A stretch of DNA of 64,000 nt from Azadirachta indica (Eukaryota; Streptophyta; Magnoliopsida; Sapindales; Meliaceae): positions 13,159,744 through 13,223,743 of the forward strand of contig CM040443.1 in the NCBI GenBank assembly GCA_022749755.1. Direction: 5' to 3'. Positions 1 through 64,000 of the stretch are shown here, one piece after another. Made by a program: the position numbers and the translations under genes. Under the pieces are notes generated by a model. The model ran no database searches, was not told the origin of the DNA, and saw nothing but the letters and a program-made list of their open reading frames with translations. Numbering within the stretch: position 1 is the first letter of the stretch; each line of letters begins with the position of its first letter.

Positions 1-1874
1 ATTAATGTAAAAATTGTGTAAAAATAAAAAGACTACCCCATATATATATATTGTATTTTTAATAACTAAAGTTATATAATATATTACTTAGAGAAGTGAT
101 TGAAAACTCTGAAAAATTTCGATTATTAGCTTAAATTTCTAAGTAATTTTTACTTTTAACCAATTTAATAATTTTTTAAAAAATAAACAAAATAAATAAA
201 TAAAAATCCAACGAAAATACCGCAATATTTTATGGACTATAACCATAAAGCACACACATAAAAAAATAAATAAATTTTGTTGCTCAAAATTGAATTTAAG
301 TTTATGCATGAAAACCACACATATTAATTTCTGAATAACAATAAAATTTGTTGTAAGTTAAGATAACTATTAATATTTCTTTTTTTGTTTAGTTCCTATT
401 GTATAATTTTAAGTTTTGCAATTTGAAATCGTATTTTTTCTTTCTTCTTCGTTTCTGGGCTAAGCAAACACTTTTATCATATATTTTCTACCAATTCAAT
501 ACTTCAATCATATATTTCATCTCAAATAACATGAAGTTATGGTTGAGTTCAGGTAGGATTTTTTTTGGGTTCGGAGAAACTAGAAAAATAAGAAAATTTG
601 TGTTTTTGTGCCTATCAAAGTATTTTGGTCCGATTTGTATTTTTTTTGGTTAGGTTTCAAAGGAAATATTGAATGTGGTTAAAAATAAACTTACTCTAAA
701 ATTGGACTATAAATTAAAATTTCCAAAACATATTTGGGTGATAACGAGGAAACTAAATCCTGTGCTTCTCACTAGCCACATATTTGAAATGCTACCTACC
801 ATTTGAATTTGATGGTTAAAACAAATTTGGTCAAGTTAATAGCAAAAATTATTTTTGATATTACATTAGGTGTATACTGAGAATATAAGCATTACAATTG
901 TAATACAGTTTAAACATCTTTACATATATTATATGATATCTACCTTAAAAAGAGGAATATTTATCTACATAAAAGTGAGAACTAACTCATAAATTAAGTG
1001 ATAAAATCCTACCTTTAAAAAAAACTCGAGCACATATCTTAAAAAAGTGTGCTTACCATCAAATTATTATTTCAAGAATAAAAAATGTGAAATGTTATAT
1101 TGAAATTTTTTTAAGAAATAATAATTATATTGAAGAGAAATGATCAAATGAGATCAAAAATATTTCATCATTTGTACAGTTATTTAATAAAATTTTTAAT
1201 TATATACATATTTGTTTTAAAAATAAATAAAATTTATCATGCATAACATATTTTAGTCAAACAATTTTATTAATAATACTGTTGTACCTACATTTTTCTC
1301 ATGTTTGATATAGCTAAATTTTAGCCAACTATAAAAAGAATAAATACTAATTTTTAGGGATACCCACCTACTCTTTTTCATTTCTACTTGATTTAATTTT
1401 ATTTTATCATGGAACTCTTCGCTAATATTTGGGATTATTTATTTGAGATTATCTTATTTTATATCAAACTTAGCTGTTTGTACTGTGTTCGCATAGAATT
1501 TTAGGTAAATTATATTAATATGTATCTAAATTCTCGGTAAATTTATAACGTAATATTAGTATGTGTTCGTAATTAAAAAAAAAAAAATTGCTATCGGTCG
1601 GTAAGTAGGTGAAGCCCAAAATAGGAAAAGTTCAAGAACAAAGCTTAAAAGAAAGGATAAAGAAGGATATACGAAGAACCTATACTTTATGTCGTCCTCG
1701 TTCACAATCATACATTATTCCATCACACTCTTACCCGTAATGAATAAATAAACTAAACCCCTTCTCATCCGGCGCAATTAAAGCCTTTTATTAAAGTCTT
1801 CAGTTTCCCATTTCCTTTTCTGTCGGCAAATCTCGAGAGAGATAATAGAGACTCCGTAAACATCAAACATTTCG
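1..1874. other. AT-rich upstream region of the HMT gene
   Basis: No coding region, RNA gene or mobile element could be recognised. The stretch is strongly AT-rich with many homopolymer runs. The last 100-200 bases become pyrimidine-rich and should hold the promoter and 5' leader of the gene starting at 1875, but no single TATA box stands out. Confidence 0.5.
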
Positions 1875-4114
1875 ATGAAAGAAATGGGGAAGGGAAAGAC
1901 GAGGTCGTCGTTGGATGATTTGATTGAGAAAGCAGGTGGGTGTGCAGTCATTGATGGAGGCTTTGCAACTCAGCTTGAAAAACACGGGGCTTCTATTAAT
2001 GACCCTCTCTGGAGCGCTCTTTGTTTGATTAGAGATCCCTATCTCATCAAACGGGTGAGTCTATTCTCTTTCTCCGTCCTTTTGTTTCTGCGTTGATTTT
2101 TTGTTGATTCTGGTTAAATATTTTGACTGGTTTTTCAATTGTGCAGGTTCATTTGGAGTATCTGGAGGCTGGTGCTGACATTTTGGTTACTTCATCGTAT
2201 CAGGTCTGTTTATTTTCATTTTTAAATTTATGATTATGATGAACATGATCTTCTATTTCTTAATCTAACCCTTCCTCCGTATCCTTTTTGTCCTGTTTCT
2301 ACAGGCCACTCTACCTGGATTTCTCTCCAGGGGATTGTCCATTGAAGAAGGAGAATCGTTACTAGATAAGAGTGTTAAATTGGCTACTGAAGCGCGAGAT
2401 AAGTTCTGGGATGCTATAAAGAAGGTTCCTGGACACAACTACAACCGAGCTCTGGTTGCAGCTTCAATTGGCAGCTATGGAGCTTACCTTGCTGATGGTT
2501 CTGAGTACAGGTAGCTTCCTACTCTCATTCATCTTCAATATTTAGGTTTGACACAGATACATAAATAAAAATACTCAACTCTCTACTTATACAAATTTCT
2601 TGTATGTAGCCAGTATAATCACATTGTTTGTTTCTTGTTTCTAGTGGAAATTATGGAGCAGCAGTAGATCTTAAAAAGCTGAAAGATTTCCACCGGAGAA
2701 GATTGCAGGTTCTTGTGAAGGCAGGTGCAGATTTGCTTGCTTTTGAAACCATCCCCAATAAACTTGAAGCTCAGGTTTGTACTTGCACAATTATGGTTTG
2801 CATATCTGTTTTGAGTGACTCAATAATATTGTGGACTGTAGTCATAGTATTGAACATTGATAAAGGAATGCCTTTATCAAATCTCTACAACTTTAACAAC
2901 TTTCGATTATTAGTTGCAAGTGATTTATTAATACATAAAGTGTTTATAATCCTCACGTACATTCTCAAGAAATATTTAATGCACAATTCTTGTGATATGT
3001 TGCATTCTTTTGTTGAATGTTTCACTATATTTGCTATTTCCCACACGTTCCTACTTTAATGGACAACACTATCTGAAAATTGGCTTTCTAGTAATCATTT
3101 ACTTCTCTGTTTATGCATCATGCCTAAGATAAATGGAGAATTGTTCTTCCTTAAGCTACATCCTGTACACCCTTGGGGATTCACGTTTCTTCAAAAGAAT
3201 GTACATTTTCCTTCTCCTACTATGCATTCAATGCAGCTTTTTTTTATTCCAACAGCTTAATTCTTTAGTATTTTTAAGATTATTTGGCATGAATCTTTCA
3301 TCTGTTCTGCTTTAGAATTATAACTCACTAAAATTTAACTTTTTCGTTTCATCTTCTGCAAAACCAGATTTGATTCTTTTCTGTTGTTTTTTCCCTCTGA
3401 ATGAAACATTTTCCCCTTTCATTACACCATAAAAATTAATGTTTCTCAACTTACAGGCATGTGTACAGTTGCTCGAGGAAGAAAACGTCCAAATCCCATC
3501 ATGGATCTGCTTCAGCTCTGTGGATGGTGAGAATGCCCCATCAGGAGAGAGTTTTAAGGAGTGCCTTGATATAATCAATGTGAGCAACAGAGTAAAGGTA
3601 GTTGGAATAAATTGTGCACCTCCCCATTTCATTCAAGGTCTCATCTGCAAATTTAAGCAGGTTAGTCATTGCACTAAGATGATTACAACACAATTCTAAC
3701 ACAGAAAATACTATGGCTATCCTTTCTGTAATTCATAGATGTTTGAACTAGAAAACTTCTGGCTTTATTTTTCCGGCTTTCAGCTGACCGACAAGGCAAT
3801 AGCTGTTTATCCCAATAGTGGTGAGGTATGGGATGGCCGAGATAAGAAATGGCTGGTGAGTGTTGAGTTACATTACTATGTGACTATGTTAAGAACTGAA
3901 AGCACAGTGCTACACACAGAAATGCTAGTTCTTTTACCTATTAATGAAGTTTCTTTGATTGGATTGGCAGCCATCGAAGTGCTTTGGTGATGATAAATTT
4001 GAGTTATTCGCAACAAGATGGCGTGATGCAGGAGCTAAACTCATTGGGGGTTGCTGCCGGACAACTCCTTCCACCATTCGAGCCATTTCCAAGGTTTTGA
4101 AAAGAAGGCTATGA
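1875..4114 (+). CDS. HMT: Homocysteine S-methyltransferase (plant HMT), seven exons
   Basis: This enzyme moves a methyl group from S-methylmethionine (or SAM) to homocysteine to give methionine, as part of the cytosolic S-methylmethionine cycle. Exons read as 1875-2054, 2147-2203, 2305-2510, 2645-2774, 3457-3660, 3784-3855 and 3971-4114. All introns start GT and end AG, and the joined frame is 331 codons including TGA, so 330 residues, the usual size for plant HMTs. The N-terminus has the DGGFATQLE motif. The zinc/homocysteine site is visible as GINCAPP near the end of exon 5 and GGCCRT in exon 7, supplying the three expected cysteines. A second ATG lies nine bases after the first; both are in frame. 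There is no obvious transit peptide. Nothing looks broken, so the gene is probably functional. The paralogue class (HMT1, 2 or 3 type) cannot be settled here. The foreign T-DNA begins only about 450 bases downstream. Confidence 0.93.
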
Positions 4115-4564
4115 GTTTTATTTTCTCAAAGAAGGGAACTAAGCTGCTCTTCCCATTTATGAGCAATTGAATTTTGTTTGGTTGCCCACTAATGTTCAAT
4201 GTAGCTCATAGGTGTTCCTATTTCTTAATTATAAGTTTGTTCCTGCAGTATTTGTGTAGCTAATAGACGTTCTTTAATTTAATCTTTTCTCTCTTTTCCA
4301 CTTTTATTTTTTTATTATAAAATGCGTGACAAGAACATTATATTCATCCCTTCTCTGACCAGGTAAGGCAAAGGGCGATTGAGTTGCTCATTAGTCAATT
4401 TAACATTATTGTCATTAAAATTGTTGCTTTTCTTTCTTTTTGGAAAGAAAGGCATGTGTTATGGGTGTCCCTCTAGTTTTGGGGTGTGGAACAATTTGGG
4501 ACTAAATCCTTGCAGCAGAAGTTTCTTATCGATGCTGTGTTGGAACATTATAGTCATTAAGCTT
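4115..4564. other. 3' flank of the HMT gene
   Basis: T-rich plant sequence that should contain the 3' UTR and polyadenylation region of HMT. No other gene is recognisable. The character changes near 4565-4620, where GC content rises sharply; I take this as the approximate plant/T-DNA junction. Confidence 0.4.
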
Positions 4565-4565
4565 G

Positions 4566-4574
4566 TGTGGTGTA
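4566..4574 (+). other. Possible T-DNA left-border remnant
   Basis: The bases TGTGGTGTA match the inner part of the classical nopaline-type left border. They lie where plant-like sequence gives way to GC-richer sequence. The match is only nine bases and may be chance. Confidence 0.2.
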
Positions 4575-4933
4575 GGTAAGCGTCTCCTATCCAAGGGACG
4601 CACAATATGAAGGCAGATCTCAGCCGACACCACGGATTGCCAGGCGACCAACGCTCTGCACGGGTTTAAAGCATCAAGTTGGGACGCTCATCGTTGAATT
4701 TGACCAAAGTCGATGCTTGACACGCCCTTTTTCCATCTAACAATACAATTTATTGGTTTAATAGACATCGCAGATACAAGTACATCGATTACAGTGTACG
4801 TTGCAACAAGAGAAACGGATAATTCCTAAAGCTAGTAAGTTGATTTAATACGTGTCGTATATCAAGGCACAACAATCTATACACAAAAGAAAAAAAAAAA
4901 TCATACATTTGTATGATTAAACGGTCTGCGGAT

Positions 4934-5886
4934 CTAGTTGGTGAGTTCTATTGTGAGCATAATGTTCTCTTTGGTCTCTATAGTGCTCTTCAACATAGCA
5001 GCTCCAATCTCCACAAACTGCACTGTGTATTATGGGAAGACCTCGCCAAGGACAGATGTTTCAATGTCTTCAGTGATTGGCCTATACTGAATTATGACTT
5101 TATTGCCGGTACCCTGGGAGTAGCATATTCTGGCAATGAGAGAGTCGCACTGTCGTTCTCTACTGCGGACTGGGGTAGTGCAGATTAAGGGGGCCTATGC
5201 GTACATAGATTTCCCATTAACGACGGCGTGGTCTTGCAACACGGTGAAGTAAATGACCTAGATAAAGTCCGTAACAAGCTCTTCGTTTTCGTTGACGGCG
5301 AGAAGAGCGATAATTGTTATGTTGAGGGGCTGCCAGGTCAATTCGACCTTGAGGCTAGATTGAACCATTACGCGACGACTGAGATTAACTGTAGGAACAG
5401 CAGTCGGAGAAGGAACATAGCAGAAATCCTTACCGAGACCCTATGGTAAAAAGTGGAAGGACCGAGCGGTAAGGCGGTTGAGATAGGCGAGAAAGGCACG
5501 GATGGCGCCGACAGCCTCCTTGCGGTCATTAGCACGAGGCAAGTGATTCATTAGTGTGACTACAAAAGCTCCCATGTGTGAGAAACCACTGTAACGGAGG
5601 TAATTGGAGTAAGGTTTGTCGAAGTGGTTCGCTTAGATGATGGTTTGCTCTAATGTGAAATTCTCGTCCTCCAAGTTGAAGAGGTGCGGATACCACATAT
5701 GCATGGACATGTCTTGGATTATGCCGTTAGCCAAGTCTTAGGTAGTGTAGTACTGATGTTAATATCGATCTCGAGTTTTTTGGTGCAAAGGGCGCGGATT
5801 TCTGCGGGCTTCATGCTATGAATAGCCTTTGTCGCAGTTGTGATAGCAGTCACCAGGTCACACAAACTGGAATAGGAGTTGGACAT
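4934..5886 (-). pseudogene. mis: Broken mikimopine/cucumopine synthase-like gene
   Basis: On the minus strand a reading frame of about 317 codons starts with ATG at 5886 (MSNSYSSLCDLVTAI...) and ends at a TAG at 4934. One frameshift lies near codon 45-50 (about 5740-5750). Several in-frame stops follow, but the frame otherwise stays coherent to the end. The N-terminal part reads as a small helical domain (for example MKPAEIRALCTKKLEID). The C-terminal part (for example QGTGNKVIIQYRPI) is reminiscent of the cyclophilin-like fold reported for cucumopine synthase. These enzymes join histidine and 2-oxoglutarate to make an opine. I assign the family from remembered mis/cus resemblance, so the identity needs a protein search; the decay is directly visible. 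It lies at the outer end of the left T-DNA arm and has no counterpart in the right arm. Confidence 0.72.
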
Positions 5887-6104
5887 GGTTCTGTAGACTG
5901 CAGTTAGCGCAAGGGAAAGCTTGAATGAAAGAGAATGAACTTCCGAATGAAACTAAGTGATTTGAGATAGGGAGAACGAGTCACTAGCTTATTAAAAGTT
6001 GCTAACGAGATAAGGACGTAACTCCAATGGCTCGTCTTGTAAGCGTGAGGGAGCAAGCATCAGTAGAGGATGCAGAAAGTGAGATGAGTCCAATAGTGGT
6101 CAAT
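5887..6104. other. Upstream region of the mis-like pseudogene
   Basis: Non-coding T-DNA sequence between the mis-like start and the first base at which similarity to the right arm can be seen. It would have held the promoter of the mis-like gene. Confidence 0.4.
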
Positions 6105-6366
6105 GGATATAATGTACATACCCTTTACCAAAACACATGTATATTACGTGCAGGAGGCATTAATTTGGTTCTTGGGTAACCTGTCTCTAGGCTAGAAAAA
6201 GTAACTTTGATTGTATTAAGTATTATTGGCATTTCCATTGAGTTCACGCCACTTGAGTTAATTAATTCTTCTATGTTTGCCTTCGGAAATCTTTACTTTT
6301 CCCATGTTTGGTATGAAAGCGTCTTTCGCATCTTTTTATTCTAATATTGTTCATAACAATTCCTAA
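6105..6366 (+). pseudogene. Unidentified T-DNA coding tail, left-arm copy
   Basis: This stretch is a diverged copy, in opposite orientation, of 16313-16590. The two copies share a frame ending at equivalent TAA codons (6364-6366 here) and many differences fall at third codon positions, so it once encoded the C-terminus of a protein. Shared fragments read LEKV.LIVLSIIGI and FASFY.N.VH. The left copy has one extra base around 6285-6290 and an in-frame stop upstream. I do not recognise the family. It points toward iaaM and ends about 550 bases before the iaaM start. Confidence 0.5.
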
Positions 6367-6378
6367 AACGGAAATACC

Positions 6379-6401
6379 ATATATATATATATATATATAT
6401 T
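6379..6401. repeat. (AT)n microsatellite in the left T-DNA arm
   Basis: A run of about eleven AT units just after the TAA of the coding tail. A matching run lies at the equivalent place in the right arm (16277-16300), so the tract predates divergence of the arms. Confidence 0.9.
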
Positions 6402-7644
6402 AGATTATTTTTCGTAAAGTGTTTTACCGAATATTATTTGTTCTCGTCCCTAATAATTGTAACATTATTGTATCGCTATTCACATCCATATTCATATTTG
6501 TAGACGTGAGTTCTCTATATCTAAATCGAAAATGACATGCCTCAATTGAGTGGGGTAGGCTGGAACTGATGTTACTACTGTCGCCCATATATATTGTATA
6601 AATTATTGGCAATTGTGATACCACAAATATACTCTTTGCCTATTATTTTAATTATTACGCATCATGTGACGATTAATTATTGTTTGTCATGATATTTCAA
6701 GTATTTTTCCTTAATTTCTATTTTCTCTAATGAATGTTAGATTTTGCGCTATCCACTTCTCCATGATGTAGCACATTATGGTTTACTGGATAACGACTTA
6801 TACCGAATTATCAACATATTGGGTCCCATCAAACATTCTCTCAGAGTACATTAACTGTGTTTCGGCTCTCATGGTTTCTTTTTAAAATAAAATTTCTTTA
6901 CCTGCTTGATATCATAGCTCTCCAATAGCAGCTTCGCCCTTGTTTCACCCCTCATAATCTCGCTTCCCTCTGAAATCCAAAAGAGTTGCTTCAAGACCTC
7001 TTTCATGCCCTTGATGATTACACTCAATTCATCAACTAAAAACTGATGCCTTTCTAAAAGAATTGGGTTAAGGTAGCGTTCAATTCCAATATTCGCAATT
7101 TGATCTCCCTAACGCTTAAGAGTATTGCAACGGTAATTTTTTATAAGCCATGCTTTCACTATTCAACACACAAACAATTAGATGTTGCTATCAATTTTAA
7201 TGTGCCAGGGTTCATCTATAAATCTTTCCAAAGTTTGCACTGGATTTTCCTCCAACATTGTATCCCAAAACTAGGTAAGGCGGTTGTTCTTGCCACCGCG
7301 ATTCCACCTTACCGTTTTGATATCTCGCTTCAAGGAATATACTGCATACATAATCTTATTTTGCCAAGCAGACATATGAGCAAATTTGATATCAAATGCT
7401 TCATCGCCATTCTGCCCAGCACATTGTTCTTTGACAGTTGCACATATAAGGCGACTACTTGTAATGGTGAAGAACTAAGTTTTGTTTCTTTTGTAGATCA
7501 GAAATCGCTCCCACCCCGTACAACATTATGGCTGTTAACAGACCTTATGTTATAATCATCCTACTGTCGAACCCGTTCCAAGGAGTTTGTCATCATGTAT
7601 TGATTTACTTTATGATGATCAGGTTTTTCTCCAAGAGAGCAAGG

Positions 7645-8257
7645 TGTCACGCCCTGCGTGAACGGTGCACATGAATAGCGACCGTGGCCGAAACTTGGTG
7701 CGGGAAGTACTTGCACGAGGGAAAATCCAAAACAAGCGGGCGCGTGAGCTTCGGTAAGATGATTCATCAGCTAAACGAATTAAGTGGGCAATGAAATATT
7801 TGGGCCAAAGATCCATGCATTCTTCTTTATTAGCATTGTTGTACATAAAGTTTAATGTTAACTCAACTAGCCCAATTTCTAGAATGGTGGCCCAATTGAC
7901 CCAAATTCTAGAATTGTGTAGATAGCACTACAATTTTGACCATTGCATAGATATTTTCTAGGTCATTGTAGAAGGTCAATCCTATCCCTCAAAAGTGCAT
8001 TGTGAGGTGCAATCTTGGCCATCCATTGTATGTAAACTTTCTTATAAATAGGTGAGACCTCATTTGGGCAAACTAAGTAATCAAGCAATAAACTTGAGTT
8101 GTGTAAGTACTCTTCACTCAAACTCTTTGTGCTCTCTTTTCTCTCTTTATTTAAAAGCTTCCGATTTAGCTCGTTATGGTTGTTGAAGGTTTGCTTAGTG
8201 AGCGGAGTTGTTAAGCGCCGCGCGGTTAAAGCGGGTGAAGAGAATGAGGCCGTGACA
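7645..8257 (+). repeat. 5' LTR of the chromovirus
   Basis: Begins TGTCACG and ends CGTGACA, giving the expected TG..CA ends as part of a short inverted repeat. A TATA-like CTTATAAATAGG lies near 8041-8052, followed by the likely transcript start region. Aligns along its length with 12953-13567. Confidence 0.92.
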
Positions 8258-8275
8258 GTTGATATTAGAGCTCAA
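8258..8275 (+). other. Primer-binding site, tRNA-Met type, decayed
   Basis: The bases right after the 5' LTR (TTGATATTAGAGCTC) resemble the tRNA-iMet primer site TGGTATCAGAGC with transition-type changes. Confidence 0.6.
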
Positions 8276-8353
8276 GGTTGAGCAACACAAGGTTGAGCAA
8301 CACAAGATTGAGCAGATACCTTGTTGAGAAGGATCTTTCGAAACAAAAGTTAC

Positions 8354-9580
8354 ATGGAGGGAAACTCTATCGAAAAGAATGGCCAACGTTTCCGATGTTA
8401 CCATTGTAGGTGAGAAGGCCTAAGTGCAGTGACGTGAGGAGCAATGTCCTAACAAGAGTGGAAGCAAGAGGGCGCAGTCCAAGGATATGGTGGCTGGCTT
8501 GCATACTCGAGTAGCTAGCGTGGAAGCTTTCGTGGCAAGCGTAGACTCACGCCTTGACGAGATGGAGCAGCGCTTCGATGGGTTGGAAGCGGAAAACAAT
8601 GCTCTTCGTGAGGTAGTAGAGGTGTCTACTGCCAAACTCGAGGACGCCTTCAAGCAAAAGTTGCTGACAGTTCACGACCGTATGTTTAGGGACATCCGAG
8701 CCTACATCGATCGGAAACTTACCATAATTAAGGAGGATGTGACTTTGTGCAAGCGTGCAGCAGTAAGTGGGGTGACTACCACACGTGAAGCACCAAGAGT
8801 CAATGTCCCCAAACCCAAGACCTATAATGGTTCGAGGAGCGTCAAGGACGTGGACAACTTCTTGTGGGGAATCGAACAATATGTCGAAGTGATGGGCATC
8901 ATCGATGAGCAAACGAAGTACGTACCGCCACCTATTATCTAACCGATGTGGCTATGTTGTGGTGGAGAATAAGGCACAGTGACATTGATAAAAGGACATG
9001 TACCATCGAAACCTTCGATGACTTCAAGCCGAAACTCAAGCGGCAATTCTATCCGTAAAATGTTGAAGAGGAAGCACGAGGCTGGTTACGACGCCTCAAA
9101 CAATCCGATAGCTTGCGGGACTACATCAAGGAGTTTACTAGCTTGGTGTTAGAGATTTCGGACATGAGCGACAAGGATTCGCTCTTTTTCTTCATGAATG
9201 GGCTCCAAGGATGGGCAAAGACGAATCTTAAGAGACGAAGCGTGCAAGATCTTGCAACCGCCATAACCGTTGCAGAAACTCTTACCGATTATTTAAGTGA
9301 GCGATCAAATACCAAGGCCAAGAACAAGAAGGGTGGCTTAGGTAAAGGTAGGGGAGATCATGGCAAATCGCAAGAAGACGATTTTCGCAAACAACCTAAT
9401 GGCAAAGAGAAGCTGAAGAATGACAAAGAGAAGGATTCCAAACCTTTTCGAAATTGCTACTTTTGCGATGGTTCTCATTGGATGTGGGATTGTCCAAAGA
9501 GAAAGGCATTGAGCGCCATGGTGGCTCGTGCGGAGAAACCACAAAGTCGAGAGGGTGACGCCGCGATGGGTTCTTTGTAA
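8354..9580 (+). pseudogene. Chromovirus gag remnant
   Basis: Structural Gag polyprotein of the retrotransposon, in two main open pieces at 8487-8942 and 9113-9580 separated by stops. The first piece includes a region predicted to be coiled coil and heptad-rich (DSRLDEMEQRFDGLEAEN). The second has the capsid-like stretch YIKEFTSLVLEI, then a basic linker and a zinc knuckle CYFCDGSHWMWDC (CX2CX3HX4C) near 9460-9492, the nucleic-acid-binding motif of plant gypsy Gag. Confidence 0.85.
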
Positions 9581-9589
9581 CTACTCAAT

Positions 9590-12500
9590 GCCATTCGAGC
9601 AGTTCTGGAGACACAAGCAAAGGTGCTTATCTACGATGATGTGGTGATCAACAAGGTACGTACGCAAGCCTTAGTTGATACCAGTGTCTCACACAATTTT
9701 GTACAGGTTGACGAGGCCAAATGGTTAGGTCTCAAGGTGACAACAAAGGCGGCACTATAAAGACAGTGAATTCGGTTACTAAACCAATTAAGGTGTAGCG
9801 CAGAAGGTCGAAACCACCATCAGAGAATCGAGAGGACCGGTAGATTGGTCGGTAGTACTTATGGACGATCACAAAATTACGCTTGAGATGGATTTCTTTC
9901 ATCAAATAAAGGTCGTACCGATACCATTTGCCAACACCATGTGCATCCTTGATGGAGGCAAGACGTGCATGGTTTCGATATCAAGATCAAGTAAGGTGGA
10001 GACTAAGACGCTCCCGGCCATGCAATTCAAGAAAGGTTTGAAGCGCAAGAGTCAAAAAAGTTACCTTGCCTTCTTAAAAGAATATGACAATGATGACAAC
10101 GCGGAGGTGAGCCATAGGGATGTTCTGAAAGAGGTAGATAACGTCCTCAAAGAGTTTAAAGATGTAATGCTTGAAGAATTGCCCAAAAAACCTGTATCAA
10201 GGAGGGAGGTGGATCACAAAATCAAATTGGAATCGGGCACCAAACCTCCCGCCATGAGTCCATACCGGCACGCTCCACCGGAGTTGCAAGAGTTGAAAAA
10301 GTATCTCTAAGATTTACTTGATGCGGGCTGCATTCGACCATTTAAGGCACTATTCGGCACTCCAGTTTTGTTCCAAAAGAAGAAGGATGGGACGCTACGG
10401 ATGTGCATCAACTATCGGGCACTTAATAAGGTCACTATCAAAAACAAGTATCCAATTCCACTCATTGCCGATCTTTTTGATCAACTTGGGAAAGCACGAT
10501 ACTTCTCTAAACTTAATTTAAGATTGGGTTACTATCAAGTACACATAGCGAAGAGAGATGAGCCAAAAACAACATGCGTAATAAGGTACGGTTCTTACAA
10601 ATTTTTAGTCATGCCTTTCAGAATAACAAATGCACCGGCTACTTTTAGCACTTTGATAAATAAGTTATTCCATCCCTATCTCGATCAATTTGTGGTGCTA
10701 TACTTGGATGATATTGTTGTATATAGCAACACCTTGGAAGAACACGTAGCACATCTTAGGAAGGTGTTCCAAGTATTGCGAAAGAATGAGCTATACGTAA
10801 AAAAGGAGAAATGCTCTTTTACACAACGAGAAGTTCATTTCTTGGGCCATAAGATCAAGGATGGAACATTGATGAAGGATAAGGTTAAGGTGCAAGCTAT
10901 TCAAGAATGGGAACCTCCGACCAAGGTACACGACCTCCAATCTTTCTTGAGGTTGGTTAACTACTACCAACCCCTCATCAAGAGCTATTCGGCAAGAGCA
11001 ACTCCACTAACTAACCTATTAAAGAAAAGTCGCTAGTGAGATTAGACCGAGGAATGCCAACAAGCCTTCGAAGACTTGAAGAACGCAATCATGGAGAAGA
11101 CAGTTCCTGTGTTGCCCGATCACACAAAACCTTTCGAAGTACACACCGATGCCTCAAATTTTTCCACTAGGGGAGTACTTATGCAAGAAGGACGTCCCAT
11201 CGCTTTTAAGAGTCGTAAGCTCAATGAGGCGGAAAGGCGCTACATCGTGCAAGAAAAGGAGATGACGGCAATCATCTATTGCCTTAATGTATAGCGACAC
11301 TACTTGCTCGGGAGTCATTTCGTGGGTATGACGGATAATGTAGCTACTAGCTACTTTCAAACGCAAAAGAAGTTAAGTCCAAAGCAAGCTCGTTGGCAGG
11401 ACTTCTTGACAGAATTCGACTATGACTTAGCATACAAGCCGGGTAAAACAAATGTTATAGCGGATGCGTTAAGTCGAAAGGCGACATTGGCGACCATTAA
11501 CCTAAGTATTTTTGAGGGAAAGCTAATAGGGAGGATCAAAGAAGGATTGACCTAAGACCCTCTAACCAAGAACATAGTGGTGCTCGTAAACGAGGGGAAG
11601 ACAAGGCGTTTTGGCTTGACGATGGATTGCTCTATGCCAAAGGGAGACGAATTTTTATGCCAAAGTGGGGTGGCTTGAGGAAAGAACTTATCAAGGAATG
11701 TGGACACCCCGAAACTAAGCGCACCAACGCTTTGTTAGAAAATTTATACTATTGGCCAAGGATGCGAGAGATATCGAGGCTTACGTGCGGACATGTCTTG
11801 TGTGCCAACAAGATAAAATTGAGCAACAAGCATCCGGTGAGTTGCTTGAGCCATTACTAATTCCAAACAAGTCATGGGAAAACGTTTTCATGGATTTCAT
11901 CACGTCACTACCGAAATCGGAAGGGTATAGAACTATCATTGTGGTGGTGGATCACTTTAGTAAATACGCAGTTTTTATACCGGTACCTACGGATTGCACA
12001 GTGGAGGAAGTCGCAAAATTGTTCCTAAAGCATGTGGTGAAGCTTTGGGGAGTGCCGAATAATATTATAAGTGATCACAACCCACGTTTATCGGCAAGTT
12101 TTGGTCCGAGTTGTTCAAGTTACTTGGAATGAACCTTAATTTTTCTAAAAGCTTTCATCCTCAAAGTGACGGACAAACCAAGCGTGTCAATGCACTGCTT
12201 TAGTTATACTTGAGGCACTATGTGACTGTCAACCAAAGGGATTGGGCTAAGTTACTAGATGTGGCTCAATTCTCTTATAACTTGCAGCGGAGTAAGGTGA
12301 CTAATAGAAGTTCGTTCGAGACTGTGTTGGGCCGACAACCGACGACTCCACATACATTAGCCTCGAGTTATGATGGGAAAAGTCCGGGAACCTTCAAGTT
12401 CGTCAAGGGCATTCCTAGATAAGGCGGCTAAGAAGATGAAGAAGTGGGCAAACAATAAGCGAAGAGACGTGGAGTTCCAAGAGGGCAACCTAATCATGGT

Positions 12501-12900
12501 GAAACTCTTACCCCAACAATTCAAGACATTGCGCAAATTACACAAGGGATTGGTTCGATGTTACGAGGGGCCATTTCCGATCGTAAAGAAAGTGGTCAAG
12601 GTATCATACCGAGTTCTTCTTCCTCCAAAATTGAAGATCCACCCTATTTTCCACGTAAGCATGTTAAAGTCTTATTATGGAGATGAGGAAGACCCAAGCC
12701 GAAGGGAGTCAAAACGGGCTCCAACTGCTGTGATAACCTCTTTCGAGAAGGAGATTGAGTGTATCCTTGGAGATCGACGAGTTCAAAAACGGGGGTTTCA
12801 AACTATACGAAATACTTCATCAAGTGGAAGAAATTACCTGAAAGCGAGGCTACATGAGAGCATGAAGATGCACTATGGCAATTCCAAGAGTATATAAGGA
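9590..12900 (+). pseudogene. Chromovirus pol remnant with chromodomain
   Basis: Order of domains: aspartic protease at about 9630-9760, with ALVDTSVSHNFV where DTG is expected, so the active glycine is lost; reverse transcriptase 10200-11036 with YLDDIVVYS near 10700; RNase H from about 11076 (VHTDASNF) to 11500; integrase from about 11630 with the zinc-finger cysteines CLVCQQDK near 11780-11800 and the core FMDFITSLPK; then a C-terminal chromodomain remnant about 12790-12900, readable after a frameshift as TKYFIKWKKLPESEAT with Trp changed to stop. Stops and frameshifts split every domain. The terminal chromodomain places the element among plant chromoviruses. Confidence 0.88.
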
Positions 12901-12939
12901 GGTTCCATTAGAAAGACGCGACGAGGATGTCGCGCATTT

Positions 12940-12952
12940 AGGTGGGGGAGAA
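12940..12952 (+). other. Polypurine tract of the chromovirus
   Basis: AGGTGGGGGAGAA immediately precedes the 3' LTR and fits the plus-strand priming site. Confidence 0.75.
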
Positions 12953-13567
12953 TGTCACGCCCTGTGTGAACAGTACGTATGAATAGTGACCATGGTCGAG
13001 ATTTGGTGTGGGAAGCACTTACGCAAGGGAAAATTTGGAACAAGCGAGCACGTGAGCTTCAGTAAGATGATTCATCGGTAGAATGGATTAAGTGGGTAAT
13101 GAAGCATTTGAGCCAAAGATCCATGTATTCTTACTTATTATCATTGTTGTACATAAAACTCAATGTTAGCACAACTAGGCCAACTTCTAGAATGGTGGCC
13201 CAATTGGCCAAGTTCTAAAATTGTGTAGATAGCACTACAATTTTGACCATTGCATAGATATTTTCTAGGTTATTCTAGAAGAGATCAATCCTAACCCTCG
13301 CAAGTGTATTGTGAGGTGCAATTTTGGCCGTCCATTGTATGTATACTTTTTTATAAATAGGTGAGACCTCATTTAGCCAAACCAAGCAATCAAGCAATAA
13401 ACTTGAGTTGTAGAAAGTGCTCTTCACTCAAACTCTTTGTGCTCTCTCTTTTCTCTTTATTTAAAAGTTTCCGATTTAGCGCGTTGTGATTGTCGAAGGC
13501 TTGCTTAGTGAATGAAGTTGCTAAGCGTCGCAAGGTTAAAGCGGGTGAAAAGAGTGAGGCCGTGACA
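12953..13567 (+). repeat. 3' LTR of the chromovirus
   Basis: Begins TGTCACG and ends CGTGACA. It aligns with 7645-8257, with many transition-type differences and small indels. iaaM sequence resumes directly after it. Confidence 0.92.
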
Positions 13568-14135
13568 GAGGTCTATGGTAGCATGGGTTATTATCTTGAA
13601 AACGTCCCGCTACCTAAAGTCACGATTATAAGGGCTGGCATGGCAGGCCTTATAGCAATTATGAAACTTTTGCGTGCTGGCATCAAAGATGTTACTTTTT
13701 TTGAACCGCGTGATCAGATCGAGAATAAACTATGATCTCATGGGGTTAATTCTAAATATCCATGCCTCTTTATTGAGGTCCACGTGATGTGATTTTTTGT
13801 GATTCATACGTGTTTTTTCCATTATCTAGACAAATTTAAGATACCTACCGAAACATCTTTTCGGATGCCAAACGTTGTTGAGACTGTGCTATATTTTTGG
13901 GGTGCACATCATATATGGCTCGTGAGACAATCGCCACCGCCATTATTCTGCCACCTGTACAAAGGATGGCAGGCACTACTGAATAACGGTTGCAAATACA
14001 ATGGTATGATCCTTGCAGCGCTAGTGGAAATAAAGTCCATGCTGAAAAACATTTTGATGAAGCGTGCCTGACGTGGTAGGTTTAGTTAAAGGCATTTGGT
14101 CACCTTTCTTTGTATTCTACCTTGGTAGAAATCTT
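13568..14135 (+). repeat. Left arm of the T-DNA inverted repeat, inner part
   Basis: Reverse-complement match to about 14490-15030. Similarity stops inside a GTAGAAATCTTCA segment near 14125-14140, where the sequence switches to the opposite-strand tail of the right iaaM copy. This is the centre of the inverted repeat. Confidence 0.85.
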
Positions 14136-14140
14136 CAAAA

Positions 14141-15744
14141 AGTTTCCACTGGGCGCTAGTGGTAACAATTGCGATGTCAAAAATAATGACTTCAATTTTT
14201 TCGCTTTTTTTGCGTATATGGCTTACAACGTCAAAGCAGAGGTGCCCGCTCAGCTTGATGTTTCAGATCTCCTGATTTCTTAGCTGCTTAGATAGAGTTG
14301 ATATACCGAAAATAATTAGGCGCTGATCATTTTGATAGCCGTTAATTACCGACCATAAAATCTCGAAAAAGCCGACATGTTCTAAACTTGAAGATCCACT
14401 TGAACTGATTCCCAACATGCTGAAGTGCTCAAAGTCATCGAGTTTTTTCCATGGTTTACCTCTAAGCAGACTGGTACTAGTGAAAATTTCTACCAACGCA
14501 GAATCAAAAGAAAGATAACCAAATGTCTTTAACCTAACCTGCCACGCAAGGCATGCTTCGTCAAAACATTGTACTTTTAGCACGGACCTAATTTACATTG
14601 GTGTTGTAAGGATCATGCCACTATGTTTGCAGCCGTTATTCAATAATGCCTACCATCTTTCGTACATTTGACGGAATAATGGCGATGGCGATTGTCACGC
14701 GAGCTATAGGTGACGTGTACCTCCAAAACATAACACAGTCTCAATAACACTTGGTGTCATGAAAGATATTTTGGTGGGTATCTTAAATTTATCTGGAGAG
14801 TGTAAAAGACACGTCTGACTCACAAGAAATCGCATCGAAAATGAGACCATAACTTATTTTCGATCTGATCATGTAGCTCAAAAAGAGTAATATATATCTT
14901 TGATGCCAGTATGCAAAAGTTTTGTCGCTGCTATAAAGCTTGCCAAGCTAGCCCCTATTATCGTGACTTTGGACAGGAGGACGTTTTTAGGATAATATCC
15001 AATGCTACCATAAGCCTCGCTCTCCTGGAGAAAGACCTGATAATCATAAAGCAAATCAATACATGATGACAAACTCCCCGGAACAGGTGCGGCGGTAGGT
15101 TCATCATAAAATAGGGTCTATCCAACAACCACGATGTCATATGGGATAGGAGCGGTTGCGTATCTGCAAAGGAAACGATAATTTAATTTTTCACCATTAC
15201 AAGCAGTGGCCTTGTTTGTGCAGCTCTCAAAGAACAATGTGATGGGCAGAATGACGACGAAGCATTTGATATTAGATTTGCTCGTATGTCTGCTTAGAAA
15301 AGCAAGATTATATACGTGACACATTTCTTGGAGTGAGATGTTAGAATGGTAAGTTGTAATCACGGTGACGAGAACAGCCCCATTATTTAGTTTTGGGATA
15401 CAACGCTAGAGGAAAATTCACTGTAAGCTTTGAAAAGATATATGGATGAACGCTGGCACATTAAAATTGAGAACATCTAATTGGTCGTGTATCGAAGAGT
15501 GGAAGCAAGGCCAGTAAAAAATTACCGTTACGATATTCTTAAAGGTTAAGGAGGTCAAATTGCAACTATTGGAATAGAACGCTGCCTCAACCTAATTCTT
15601 CTGGAATGGCATCAGCTTTTGGCTAATATATTGAGTATAATCATTGAGGGCATGAAAGAGGCTTTGAAGCAACTCTTCTGGATTTTGGAAAGAGGTGAGA
15701 TCATGAGGGGTGAAATAAGGGCGAAGGTGTGATTGGAGAGTCAT
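14141..15744 (-). pseudogene. iaaM: Right-arm iaaM/orf8-like gene, 5' two-thirds
   Basis: On the minus strand a frame starts with ATG at 15744 and runs about 530 codons before being cut at the inverted-repeat centre; Agrobacterium IaaM is about 750 residues, so the C-terminal part is missing. The RolB-like region (15118-15363: SNISLQEMCHVYNLAFLS, then NIKCFVVILPI and PYDIVVVG) is followed by IDLLYDYQVF and the dinucleotide-binding strand KVTIIGASLASFIA, where the second and third glycines of GxGxxG are lost. Further on, KKLDDFEHFSMLGI and VINGYQNDQRL match the monooxygenase body. Stops and frameshifts are present in all parts. The gene would be transcribed toward the centre, converging on the left copy. 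Confidence 0.9.
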
Positions 15745-16276
15745 GATATCAAGCAAGTAAAGGAAACTTACCTAAAATTGGTAAACAGCAACTCATTTGA
15801 AAAGAAATTAAGGGAGCCGAAAGACAGTTAATGTATTCTGGGAAAATGTTTGATGGGACCCGATATGTAGATGGTTCAGTATAGGTCGTTATTCTGTAAG
15901 CCATAATATGCTACATCATTGAAAAGTGGATCGCGTAAAGTTTGAAATTCATTAGAGAAAATGGAAATTGAGGAAAAATATAGGAAATATCATATAAAAC
16001 GATAACTATTCGTCATATGATGTGTAATAATTAAAATAATAATCGAAGAGCATATTTGTGATATTACAATCGCCAACAATGTATACAATATATATGGGCG
16101 ACAGTAATAGCATCAATTCCAGCTTGCCCTACTCAATTGAGGCATTTCATTTGAGGTTTAGACGTAGAGAACTCATATCCACAAATATGAGTGTGGATGT
16201 GAACAGCGATACAGTATTGCTATAATTATTAGGGACGAAAACGAATAATATTCGGTGGATCACTTTGTGAAAAATA
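15745..16276. promoter_or_regulatory. Presumed iaaM upstream region, right arm
   Basis: Non-coding sequence upstream of the iaaM start, conserved with 6402-6913 of the left arm. Its position between the iaaM start and the upstream gene tail makes it the likely former promoter. No defined element can be assigned with confidence. Confidence 0.45.
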
Positions 16277-16300
16277 ATATATATATATATATATATATAT
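16277..16300. repeat. (AT)n microsatellite in the right T-DNA arm
   Basis: Counterpart of 6379-6401, at the same place relative to the coding tail. Confidence 0.9.
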
Positions 16301-16312
16301 GATATTTTCGCT

Positions 16313-16590
16313 TTAAGAAGTGCTATGCACAAGATTATAATAAAAAGATGCAAAAGGTGCTTTTAGACCAAGCATGGGGAAAGTAAAGATTCCAAAAGGC
16401 AGACAACCAGCATAGTTTGTACAGGGATTGATTGACTTGAGTGGCGTGAACCCAGCATAGATGCCAATAATGCTCAGTACGATCAAAATTACTTTTTCTA
16501 GCGTAGAGATAGGTTGCTCGAGAAGCAGATTAGTGCCTCTTGCATGCAACATAAATGGTTTGTAGCAAGGGGGTATGTACATTATATTTG
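16313..16590 (-). pseudogene. Unidentified T-DNA coding tail, right-arm copy
   Basis: A minus-strand frame ends with TAA at 16313-16315 and matches 6105-6366. It is open for more than 60 codons and is hydrophobic in places (LEKVILIVLSIIGIYAGF). Third-position differences between the copies suggest past coding constraint. The open frame continues upstream to 16738, but the left arm no longer matches there, so that part may be unrelated. Family unknown. Confidence 0.5.
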
Positions 16591-16961
16591 TTAGCTGTAA
16601 TATATCGTTCCCTTTGAACTGTAATTGTATTACATATAAATAATAAATTGTATATAGATTTGTAGAAATATCAGTGATAATATTGAAAAGCTTCGCCCAT
16701 GACGCAGGAATATCGTATACTATATCAGTGTGTGACATGTACGTTTATTATAGAGAAACACTCATACCACGCATGCCTAAAGATAAATTACTACCGCTGT
16801 ATGTGCATAACGTTGATGCTTACGTCACATCAGATGGGATGTACCTTAACTAGTATCTTTTACCCACGTAATGCAGGCATCTCAACCTGAACGCTCTGCT
16901 TAAATAAGGAAGGATATCTTCTCTTTGATGCAAATTTCTTCAAATAGCTGCAAGTTTCCTG

Positions 16962-17643
16962 ATGTCGAAATATGACAGAAGAGTTATGCTCCCAATTTCA
17001 GAAACTCGATTTTTAGGGAAAAAAAAGCAGGTCAAATTAGAAGGAGATTTTAAGGTTACTTTAAGCAAATATCGTAACTTTCTTGCTGAGTGGTCATCAT
17101 CCGACGATCAAATAGACATTGGTAAAGAATGCATTAAGCGAAATGGTGGACTGCTTTACCTGTATATGGATTGGCCCACAATGGCAAAGTGTTTGGAACA
17201 AAATTGCCTCATTTCCAATAACAAGGGTGGTGGCATAAGAGCAACTTTGTTGCCACTGTATTTGGAAGATGTGATTGGCAGTGAGGTGCTGTGATCAATT
17301 ATTCAAACCCTGTGCACAACACCTACTTCGCTACCTTTTGTCCAAGCGATCACTTCTAAAACATAGGTTAGGTGAGGGTGTTCACCATCAACAACGATTC
17401 TTTGGTGTTCGACGTCTACACTCTCGCGCACCAAGCGCAGGACTTAGGACTATACCATTTCAATTATGATATTATGGCCTTTGGGGAATGCCTGTTCCAT
17501 GCGTAAGAGTGATTGTATCGTAGCTGCATGAGCAACTTTTCAAAGAGCTTAATAGGACATTTTGTTGCTGGTATTGCTGGTACTTCAATGCAGACCTAGT
17601 CTTTTGGGATAGGCATATTGTGGCTATTGGTTATGAAGCTTAA
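16962..17643 (+). pseudogene. Broken RolB/RolC-family (plast) gene
   Basis: Plast genes (rolB, rolC, orf13, orf14, 5, 6a, 6b and others) alter plant growth and are known from Agrobacterium T-DNA. The frame starts with ATG at 16962 (MSKYDRRVM). The diagnostic stretch GGLLYLYMDWPTMAKCL near residue 62-78 matches the GLLYLY.D.PT signature of RolC-type proteins. After a frameshift at about 17285 it continues as NPVHNTYFATF, then NNDSLVFDVYTLAHQAQDLG. After another it reads VRVIVS, stop, LHEQLFKELNRTFCC and ends with TAA at 17641-17643. At least two frameshifts and two stops are needed, so the gene is dead. Total length of about 225 codons fits the family. It is transcribed away from iaaM. The exact member cannot be fixed; rolC or orf14 type is my guess. 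Confidence 0.78.
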
Positions 17644-17750
17644 AAAGTGTGTGTTGTTTGACGGAATAAAAGATACTTGTTATTACTGGTGTTCGTGTTC
17701 TTAATTAATAGAAAATGAAGTTCTAATATTCTTGTTTTACTTTTTTAAAA

Positions 17751-17966
17751 ATGCTTTTTACGCAATTTAAAATGAAAGTCATGCTTGGTATTACAATAAT
17801 AATAGTCATGATCATTGAAAAATGGTATTGCGAAGTAAGATTAACATGTATTCATGGCGAGCATCTTTTGGAGAAGTTTATGCCCGACTTCATTCGTCAA
17901 AGCAGGGAGACTAATACTGGCTGTCTGAGCTATACTTTTTATAGGGAAAGTGATGTTTTGCCTTGA
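17751..17966 (+). CDS. Small open frame, possible ABM-type monooxygenase domain piece
   Basis: An open frame of 71 codons reads EVRLTCIHGEHLLEKFMPDF followed by IRQSRETNTGCLSYTFYRE. The spacing of GEHLLEKF and GCLSYTFYR recalls the antibiotic-biosynthesis monooxygenase (ABM) fold. The preceding part is hydrophobic and may be fortuitous. The frame closes just after the motif, so it would be a fragment. I do not know of such a gene on T-DNA, and the match is from memory only. It could be chance. Confidence 0.25.
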   Translation: MLFTQFKMKVMLGITIIIVMIIEKWYCEVRLTCIHGEHLLEKFMPDFIRQSRETNTGCLSYTFYRESDVLP

Positions 17967-18682
17967 AGGCAAAGATCGGTTCGATGGCAGCGGTGATCAC
18001 CCGAGGTAGGCCGTTGGGTTCGTAGGACCCATTTCCACAAACGCCAAAGTGGAGGAAATAGTCACATAATGACAGCAATAATTGCAATAATAGTGGAATA
18101 ATGTCTGGTTATTCACCTTATAGATAATATATATATAGAATTGTGTTTTTTATATTATTATGTCGTTAGGAACATTGGAAGAAAGAATAAATTAAAACGG
18201 GCAAAAAAGTCACTTAAGGAACACGTGTGGCAAAGTAATGATTCTAAAAGACGGACAGCCTACCACAAATAATGTGGATCTTATCTGTCCCAACTAGTCT
18301 CAATCCCCGCCGTCAATTTTCTTGGTATAATCAAGTTATTCTTCCCAGTCAAGAGGTAGGTCGATCGGAATGTAGATATCAGGATATGGTTTTCTAGACC
18401 GCCATTGCAATATTATATGTCAAGAGTTCCAATTACCTTAATTTTTACTATTGATTTCCGATGGTCATATCAGATGGAATGCACTCAAGCAAAGTGTTCA
18501 GTTTTTTACGGGAAGACGTAAGTGTATCACAATTTAAAATGGGTCTATGTGTTTATAACTGTAATAATTAAAGGATTGACCATTTAACAGTGCTAAAAGT
18601 AACCTTGTGTTTAAATAGAAAAGCTTTACACATATGAATTTAATCATTTTAGTCTCGCACCTTCTAACTCGCGATCCTTGCG
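17967..18682. other. T-DNA spacer without recognised gene
   Basis: Mixed-composition sequence between the plast side and the next minus-strand pseudogene. No coherent frame was seen on either strand. It may contain an internal T-DNA rearrangement point. Confidence 0.4.
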
Positions 18683-19944
18683 TTATAGCAACATTTTTGG
18701 GCAGCGGTAGGTTTCGGTTTTGACCAAAGCGTTTAAGTTGACTATGAAATGGTCACAAATGACGAAGTCAAAATATCTATTATCAGCTAGTCTCAAGTAT
18801 TGGCATGGAATCGTGCGAAGTTCCTGTGAATAGGATGCTGCGTCGGTCTCCCAAGGCTCTAGATAACTTGTGTATAAATTATAATAATAATAAACGCCAT
18901 GATAGATATAGGAGGGACTAGTGCAAATGCCAATAATTGGTACAAAAAGCCAGACTTCTTGTATCCAATCCATAAGACTTAAAAGAACAAGATCCCAAAG
19001 GTATATAGCCTTGATATCAGGATCCGTCACCTCATGGCCATCGAGATTATGGGTCTTTCTACTGCTTAAGTCATAGTTCTCGCCGATACCGCATGCTAAC
19101 AAACCAACTACGAAGATTTTCAATTGGGCATCAAATATTGAGAATAACTATTCTTGGCCCACTCTTAATAAGCGGCCGTAATCGTCTGAACTGGTAGGAG
19201 CTCTCGCCAGCCTGGGAAGTTGGTTTGGGTTGAGAATCAGTATCAACAGAACGATGTCTTTCCATTCAAAAGTGACGCCCTCATTCTCTGTGAGTTCGAT
19301 GAACTCAGCTGCATTCCGAAAGACGTGCAGGTAGAACTGAATAACTAAATTTTGAGAAAGCTAAGGTGGTGGCTTAAAAACGCCGTTGTACGAGCGCCAT
19401 CCTGATTTGGGGCATTGACAAAGAGGATTACCTCAGAATTGGCTCGAAGGAGGGTGGTAATGACATCAATCAGTTTCATGACATGTTGGTCGGTAAGGAC
19501 GTAGTTGGTTGTGAAAACACATCCTCTGACATTTGGTATGATGTATCGTAGACATTCACGATCATCTTCGGGGTTAATTTCCAACATGTACCCTTGGATG
19601 AAGGTTTGCCTATCTTCGGGCAGATCGTGAAATACGTATGACACGTCGTTCATGAAAAGGACATCGAACTCAACATTGTTGCCAAGCCTTAAGGCTTCAA
19701 GAAGAGCGGTAGTTGAGCCATCGGAACCGCGCGAAAGTTGTAAGGTATGCCACAATGAGCAATGAGTTGCTTCCACCTAGGGTGGTATTTAATAAGGCGT
19801 TGGGCTTGCTGAACATCGCGCAAGCTTGGTCGACAACTGCCTAAGGACAGTTATCGCCTTAGCTAGGATCAACTCATCATTGACGTTCAGCCAAACATTT
19901 TCGGCGAGAGTAATGGTAGCAGTGGGGGACACGTCTTAAGCCAT
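18683..19944 (-). pseudogene. Unidentified broken T-DNA gene of about 420 codons
   Basis: On the minus strand an ATG at 19944 begins a frame with a stop at codon 3. After short frame disturbances near 19790-19830, a long clean piece follows (19345-19776), including FDVLFMNDVSYVFHDLPED and VRGCVFTTNYVLTDQHVMKL. A frameshift near 19345 joins a second piece (LVIQFYLHVFRNAAEFIEL), and after one stop near 19145 a third clean piece runs to TAA at 18683 (18683-19123, with IKAIYLWDLVLLSLMDWIQE). The overall coherence argues for one former gene without introns. Codon use and GC content resemble the mis-like gene more than the plant flank. I do not recognise the family; T-DNA genes of this size include opine-related synthases and Ri-plasmid ORFs. 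It forms the right end of the T-DNA block. Confidence 0.6.
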
Positions 19945-20399
19945 TTTGAAGTTTTAGTGAGAACTGTGCAGTGCTGAGTGACAACGAGAAGAGGGGCGCT
20001 AGAGAAGTCATCTATATTTTAGAAACTGTTTGATTAGGTGTATTTAATCAAGTTTTGCATTTTGTGTAATGTTTTTTTTTATGGTATTAGCAATATGATG
20101 TATTGTTATAAGTAATTTGACAAAAATAATTATAAATTTAACGTTATAATGCCATGTTAAAAATGAGATTTTTCTCCATTACTTGCTTCTGCGCAACTTA
20201 CTCCTCATTGGCCTTCTTCGCAAATTCAAATGCTCTTCTATAGATATTTCTAGGTGTAAATTATATTTCACAGAAAGAAAAAAAGATTCATCATGTATAG
20301 TAGTAATCCTAGTACGAGTTTTTTCATATAGTAAATCAAGCATGGAAAGGAGTATAACTCAAATTAAAACTGACATTGAAGAACCTAGCTAGATAAAGG
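19945..20399. other. Right T-DNA end and AT-rich plant flank
   Basis: GC content falls at about 20030, taken as the approximate right junction. No border repeat was recognised. Beyond it is AT-rich sequence without a credible gene. Confidence 0.4.
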
Positions 20400-20935
20400 T
20401 CCAATTCCAAACCTGGCTTTAGCAAGCTCTTTGCGCATCCCATCTATATCAGCCTTAATGGCAGTTAATTGCTTATTTTCAGCTTGCATTCAATTAATAT
20501 TCTTTGTCAGACCTTTGATTTGAGTAGTCAATTCTTGTCACGAGCTATTCAATTTCTGAACATCAGCTCTCAGCTTCACAACCTCTGCCCTCAGAGGCTC
20601 AGAGGCATGATGCTCAGCTTCTAGCTTTAGGCCTCTATTAATCAACTCCCTAACCTGTGCCTTTTTGTCAGCACGAAGTTTTGGTATGATTTGCCCCAAC
20701 CTATGTATCTCATCCTTCGCAACTGTTAGTTCCATTTGCAAATGTGTATTATCATCAATAACATGCCGATTCTCAGAAATAATTCCATGAATCTCTCTAT
20801 ATTGTATTTCAAGTTCCTCTTCTAAAGCTGCTGAGTGGAAGGCATGGATGCTGGACCTCGGTTCAAAACAGAGTGACCATCATGGAAACCTCGAACACTG
20901 TCTGAATGACGTGGTATATGATTTCTACTAGCCAT
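20400..20935 (-). pseudogene. FLX-like (FLC EXPRESSOR family) gene fragment, broken
   Basis: FLX proteins are plant coiled-coil proteins linked to FRIGIDA-dependent flowering control. The minus-strand frame starts ATGGCTAGTAG at 20935 (MASRNHIPRHSDSVRGFHDG), shifts frame near 20825, then reads ENRHVIDDNTHLQMELTVAK and RGLKLEAEHHASEPLRAEVV, the heptad-rich core of the family. Two in-frame TGA codons (about 20536 and 20488) replace arginine codons, and similarity ends near 20400, before the rest of the coiled coil. An upstream TTTCTGCAG just before the start resembles the acceptor of a 5' UTR intron, so this looks like a truncated genomic copy. Confidence 0.82.
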
Positions 20936-21954
20936 ATGATCCTGCAGAAACAAGGCCGTGCTCATGCAAAGTTGAGACACTATTTTTATATGGTACAAAT
21001 GGGCCACGGTCAGACTGTGAAATATGAACCTCAATCTAAATGATAGCAATCTTAGCATACTAACTGATGGAAGTTACTTAAATTTCCTACAATCCCCAAG
21101 GCTATTTAAAATATGTTAGAACTGTTGTGCTTTATCTTAACTTCGCAAACACAATAGTTGTTTTTGGTAGACACATACTTTTCTTTGGTAACTAATATTT
21201 GCTACTCACTTGTATAGTTATATTTGACAACCAGTAATTCTCTGTCACAGCAATAGCGAATTAAAAATCACAATAACTTAATCCCAAACATTCCCTTAAA
21301 TTCACTTGTAATAATTACTTCCTATTTATACAGCTTAACTTTGATCCAAAACAAAAGTCCAGATCCACTATTCATCATGAAAACTTACGGTTAGATTATA
21401 GATGAGATTTTATTAGATAACTTCACTTGTAGAACCTTACAATTTTCCCTCAAAGAAAGAACCAATCGTTTACTTAGTTTCCAAGAATATAGTATGCTAA
21501 ACTTAACCAACTTGACAAAGGAAAAAAAGAATATAGTAATCAATCACCTCAATACCAAATGAAACCTTAAAACAAAGCAAACATTAGCTAATGATTTGCT
21601 TCACCTCCTTATCTCTATAATATCTTATCAATAGCATAAACTGCAAGTATGCATGTCTAACTAAATTACTTAATACAAACTAGAAAAATAACATCATCAA
21701 AAATTTCACCAATTATCAAAGGTATTATGAAATATAAATTAAATTTGCAAAAACATAAATGCAAAATACAGTACATCCACTAAAATAGAAAGGGCTAAGA
21801 ATGAGGAGTCGCGTTATTTGTTATGCAATAAAGAATAATAACTTATAAAGATGAGCCTACCGTGGTTCAAAGTGAAATAGAGTCGCTGGTCTTCAATAGA
21901 AACAGTTTTAATTTTGTACGGCTTAAAGCGTTAAGTAGAGTGAGGTGAGCGTAC
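20936..21954. other. AT-rich intergenic sequence
   Basis: No gene or element recognised. The first part may include former intron or leader sequence of the FLX-like fragment. Confidence 0.4.
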
Positions 21955-22735
21955 TGTTACGTGCCGCCGGTTCGGAAGCGGAACCGCCGAAAGCGCAAGA
22001 GCACAAGAGCGCGCTCCTCGCAGAACAAGCGCGCCCAAGTTCCGGAGTCGCCTACCCTCTCGACGGAGAGCTTACACTCGCGGGTGAACAGTGTGCTGGT
22101 GAACAGTACCCCCGCGAGCAGACATCAAGTTCCAAGAGCAGTTCGGGGGAGAGCGGAGCGGAACGGGAGTGTGCCCGACATCCTACCGTGTCAACCGAGG
22201 CTAGGCAAGTCAGTGGGCCTTGGAAGCAACCACCACAAGCATCCTTAGAAGCACCATTTGGGCTGGGCAGCAAGACACATGCAAGGAGCAAGCTGGACAG
22301 CACTTGGTTTGGCTTAGTAGTTTAGCTTGGTTTCCTTAGAGTGTGATCCAATAGGCCCAATGTTGTGTTTAATGGTGGTAGGTAGGATATTTCTTGTCTT
22401 CTTGTAAATGTTGTAAATGTGGACACATTTTGGCCATTGATAGTGCTTGTATAGAGTTAATCATGGCCATCCATTTGTGCATATATATTGTATAGTGAAA
22501 TGTAATGAAAAAAAGGGACCCATTTCTCTCTTCCAATTGCTTCTCACGTTGCTTCTTCTTCTTCTCCATTTTGCTCCCAAATTGAGCACCAAATTAACAC
22601 TGCTCACTGCCATTCTTGCAACACACACACACAAATTGATCTTGGGAGAATTAAAGGCTTACTTGGGCAGTGGTAATCAGCTAGTTCAAGTGCCGCATGT
22701 GCTGGATTTTCCGCCTCAGTTCCCAGCGCGTGACA
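21955..22735 (+). mobile_element. Solo LTR of a gypsy-type retrotransposon
   Basis: A 781-bp unit begins TGTTACG and ends CGTGACA and is flanked by GTAC on both sides (21951-21954 and 22736-22739). The first 380 bases are GC-rich, in strong contrast to the surroundings, and the second half carries a TATATAT-type promoter region near 22480-22495. No internal retrotransposon sequence follows, so it is a solo LTR left by LTR-LTR recombination. The terminal motif is almost the same as that of the chromovirus at 7645 (TGTCACG..CGTGACA). Open frames inside the GC-rich part (to 126 codons) are not credible genes. Confidence 0.8.
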
Positions 22736-23075
22736 GTACGCTCGCCCGACTAGCATTTTTTTTGTAGAATGACAATTTTGTCCTCATTTTAAGGAGTCCG
22801 AATTGTCGTGGGCTGGGCCCGACTAATTTGCATTCGGAGGCCGTATCGTACGCATATTTATAGTTAGCCCAACCCATTTACGAGAGGTAGAATCTTGCTA
22901 GACCCATCACAACCCAATAAGCATGGACCATATAGATCATGTGGCTCCCAGAATTCGGGTCCGAATCGGGATAAAATTATAAATTTTAGAACTAACGTAC
23001 AAATCTCTAAAATGGGGTTTATTAGAGTGAATGGTTTTAATAATTTTAGAAATACTTTAAAGTCTCTATTTATTA
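22736..23075. other. Intergenic sequence between the solo LTR and a MITE
   Basis: Moderately AT-rich sequence with GGGCTGGGCCC near 22811-22821. Nothing recognisable as a gene. Confidence 0.35.
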
Positions 23076-23083
23076 GCTATAAC

Positions 23084-23296
23084 TAGGGGTTGTAATTTTT
23101 GATACAATTCATCAACTCGACACAAACACAACACAAAGCTAGTGAATTCAAGTTAATTTAAAATAACTATTAATAAATAAATCATAATTATGTGACATGA
23201 TTAATAATTAGATCAGATTCGAATTAGTTTAAAATATATTATCTCTTTCTGTAACACGACTCGAATATGACATAATAACCCGAATTATCATCCTTA
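23084..23296. mobile_element. Short hAT-type MITE
   Basis: A 213-bp unit with terminal inverted repeats TAGGGGTTGTAAT and, at the other end, the complement of TAAGGATGATAAT. It is flanked by GCTATAAC (23076-23083) and GCAATAAC (23297-23304), an 8-bp target duplication with one change, as expected for hAT elements. It has no coding capacity. Confidence 0.7.
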
Positions 23297-23304
23297 GCAA
23301 TAAC

Positions 23305-26300
23305 TTAAATAATAATAATAATATAATAATTTACATTGTTTGTGAACAAGGTGTCAAACTTTTGATTAATTAATTAATTAGTATTTATTTAATAAAATAA
23401 ATTGTAAAAATGAAAAAGAAAATTAATCTCCATCGTAATTACACCATCGATCTTTTGTAATTACACTAATCATTGTTGACAGTGTTCGATCTAATCATTA
23501 TTATTACAATCAAACTCGAAGCCTTTTAATTTATACTATAGTGATATTATTTTTAGTGAACAAAAAAAAAAGGATGAAAAGAGATGAAATTGGTATCGAT
23601 AAGTGGTAATAATAGACTATGGACATTGCCAATAGACAATTAATTTGCTATTATATTTAAAAATATATATTCATTAAATTGAAAATACTAAGAACTTATT
23701 TGATATTATATTAAAATTAAATATTAATTTAAGTAAAAATAATTGTAATTTGTCTTCCAAACAATTTTAAAAACAACAAAATATTATCTTCAAATTTTTA
23801 ATTATAATTTGAAAATAATTTTGGGAAAAAAGAAGCTTTTTTTTAATAAAGAATAAAAAACAGCCGGTGGTGTAGTTGAAAGCAACAAGAAATGGGCATG
23901 CACATTAATTAGTCCATACCCATATCCCTAATTGATAGTGAAATGTCACTCCACAGCTTTATTTGTTAAGTCGCTTTTACAGCATCGTCAAATGTCAACT
24001 ACTCTACCCTACTCTCCCTAATTGCCAAAATTAAACAGATGGCCTTTTAATTTTGATTTACCAAAACAGTTTATTTTTTACTTTAACTAAAGATTAAAGT
24101 AAATATTATAGGCAAGCCTTTAAGTTTTACCATTTTTATGTATTAAAAACTCGAAATCGACAAAAAGCAGTCTTTCTTTCTTTCTCTTTATTGATGTTTT
24201 GATTTTTCTAGTTCAGCAGAGTCCCTAAAGCGACGGGTCCTCCTACGCGTTGCCCATACTATACCAGTTTTTTCTGCAGCGTGCTTTCTGGGTTGTATTT
24301 CAAGATGCCCTAATTGCCCTTCACTATGAACAGCATTTAATTCGTAGAAAACTACTTGACCTTTTTATTTTGTCTTGATTGCTGAAATCACTTTCTGTCC
24401 GAAGCAATACGTAAAACAAAATTGCATTTTTGAATTGGTCAATTCTTGGCGTGGCAAAAGAAAAGGGGCAAGCATTAAAAGATTAAAATTCATGTTTATT
24501 TTCATGGGTAATAACAATTGGGTGCTTGAATTTTGCAAAATAACATCGAAGGACACAATTTTGCCATGACTTGCTTGAGTTGATGATGGTTTAAAAATGT
24601 AAATGATTTTATTTGGGTTTTTTATTTAAAAAAAAAAATGAGAGTGAGAAATTTTATATGAAAAATATCAAACTTTTATCTTTTACTATTATTCAAATTC
24701 AGAATAATTTGTTAGCATTAAACGTGTTCTAAATTACTTAAACGATGCCTATAAACAAAAAGAAATTTTATATATCCTTAAACAACAACAACGAGTGTTA
24801 AAAATTTGAAATATATTTAATTTTTATATATACATGGAAGGGAGATTTTTTTTTTTAATTCAGTGATTCTTTTGTTTTGTAAAAGCCAAAAATATCATAT
24901 ATTAAATTACTAAAACTATAGTTTAGTCAATATCAACGCTATATTAAGCCTAGAAATACTATGAAAATACCATTTTAGTAACTTGACACGTTATATATAC
25001 AAGATAAACATTTTACTTACAATATTTAATTTGAAATTTATAATAAACATAAATTATAACATAAATAATAACTTGTGATACAAAATGCGAAAGTATGTAA
25101 ACTTGTAATTTATTCTAAATATAGAAATTTAAAGTATGTCTCTTTTCACATCTATTTTTAAGTTTTAGGTTAATTTTGATTTATCTCATTTATTTATTAA
25201 CAACCATCAAAATAACCCCTCAATTTACTATTAGTATCATTAAATTAATTTAGTTATATAGTATAAAATAATAAAATAAATTTCTCTTCTTTTATTTTCT
25301 TTGTTTCATTCTTTCTTTCATCCTTTTTTGCTTTCGTGAGTGCTAAACACCAAAATACAAACTCATTCAACCTAATTATTATTATCACAGTTGCTTTTTA
25401 CTTTCATAATTGTCAAATATTTGATTTTATGCTTGCGAATCTATTCAACTTAACTATCACCACCACCACTTTTTTAATTTAAGAAATATCATTGTAAATG
25501 AAAAATAATTAAAAAAATTAAATCCAATCCATTCAACCAACAAAAAAAAATTCAAATTTCAAAAAAAAAAAAAATTGCCCACAAAAAAAGGTCCATTTTA
25601 AAAGAATTGTCAAAAGGATGTGCGCCCTAGCAATAGCCTCACGTGGGCATGAGGACCTTCTATTTAGCATTTTTATTAATCAAAATGAAAGGAAAAAAGT
25701 GAGAAAGAAGAAGAGAATAAACAAAAAGGAAAAAAAGATTAAATATGGACAAAGATTAACATAAATAATAATTTGCTTAAAATATGCTTAAAATTAAGGT
25801 GTAATGATTTTAAAGCTACAATTATTGTGAAATGAAAACTGAATCTTAAATATAAGTAAGAAAACTAAATGAATTATAAAAAAAAATTAGTATTACTAAA
25901 TATTTTTTCAACTTTACTTTCAAAACTAAATTAAAGCAAACAATATCAAACTATCCAAATGACTAGAGTTAACAGTGTGAGAGAGCAATGATGACTTATT
26001 ATAAAATAGGTTGAATTTTAAAATTTATTGATAAATAAAAGGGTAAGTTGAAATTAACCCTAAAATTTTACAACATGTTCATGTCATAACCTACAAGGAA
26101 AATAACGGAGGGTCAAAATTTTTTACTTGTCTGCCTGTGTACAAAGTTCACGGAGGCAACGAATACTTACACATTGTTTAAAGGACCCATACATTTTTAC
26201 AAATTACATTATTTTTATATTTAAAAAAAAGAAAGGAATTGGTACTTGCAGAGCTGTGTGGGCACGGCAGCTATAAAAGCATAACGGAAACAACCAACTG

Positions 26301-28196
26301 CAGTTTGCAGGAAAACCACAGCTTTAATATAATCTAATTGAAGACTAATTATTTAAAAATAAATAAAAAATTAAGACTAATTTTTAGTTGAAAAACTGAA
26401 TAAGACAACCATGTCAGATACTATTTAATGCTGTCGTTTTTTTATAAATGTACACTATTTATTTTTGTTTTATGCACTTATTTTGTTATAATTTTTTATT
26501 GTACATTGAATGTATTCCAATGTTATCCCACTATTTATTACTTGTCATTGGAGAATAATTGCTTTAATGGGAGAACAAATAAAATAAAATAAAAATAAAA
26601 TTTGTAATAGTCACCAGCTATGCATTTAGTTAGTTTACTTTATTTATAAAATTATATACAAATTTAATTAATTATCGTGGAACTTATTCTATTATAAAAT
26701 TATAGATAATTTATGAATTTACATGCTCTAGGTACTAATCAATAATTATCATGTATTATTAATATTACGACTTAAATTATTTTATATTTCTATAAATTTT
26801 GTTTTAAATAACAAAAATTATTTTGATTTTTTTGATCAAATTAAAAAGATAAAAATAATGAGTTACAACCAAAAAATAACCAGTTACAACCATAACAAAA
26901 CTAATATTTTAAATTTTATCGTAACTCAATAGTTATGTGTATTTAAAATGGATGGTTTTTGAGAAATTTTCAATGTCACATTTAAGAAAACAAAGGAAAA
27001 AAGTGAAAAAATGGTGGGTATTAATTGTGCAATAATAATGAATAGGTAATTAACTGGTCCCACTAAGTACAGGATAAGATAGTTACTATCAATTAGGGTA
27101 TGTAGAAAGAGGGTATTTCGGTAAAAGCAGAATAAGTGCAAAGAGGGAAACTAACATTTTCGAATGGGTTTACGAATCGCCCGGCGTACTCGTCGATCGG
27201 TGTCCAACATTACCTAATCTCTCTCTCTCTCTCTCTCTCTCTCCTCATTTAAAAGCCGAGAATTTTAGCCATCCCAGAAGAACTTGAACCACGGGCAGAC
27301 CCTGGTCCTCCTCGCCGATCTATTTGCCCTAAAATCTCAATTCCTCGGGAGCCTTATTTAATTTCAATCATTTTTCAAAAAATACCAAAATAATTATAAA
27401 TTAAAAAAGAAATCATGAAAGATCTGAAAAAGCAAGATCAAGTAGACGAATCACATCTAATCATCCGTCCATCAAAACCCCAAAAAGCAAACCATTTTTG
27501 TGAAAATGATTTTTTTTTTTTTAATTTTATTTTCTCATTGTTCTTCACAGAATACGTTACCACATGCTTTTCCAAATCTAATAATATTAAATATAATAGA
27601 CTATTTTTTTTTTTATGTGGTACAAAGCACTAAGATAAATATATATATAAAAGAAAAGATTAAAAATATAATAAAAAAATTATATAAAAAATTAGAGAAA
27701 AATAGAGAATGTATTGTACGAATTTGTATACTGTAACATGATACTTGAAATACAAGTATCTGATGGAAGTAGTGTAAATAGAAAGTCATTTCAACCCATG
27801 TGAACTCCCATATCTCTCTCTGTCTCTTTCCCTCGTATTCCTTCACAGGCACAGACAGAGACAACAGGACCTTTGCTAGAGTAGACTTTCATATCATACA
27901 TATAAAGCTAGCGCTGACGATACATATCTACACTTCATGCACATCAAATCCAACTCTGTGTATATTTCTGAGAGATATAGAGAGAGAGGACAGGGCAGTT
28001 TTGCCTCGATTACTGCCACAACCAGAACCAGCAGCTAGCAGCTGCAACACCTCCGAAAAAAGCACACTCACTTCAGCTATTTAGCCTTGCACTTCAAGCT
28101 AACACAAGCCCACCCCACCATTTCAACTTCATCTTTTCCTTGCTTGCTGCTATATATCTTCTTGTGTGTGGGAGAAAAGTTAAAAAGATATCATTA
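23305..28196. other. AT-rich intergenic region upstream of the small gene
   Basis: Nearly 5 kb with poly-A/T runs and no credible gene. A GC-richer patch at about 27165-27360 contains a (CT)n tract. The last 500 bases should include promoter and leader of the gene at 28197, including pyrimidine-rich leader sequence. Confidence 0.4.
27219..27243. repeat. (CT)n microsatellite
   Basis: About twelve CT units in a GC-richer patch. Pyrimidine tracts of this kind are common near plant transcription start sites. Confidence 0.9.
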
Positions 28197-28397
28197 ATGG
28201 GTGTTTTAGGGTTTTGTTTTGATCCAAATGCTGTGGTTCTGTGTGGGAAGAAGAAGTTTAAGAGCTTGTTTTGGAGGGTTAGAGCAGAGATAAGGAGACA
28301 AATGAAGGGAAGATCAAAGCAGAGGTTCAGTTTCCACTATGATCCCCTCAGTTATGCTCTCAATTTTGATAATGGCAACTTTGGCTTCTTCTGCTGA
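28197..28397 (+). CDS. Small conserved plant protein of unknown function, 66 residues
   Basis: The frame MGVLGFCFDPNAVVLCGKKK... runs 66 codons to TGA at 28395-28397. The earlier in-frame ATG at 28140 would add 19 residues with no obvious conservation, so I prefer the start at 28197. The basic middle (KKKFKSLFWRVRAEIRRQMK) and the ending RFSFHYDPLSYALNFDNG resemble a family of short plant proteins that end in YDP.SYALNFD. It has no signal peptide or clear membrane segment. The long pyrimidine-rich leader upstream and the lack of introns fit such genes. Function is unknown to me. Confidence 0.62.
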   Translation: MGVLGFCFDPNAVVLCGKKKFKSLFWRVRAEIRRQMKGRSKQRFSFHYDPLSYALNFDNGNFGFFC

Positions 28398-29791
28398 TCT
28401 CTATCACAGCAAATTTTGCGAAGCAGATACTCCATATCAACATCATGTAATATTATGGTGTTTGGTGTTAAGAAGTACAATCTGTTTTCTCTTTTCTTTG
28501 GCTTTGCTTTCCTTTTTCTCTTTTCTGTAATGTAATTTGAACCCTAACTGCAAATGGGATGAAATCTATATGCTAGCTTATTAGCTCAACACCAGTACTT
28601 CTGCAAATTACATGCACACCAGGCAGCCGAAAGCCACTTCTTTGCTCTCTCTCTCTCTCTCTCTCTTCTTTTTTCTCTTTTCTTTTGATGCATGAAAGCT
28701 ACTAAACTTGAAATAGTTGCTGAGTTTAGATGTGCTCTTTTTCTGCTATATATAAATATATCATATATGATTTATCATCTCCATTTTCATGTATACATTC
28801 TGAACCTGATATTCATTTCTAAATTATAACAAATTCAACTCCAATATCTTTGTTATTTCCCACATAGGTCTTTAAGTTTTCTGGATATGCATTTATAGTG
28901 TTATATGATGAAATGTCATTCTGCTGCTTTGTTTCTGATCTCTGTAATGCCAGTCCAGTAGTCCAAGCATGCAAACCTTTTCCTTCAAATGGCTGCCAAA
29001 ACGCTCATTTTTGTTGAGTAGTGCTGTTTCTTCTCTTTTTCTTTCTAAACCTTCATTTCTACTCCAATATTGAAAAAGACAAAAAAAAGTAAATCTTGCA
29101 TATATCATTTGTCAAAATCTTTCTTCTCTGATGCACCATAGGCCATATTTAATTTCTGCTGGTAAGTAACCAACATAAGTTACACAACTAACCCACCAAA
29201 GATCATTGATATCTTCAGAGTTTTTGTCCATTCTTGCTTTACCCCATTATTGAACTTTTGTTTTCTTCTGTTTATACTATTATTGGATTTTAATAGTAAA
29301 TTCACGTTTTTTTTTTTTTTTCCGGAGGGAAATGTTATGTACTTATTTTCACAACATATGTCAAAATATAACACATAATGCTCATCTAAACATTTTAATT
29401 AGTGATAAATAATAAATTATTGGAATAATTAGATTTATAAAAGATGAATTACTTTTAGTGATATTCTCCTTGATCAATTGAGATTATAGTGGATGCAATT
29501 TGAATATCATGATTGACATTTAGATTATTTTACGTTGGTAAGTAAACATAATTTAACATATTTGAGGGCAGGTATCCGCGTACACTAGTAAGGGGGCAAT
29601 TATCTCACGGTGTTGTGAGCAAATATCCAGTGTGTGCCATCATGTTATCTAAAGTCCCAATAAATTTATAACGTACTGTCAGTTGTCATAAATTATAACT
29701 GTAATTTTAAATGTTAACATATTACTAATGTTAAGAGTATATCTACCACTAAACTAAACCTGAAAAATATATTTCTCACTCTATGAGATAT
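28398..29791. other. Intergenic region downstream of the small gene
   Basis: Contains the probable 3' UTR, a (CT)n tract at 28645-28668, and AT-rich sequence. No gene recognised. Confidence 0.4.
28645..28668. repeat. (CT)n microsatellite
   Basis: About twelve CT units, about 250 bases after the stop codon of the small gene. Confidence 0.9.
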
Positions 29792-30179
29792 TGACGCAGG
29801 CGGGATAGCGGGTAAAATAAAAAAACACCTTGTCGAACGCCGAATCTCGTTCGATTCTTTGACGCAGTGAGTTAGATAAACGTTCCAACGGACGAGATTA
29901 GATGTCATTCTAACCTTAACGACTCGAAACACGAGTGTCAAGATAACAATTCCATAAGGGACAAAATCAAAGGGGAATATTTTATTGAATAAAAGATTAT
30001 CTCCAAAACAATAACATAGGTTCTCTATATATAGTAGAGAAAACCCAACATTACAATTCAATTCAAATAAGGAAAAGAACTCCTATTTAAATAAGAAAAC
30101 TAAGAATTAAATAATAAATTAAATTGGTAAGAATAAAAGACTTCCTAAACTAATTAAATTTCAAAATTGTCCTACATCA
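29792..30179 (-). repeat. 3' LTR of the short gypsy element
   Basis: 388 bp, nearly identical to 31334-31719. Contains TCTCTATATATAGTAGAG, with a TATA box in either orientation. Confidence 0.92.
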
Positions 30180-30193
30180 GATTCCCCTTCTCT

Positions 30194-31240
30194 TTAAAAA
30201 AACTCGTCCTCGAGTTTTGTTTTGTCCGGCGGATGAAATTTGTAATTCAACATTAAATCTTCTTTTGACTTAAAATAGTGGCTCTTCTCAACAAATTTCT
30301 TTGAAACTTGAAAGTATTCAAATTTTATCTTTTTCTTACACTTGTATGTGGCCCTTTGAAAAAATATATACTTATAATAATAAATTACTTTCAAATTTCT
30401 CATAACTTTTCCCAAGTCTCGCTCAATATACTCAGCAATTAAATTTATCTTTGTGGCTAAATTTTCTTCAAGGATAACCGTTATATCTTCGATATGAATA
30501 GGTAGAACCATGTCAATAATAGGCAGATCTTCGATTTGAATTTCTTGTGCATGATCAATTTTTTAATTTAAGATCACATAAAGTCTCTTCTTGTACAATT
30601 TCTGGCACGTCTTCAATTTCTTTTTGAAGTTCATCTTCAGACACTATCTTATGGTCAACTTTAACTATATTATCAGATATCTTATGAGTTATATTGTCAA
30701 CAACATCTCTAATAACTCTATCAAAGTCAAACTTTAGTTGCGTTTCGATTTTTTTGGCTAAGAAAATGGCATATAGTAGTGTATGGATAATATATGATGG
30801 CATTTGATCTCTTATATCAGCATTGAGCCCTTCCAAAAATCTCTCAACTAAAAGCTCTTCACTCTCATAAAAAAATGAATGTCCATAAAAATTCTCAAAC
30901 TCCATAGCATAAGAATGAATAGATCTCATACCTTGATGTGTCAAACAATAATCAAGAGGAATAAACTGTGATCTCATCAATCGTTTCATCTAATCCCATA
31001 ATCGAACTTTGTCTTCTTGGCTTGCAAGTCGTGACCTTTGTAACATATTTCACCAATATAATGCACTCCCTTTTAACAGAAAACAAGTAACAAATTGTAC
31101 TTGTTTTTCTTTAGGTATCCTCTCAACTTCAAAGAATTTTTCAACATTTTCCAATCAAAACAAAAATAATCTAGGACTGCATTTTCCGTCAAACAATAAC
31201 GCATCATGCCTAACATGGTAGACCATGATTTTAATCTCTT
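30194..31240 (-). pseudogene. gag of the short gypsy element
   Basis: Minus-strand coding remnants start with a region near 31240 (MVYHVRHDALLFDG), pass through stops, and continue in the clean frame 30555-30989 (MKRLMRSQFIPLDY, then ELLVERFLEGLNADIRDQMP). That pattern is the conserved capsid-region signature of plant gypsy Gag. A further open frame at 30194-30511 (ending PPDKTKLEDEFF) lies before the 3' LTR. No protease, RT or integrase is present. Confidence 0.82.
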
Positions 31241-31333
31241 TTTTTTGGGTAAAAAGGATGTATTTATGAGTGTGGTTGTGTTTAGTGGTTCAGGAAAGCT
31301 CTGTCTGGTACAGAGGTAGGCTCTGATACCAAC

Positions 31334-31719
31334 TGACGCAGGCGGGATAGCGGGTGGGATAAAAACACTTTGTCGAATGCCGAATCTGGTTCGGTTCTTT
31401 GACGCAGTGAGTTAGATAAACGTTCCAACGGACGGGATTAGATGTCGTTCTAACCCTAACGATTCAAAACACGAGTGTCAAGATAACAATTCCATAAGAG
31501 ACAAAATCAAAGGGGAATATTTTATTGAATAAAAGATTATCTCCAAAACAATAACATAAATTCTCTATATATAGTAGAGAAAACCCAACATTATAATTCA
31601 ACTCAAATAAGGAAAAGAACTCCTATTTAAATAAGAAAACTAAGAATTAAATAACAAATTAAATTGGTAAGAATAAAAGACTTCTTAAACTAATTAAATT
31701 CCAAAATTGTCCTACATCA
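31334..31719 (-). repeat. 5' LTR of the short gypsy element
   Basis: 386 bp, same ends as its partner. The primer site lies directly inside it on the minus strand. Confidence 0.92.
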
Positions 31720-34700
31720 GATGTTTTAAGAAAAAAAATATTTCGTCAATTTGTAAATTATGAGTTTTTCCGTTCAAAATGATGCCATATTCGTGAAATT
31801 TGATGATAATTTTTTTATAGTATAAATAAATATAATTTATTATATCATTTTACCATCTAATTAATGAGTAATACATTACAAAGAATGGTAAAATCAAATA
31901 TTACTTAAAATAGTAATATTATTGACAAAGTACTGTTGTTGAAATAAACATTAACGCACACACACCCACATATTTTTGATAGGAGTTTTAATACATACTT
32001 TTCCAAAAAATTTGTCTCTCAATATGAAAATAAAATGTTTGACCTATTTAACACATACGTCCCTGACGACATTCAATTCTACCTACAATTGATGAAAAGA
32101 CATATTTATACTTTATTTGTCATTAATAAAGACAAATTGTCCTATGCTTGATATACGTTAACAATTTATTTGTTAATATGGTCCCATAATGTAAAAATCA
32201 TAAGCAAATATTACTTACTTTTTTGGCTTTCAAGAGATATATGTACACGATGTTCACATGCAGTGGATGTGTGTACTGTATGCAACTGAATGACGCCTAG
32301 TAACATTGTAGATATGGTTAACTCAATCAAATCTAACATCTGAACAGCAACAAGCAGCATCAAGCGTAGTAACATTATATACATAGTTAGGCCAATCAAA
32401 CCTCCATATCAACAACAACAAACACACATCAATTGACAAGAAAATCTGTTAAACACGAGCAGAAAAATCTGAAACCAGCATGCATTCAAAATATAGCACT
32501 GAGTATCATTTGTGTTATCTCATATAACTAACAGTATATTCATCTACAACATAACATCTTTGTAAGTTTTGTGCCTACAATATACATATGCATTAGACAC
32601 CAAAATATCTACCCAAACCAAGTCTGTCCTTGGTCTAGGGAAATTCTACCTCAAAAGTAACGCATCCCCACTCATTAAACTGCTCGTTGCCACTTAATGC
32701 ACACTGAATGTCATCCCACATCTGCACTAGATTGTAAGAATCTGGACTGACCTTTGCAATCTGATGTACTTCATTCTAAATGATACAGTACACATCAAAC
32801 CTTCCCATATTGTATAACAACATATCAAAAAAAAAATATATAAAAAAGCAACCAGTTCATCCAACAAAGAACCAAATGCAAATATAGTGCATACAAAATA
32901 ACCCATTTCATCTAATTTCACTTGGGCATTAACAGAGTTATCTACTACAATCTGCACTTCTAATGCATGAAATATAAGTGCAGATCCACTCTAACACAAA
33001 CCATAACATCAACAGCGTAGTGCTACAACATAATAGAAGGCTATTGCATGTTCAGTTCATAATATTGCATGCAAATATAAGTAAATGTCTAATTTAACTC
33101 AAACCACAACTGAAATTACTAGCATTCCATCTAATAAAAGGCTACTGCAGATGCAAACATAGTGCATGCAAATGATCTTTAATTTGATCTTTTGCTTAGT
33201 ATGCAGTAAATGCAACAAACTGATAAGCAAATACTTCGATTCAACTTGTAACAGTACATTGCAAGACCCCTAAAACAGATACAATACTAACTCAATGGGA
33301 AAGTATGAATATGATGTTAATTATAATTAAAAACATTTCCAATAATGTTCATACTAATTGCAAATGTCACATTAAAGGAAAAAAGGCAGGGAAAAAAGGA
33401 AGGAAAAAGTGTGTTATTTTGCAAGCCAAGGATTAAATTTTCTTCCTTCCTACCAAAGTTAGTACTTAGGACTAGCTTTACCTACAGGTCGCAAAATAGG
33501 TGGGTGAGCCCGAGCTTAGCATGGCTCAGCCAATGAATAGTGTTGGCACAGTGCAATACTATTCACAGACTGGTTAGAAATAGAAAGCCCATTTGTCATG
33601 TCGTATCATGAACTGTAACCGTGGCATATTGGGTTATGCCAATACTATTCATGAACTGGACCGTACTGGATTGATTTATTATTTAAGTTACTGTTTAGCT
33701 TACAAACAGTAATATTGACCCAGTCAATAGTTAGTTACTATTTATCATTAACAAAAAAAAATTGATTTAGATAATAAAATCGAAATTATAAAATTATTAA
33801 AATAAAATTTAATACAAATTTAATTACTCATGCAATTTTGATTAATAAAACTTACATAAATTTTTAAATTTAAATATAAAAATATAAAATTTTATATGGA
33901 TAAAATATAAATTTTTAATTTTATAACTATATTAAACTTATATAATAATTATATTACACTTTTGTTCAACTTCAATATCAACCTACCTAAAATAGAAAAA
34001 CTAGTAGTTTTTTTTTTTTTAAGTTTGTAATTTGTAATATTTATTTGTATTGTTAAATATAATTTTTTATGTAGATATAAAATGAAATGACGTAAAAATT
34101 ATTAAATGTAAAAATTTGTACTTAGAAATTTGTAACATTGAAAAATGAACAATAAAATTGTCTTCACTACTTCCATTAATTAGTTATTTAGTTACAAAAT
34201 AAATTAAAGAATTAACACAATTTACATAAATTTTAAATTGCTTAAATTTAAATCCAAAAAATATAAATATAAATTTTAAATGGATAAAACATAAATTTTA
34301 GTTTTGATTGTTACAACTATGTAGAATTTGCATAAACTTTTAAGTAAACATTGTGAACTGACAATTGACAATTGACAATTGTTTTGAAATTAATTTACAA
34401 CTTTACATAAAACATTTTGTTTAGAAAAATAAAAGTATAATAGATTAATGAATGTTAATGTTTTTACATTATATTAATTATAACTAAATATGACTGATAA
34501 TCATATTATGTGTTTATAATTTTATATATATAAATATTTAAAATATTTAATTATATTACGAACAAAATGTAATTAATTGTTGTATTTTATTATAATTTGT
34601 AATTATTCATTCAAAATTTTAATTAAATATAAACAATAAAAATCGTAAACTTATTATTTATTAAATAATTATTATTTTCAACTTGTTTGATTTATTATTA

Positions 34701-35561
34701 TTTTTAATTTAACAAATTATTTATTATTCAATAATGTTTTATTGATTTAAATTAATTTTCAATCTTTAAAATGTAAAACAAATATATTAATAATAGTAAT
34801 CCACTATTAATACTAAGTCACTATTTATTTTTTCTGTGTAACCTTAATACTGTTCATGGGCTCTATACAGCCTATACAGGCTTGTGAGTTATGCTTGGCC
34901 TGCCTTCTAATGGCCTAGGCTAGTACAACAGACACAGTAATTGTGTCATGGGTTGTGTTAGATTTATCAATTTTATTGTGTGTGTGGTGCCGACCCAACA
35001 CGAGAGCTCACGTGGACTTAAGTTTCATGGAATGTGTCAACTTGGCACGACCCCTTTGTCATCTTTAGATTTCTGTTAATTTTGAAAATGTAATCTTAAA
35101 AAAAGTTTCAATAAAAAAGCTTTTCTTTGTTATTCATATTATTTTCTTATTCTTTTGGAGTTATTATTTATCAATTAAACCATGTTGAGACAAAAGAAAT
35201 CTTCTTTTTGGCTTCATTGATATTAATTTGAGATACCAATCAATTTAGCAAGCAAATATACTTATAAAAAAACCCCACTATCATTTTCTAAATCTGCATG
35301 ACTAAATGTGAACCAAACAAAAATAATGCCAAAAATCAAAAGTTAGCACTAATAAGCTTGAAATCACTACAGATTAACCTATGTTGTTGAAATTTACTCC
35401 ATGAGGAAAAATGTTCAATATGCAAAGACTGTAAAACATAAAATCAAAGCCCGACTAGATTTAACTTATAGCAACAGTCCATGTTATGTTATACATGCGA
35501 ATATCCCAAAACAGATACAACACCAAGTATGCAAATGACTGCAATTGAATAGATATAACAC
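31720..35561. other. AT-rich intergenic region
   Basis: No gene recognised. Two GC-richer patches (about 33480-33700 and 34850-35060, the latter with GTGCCGACCCAACACGAG) bracket a very AT-rich core of more than 1 kb. They recall decayed DNA transposon ends of hAT type, but I found no convincing terminal repeats or target duplication. Confidence 0.35.
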
Positions 35562-35942
35562 TGTAATACTCAGATTTTTTATTAATGCATATATATAAAA
35601 ATTAGAAAATAAGTATATTTATTGGAAATAGATTATTTGATTACAGATGGATAATTTATATTTTTGCAAGAAAACGATTATTGGATAATAAGATTTTATT
35701 ATGAGTAAAAAGTGAAAAATGTATAGTTAAAGAGTTGAAATGGAAGTAAGAGTCAAAATGTCTTCTCTTCAATTTGCTTAATCGGTGGAAAAAAAAATGA
35801 AATGAACGAAAATAAAAAAAGACGTGGCTGCAAGAAAAAAAAAATTGAATGGCATTTATATTGGTCAAATAAAAGAAGACCAAACGGTGGATGGTGAAAG
35901 AATCGTGAGGGTAGTGGGTATTTTATATTGTATATAAATCTA
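35562..35942 (+). repeat. 5' LTR of the Tekay-like element, first part
   Basis: Aligns with 55772-56132 of the 3' LTR and ends exactly at the target duplication ATAAATCTA (35934-35942) of the Mutator insertion. Confidence 0.92.
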
Positions 35943-36056
35943 GGGAAATTTGCAATAGTAACCACTATTTACTATCATTTTTTTAAAATAATCACTGTTC
36001 AAAAACTCTTTCAAAAATGCCCAACTTATAATTTTATAGACAAATTTACCCTTGAG
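35943..36056 (+). repeat. Left terminal inverted repeat of the MULE
   Basis: Starts GGGAAATTTGCAATAG and matches the reverse complement of the right end with scattered changes for about 110 bp. Confidence 0.92.
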
Positions 36057-36419
36057 CAACTTTTAACTTGCCTCCGTTTATTTCTCCCTTCTATTTTTTT
36101 CTTCTTCTGTCTACTTTCCTTCTTCTATTCTTTAATTTCTTCTTTCATCTTCTTAAATGGATATTACTTGAACTTCTTTACTCTATAAACTCAGCTCTAT
36201 TACAATTTAAGTAAAATCACAAGTGAGTAAAAGGGAAATCAGGTGAGTATTTAAAGTTTAAAAAATTTAAAAAACCCAAAACTTTGACATGATTTTTTTA
36301 GTATTTGTGCGTAATTAAACAATATAATGATAGAAATTGTTAAATAGAGTATATATTAAATATTGGATTGTTTTTTGTGTATTTGTTAAGTAAAAACTTT
36401 AGTGTCGTTGGGTTTTGCA

Positions 36420-36625
36420 AGACGATTGGGGGCATTTTCGAGCATGTGTAAATTTTTTTTTCATGTACTCGAAACCTAGTTTCGAACATAAGAAAAATTT
36501 GTTCGTACTCAAAACCTAGTTTTGAGCACGAACAAATTTTGCTCATGCTCGAAACTTACTTTTTTTGGATCATAAGCAAAATATTTTTTTTTTGGGAAAA
36601 CATCTTCAGTTTCATGCATGAGCAA
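36420..36625. repeat. Left subterminal cluster of the TGCTCGAAAC motif
   Basis: Several copies of the motif and its complement in both orientations (for example TTTTCGAGCATG, GTACTCGAAACC, ATGCTCGAAACT), about 480 bases inside the left end and just before the transposase gene. Confidence 0.7.
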
Positions 36626-36696
36626 TATTTCTCCAAAAAGTTCCTATTTTCATTGTCTCTCTAACATATATTCTTATATTTTGATTTAATGTAGGC

Positions 36697-39291
36697 ATGG
36701 CTGACCGTTTAACGATAGTTACTGTGCACGTTGGCTCATGGGAACGAACACCAAATGGCGGCAAAGTATATGTTGGTGGAAGGATGAAGGGGTTTCTTAT
36801 GGATCGAGAGATAACATATGATGAATTTATACAGATATTATACAATGAATTTAATATTAATCCTAATGAATTTATCATGATCACAAAGATCATGTATTCG
36901 GTGTGTACACAATCAAGGGCGGGGTATATGACAGTAGATATTATAACTGAATTAGACTTTCGAGCATTTATGACTGCCAACAGTTCTTATATGGTCAGCA
37001 GGAGAGGTTATTGTCCACTATATATTACCTTAGATCATGTAGATAGCGCAGAACAAATAAAGGCACACATACCCAACAATGGTACACCTAGTGGAATTCC
37101 TATAGTGCCATCTTAGTTTATATCTTCTACTGAAAGCAATCAAGTAAATGATACACTTCCTGCAATGAAAACGCAGTTTCAATACACTAGTCGGTTTGAG
37201 TACACAAGACAAGGGTTTGTAGATAATTACTCTCAACATGGTCAAGACTCACCGATGCCTCCAATTCCTCCGTACCCATCTGATTGCTTGTTGGATGAAG
37301 TAACCACTATAAATGAAGGTGATTCTACTCCTCGCAACAACGATGCGCATCAAAGTAACTATCATGAAAATAATTTTTATGATATTCATTCAGCCAGACA
37401 TTGGTTGCAACGACATTCCTCCACAATGCGAAGATAGAAGAAATGTCGTTGACGAAAAAACAGAGACAAATGAAGGTGGATGTAATAATCCCCCTCAAAA
37501 GAGTTGCTCAACGGCAGCACCATCATCAGGAAATCAATTTATTTGATGGTTGCCTCTAATTCCACCAACGATAACTACACCAAATGTTGCATTCTCAGGT
37601 ATTGGTTCAAATGATGTATGTGTTGGACAGATATTTAATACGAAGCAAGCACTTCGAGATAAGTTGGGGTTGCTTGTGTTGAAAAACCATTTTCAATTCA
37701 AGGTTCACAAATCAAACACGGATTGATTTGAGGTCAAGTGTATTATTCAAGGCTGTCAATGGCGAATTCGAGCCACCAAAAATAACCGCGATACATATTT
37801 TCGAGTTACCCGCATGAACTCGATCTATACTTGTCAGAATGAAGAGTAGCAAGATGGTCATTGCCAAGCAAGCACGCGCTTGATTGGAGAACTAATTAAA
37901 GATAAGTTCAAAGATTGTAGTCAAAGTTATACTCCCCGAAACATTTGTGATGACGTACAGACTGATTATGGGATTCGATTATCATACATGAAGTCATGAC
38001 GAAGTAAGGAACAAGCATTGAAGCTTGTGGTTGGGGATCCTGCAGAGTCATTCAAGGGACTTCCACTATATTGTCATGTGTTGAATGAAAAAAATCCAGG
38101 GACAGTGACAGCAATTGAAAAAGATGCCGATGATCACTTCCTATATTTCTTTATGGCATTGGGACAATGTATTTGGGGATTTCGTACCACAATTCGACCA
38201 GTTATTGTCATTGATGGAATATTTTTGAAGGGCATATACCGTAGAGCATTATTTGTGGCCGCTTCATTGGATGGAAATGACAAAATTTATCCTGTTGTGT
38301 TTGATGTTGCTGATTCTGAAAATGACGGGTCATGGGAGTGGTTTTTCCTTAAATTAAGACAAGCTATTAAGTCGGTTAAGAATTTGGTTTTCATATCTGA
38401 TCGACACAATAGTATTGAGAAAGGGATTAATACAGTATTCCCAGATGCAACCCATGGTTTTTGTTCTTACCATATTTTTGGGAATGTGAAGACTAAGTTT
38501 AAAATGCGCGCTCAGAAGACAGAGACCTTTATGACGACTTACTTCCTCGCTGCAAAGGCTTATCGATTGAGTGAGTGTAATGAATATATGCAGAACTTGA
38601 GGGTAATGCATCCAACAGCAGCAGAATATTTAAAAAACGAAGTTGGACTCCATAGATGGGCAAGAGCACATTTTCCTTCTCGACGGTATGACTTGTTGAC
38701 TACCAACATTGCTGAAAGTATGAATTCATTGTTGAGACATGCATGCTTGCTTCCTATCATAGAGAGGAGGCTGCTACCAGAGAAGCATTCTTGACCCCAG
38801 TAGCGCAAGCAGTTGTTGACGAACAATTGGAGTTGTCACGAACCATGACTATGGATCCTGTGTCACGCTATGAATTTGAAGTTAGACATCGGGGAAATGT
38901 TGAGATAATACATTTACAAGATAAGACTTGCAGTTGTAGACGATTTGAACTATCACAACTACCATGCGCTCATGCTCTTGCGACATGTAGACACGTCCGT
39001 TTATCACACAATTCGCTTTGTGCACACTACTACACCACAAACGCATGGATGAATGTATATGCAGAGTCTATTCACCCCGTTGGAAATGATAAGGACTGGG
39101 TAATTCCACCTGAGGTGCAAGAAAATACTATCAAGCTCCCAAAGCAACGTCCTGCTCTTGGTCAACCAAAAAAACAATGGATTCTTTCTGTTGGAGAGGA
39201 AGTGGTTCGTCTTATGTGTTCTCGTTGTCAACAATGCAGACACAATCGTGCTACATGTAAAAATCCCATTCCTTTTCACCCGAGTCAGTGA
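36697..39291 (+). pseudogene. MuDR-type transposase, broken
   Basis: MULE transposase, which cuts and joins the element ends. The N-terminal part starts at 36697 (MADRLTIVTVHVGSW). After one stop at 37114 the same frame goes on to 37437, and a frameshift leads to the MuDR DNA-binding region at about 37600-37860 (GQIFNTKQALRDKLG, then FEVKCIIQGCQWRIRATK). The catalytic region is open at 38018-38794, with VIVIDGIFLKGIYR and VFISDRHNSIEKGI supplying two aspartates of the DDE triad. A frame change near 38750 leads to a SWIM zinc finger (CSCRRFELSQLPCAHALA, about 38930-38985) and a terminal zinc knuckle (CSRCQQCRHNRATC). There are at least five stops and two frame changes. The start of the SWIM piece suggests a small deletion. 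Confidence 0.9.
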
Positions 39292-39512
39292 AATTTATGT
39301 GAAGACAAAAAAATAACGTGTATGAACATCTGTAAACTTGCTAGTTTTATATTATTTAAGTTGTTTGTTGTAATAGCAAATATATAGTACGTCTATTGAA
39401 AAACTATTTATTGTTTTTTTTATTGGAATTGTATATTTCTAAATGTAGTCGAATTTTGAAATATACAAATTTCTATGGTCTTAAAGTTATTACTTATTTG
39501 TGTAAATTAGAT

Positions 39513-40380
39513 GTGAATGAAATTCTATCAGTTTTCTCTCCCTTCAATGTTCGTAATCTTTTATCTTGGAGTGCATTTGAGAAAAAATGAAAGTGCAGTT
39601 TTGAGCATATTGCATATATGCTATTTGCCCGAAACCGCGCTTTTGATTTTTCCCAAATCTTTGTCTTTAATGTTAAAAGTATTAGGGTTATAAATTGCAT
39701 AGAACCTTGGTTAGAAGATTATATAATAGATGATTAAAATGACTTTTTAATGATAAATTTGTACTGAATGTCAAATGCATGAAAATCTATCAGTTTTCCA
39801 TGCAACTTGCCTTTCTTTTGTTTTGGGACTCAATTCGGGAAAAAACGAAAGTACAGTTTCGAGCATGCAGTGTGCAATGAACGTGCTCGAAACTATACTT
39901 TCGAGCATCTTTAAAAAACAACATGCTCGAAAGTACAATTTCGAGCATGTTGCATTCATATTGTGTGCTCGAAACCACACTTTTGATTTTTCCCAAATCT
40001 TTGTTTTTTATGTTAAAAGTTTTAGGGTTATAAATTGCTAAAAACTTGGTTAGAAGATTATAAAATAGATTATTAAAATGACTTTTTAATGATAAATTTG
40101 TATTGAATGTCAAATGCATGAAAATCTATCAGTTTTCCATGCAACTTATTTTTCTTTCGTCCTGAAACTCCATTCGGGAAAAAATGAAAGTACAGTTTCG
40201 AGCATACAGTGTGCAATGAACGTGCTCAAAACTGCACTTTCGAGCATATTAAAAACAATATACTCGAAAGTGCAGTTTCGAGCACGTTGCATGTATGGTG
40301 TGTACTCGAAACCCCACTTTCGATTTTTCCTAAATCTTTGTCCTTCATGTTTTAGGTTTGGGTTATAAATTACAGGTTTA
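39513..40380. repeat. Tandem repeat of about 337 bp, with hairpin-forming motif copies
   Basis: About two and a half units, the full ones beginning near 39775 and 40111. Each has a conserved GAAAATCTATCAGTTTTCC start and then alternating forward and reverse copies of TTTCGAGCATG and CATGCTCGAAA, which can fold on themselves. It lies between the transposase end and the Ulp1-type gene end. Confidence 0.8.
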
Positions 40381-40745
40381 ATAAAATTATCAATCTCCAC
40401 TAAAGTTGGTTTTAATTTAATTAAATCATCAAATTATTCACATTGTTTTTAAGTTGGTGAAATTTATCAATTTATTTTAACCTTTATTTTAAGTTAATGA
40501 AATCATCAATTTATTTATGTTCAGTTTGTTTTTATGTTAATCAAATGGGAAATTTATTCTCATGTTGTTTTTAAGTTAATAAAATTATCAATTTATTTTC
40601 GCTTTTTTAAGTTAACGAAATTATCAAAGAGTTTATACATTTTCTATAATCGATAATTATAGGTGAACAACCAATATGAGGCCTTCGTAACAAGATTATA
40701 TAGATAATATGTACAAATAAGTAAAAACATCCAACATACTACTAT

Positions 40746-43700
40746 CTATAATAACTGGCCAGACCACAGTTCAATGCCAATCCTTCTTCTAAAAAATGGT
40801 CCGTCAATAGGTCCAAAATCAAATGGCCTACCTATGCCTAAATAATATATGTATATGCATGTAAAAATACCACAATCTCCAGAATTTAAGTTCTGATGTG
40901 GCACCCCATTCACCGGTCGGACATAGGTAAACGCCTTATCTAAATAAGGAATTTCAGTACGCCTAGCATAAAACGCAGCCAATCGCATCAAATAAGGCAA
41001 AAGTTCGCACAACGGCTCCATCGCGGTTGCTAACTCTCGGTCTGAGTGTGCAGATGGAGCTGAGTCGAACACTCGGATCTTCCAAGTCTCAAAGTGGACT
41101 GCACAAGCTATTCAATGGTCGCGACATATACAAATGGGAATGTAAACCTCGTTGACGGTCCACTATGGCCTGTGCACTGTGCTTTGCTTGCCACAGACAT
41201 GCGACTCTAGGTTGGTGTCTGGAAAAAAACTTCCCTTGGCTAGGTCATTTTTTAAATATCCGTCCCAGGCATACTGCAATGATGTCTGCAACAAATTTAA
41301 ATGCTATTAGCATTTAATATAGCAATTAGACAATATATTAAATATATATTAGTAAATAATTGATGAATTTATAGCCAACTTACATAAAGGTGAGTGAACG
41401 CTACTGTCCACCGCTGGGACACGAGTGAAGCACATGCCCTTTGCCGATGAGCCAATAAAAACATATACTCGTCTATATGCTACAACCATTTTAAAATGCC
41501 ATTAAGTCAGATTATTTTTTTTAGGAAATTAATTATTTAAGTTCGTTAATTAATAATATAAATAGGTACTCACTGTGTCCTCGAGCCAATGGCCAGTGTC
41601 CGCCACAATACTAAGCCAATCAGGAGTCACCCTAATGGTCTACGACTCAATAAATGCATCTTTGGTGGCCATCCATTGCAAGAAGCGTTCAAGCAAGTCA
41701 TTAGGAATGGCCTGCATAGGACTAATATGATATTCGGGGCCATATTGTGGCCGTTCTGATGTCCTCAGCTTTCCTTGCTTCTTGATTGTGTAAGGCACAT
41801 ACGAGGTCCGTTGTAATTGACCCCTCTTGTACATGCGCCCAAATCAACTGGCGTTATTTAATAGTGGCTGAAGAATAACATGCACACTAGTCTCCCCATT
41901 ATATGTAACCTGAAACCATATTAGTTAAAAAGTTAGCACAAGATAAACTTAATATTTTATAAAAAAACGGACAGAGTTCCTCCTTACATTTCAAGGATGC
42001 CAAAAAAACCTACATGAAAAAGTATACATGCAACATATCACATATAAACTAGAGCCTCAGCACCCTCTCAACAAACCAACAATTTGCCACAACAGAGTTA
42101 TGAATATAAATAAATAGCTACGGGCCTTGGGCACCTTCTCAATAAGAACAGACAATAATCCTAGATATATTTAGTTTGGGGCCTCAGGCACCCTTTCAAC
42201 AACACAGTAATTTTTAATAAATATCATGAATGAAGTCCATATACATAAAAAGTAAGAAAAAAAAACCACTTGAAGTCAGTTAATAACAATTAGTGATAAA
42301 ATAAATTATGTACATGTAGATACCTGAAGCTCAAATGCACTGCTACATTCGGCTTGATGCTGCATATCACCAACCTCTCTTACGAGGATTGTCAAAGTCT
42401 CTTCCTGACGACACAACAACTCCTCCAGTCGCTGTAACATCTCTTTGTGGCAGTGCCACATTTCTTCCTGCCTGCAAGTAAAGGCCTCAAAGTCAGCACG
42501 GAGTGCATGAATCTTCTCATATTGGTCTGAATCACGATGAAGTGAAGGCGGGATATCAAAATTATCGGGGAACTCAGGCTGTGTATCCTCGCCAGCACTT
42601 GTATATTTTGGATGTAAGTCACTGGGTTGTAACGGCTCGACTGTGTAACGGCGTAGTCGCTATCAAAAATCAAGGCTTGAGCTTAGATTGTGTTCAATAT
42701 GGCTACATTACGTTATGCAAGTTAAACGTTAATAAACTACCTTATTATCCATTCTCGAGCTTGACCGAGTGACTGGTGTTGTGTTATCGTACTGATCAGC
42801 AACCTAGCAAAAAAAATTTCATTCAAAAGGGAAATGGGTTCTTAGTGTAATCATAAACAATTTATACTCAACAAAATGGAATAAACATATGTATAAGGAA
42901 TTTAGGTGAATGAAGAATAATATACCTTCTTTGGAGTCAGTGACCTTGATGAATTAGAATCCTCGCTGTACATTACCTCGTCATACTCACCCTGAAAAAG
43001 ATTACCGCCATACTCACCCTGAAAGGCTAACTTAGTGCCCAAATGCTGAACATAAGGTCGGCCCTTCTCATTTTGGCTAGGCACCAACATTCGCAATACG
43101 GTAGGAGGCTACCAAACATTAAAAAAAAAAAGTTATTAAGCGTATAAACAATATTTGACATTATTTTTAAATCAAGAAAGTTATAATAAATTAGAGAACC
43201 ATACCTTACTGTCGTTGAATATGTAGGTGGTAAGGTCAGTATCCCGCACATTTCTCCTCTTCACTACCCACCTTAGTATACGAGGTAGACGAGAGTTAGT
43301 GCATATTCCCATTTCCCTTCCAGCAGTAGAAGCAACCTCGTAAATCCAAATCTACACATTGTTACAAACATTAGTTATAAATGTAAATAAAGTAATGTAA
43401 TCAATCCTATAAGACACTTATTACCTGAAATGCAAATGGAAATCCAAGAAGGTTATACTTATTCTTATGCTTCTTCCCTTTCTTTTTCTTCAACATAGCA
43501 TTCCTCTTATATGTTGCCAACTGCTTACACATCACTCTACTTAGATATCGGCATGTAATCATCTACCATTTGCAGTAACCACATATCCGAATGATACTGC
43601 TGGCCCCTCCCAAGTAACAAATGCTCTAGTATAATGTACAACGACAGCTTTATTGTATCTATGTCATCAATCTCTGCTAACTCAAATGAATCGTATATCT

Positions 43701-44112
43701 CCTCTATCTTCTATAGCGGTATGCTAGTTTGGCCTCTAAAATATAAATCCCTTAGCCTCATCTTCCCTGTCGTATTAGGCGGATAGGGCCCAAAACTTAA
43801 CCCTGTAATCAGCCCAAACTCAAAATGTGAGAAGCGGATGGTACGCCCACCTACAAGAAACCACATCTTGTCATCTACTCCTTTTGTAACCCCCTCATGC
43901 AACAACATGTTATGCATAAGATTGTCAGAAAACTGGATATCCTTTAAGTCCAACAGGTGGCCTAAACATATCCGTTAGAAGATATGACGTTGTGCCTCAG
44001 TAAGCTTTTGTTGTACCTTTTTCAACACTTGCATGTGTGACAATGAACTAGCTATAGCCGGAAAATTGTCAGATGACTTAATCTTTAATTCAGTAGTAAC
44101 GATCTTCTCCAT
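40746..44112 (-). pseudogene. DUF1985/Ulp1-like cysteine protease gene carried by the MULE
   Basis: Minus-strand, multi-exon gene. It starts with ATG at 44112 (MEKIVTTELKIKSSDNFP). The DUF1985 region follows (FLVGGRTIRFSHFEFGLITG, about 43780-43860), then exons near 43200-43430, 42905-43120, 42310-42680 and 41570-41910, and finally the Ulp1 peptidase region at 40746-41280. The catalytic elements are visible: His in RDH (followed by a TGA where Trp is usual), Asp in RVFDSAP, and Cys in NSGDCGIFTC. The family cleaves SUMO-type conjugates; in plants such domains have been multiplied by MULEs. At least four in-frame stops make this copy a probable pseudogene. Exon limits are approximate. Confidence 0.8.
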
Positions 44113-44199
44113 GTTTATCTATTCCAAACATATTAAGAAACGTTAGTGATCTATCATATACATAGATAGAAGAACATAAATAGATTAAATAAGAAAGAA

Positions 44200-46430
44200 A
44201 CATACATTTTAAGACAATTGAAACTGTGTTTTCGAGCACATTAAATTTTCACTAACATGTTTTCTAAAAACTAAGAAATGGAACATGCTCGAAACTGATT
44301 TTATATATACACTCTGCAAAAATCGAAATAATAGTTTCAAATATATTTAAGTTTATTATGCTGCTTGAAACTGATTATAAATTAATGTATACACTATGAA
44401 AAAATATCATTAACCTTTGATTTTGAGCATGTTCGATTCCATTAACATGCAACAAACCATGAAATGTAGCATGTTCAAAACTGATATTATATGTATACTA
44501 TTCCTTAACATGGAGCCAATGGCCAGTTTCCAACTTGTTCATTTTCATTACCTTGCCCAAAACTATAAACTAGACATGTTCAAAACTAATCAAATATATA
44601 TATATATAAATTCTAAAAAAAATCAAAACTATAGTTTAGATCATGTTCAATTTCATTAATGCGCCATAAACTAATATATGTGCATGCTCAAAACTAATAG
44701 AAATATAAAGTCAAACACTGGAAAAATCGAAACTATACTTTCGAGCATATTCAATTCCATTAACGTGCCTGAAACTATGAAATGAAGTATGCTCGAAACT
44801 GATATTATATTTAATGAATGAATGAAAAATCGAAACTATGCTTTCCACCATATTCATTTTCATTAACATACTTCAAACTAATATATGTACTGGCAAAACA
44901 CTAATCAAATTTGTATGTAAACTCTGAAAAAATTGAAACTATTGTTTAAATCATGTTCAAAACTAATCAAATATATATATATATAAATTCTAAAAAAAAT
45001 CAAAACTATAGTTTAGATCATGTTCAATTTCATTAATGCGCCATAAACTAATATATGTGCATGCTTGAAACTAATAGAAATATAAAGTCAAACACTGGAA
45101 AAATCGAAACTATACTTTCGAGCATATTCAATTTCATTAACGTGCCCGAAACTATGAAATGAATCATGCTCGAAACTAATATTATATTTAATGAATGAAT
45201 GAAAAAACAAAACTATGCTTTCCACCATATTCATTTTCATTAACATGCTTCAAATTAATATATGTACTGGCAAAACACTAATCAAATTTGTATGTGAACT
45301 CTGAAAAAATTGAAACTATTGTTTAAATCATGTGCAATTCATTAAGTGTTAAAAACTAGTATATGTGCATGCTCGAAACTAATAGAAATATAAAGTTAGA
45401 CACTGGAAAAATTGAAACTAAACTTTCGAGCATGTTTAATTCCATTAACATGCCCAAATATATGAAATGAAGCATACTTGAAATTGACATTATATGTAAT
45501 GAATGAAAAATCAAGACTATACTTTCTAGGATGTTCATTTTCATTAATATGCCTCAAACTAATATATGTACTAGCAAAACACTAATCAAATTTGTATATA
45601 AACTCCGAAAAAATCAAAACTATGGTTTAGATCGTGTTCAATTTCATTAAGTGCTGAAAACTAGTATATCTGCATGCTCTAAACTAATAGAAATTTATTT
45701 GTCGACACTGGAAAAATCGAAACTTTGGTTTTGAGCATGTTCAATTTCATTAACATGTCCGAAACTATGAAATGAAGCATGCTCGAAACTAATATTATAT
45801 ATAATGAATGAAACATCGATACTATACTTTTCAGCATGTTCATTTTCACTAACATGCCTCAAACTAATATATGTATTGACAAAAAACTATCAAATTTGTA
45901 TGTAAACTTTGGTTTCGAGCATGTTCAATTCCATTAACGTGCCCAAAACTATTATATAAGTAAATAAATAAAGCATGCTCAACATTATTAATAAAAAATT
46001 TGAATGTAAACTTTAGGAGAAATCGAATCTTTAGTTCTGAGCATGTTCAATTCCATTTAACGTAGCAAAAACTATGAAATGAAGCATGCTCAAAACTGAT
46101 ATTATATGTACACTTTGCAAATCGAAACTATAGTTTCCAGCATGTTCATTTTTATTAACATGCTCAAAACGTATGTAAACTTTAAAGAAATCAAAATTAT
46201 AGTTTAAAGCATATTTAATTTTATTAAGTGCCCGTAAGTAATATATGTGTATGCTCAAAACTATGAAATGAAGTATGCTTAAAACTGATAAAAATTTATA
46301 TATACACTAAAAATATCAAAACTTTGGTTTCGAGCGTGTTCAATTTCATTAACGTGACCAAAAATATGAAATGAACATGTTTGAAACTGATCCAATAATA
46401 TTTACGTTCTAAATTTAATTATGAAAAGTA
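44200..46430. repeat. Large imperfect tandem array in the MULE
   Basis: Units of about 310-380 bp recur (landmark ATATATGTGCATGCT near 44676, 45053 and 45360), each with several copies of TGCTCGAAACT, TTTCGAGCAT and the phrase GTTCAATTTCATTAA. The second unit is nearly identical to the first over about 300 bases, the later ones more diverged. There is no coding capacity. Confidence 0.82.
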
Positions 46431-47389
46431 AATGAAATTTCAAATATCCTATAAAAACTAAAATTGCAAAAATAGAGGGAAACATAAATTTTACACGCAC
46501 CAATTTAATATTAAATGAAATAAATAATTATAAACACTAATTTAATATTAAATGAAATAAACAGTGTTACACTTAATCTTATACAATTGCACATAATTGT
46601 AATGTATAAAATTTATACATGAGAAGGAAAAAAGAGAAGACGAAAGATAATTAAGGAAAAGAAAAAGAAGAAATACATCAAGTTCAAATAAATTAACCTA
46701 ATCATAATCATTTATCACTCGCCTAAAGTGGGAACCAGCCTTGTCCTTCAGATTCCATCAACTAAGTAAAACAAATATATTGGAGGTTTCAAACTTGAAA
46801 AATGGCTTCTTTATATGGTTGTAGGAAGACAGACAGAACAAATAACTAATGAAACATGAGAAGATATTACATATTGGTCTATAATCGCTCATCAATTTGA
46901 TACAACATAAATCAATTTACACTATGAACCCTACAGTTCTATAACTAAATTGATTCAAAATGTATTTAAGAAGATGGTAGCACTGCAAACTCACCTTTCT
47001 ATTTTTATAACCAATTCATTTCGTCATCTTCATTTTCAAAAAATATCAAATTTCCTTTCTCCTTGTCAGCTTCCTGTACCTATGATATTAAGAAGATACA
47101 CAAATATTATTAAACTTACATATATGCAACTTAAGTAGTTCTCACATGTAGTTTACAAATATCATTTATTGTCAACAAATCATGCTTGTGATTCAGTTTT
47201 TTATTCACCACAATATTATGTTCCAAGATGTGATTAGTCTAATGCCTACTTTCTTTATAACCCAACGGCTTGCTTGTATCAACGAAATATAATTCATAAT
47301 ATAATCCTTGTTGATTTAAAAGAAAATGTTGCTTTATATGAAAGCAGAATACAAAACAAAAGGATGAGAGACGTGAGTATCATGCATTA

Positions 47390-48235
47390 TTAAGTGCTCG
47401 AAACTATGACTATATTATGCTTGAAACTAATCACTAACATGACAATATCACCTTAAAACTTATCAATGTCATTTTTAAAAAAATAAAACAAAACACTAGT
47501 TTTGATCACACTAAAAATGCAGTTTCGAGCACGAGAATTCATTAATACAAATAAATATGTGTTCAAAATTATGTTTATAACATGCTCGAAACTTGTTAAT
47601 AGTATTCTGAAAAAAACGAAACTCAAGTTTCGATCATACATTAAATTTTTTTCAAGTGCTCGAAACTATAACTATATTATGCTTGAAACTAATCACTAAC
47701 ATGACAATATCATACTTGAAACTTATCAATGTCATTCTAAAAAAAACAAAACAATAGGTTCGATCACGCTAAAAATGTAGTTTCAAGCACAGCAATTTAT
47801 CAGTACAAACAAATATGTGCTCAAAACTATGCCTATAACATGCTCGAAACTAATCACTAATATGAAAATATTATGCTTGGAACTTATCAATGTCATTATA
47901 AAAAAAACGAAACACTAGTTTCGATTACGCTAAAAATACAGTTTCGAGCACGGTAATTCATTAGTACAAATAAATATGTGCTCGAAACTATGCCTATAAC
48001 ATGCTCGAAACTTGTCAATAGCATTCTAAAAAAAACGAAACTCAGGTTTTGATTATACATTTTTAAGTGCTCGAAACTAGTCACTAACATGACAATATCA
48101 TGTTTGGAACTTATCAATGCCATTCTGAAAAAAATGAAACATTAGTTTCGATCACGCTAAAAAAGCAGTTTTGAGTACAGTAAAATTCATTCAGTGTATG
48201 CAAATATGTATTCGAAACTATTGAAAGCTTTTATT
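47390..48235. repeat. Second motif array of the MULE
   Basis: At least three units of about 200-250 bp with GTGCTCGAAACTATG, AACATGCTCGAAACT and AGTTTCGAGCAC in both orientations, about 550 bases inside the right end. Confidence 0.8.
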
Positions 48236-48671
48236 CTCAATGCCTCCGGCGACACAATCAATCCAAACAACTAAATTTCACATAACAAGAACACAAATCT
48301 TCTATAACCAACAACATATTCGTATTCTACCACATTTCAAATCATAAATTGTAAACAATTTAAAAAAAGGATTTATGAAATTCAACATACCGATTCAATT
48401 CCAAAAATGTGCCACCATTAACCACCATTCATAACACTTCAAAGTTTCTGTCGTCAACTCACAATACAATCTTCGTCGACTGTCGCCGTCTATCGTTCGT
48501 TGTCTGTATTATGTCGAATGGATTTAGTTTCCAGGTGATTATTATTTATAGTATTGCAATATTGTTTGATTTTCAAATGGTTACGCTTTCGTTTTTGTGA
48601 AATTGAATTTGAGAATTTTTGTTGTGTTTAGGGCAAAAAATAGGGATTGTTATGTTTTGTTAAAATTGGAT

Positions 48672-48784
48672 AGAGGGGTAAATTTATCCATAAAATTATG
48701 AGTTAGGTATTTTTGAAAAAGTTTTTGAATAGTGGTTATTTTAGAAAAGTGACAGTAAACAGTGGTTACTATTGCAAATTTCCC
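48672..48784 (-). repeat. Right terminal inverted repeat of the MULE
   Basis: Reverse complement begins GGGAAATTTGCAATAGTAAC and matches the left end. Confidence 0.92.
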
Positions 48785-49074
48785 ATAAATCTAAGCTTGG
48801 CCATTTTGCTTATTGCAAAAGGAAAAGGAAAAAAAAAAGAAGCAAACTGAAAGCCCAAGATAGAAACCAAGAGAAGAGAAGAAAGAAAATAAGAAAAGGG
48901 GAAAAAGAAAGGAAAAGAAAGAAGGTTTGGTTTGAATTTATGTTTTTAGATAATTAATTTTGATTTTAAAGATTGGAAAATTATTTAGTTATAGAGATTT
49001 AAATTGTTAGTGCATAGATACACATTTAAATACACATATATATGTATGTTTCTAGATAATGAAGTTTAGATCAT

Positions 49075-49110
<36 letters not shown>

Positions 49111-50197
49111 GTTAAATTGATGTTAAAAGGTAATTCAAAGAAGAAAGAGAAGTCGACAGAGCAATAGAATTGTTACACGTTTATTAGGTAGGTATTTATA
49201 TGCATTAGGTGGATTTTGATTTTAAAACTGAAAAGTAGGATATGTTTAATTACATTTAATAGTTTTGATAAATATTTATCAAATTCTTGAATTATCATGT
49301 GTTGATTTAATTAATTATTTTTCGAATAAATAGTAATTTTTATATAAATGTTATATTTACAAATTTAGTGGAAAACTTGTATCAACACGTGTTGTGCCTT
49401 TATAAATGGATATTTTTTTTGAAATGTTTTACAATAATTCAATAAATGAACATATAATGGCCACGATTATTATTGTGATGTGAAACCAGTGTTTAGAGTG
49501 ACGGTCCTTGAGAATAATGCTCTTAAATTACGTTTTTATTGGGACAATGGTCCCTGAAAATAATGCCTGTAAAAGTCATTTTTGATAGGGTGACGATACC
49601 TAGAAATAATGCCTTTAAAGTACATATGACTAGCTTTTGGGGTAACAGTTCTTCAAAATAATGCCCATAAGTATGCAAGAACAAAATTAATGAAAATTGT
49701 TTTTAAATAATGGAATTATTGTGTTTTAGGTTGAAATTGAGATTTTGACTTGAAATTTTACTATACTCTTATCGGAAATTAAGAAGTGTTTTTTATGTTC
49801 AAATTTGTTTATTATAAATTTTAAAATTGCCTTTATATATAAATATTCACTGATCATTAGCTCATCTCTATTTTTCAAATTTAAACAATGTTGGAGGTTT
49901 ATAAGTAAAAGACAGATGATATTTCAGGACAAAGATTTTTGCTACTTTTGAAACTACATATAATTATAGGTGTAGAAGTTCATAACGTATAGTTTTGATG
50001 TGTTTTCTATATTTGTACCTAAATTTTTTAAATAGTGAAATCGGTTATATTTGTTGAGTAATGAAATAAAGCAATTGGTGCTAAATTTTATTAGGAGTAT
50101 TAGAACGAAAGTTTAAAAATTATATGATTATATACTTGGCACATGTCATATTATAGAGAAAATTTTGCTGAAATTTCTTACAGTGAGGAATGGTACA
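48785..50197 (+). repeat. 5' LTR of the Tekay-like element, second part
   Basis: Starts with the second target copy ATAAATCTA, aligns with 56124-57465 and ends at ..GGTACA. It includes a (TTA)n tract at about 49080-49110. Confidence 0.9.
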
Positions 50198-50216
50198 ATA
50201 CGGGTATCAAAGCTTA
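50198..50216 (+). other. Primer-binding site of the Tekay-like element
   Basis: GGGTATCAAAGC directly after the LTR resembles the tRNA-Met primer site TGGTATCAGAGC. Confidence 0.6.
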
Positions 50217-50339
50217 AGTTAAGATTCTGTAAACATCTTTTATGATAGTGAGAAAGTTTTAGGGACATTTTAGCTTATTGTTACCTATACCTTATTATTC
50301 TATGTGAATTTATAATTTTAATATTATTTGATCTTGTAG

Positions 50340-52050
50340 TATGGGAAGAACCAAATACGACAGATAGACCTATATGACTAGAAATAAGCAGTATGCTCTA
50401 AGTAGTGTTCTCGCGAAGGATTTGCAAAAGATGTATGTTAACAAAAGAGAGAGAGATTGGCAGGGACTATTAAACATTATTCGGATACTGATCCAAGTCC
50501 ATATGCTCCTCAATATGTGAAGAATAAGGCATTAATGGGTTTAAAGGTCTACGGCAAGGGAGTGAATTAGAATATGCTTGTGACACGACATTTATTCTAT
50601 ACTAGGAGATTTTTAAACACATACAGGATCGAAAAGCTCTAAGTGAAGGAGTTAAAAGAAAGTTTAGCAGATAAGACAGGTCCAGAAGGTGAAAAGAGTA
50701 TAATTGGTGAGACTAGTGAAAATAAATCAGTGATTCTAAACCTTGTTAGAATGGAGGAACCTTTGAGCCTGTTGTTATCGAAAACACTTATGTGAAGAGG
50801 TTGTGAGATGGCGTAGGAAAGACAAACTAGATAATGATTAACCTTTTGTATGTATATAGTAGATTTGTATATACTTACATAGGATAACTTAGGTTTTATT
50901 ATCTTTTGAGTACCCTTCGTTGGTTTTGTTGTAAAGTGTTATAAACTTATATGGTCAATGTGTGAGTGACTTTTGTTTTACTTGTGTTATTGAGACTTAT
51001 TTATTTTATGTTGCTTTACTTTGACTGTTATGACATGAAATCTATTGTTTCACTATGTCTGATAACAGAGAAACAGATGCATACTTTTCACAAAGATAGG
51101 AAGACTTTGGTGAATTTTTCCAAACGATGGGAGACTTTATTACTGTTTTTTATGGGTTCACCAGTAATTCACAAAACCAGGATAATGGTAATGGGAGTCA
51201 GAATATGTCAGGGTTGAGTGAATTTAAGAAACTCAATCTTTCAACTTTTAACATAAAGTCTAATTCATTAATTGTTGATGAATGAGCGGAATAAATTAAC
51301 CAAAATTTGGATGCTATGCAAGCGCCCAAGGAGATTTGGGTTAAACTTGCAACATTTTAATTGGTTAAGCAAGCAAATCATTGGTATAATACTATTAAGA
51401 TTACAAAGCAAAAGGAAGAATGGACGTGGGATACTTTCAAAAAAGCCTTCATGGGTAAATATTTTCTTAAGGTATTTCGTGATACCATGTTAAATGAATT
51501 TATTCATCTAACTCAAAGAATATATCAGTGGCACAATATGAGGCAAGGTTTAAGGCACTAAGCCAATTTGCTACTCTAATAATTTCGAGGAAGAAAGATA
51601 AAATTAAGGGGTTTGTGAAAGGTTTAAAGCAATCAATTTAACACGAACTTATAGTGTTGAAACTTCAGAACTATTCAGAAATGGTTGAACAAATTTTAAT
51701 TGATAGAGTAAGATGAGGAAGAGATCAAGCAAATAGTGGAATCAAAGAAGAGAAATTCTGACCAGAAGCTTCCTAAGTGAGGAGAGAAGAGACAGATGAA
51801 AAGTCAGTCTCTTAGCCATGACAACCGAAGTTCCTACAAGATACCAGGTGTGTGTTTTAATTGTGGGTAACAAGGTCATCACTGAAATATGTGTTTGCAT
51901 TTAAGGTAGACACAAGACTAAACAACTAAATCTGTTTAGGGAAGTACCCAAAATAACAAAGGTCCCATACACCTTTAAGTGTATGTTTTAAATGTGGGGA
52001 ACGTGACCGTTATCGAAACCAGTATCGATGTTTGATGCAGACACTGAGTC
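50340..52050 (+). pseudogene. gag remnant of the Tekay-like element
   Basis: Broken Gag reading frames. The capsid-like segment is seen at about 51330-51560 (LVKQANHWYNTIKITK, then WDTFKKAFMGKYFLKVFRD). Two degenerate zinc-knuckle stretches follow (CFNCG near 51855 and CFKCGERDRYR near 51990). Stops and frameshifts throughout. Confidence 0.75.
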
Positions 52051-52189
52051 AAATAAATAGTTTATATTAGAGGAATACCCAAAATAACAAAGTCAGTAGG
52101 ATAGGTAGCCTCAACAAAGAAACAATGAACAATCACCTTAGAGACCCTAAGTATCACACAATTAAGAAAACCTAAAATTTAGAGATTGA

Positions 52190-55100
52190 ACCTTTAGAAC
52201 ATGAGTTGTCAGTTGAAATGATTGTTGAAGGTGGAATAAATTTAAATAGAATATGTCATAATTGTGAAATTGACGTAAGTGATTGTAAGGTTACATTTGG
52301 GTTAGTTGTGATGAAAATGGTGTATTACGACATGATACTGGGTATGGATTGACTATCATCTTTTCATGCCACTATAAATTGTCAAAAACTATTAATCTCT
52401 CTAATGGCGAAAGGTTTTATATCTTTGAAGGTATAGAGAATAATCATCATTGTACCTATATTGGGTACAATGAACATAAAGATTATTTAGAATGGTTGGC
52501 TAGTGTGATGAGTTATGATACTAGTGATTTAGTAACTCCAACTATTCCAATAATTGATGAATTTTAAGATGTATTTTCCTAAGATGATTTACCTAAATTA
52601 TCCCCTAAGAGAGAGGTAGATTTTACTATTGATACGTATCTTGATACCTCACTAGTTTCAGTAGCCCCTCATAGAATGGTATCAATTGAACTAAAAGAGT
52701 TGAAGATTCAGTTGCAGGAGTTACAAGATAAAGGGTTTATTTGACCTAGTACTTCTTCTTGGGGAGTATCAGTTTTATTTGCTAAAAAGAAAGATGGGAG
52801 CTTGAGATTGTGTGTAGACTATAGACAATTGAACCGGGTGACAGTGAAGAACAAATGTCCTTTGCCTAGAATTGATGACTTGTTTGATCAACTACGTGGT
52901 TCTAGATACTTTTCGAAGATTGATCTTCGATCTGGCAACCATCAGCTAAGAGTGAAAGATAAAAATATTTTGAAGATGGCCTTTTGTAGTAGGTATGGAC
53001 ATCTTGAGTTTGTAGTGATGCCATTTGATTTAATAAATGCTCTTGCAACTTTATGGATATAATGCATAAAATTTTCACTCTTACCTTGATCAGTTTGTGG
53101 TAGTGTTTGTCAATGATATTTTAATATATTATAAGTCAGAGAAGGAGCATGGATAACATTTGCGCATTATTTTGTAAGTGTTAAAGGAACATCATTTATA
53201 CGCGAAATTAAGTAAGTGTGAGTTCTGCATGATTGAGGTTAAATTTCTTGAAATTGTGCTGTATAAAGAAGGTATTTTTATACATTCTGCTAAAATAGAG
53301 GTGGTGCTTAACTGAAATAGACCAAAAAATATGTTTGACATTAGAAGATTCCTGGGTTTAGTAGGACATTATCGTAGATTTGTAAAAGATTTCTTTCGAA
53401 TAACAACACTTTTGACTTAATTAATTAGAAAATGGGTGAAATTTGAGTGGAATGATGAATATGAGTAAACTTATATAAAGTTGAAAAATCATTTGACCTC
53501 AAGCCCAATTTTAATTATTCCTGAATGAGTTGTAAGATATACAGTTTATTAAGATGCTTTACGTGTAGGTCTTGATTGTGTTTTAATGCAGTTAAGGAGA
53601 GTAGTGGTATATGGTTCACGCTGAAGACCCATAAGCATAACTATCCTACACATGACTTAGAGTTTGTAGCCATAAGAGTCTTCGATATCCTTTTACTTAA
53701 AAGGATCTTAACTTAAAGCAGATAAGGTGGATGGAGTATTTAGAAGATTATGATTTCACTTTATATTACTAACCAGGCTAATGTGGTAGTAGATACTTTG
53801 AGTAGGAAATCTCATGACATATTGGCAAGATTTTCCTGTCATAGGTGGAAGATGTGTAATAATTTGGAGAATTTTGATTTAAGGATAAATGAAACATGAG
53901 GTCAACCCTTTCTATTCAGCTTAGTATCCCAACTTACCATCCTACAGAAGGTGATTACTGCTTAATAAATTGATCCTGAGCTAAATCAGTGTGAACCGAG
54001 TTAGAGAATGGTAAGGCCATAGAAAGGTGGCCTATAGATTCATGCAGTGGTTTAAGGTTTACCGGTAGATTTTTTATATGATCAGATGAGTCTCTTAGAA
54101 GAAAAGTACTTAGCGAGGCTCATAAAGATGTACCAAAACTTGCATAGATGTTTTTGGTGCAATGGGATGAAGAGAGACATGGGAGAATCTGTGGCTAAGT
54201 GTTTGACATGTCAACAAGTGAAAGTAGAATATTAAAAACTAGCAGAATTACTCTAACCTCTTCTAGTGGCTGAATGGAAATAGGAACATGTAATTATGGA
54301 TTTTATTAGGGGACTACCCAAAACCTGAAAAAATCATGAAAGTGTATGGGTAATTGTGGATAGGTTAACGAAATCTGCTCACTTTCTACTTGTCAAATCT
54401 GCTAATTCTCTAGAAACTTTGAGTAAATTGTATGTTTAAGAGATAGTGAGGTTGCATAGGGTGCCTTTATCAATTGTACCCAATAGAGATAAGATTTATA
54501 TCACAATTTTAGAGGAGTTTACAGAAAGTTATGGGCTCTTAATTGAATTTTAGTATAGCTTATCACCCTCAAACAGATGGTCAATCTAAGAAAATTATCA
54601 AAATATTAGAGGATATACTCAGATCTTGTGTTTTAGATTTTCAAGGCTTTTGGGTTAAGTATTTATCTTTAATCAAAATTTCTTACAATAATAGCTACCA
54701 ATCAAATCTTGGAATGGCTTATTTTGAGGCGTTGTATGGTAGGTCATGTCAATCTCCTACATGTTGTGCAAAGATTGGCAAGGCTTCACTTGTAGGTCTT
54801 GAATTGGTAAAAGAAACTACTGAAATTATATGTAATTTAAAGTTTTATAGGATTACGTGTTTGGCATATGTTACATTATGGAGGAAATTTCGTCGAATCT
54901 TCTTAGAACTAAGGATGTTACATATGGGCACTCAGTTGAATTTTAGTATAGCTTACCATTCTCAAATAAATGGTCAATCTAAGATAATTATCCAAATACT
55001 AAAGGATATGCTCGGATCTTGTGCTTTAAATTTTCAAGGCTCTTGAGCTGAGCATTTACCTTTAGTTGAATTTTTTTACAACAATAACTACTAATCAAGC

Positions 55101-55720
55101 CTTGGAATGGCTCCTTTTGAAGCATTGTATGATAGATCATGTTGATCTCCTACATATTTGGTAGAGATTGGTGAGGCTTCACTTGTAGGTCTTGAATTGG
55201 TAAAAGAAACTACTAAAAAGGTAAAAATGATTAGACAACGACTTTTTACAACTCAAAATCATCAGAAGAGTTATGTAAATCATAGACGAAATTCATTGGA
55301 ATTTGAAGTGGATAATCATATTTTTCTGAAAGTCAAATGTTATACTGGTATAGCCAGATTCAAGAAGAGTGGAAAACTTGCTCTAAGATTCATTGGTCCT
55401 TTTCAAATTTTGAAATGAGTTGGTCAAGTATCTTATAGATTAACTTTTACCTCTTCAGCTATAATAAATTCACAATGTTTTTCATGTCTTAGTGTTTAAG
55501 AAATACCAGCCAGATTCTTCATGTCTTGGAATGGAAATACCTGACATTAAATGAAAACGTTTCTTATGAAGAGAAACCCATTCAAATTCTAAATCATAAA
55601 GAACAAGTTTTTCGCAAAAAGATTATCCGATTGGTAAAGGTTTTGTGGCAACATCATAGAATTGTGGAAGCTACATGGGAAATTAAAGACCGAATGCAAT
55701 CTTAATATTTAGAACTATTT
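52190..55720 (+). pseudogene. pol remnant of the Tekay-like element
   Basis: The protease end is recognisable at about 52330-52385 (MILGMD, stop, LSSFHATINC). Reverse transcriptase is clearest at 52740-53060 ([20 protein letters not shown], then [17 protein letters not shown]); the catalytic motif reads FVNDILIY where Y/FxDD is expected, so the first Asp is lost. RNase H and integrase follow in pieces, with NFSIAYHPQTDGQSKKIIK at 54543. A chromodomain-like end near 55590-55715 reads ILNHKEQVFRKKIIRLVKVL. Part of the integrase is duplicated (54540-54830 and 54934-55217). Many stops. Confidence 0.85.
54540..55217 (+). repeat. Internal duplication of integrase with an LTR-end fragment between
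   Basis: The segment starting TTGAATTTTAGTATAGCTTA appears at 54543 and again at 54934, each about 285 bp and encoding the same integrase stretch (GLELVKETT at both ends). The roughly 90 bases between them (about 54838-54926, ending GGATGTTACA) match the 3' end of this element's LTR (57370-57465). Confidence 0.8.
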
Positions 55721-55771
55721 TTGTCGGGTATGCAAATTTTGAGGACGAAATTTTCTTAAGGTGAGGAGAAT

Positions 55772-57465
55772 TGTAATACCTAGATTTTTTTTTATTAATA
55801 CATATATATATAAATTAGAAAATAAGTATATTTATTGGAAATAGATAGATAAGTTTATATTTTTACAAGAAAAGAATTATTGGGTAATAATATTTTATTA
55901 TAGGTAAAAAATGAAAAATGTATAATTACGAGGTTTGAATGGAATTAAGTCAAAAAGTATTCTTTTCAAATTGCTTAATCGGTGAAAAAAAAATGAAATG
56001 AATGAAAAGAAAAGAAGACATGTGGCTACAAGAAAAAAAAATTGCATGGCATTTGTGTTGGTCAAATAAAAGAACACCAGATGGTGAAAGAATGATGGAG
56101 GCGGTGGGTATTTTATAGTGTATATAAATCTAAGTTTTGCCTTTTCCTTATTGTAAAAGGAAAAGATAAAAAAAAAAAAAGCAAATTGAAAGCCCAAGAC
56201 GGAAATTGAGATAAAAGAATAAAGAAAAAAAGAAAAGGGAGAAAAGAAGGAAAAGAAAGAAAGAAAGAAAAGAAAGAAGGTTTGGTTTGAATTTATATTT
56301 TTTAGATAAGTAATTTTGTTAGTATATAATATACGTTTAAATACACATATATATATATATGTATATTTTTAGATAATTAAGTTTAGATCATTATTGATTA
56401 TTATTATTATTGTTAAATTTATGTTAGGAGGTGATTCGAAAGAGAAAAAAAGTTGACAAAGTAATAGAATTGTTACAAATTTTTCAGGAAGATATTTATA
56501 TGCATTTGGTGAATTTTGGTTTTAAAACTAAAAAAATAATATTTTTGATAAATATTTATGAAATTTCTAAATTATCACATATTAATCTAATTAATTATTT
56601 TTAAATCAAATTTAAATATGAATATTATATTTTCAAATACAGTGAGAAATTCGTATCAATACATGTTACGACTTTATATATAAATGATTTTTTTTTGAAA
56701 ATATTGTGAAATAATTCGATAAATGAAAGTGTGATGGCCAGGGTTGTTGTTGTGATATGGCACCAGTGTTTGGGATGACTGTTCTTGAACATAATACTCC
56801 TAAAGTACATTTTTGTTGGGGAGACAATCCTTGAAAATAATACCCCTAAAGGTCGTTTTTTATGAGGCTACGATTCCTAAAAATAATGTCCGTACAGTAT
56901 GTATGGCCAGTTTTTGGGACAGCAGTTTTTCAGAATAATGCACGTAAAGTATATAAGAACAAAATTAATGGAAATTATTTTCAAGTAATGGAATTTTACG
57001 TTGTTATATATTGAAATTGAGATTTTGACTTGATATTCTACTACACTCTTGTTGGAAATTAAGAAATGCTTTTTATGTTTAAATTTATTTATTATAAATT
57101 TTAAAATTGCCTTTGTATATAAATATTTACTGGGTATTAACTTATCTCTACTTTTCAAATTTAAACAATGCTACAAATTTTATAAGTAAAAGATAAAGAA
57201 TATTCCAAAACAAAGACTTTTGTTACTTTTGAAACCATATGTGCAGGATTTCATAATGTACGGTTTTGATATATTTTCTATGTTTGTGCCTGAATTTTTG
57301 AAATAATAGAATTGGTTATATTTTGTTAATAATGAAATGAAACTATTGGTGTTGAATTATTGGTAGTGTTTAAAATGAAATGTTAAAATTCATAAGATTA
57401 TATATTTGGCACATGTATATATAGAGGAAATTCTGCCAAAATTTTTCAAAATTAGGGATGTTACA
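55772..57465 (+). repeat. 3' LTR of the Tekay-like element
   Basis: 1694 bp, beginning TGTAATACC after a purine-rich AAGGTGAGGAGAAT and ending GGGATGTTACA. It carries the uninterrupted MULE target at 56124-56132. Confidence 0.92.
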
Positions 57466-60400
57466 AATACCACAATATAGCATTAATACATGCACGAACA
57501 CATTGAATGCAACTTATACCTACACAATATAGTAAACTTACATACACAATATAGTAACCTTTTTCATCCTAGACTCAATTGAAATTAGCCATTATTCGAC
57601 TTTAATGTGAATACCCACACAATTTTAAACCTTATACATGTGAGTTTAAAATCAAGAAAAGTGGTACATGCATCAAACAATTGGGTATAAGGTTTACCTA
57701 GTTGAATCAATGGATTCCTTTGGTTGTAGAATTTTTTGAAGCTTGGTTACAGCTTTTTAGAGAGCCAAAATACTTTGATTTAGCTCAAACCTATTAGGTC
57801 TTTCATTTTCTCTCACTGATTACATACTTACAAAGGCAAGTAATGGCATAAAATTAGCTCCCGCTTCCCTCCATATCTCGACCCTCACTTCCATCTTGCA
57901 AGAGAGATGATCGATTTGGCAAAAAATGCCTTAAAAATCTGACATTACGTAGGTATTTTGGTTTGGGAGTTCTAAGCACAAAATTAAGCTAGCTTCTGCA
58001 AATGACTAATCTCTTGCAATAGTAAACCAAATAGGAAAAAGGTAAGTCTTTACTTCTTTGCCATAATACCCATATAACTAATGGCTTATGGACGAAATTA
58101 GATATCCCCAGGGGAGGTATGTGTTAATTGGGCCAAACATTCTATCTAACGTTAAAAAGTCAAACTTCAAGGGACATATTACAAATCAAATTAACATTGA
58201 TTTTTAAGTTATTAGCACATAATTAGATACTTTTCTCAAATTAGTATTTGGGAATATATTACAAATGATATTAAATATGTAAAATTTCTTTTTTATCTTT
58301 ATGTTACAATTACTTATGATGTTATATTTATAGATTAATAAAGTTACATTATTGACAAATTTATTTGCTTGATTTTTTTACATCACTTAGACAATAAATA
58401 ATAATTAGTTATACATTATTAATGTTCTATATTTTTATTAATTTTTAAAATGTTTGAAAATGTAGTATCTTAGGTATAATAAAATAGTTATTAGAATTTC
58501 TGCATAAGTGAGATTATTTTAGTCATTTACGATCTTTTTAGTTAGTCAACTACTTAATTTTTATTAATTTTTATTTTCACAAACTGCAGGGAGGTGTGTG
58601 AAAATAACCCATATAAATCTGTGAACTGTAATGAACGCTCCTACCCTTTTTTTAAATTCTAAAGCTTTGTTTTGTAAGGGATAGCTGAGCAAAAGCTCAG
58701 CTGTCAATGCCTCTACTAACTTAGGTTGCCAAAATTTTAATTTATGAATAATTGATATTTTTATCCTTAGAATTTATAAAAATAAATAAATTAACATGAT
58801 TTTCACAATTTTAACAATTAATCCCTTATTTTAACATTTTCATACTGATAAATTAAGAATATTAATATTAAAAAATTATTCTAATTTATTTTTGCATAAA
58901 AAATACAGGGACTAAAACATTATTATTCAAGCTGCTACAATACCCTAGACAACTGGGCCGGACTCCATGTTGGACGGTCCAATTTGTTTGGTATCCACGG
59001 GGAACCCGGCTCGGTTAGGTCTGTCAGGCTATGCCTGGCCCAAGTATGATGAACTTTACTAGACACGAGTGTGGGTCAGGCACAGCCCAGTAGCCCATGA
59101 CTCCCGCCTCTTCTTTTATAATCCAAAATTTTTGCCCTTTCTAATTAAAATTTTATTTTAATTAAGTTGATTTAATAATTACGTTTTTAAATTAAAAATT
59201 TATTTGTTTCGTGTATTTTTTACAAATATTTACAAATAAAATATTTTAAATTAACTAAAAATTTTAATTTAAATGATCAATTTTTTAAAAAATTTAAATG
59301 TTCAACTTAAAAGTAATTTTAGCGGTTAAAAGTTATTTTAAATGTTTGGTAAATTCTAAATTTATTTATAATTGTTAAACTCAAACATTTAAACTATTCA
59401 AAAAAATTATACATTTAAATGAATTTCATAAATATTTTTAAAGTGCTGATTTAAAATTTGTAAAAATGATGTTTTGAAAATTGAGTTTTTAGGAATAGAA
59501 AATATGTTTAATAGTATTTTTTAAAAGTAATTTTCTAAAAGAGAAAACAACTTGAACTTGTTTGGTATTATTTTTAAAAATAAGTGAGATAATTACTTCA
59601 ACAATAAAAATTATAACTAATTTATAAAATTATTTTAAAAAATAGCAAAAAAGAAAAAGTTGTTTTTGAAAATAAAAACTAAATTTTAGAAATTTACAGA
59701 AGGCAGGCTTAATTTTTAAAACTTTTGTCTTCTTAAAAGGTATTAATTTTGTAAACTTACAGGATTAAAATGTAATTTTAATGTACCATAGGGGTATTTT
59801 TATAAAAAGTACAATAGGGGGACAAAATCCCAATGTCCGGTTTCCCTCCAAATATTCCCCAAATTTAACTCACTACGAGTGGACCAAATGAAACTCCGTC
59901 CATCAGACAACGCAAGCCAACCAACCAAATCCACGTCTCACACATTCTTTTACCTCATCACCGCCGTCCCCTACTTCAGGACCGAATCTACCATCATTGG
60001 CCAATTTTGCGTTTTCCCTTCTTTTTCTTTTATCCTAAAAATAATAAAATGACCATTTTTAATTTTTAAAAAGTAGTAAGTGTTTACTCCCATTCACGTG
60101 ACGAAAATGAGATTTTATTCTTCCCGTTTGAATTGGTGTCAAATTTCGTTTAAACTGAACACAAATTTTCATGAGATATCAAATTTATGTATATTTTGAC
60201 TTTAAATAATATTTTTAACTTAATATTAATAAATTGTATATATAATTTATAATATTAAAAAAATATAAATATAAATATAAAATAAAGTTAAAATATAAAT
60301 ATAAAATAAAGTTAAAATATAAATAAATATAAAAATAACAAAATAAATGTAAAAATGATCATAAATTTTTTAAATATAACTTAAATTTGAATAATTAAGT

Positions 60401-60700
60401 GAATTATTCAATTTTATGTGAGAAATTTCAAATATACCTTAAATATAAAATATATATTTTAAAATCCGTGTTACAAAACAAATGGACGTAAAGAGTGCAT
60501 CTAATGAATTATAATCACAATAATTTATCAACATGAGTAGGTGGAGGCTCTTGATTGGCCCAATTAATTATTTAATCCTGTAATTAGTAAAAATAAAGGG
60601 AAAGAAAAGAAAAGAAAATAGAAGAAATTGTTTCCTATTTTGTTTTAAAAATCAAAATTTGAGTCCAGTTGCGAACTGAATCAGAAAGGTTAACTAAAAG
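57466..60700. other. AT-rich intergenic region
   Basis: No gene recognised. A GC-richer patch at about 58930-59105 (with GGGCCGGACTCCATG) may be a decayed transposon end, unproven. The last part becomes pyrimidine-rich and should hold the promoter of the next gene. Confidence 0.4.
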
Positions 60701-63590
60701 CTCTCTTCCTTCCTTCCCTTCCTCAAAACGCGACCGTAATCTCTCTCTCTAAAACTCGTGCAAACACGTGAATCAATTGCTGTACTTTCACTTTCTAAAA
60801 CCCTATGAACAGTTTAACTGTGCTACAATGTGGATCGGCCATTCACAACGGGTAGGGATTTTCATTCTCTCTCTCTCTCGAATGTCTCTTCTTTCAGTTC
60901 TAAGTTTGAATTTTTTTCTTTGCTTTGGCGTTGAGAATTTACTTCTTTCCATGGTCTTTTCCGAGTTTTAAAAAATAATATTGTCGTTTGTGAGTGAATT
61001 TTGGCAGTTCTTTGGTCCTTATGGTTGTAGCAAATTAGCAGTGTAGTCAATTCACTTGGATTGGGGTGAATTTTGAGGAATTAGTTTGGTTTTGCTAAGA
61101 GATGGAAATGTGCTTGTTAGGTTTATGTGAGGAAGGAGTTCTTGTAAGCTAATTTTTTTCTCTATGCGAGGAAGTGACAATACTTTGAATATGGACCCTT
61201 ATGATGCCTTGATTTGTAGTTCCATATTTGAAAGTTTCGTTGTCTTTGTGGTGTGAGAATGTCTCGGGGAAAAATATTGACCTTGTTGCCTATTTACTTT
61301 GTTATTTTGATAGTTGTTCTTAAATTTATCTGTGGGGCGGGAATGTCAAAATTTTTTAACTTGACCGGCACTTTTTTGTGGCCCCCAAATGATATATGAG
61401 AGTTCATTCTCGTTTTTGAATTTATATGAGTTACAAATTATATATTCTTGACTACCATTAGAACTGTAGGTTCAAGTGATTATACAATTGGCCTGACCTT
61501 GAAATGGAAGTAAAAGAGATCTCTCATTTTGACGATCCCTTTTATGATTGCTTCTCAGAATCTTGCATTAGCCTGCTAACCATTGGATTTAGTAATATTT
61601 AATTTGAATGCAAACCGGATTTTTCTGGTTCAGGCTGAAATTAATTGATTTACTCTGTTTATTGTACTTAAGGTTGTCCCTAGTTGCTAATACCTAGGAG
61701 CAACTGTGTTGCATGAAAACTCACAAAGCTTTCATGTGGCTTGTTATGTTCATCAGCATTGGAACAGGCTATGGTATATTGTGGAAAATATGTTGCAGGG
61801 ATTTAGTTTAATGATGATGAATTATCTAGACATTGGCTGTGATCTTTTGTGTAAGCTGTGTTTCTTATGGTTGTGAAGGTAGATTGTTGATGATAAAGAA
61901 AACAAGGGATGGTTGTGGAATAAAATGTAAAAGGATAATTATCAAACATTTGGTGTATCAAATTCTCATTAAATAAATTTTTTAAGTTTGAACTAACATA
62001 GCTAATACCATGGATTTTGGTTGCATTTAAATTGGAAGTCATAAAATTTGACATGGGATTGGACTAGTAAGATGGTAAAACCGAGATAAGGCTATATGCA
62101 TGAAAGACCAAATAAGACAACTAAATCCTTGTACTAAGCTAAAAATTTTGTGAACTAATGAACCTTGGTGTTGATGGTAAAAATTGGGTCTACTTCAAAT
62201 GGTTTTTCATGGACTCAAAATACGTTTCAACAAAACTTGGGGTTACAAACTAGACAAAATGGTTGATTACAGGGTGCCTGCGGTTAAAGGTGGCAAGCAA
62301 TGTTAAGGTGAGATACTTGCCAAAAAAAGGAAAGATCAGCGGGTGCTCATGCTGAAGCCTGACAAAAATCCTGATGCTTAAGTTGGTATTGAGGTTTTAC
62401 ATAGATAAACTCTAAAGAATGGTGAAGTTTAGGGACAGAGTGAGTTGGGTGAAATTATAAACTCATAAGTGTTTTGAAGGGCCTTTTATAGTTGTTGGAG
62501 GTAGTTATGGGGAGCTTAATATTACTACATTGGTGGAACAATAGAGAGTAAGTTCCCAATATATTTCATATTGTCCTTGGTAGGAAAGATATTGTAAAAT
62601 AAGGCCATGATTTTGAAGTCTTCTGGGCACCTTAATGGCTCCTAGAAGTCAATCTTCACGTCAATCCTTTAAGGTCCAAGCATTTATAGTGGGAGGCTGT
62701 CACTATGGTTAGGACCAAATAATTTTATCCTGTGACTGAGATTTTTCACTCTCTAGTTGACGCATTTTATCCCTAAGTGTGGGGCTGTCCTTAAGGGCAT
62801 GGACTTATTGGTTCAAGAGGTTAGCAGCTGAATTATCTCCTTAACCCAAGCGGTACACAAAACATGCTAATGTGTCACTTATCGTTAATTTTGGTTGTAG
62901 CCCTTAGTATTACTGAAGTCAATTAACTAATTTCCAATTAAGTAGAAAAATGAAGATTATTTTTTGATAATGATAAACAAAAAGAAGAAAAATATATATA
63001 AAACAAATATAGTTCTGATTGCATAAAATTATTCTGAACCCCACACAACAATTGACTCGTAGTTCTCGTTTTTTTTTTTCCCATTAGGAAGCTTTCTTTT
63101 GATACTCTTGTTAGACATTGAAGGTGGTTTTTTTTTTTTCAGTTCAGTTTTCAATGTGACTAGTGCATCTCTTAGATTCTTACTTGTGCTGCTTGAATAT
63201 ATGCAATTTTTGTTGACATTTTGCATTTCTGTTCTTCCTATGATATTTTCATACTAATCTCCATTTGCTCTCACTAATTGGCTGTTTTGAAGGATTTAGA
63301 GAAGAGCCTTTGAGTTTGATATTTGAACATGCACACATCATCTTTGTAACTTCACCAATTCTACTTGGTGATGTTACTCTTCTTTAAATGGATTTGCAGC
63401 TTAGTTTTAAGACATTGTGTGGACCAGGTTAGCTAAGGTATGCTACTGTCTGCTGGTAGAACTAGTGATTCTCTGTTTGTGTTGCTATTTTAGATATTGG
63501 TAACTTTTTTTTCAGTTGCAGGTTGGCTCATTTTTTAGGAGTTATCTTCGTAATTTGGTCGAAGAAACAGAAAATCACTATTTCACTTTG
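60701..63590 (+). other. 5' UTR and leader introns of the SNF2-type gene
   Basis: A pyrimidine-rich leader (CTCTCTTCCTTCC.., about 60700-60849) is followed by a possible donor GGGTAGGG at about 60850. The next clear acceptor is TTGCAG at 63521, after which 69 bases of leader precede the ATG. The long intron or introns hold no clear gene; a patch at 62270-62720 is less AT-rich but not recognisably coding. Confidence 0.5.
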
Positions 63591-64000
63591 ATGGCCGCAA
63601 TCGATCCTATAGATATCAGTTCATCTGACAGTGATTTGGAGATAGGAGAATCAGATGCATCAGAGATAAGGCACTCTAGCAATGTTAGGATTCTTCCATC
63701 ATGGGCAAGTAAGCCTGGCGTAAATTCAAGGAGTACAGGTTAGACTGGTTTTGCAAATTGAGAACTTCCCCAGGTTTTAGTCAAATGATAAATGTGGCAT
63801 TGCTAATGACATTCCATTAAATGAATTGCAGTTTATGGGGGACAGCCTCAAAAGGTTCCTACTTTTGAAAGGTCATATGCATCAAATGGGAGCTCATCAA
63901 ATGTAAATAATTATTCAGAGACAAAACTTCAGATGCTTCCTGGTTCCAGTGTTGACAATCGAGAGTCAAATGGCCGAGCAGATGATTCTGATTATTTTTC
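63591..64000 (+). CDS. SNF2-family helicase-like transcription factor (CHR28 type), 5' end only
   Basis: The coding start is ATG at 63591: MAAIDPIDISSSDSDLEIGE, followed by SSNVRILPSWASK. The first coding exon ends at 63738 before GT; the next starts at 63832 after TTGCAG (phase 1, giving VYGGQPQKVPTFERSYASN) and is still open at the window edge. The acidic, serine-rich start and the RILPSWA motif resemble the N-terminus of plant Rad5/16-like SNF2 proteins of the CHR27/CHR28 (FRG) group, which act in the nucleus and are linked to RNA-directed DNA methylation. The helicase and RING domains would lie beyond the window, so the call rests on the N-terminus only. Confidence 0.68.

What the first reader, a model, noticed from the sequence alone, without database searches (positions are those of the whole stretch)
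4565..20030. An ancient Agrobacterium T-DNA fixed in a plant chromosome
Opine-synthase-like, iaaM/orf8-like and RolB/RolC-family remnants occur side by side within 15 kb, between a plant HMT gene and plant repeats. This gene set is known only from Agrobacterium T-DNA, and natural cT-DNAs are known in Nicotiana, Linaria, Ipomoea and other plants. All genes are broken, and a plant retrotransposon has inserted inside, so the transfer is old. The locus next to HMT may be undescribed.
Basis: partly seen in the sequence, partly recalled or inferred. Interest (0 to 1): 0.95.

Follow-up and report, generated by a model that had tools for sequence, protein, structure and literature searches.

The report
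Very old bacterial T-DNA in plant
A stretch of plant chromosome holds the worn-out remains of DNA that an Agrobacterium once inserted; its two mirror-image copies differ about twice as much as those of any such insert I read about, so it may be one of the oldest natural gene transfers of this kind.

Summary
The observation and its reading hold. Between an intact plant HMT gene (1875-4114) and a decayed plant gene (from ~20.4 kb) lies a cellular T-DNA (cT-DNA). Of 1,756 stop-to-stop pieces of the window searched against 12 Agrobacterium/Rhizobium loci, 24 hit at E<=1e-3, all within 4844-19776. Genes: a cucumopine-synthase-family gene (4937-5886, -), two orf8/iaaM copies, a RolB/RolC-family gene (16962-17503, +) and, tentatively, an agrocinopine-synthase-like gene (~18.7-19.9 kb, -). 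All are broken. The arms differ at 18.9% of 2,056 sites (JC 0.218), evenly over codon positions, so they decayed neutrally in the plant. The LTRs differ less (JC 0.144), so the transposon came later. A 2017 review says no known cT-DNA repeat diverges by more than 10%; a 2025 review gives 0.05-10% in Camellia, oldest 7.5 My. On that clock this insert is ~17 My old; the host's own rate is unknown. The host is probably Sapindales, family unresolved. Kind known; age and gene set unusual. The host genome could not be searched.

The parts
1875..4114 (+). Plant homocysteine S-methyltransferase gene (HMT-1 type), intact, 7 exons, 330 aa; left flank of the insert
   Evidence: All 6 introns GT-AG and an open frame; plant HMT relatives up to 88% identity
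4565..4936 (.). Left edge of the foreign DNA (approximate); GC rises from 34.3% (4113-4564) to 41.3% (4565-4930); no border repeat found
4937..5886 (-). Cucumopine-synthase-family (cus) pseudogene, nearly full length, broken into at least six open pieces
   Evidence: Five pieces hit the Cus profile at E<=1e-3 (best 3.8e-22, 2.6e-20, 8.5e-12) and a sixth, 4937-5029, at 0.0014; Pfam Cucumopine_C 18.4 bits, below its cut-off of 27
6107..7644 (+). Left arm of the inverted repeat, part 1: spacer plus 5' part (RolB-like domain) of orf8/iaaM copy 1
   Evidence: 79.4% identity to 16587-15015; 7058-7552 Pfam RolB_RolC 49.1 bits, cut-off 23
7645..13567 (+). Ty3/gypsy-type LTR retrotransposon inside orf8/iaaM copy 1 (LTRs 7645-8258 and 12953-13567; 4-bp target repeat AAGG/GAGG with one mismatch, GAGG in the uninterrupted arm)
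   Evidence: RVT_1, RNase H and integrase domains in that order
13568..14145 (+). Left arm, part 2: middle of orf8/iaaM copy 1 (residues about 240-428), cut off at the central junction
14148..15771 (-). orf8/iaaM copy 2, N-terminal part (residues 1 to about 497, perhaps 547), 12 stops in 540 codons of its frame
   Evidence: the stretch below 14262 rests on a weak match (E 0.064)
14481..16587 (-). Right arm of the inverted repeat
16313..16744 (-). Unidentified open frame upstream of orf8 copy 2; its 3' part lies in the repeat
   Evidence: No match in Pfam, NCBIfam or plasmids
16962..17503 (+). RolB/RolC-family gene, nearest rolC, broken; remnants may run to 17643
   Evidence: Profile E 6.5e-13 and 7.4e-5; Pfam RolB_RolC 17.5 bits, below its cut-off of 23
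18686..19943 (-). Agrocinopine-synthase-like (acs) pseudogene, tentative; supported part 19151-19776
   Evidence: Only two of 1,756 pieces hit an acs profile at E<=0.5, adjacent and in order, E 4.7e-5 and 9.3e-5
20388..20940 (-). Decayed coiled-coil plant gene (FLX-like by recall), right flank
   Evidence: Translation with internal stops; weak coiled-coil Pfam matches only; family name recalled

Best explanation
It is a cellular T-DNA. An Agrobacterium (R. rhizogenes-like, with a T-DNA carrying acs-like, rolC-like, orf8/iaaM and cus-type genes) infected an ancestor of this plant. Two truncated T-DNA copies were joined tail to tail inside orf8/iaaM and inserted downstream of HMT, and the transformed cell gave rise to a fertile plant (inferred from how T-DNA transfer works). 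Shown here: the gene content, the inverted repeat, its neutral decay, the later retrotransposon insertion, and the breakage of every gene. Both orf8/iaaM copies end at the central junction, copy 2 without about its last third and copy 1 without more, so if that junction dates from insertion this locus never made a whole IaaM/Orf8 enzyme; the RolB-like 5' parts, the rolC-like gene and the opine genes could have worked at first (inferred). Today the locus is most likely a silent fossil (inferred; no expression data).
For: T-DNA gene matches confined to 4844-19776: 24 of 1,756 pieces hit at E<=1e-3 and none lies outside (10 of the 24 are opposite-strand shadows of a gene); the 24-profile test agrees. 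Inverted repeat. Arm differences by codon position 76/365, 69/362, 70/364, chi-square p 0.80; noncoding vs coding p 0.18. Bacterial control, pRi1724 vs pRiA4 orf8: 69, 66 and 126 of 544, the third-position excess that selection gives. LTRs younger than arms. CpG observed/expected 0.80-0.85, between four bacterial T-DNAs (0.98-1.03) and the plant flanks (0.54-0.62). Intact HMT on the left.
Against: No border repeat: best match 12 of 16 informative bases, which most shuffles reach, while the top two sites in each of four T-DNA loci score 14-16. No DNA-level match in plasmids. The acs call is weak: plasmid-wide E 0.1 for one piece (15 of 15 records annotated as agrocinopine synthase or its phosphodiesterase family) and no match for two others. 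The cus tree is unsettled: of three pieces entered as separate rows, one falls in the clade with T-DNA Cus, one beside plant Cinchona, one among other bacterial Cus relatives. The rolC-like and Cus pieces are below their Pfam cut-offs. The host genome could not be searched.
Confidence: 0.96

Rival explanations
1. The two arms come from two different T-DNAs that had already diverged in bacteria, so the repeat divergence does not date the insertion.
For: Agrobacteria can carry two T-DNAs (pRiA4 TL/TR; PMC12568777 section 4), and the sequences just outside the repeat differ on the two sides (cus left; rolC-like and acs-like right).
Against: Arm substitutions are flat over codon positions (third-position share 70 of 215), unlike the bacterial pair pRi1724/pRiA4 (126 of 261). 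Of 12 right-arm stops, the 7 that can be compared in frame are absent from the left arm; one search also flags 3 as shared, but these lie where the arms are out of register, and 2 cannot be compared.
Confidence: 0.06
2. Bacterial contamination or an assembly join, not an insertion.
For: No raw reads could be checked.
Against: Every gene is broken, one copy holds a plant LTR element with a target repeat, and CpG is depleted.
Confidence: 0.02
3. Plant genes that only resemble T-DNA genes.
For: Cus-family proteins also occur in other bacteria, a fern and fungi.
Against: RolB/RolC-family, orf8/iaaM and cus-type genes stand together around an inverted repeat; the RolB-like plus amine-oxidase layout matches orf8/iaaM.
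Confidence: 0.01

Closest known systems
Nicotiana tomentosiformis cT-DNA TC
   Same: Partial inverted repeat with different single-copy genes at its two ends (PMC5606197 section 10)
   Different: Repeat divergence 5.8%; ocl and gene c at the ends; here 18.9%, with cus at one end and rolC-like and acs-like at the other
Linaria vulgaris cT-DNA
   Same: Holds acs, orf8, rolC and the opine gene mis together (PMC5606197 passage)
   Different: Partial direct repeat, 8.5% divergence; here an inverted repeat, cus family, different gene order
Camellia section Thea CaTA
   Same: All genes broken, acs-like gene, inverted repeats, repeat-based dating
   Different: 5.5 kb, acs-susL-rolB, repeats 90% identical, 7.5 My on the corrected clock (passages)
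Arachis cus-like cT-DNA
   Same: Cus-family gene from Agrobacterium
   Different: Cus intact in most species; no orf8 or rol genes mentioned in the passages I read

Membership tests
cellular T-DNA (cT-DNA) | Genes of Agrobacterium T-DNA in plant nuclear DNA | tested here: met
   intact HMT on the left, decayed plant gene on the right, plant LTR element inside; junctions rest on the assembly alone
cellular T-DNA (cT-DNA) | Partial inverted repeat (usual, not universal) | tested here: met
cellular T-DNA (cT-DNA) | Border-repeat remnants at the ends (often lost, so not required) | tested here: not met
   Best score within the shuffled range; reported cT-DNAs 'seem to be truncated' (PMC5606197 section 10)
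cellular T-DNA (cT-DNA) | No vir or plasmid-backbone genes | tested here: inconclusive
   None of the 24 best hits is to a vir gene, but the 12 loci hold only a few vir genes
cellular T-DNA (cT-DNA) | Empty site in an untransformed relative | not testable with these tools
RolB/RolC family (PF02027), orf8 5' domains | Pfam cut-off of 23 bits | tested here: met
   7058-7552 49.1 bits; 15121-15405 29.1 bits
RolB/RolC family (PF02027), 16962-17291 | Pfam cut-off of 23 bits | tested here: not met
   17.5 bits; a profile of eight T-DNA members gives E 6.5e-13
Cucumopine synthase family (PF18631) | Pfam cut-off of 27 bits | tested here: not met
   One 63-aa piece, 18.4 bits; three other pieces show no Cucumopine_C match; five pieces hit a Cus profile at E<=1e-3, a sixth at 0.0014
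orf8/iaaM amine oxidase part (PF01593) | Pfam cut-off of 19.8 bits | tested here: not met
   13793-14068, 18.3 bits; orf8/iaaM profile E 3.4e-21 for the same piece
Agrocinopine synthase (acs) | Similarity along the gene to known acs | tested here: inconclusive
   Two adjacent pieces at E 4.7e-5 and 9.3e-5; weak or none plasmid-wide

The most novel reading that the evidence does not exclude
This is the most diverged, and probably the oldest, cT-DNA repeat yet seen: about twice the 10% ceiling stated in print. T-DNA transfer by agrobacteria with a mixed acs-rolC-orf8-cus T-DNA would then reach back at least 8-17 My, and tens of My if the host is a slow-evolving tree, so the same insertion should be shared by several related genera.
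Probability: 0.5. Interest if true: 0.72.

Novelty: new member of a known kind. Interest (0 to 1): 0.56.

Why it matters
Chen and Otten (2017, PMC5606197, passage) noted that no cT-DNA repeat diverged by more than 10%, and asked in effect whether older inserts never happened or were simply lost. An 18.9% repeat, neutral at all codon positions and with a younger retrotransposon nested inside, says that older inserts do survive. It also gives a locus next to a conserved gene, which can be checked by PCR or alignment in related species to date the transfer independently.

Tried and rejected
DNA-level search of plasmids with 4000-7650 and 13570-20100: no match. Identifying the 16313-16744 frame: no match. 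Border repeats: none above shuffles. Solved structures for the acs-like piece: only chance-level rows, E 0.7 and worse. NCBIfam on ten pieces: nothing. Scan of genome contigs for a closer orf8 donor: five loci (two Rhizobium sp., three R. rhizogenes), none clearly nearer. HMT tree to name the host: grouped with Acer, Xanthoceras, Pistacia and Citrus at SH-aLRT 92 among 67 rows and 85/85, not starred, among 24 rows; joining it to Pistacia, to the Citrus group or to the Acer-Xanthoceras group is not rejected (AU p 0.157, 0.072, 0.072), nor is leaving it outside (p 0.137). The cus tree is too shaky to name a donor; in it the pRi1724 gene at the mis position aligned badly. Ages on other clocks: 8.4 My at 1.3e-8, 27 My at 4e-9, 54.5 My at 2e-9 for the arms. 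Two papers that would list more cases, Matveeva and Otten 2019 and Matveeva 2021, are not held.
Full report
WHAT IS THERE. The window is plant DNA (31-32% GC in 1-4112 and 21001-64000). On the left is an intact 7-exon homocysteine S-methyltransferase gene, 1875-4114, 330 aa, all six introns GT-AG. From about 20.4 kb there is a decayed coiled-coil plant gene on the minus strand, FLX-like by recall. Between them lies foreign DNA, in places of higher GC (4931-5952 46.5%, 18681-19945 43.7%).

GENES. Cutting the whole window into 1,756 stop-to-stop pieces of at least 22 aa and searching 12 Agrobacterium/Rhizobium loci gave 24 pieces with E<=1e-3, all within 4844-19776; 14 lie on the strand of the gene and 10 are shadows on the other strand. 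These E-values are per piece, so one or two chance hits were to be expected in the window; none lies outside the insert. A second test used 24 profiles of T-DNA genes, with E-values for all 1,756 pieces (family labels partly recalled, since the records often say only 'RolB family' or 'hypothetical'). Ten profiles had hits at E<=1e-3, all in 5033-19776; 14 had none. Cus: five pieces in 5033-5952, minus, best E 3.8e-22, and a sixth, 4937-5029, at 0.0014. orf8/iaaM: 7058-7552 and 13490-14068 plus; 14266-15405 minus; best E 1.1e-22. RolB/RolC family: 16929-17291 and 17372-17503 plus. acs: only 19348-19776 and 19151-19360 minus, E 4.7e-5 and 9.3e-5, adjacent and in order along acs. The acs call is tentative: plasmid-wide searches give E 0.1, or nothing. 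Piece by piece, copy 2 of orf8/iaaM covers residues 1 to 497 with gaps, and perhaps to 547 (weak); copy 1 covers about 47-180, 240-290, 317-397 and, weakly, 412-428. Two Pfam results pass their cut-off (RolB_RolC on the 5' domains of both copies); the rolC-like, Cus and amine-oxidase pieces stay below theirs, as can be expected of short decayed pieces.

ARCHITECTURE. Arms 6107-7644 plus 13574-14137 pair with 16587-15015 plus 15012-14481. The two copies meet at about 14145/14148 inside orf8/iaaM; copy 2 lacks about its last third and copy 1 more, and no piece of the missing part was found elsewhere in the window. Outside the repeat the two sides differ: cus on the left; an unidentified frame, the rolC-like gene and the acs-like gene on the right. 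N. tomentosiformis TC has a similar layout, a central inverted repeat with different genes at the ends (PMC5606197 section 10, read). A Ty3-type LTR element (7645-13567) with RT, RNase H and integrase pieces sits in copy 1; its flanks show a 4-bp repeat AAGG/GAGG with one mismatch, and the uninterrupted arm has GAGG.

DECAY AND AGE. The arms differ at 389 of 2,056 aligned sites (18.9%; JC 0.218, s.e. 0.012), 297 transitions to 92 transversions. Differences by codon position in copy 2's frame are 76/365, 69/362 and 70/364 (chi-square p 0.80); coding and upstream DNA do not differ (p 0.18). Bacterial orf8 genes that diverged under selection (pRi1724 and pRiA4) differ at 69, 66 and 126 of 544. 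The share at third positions is 70/215 in the arms and 126/261 in the bacteria (z about 3.5, my arithmetic). The simplest reading is that the arms were alike on arrival and decayed without constraint in the plant. Of 12 stops in copy 2's frame, seven can be compared in frame with copy 1 and none is shared; flags three more as shared, but these lie where the arms are out of register, and two cannot be compared (and my frame check of its coordinates). The LTRs differ by JC 0.144, s.e. 0.017, less than the arms (z about 3.7, my arithmetic), so the element came later, as its position demands. [quoted passage not shown] with 1.3e-8, 8.4 and 5.5 My; slower tree-like rates give 27-54 My for the arms. 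The host's rate is not known, and gene conversion between arms would make these ages too low.

AGAINST THE LITERATURE. Chen and Otten 2017 (PMC5606197; passages, section 10) state that no known cT-DNA repeat diverges by more than 10% (Linaria 8.5%, TC 5.8%). The 2025 review (PMC12568777; sections 3, 4, 5 and 9, passages) gives 0.05-10% in Camellia and 7.5 My as the oldest there. Of the Camellia CaTA paper I read the abstract's start and passages only (PMC9763466): its repeats are 90% identical. So 18.9% is about twice what I could find. Matveeva and Otten 2019 and Matveeva 2021 are not held, and Chen et al. 2023 I know only through the review, so a more diverged case may be in print.

HOST. 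HMT's best named relatives among the 120 listed (of 6,080) include Xanthoceras (87%), Acer, Citrus and Vitis (86%), Carya (85%) and Pistacia (84%). Trees group it with the Sapindales rows (SH-aLRT 92 in a tree of 67 rows; 85/85 in a tree of 24 rows), family unresolved, and exclusion from the group is not rejected (p 0.137). Boswellia sacra, which belongs to this order (recalled), is in a table of naturally transgenic plants (PMC12256950 section 4), so the locus may belong to a plant already listed.

HOW IT WORKS. T-DNA entered by the usual route (inferred). With both orf8/iaaM copies cut at the joint, no whole enzyme could be made here if the joint is original; the RolB-like 5' part alone is reported to be active (PMC5606197 passage). 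Nothing seen here suggests activity now; expression was not tested.

Noticed in passing
16313-16744 (-): An open frame of 141 aa upstream of orf8 copy 2, partly inside the repeat, matches nothing in Pfam, NCBIfam or plasmids; possibly an unknown T-DNA gene.
   Followed up: partly
P0026, P0027, P0028, P0039, P0061, P0089: Cus-family proteins are listed from Saponaria, Gypsophila, Cinchona, the fern Ceratopteris and the mushroom Mycena; the fern and fungus cases would be unusual if not contamination.
   Followed up: no
L003:33384-34331: The A. vitis CG957 plasmid carries a second Cus homologue among histidine-use and transporter genes, apart from the RolB-family/opine gene cluster.
   Followed up: no
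38018-39291 (+): Remnant of a Mutator-like element: MULE transposase and SWIM domains.
   Followed up: partly
17644-18680: About 1 kb between the rolC-like and acs-like genes with no identified gene.
   Followed up: partly
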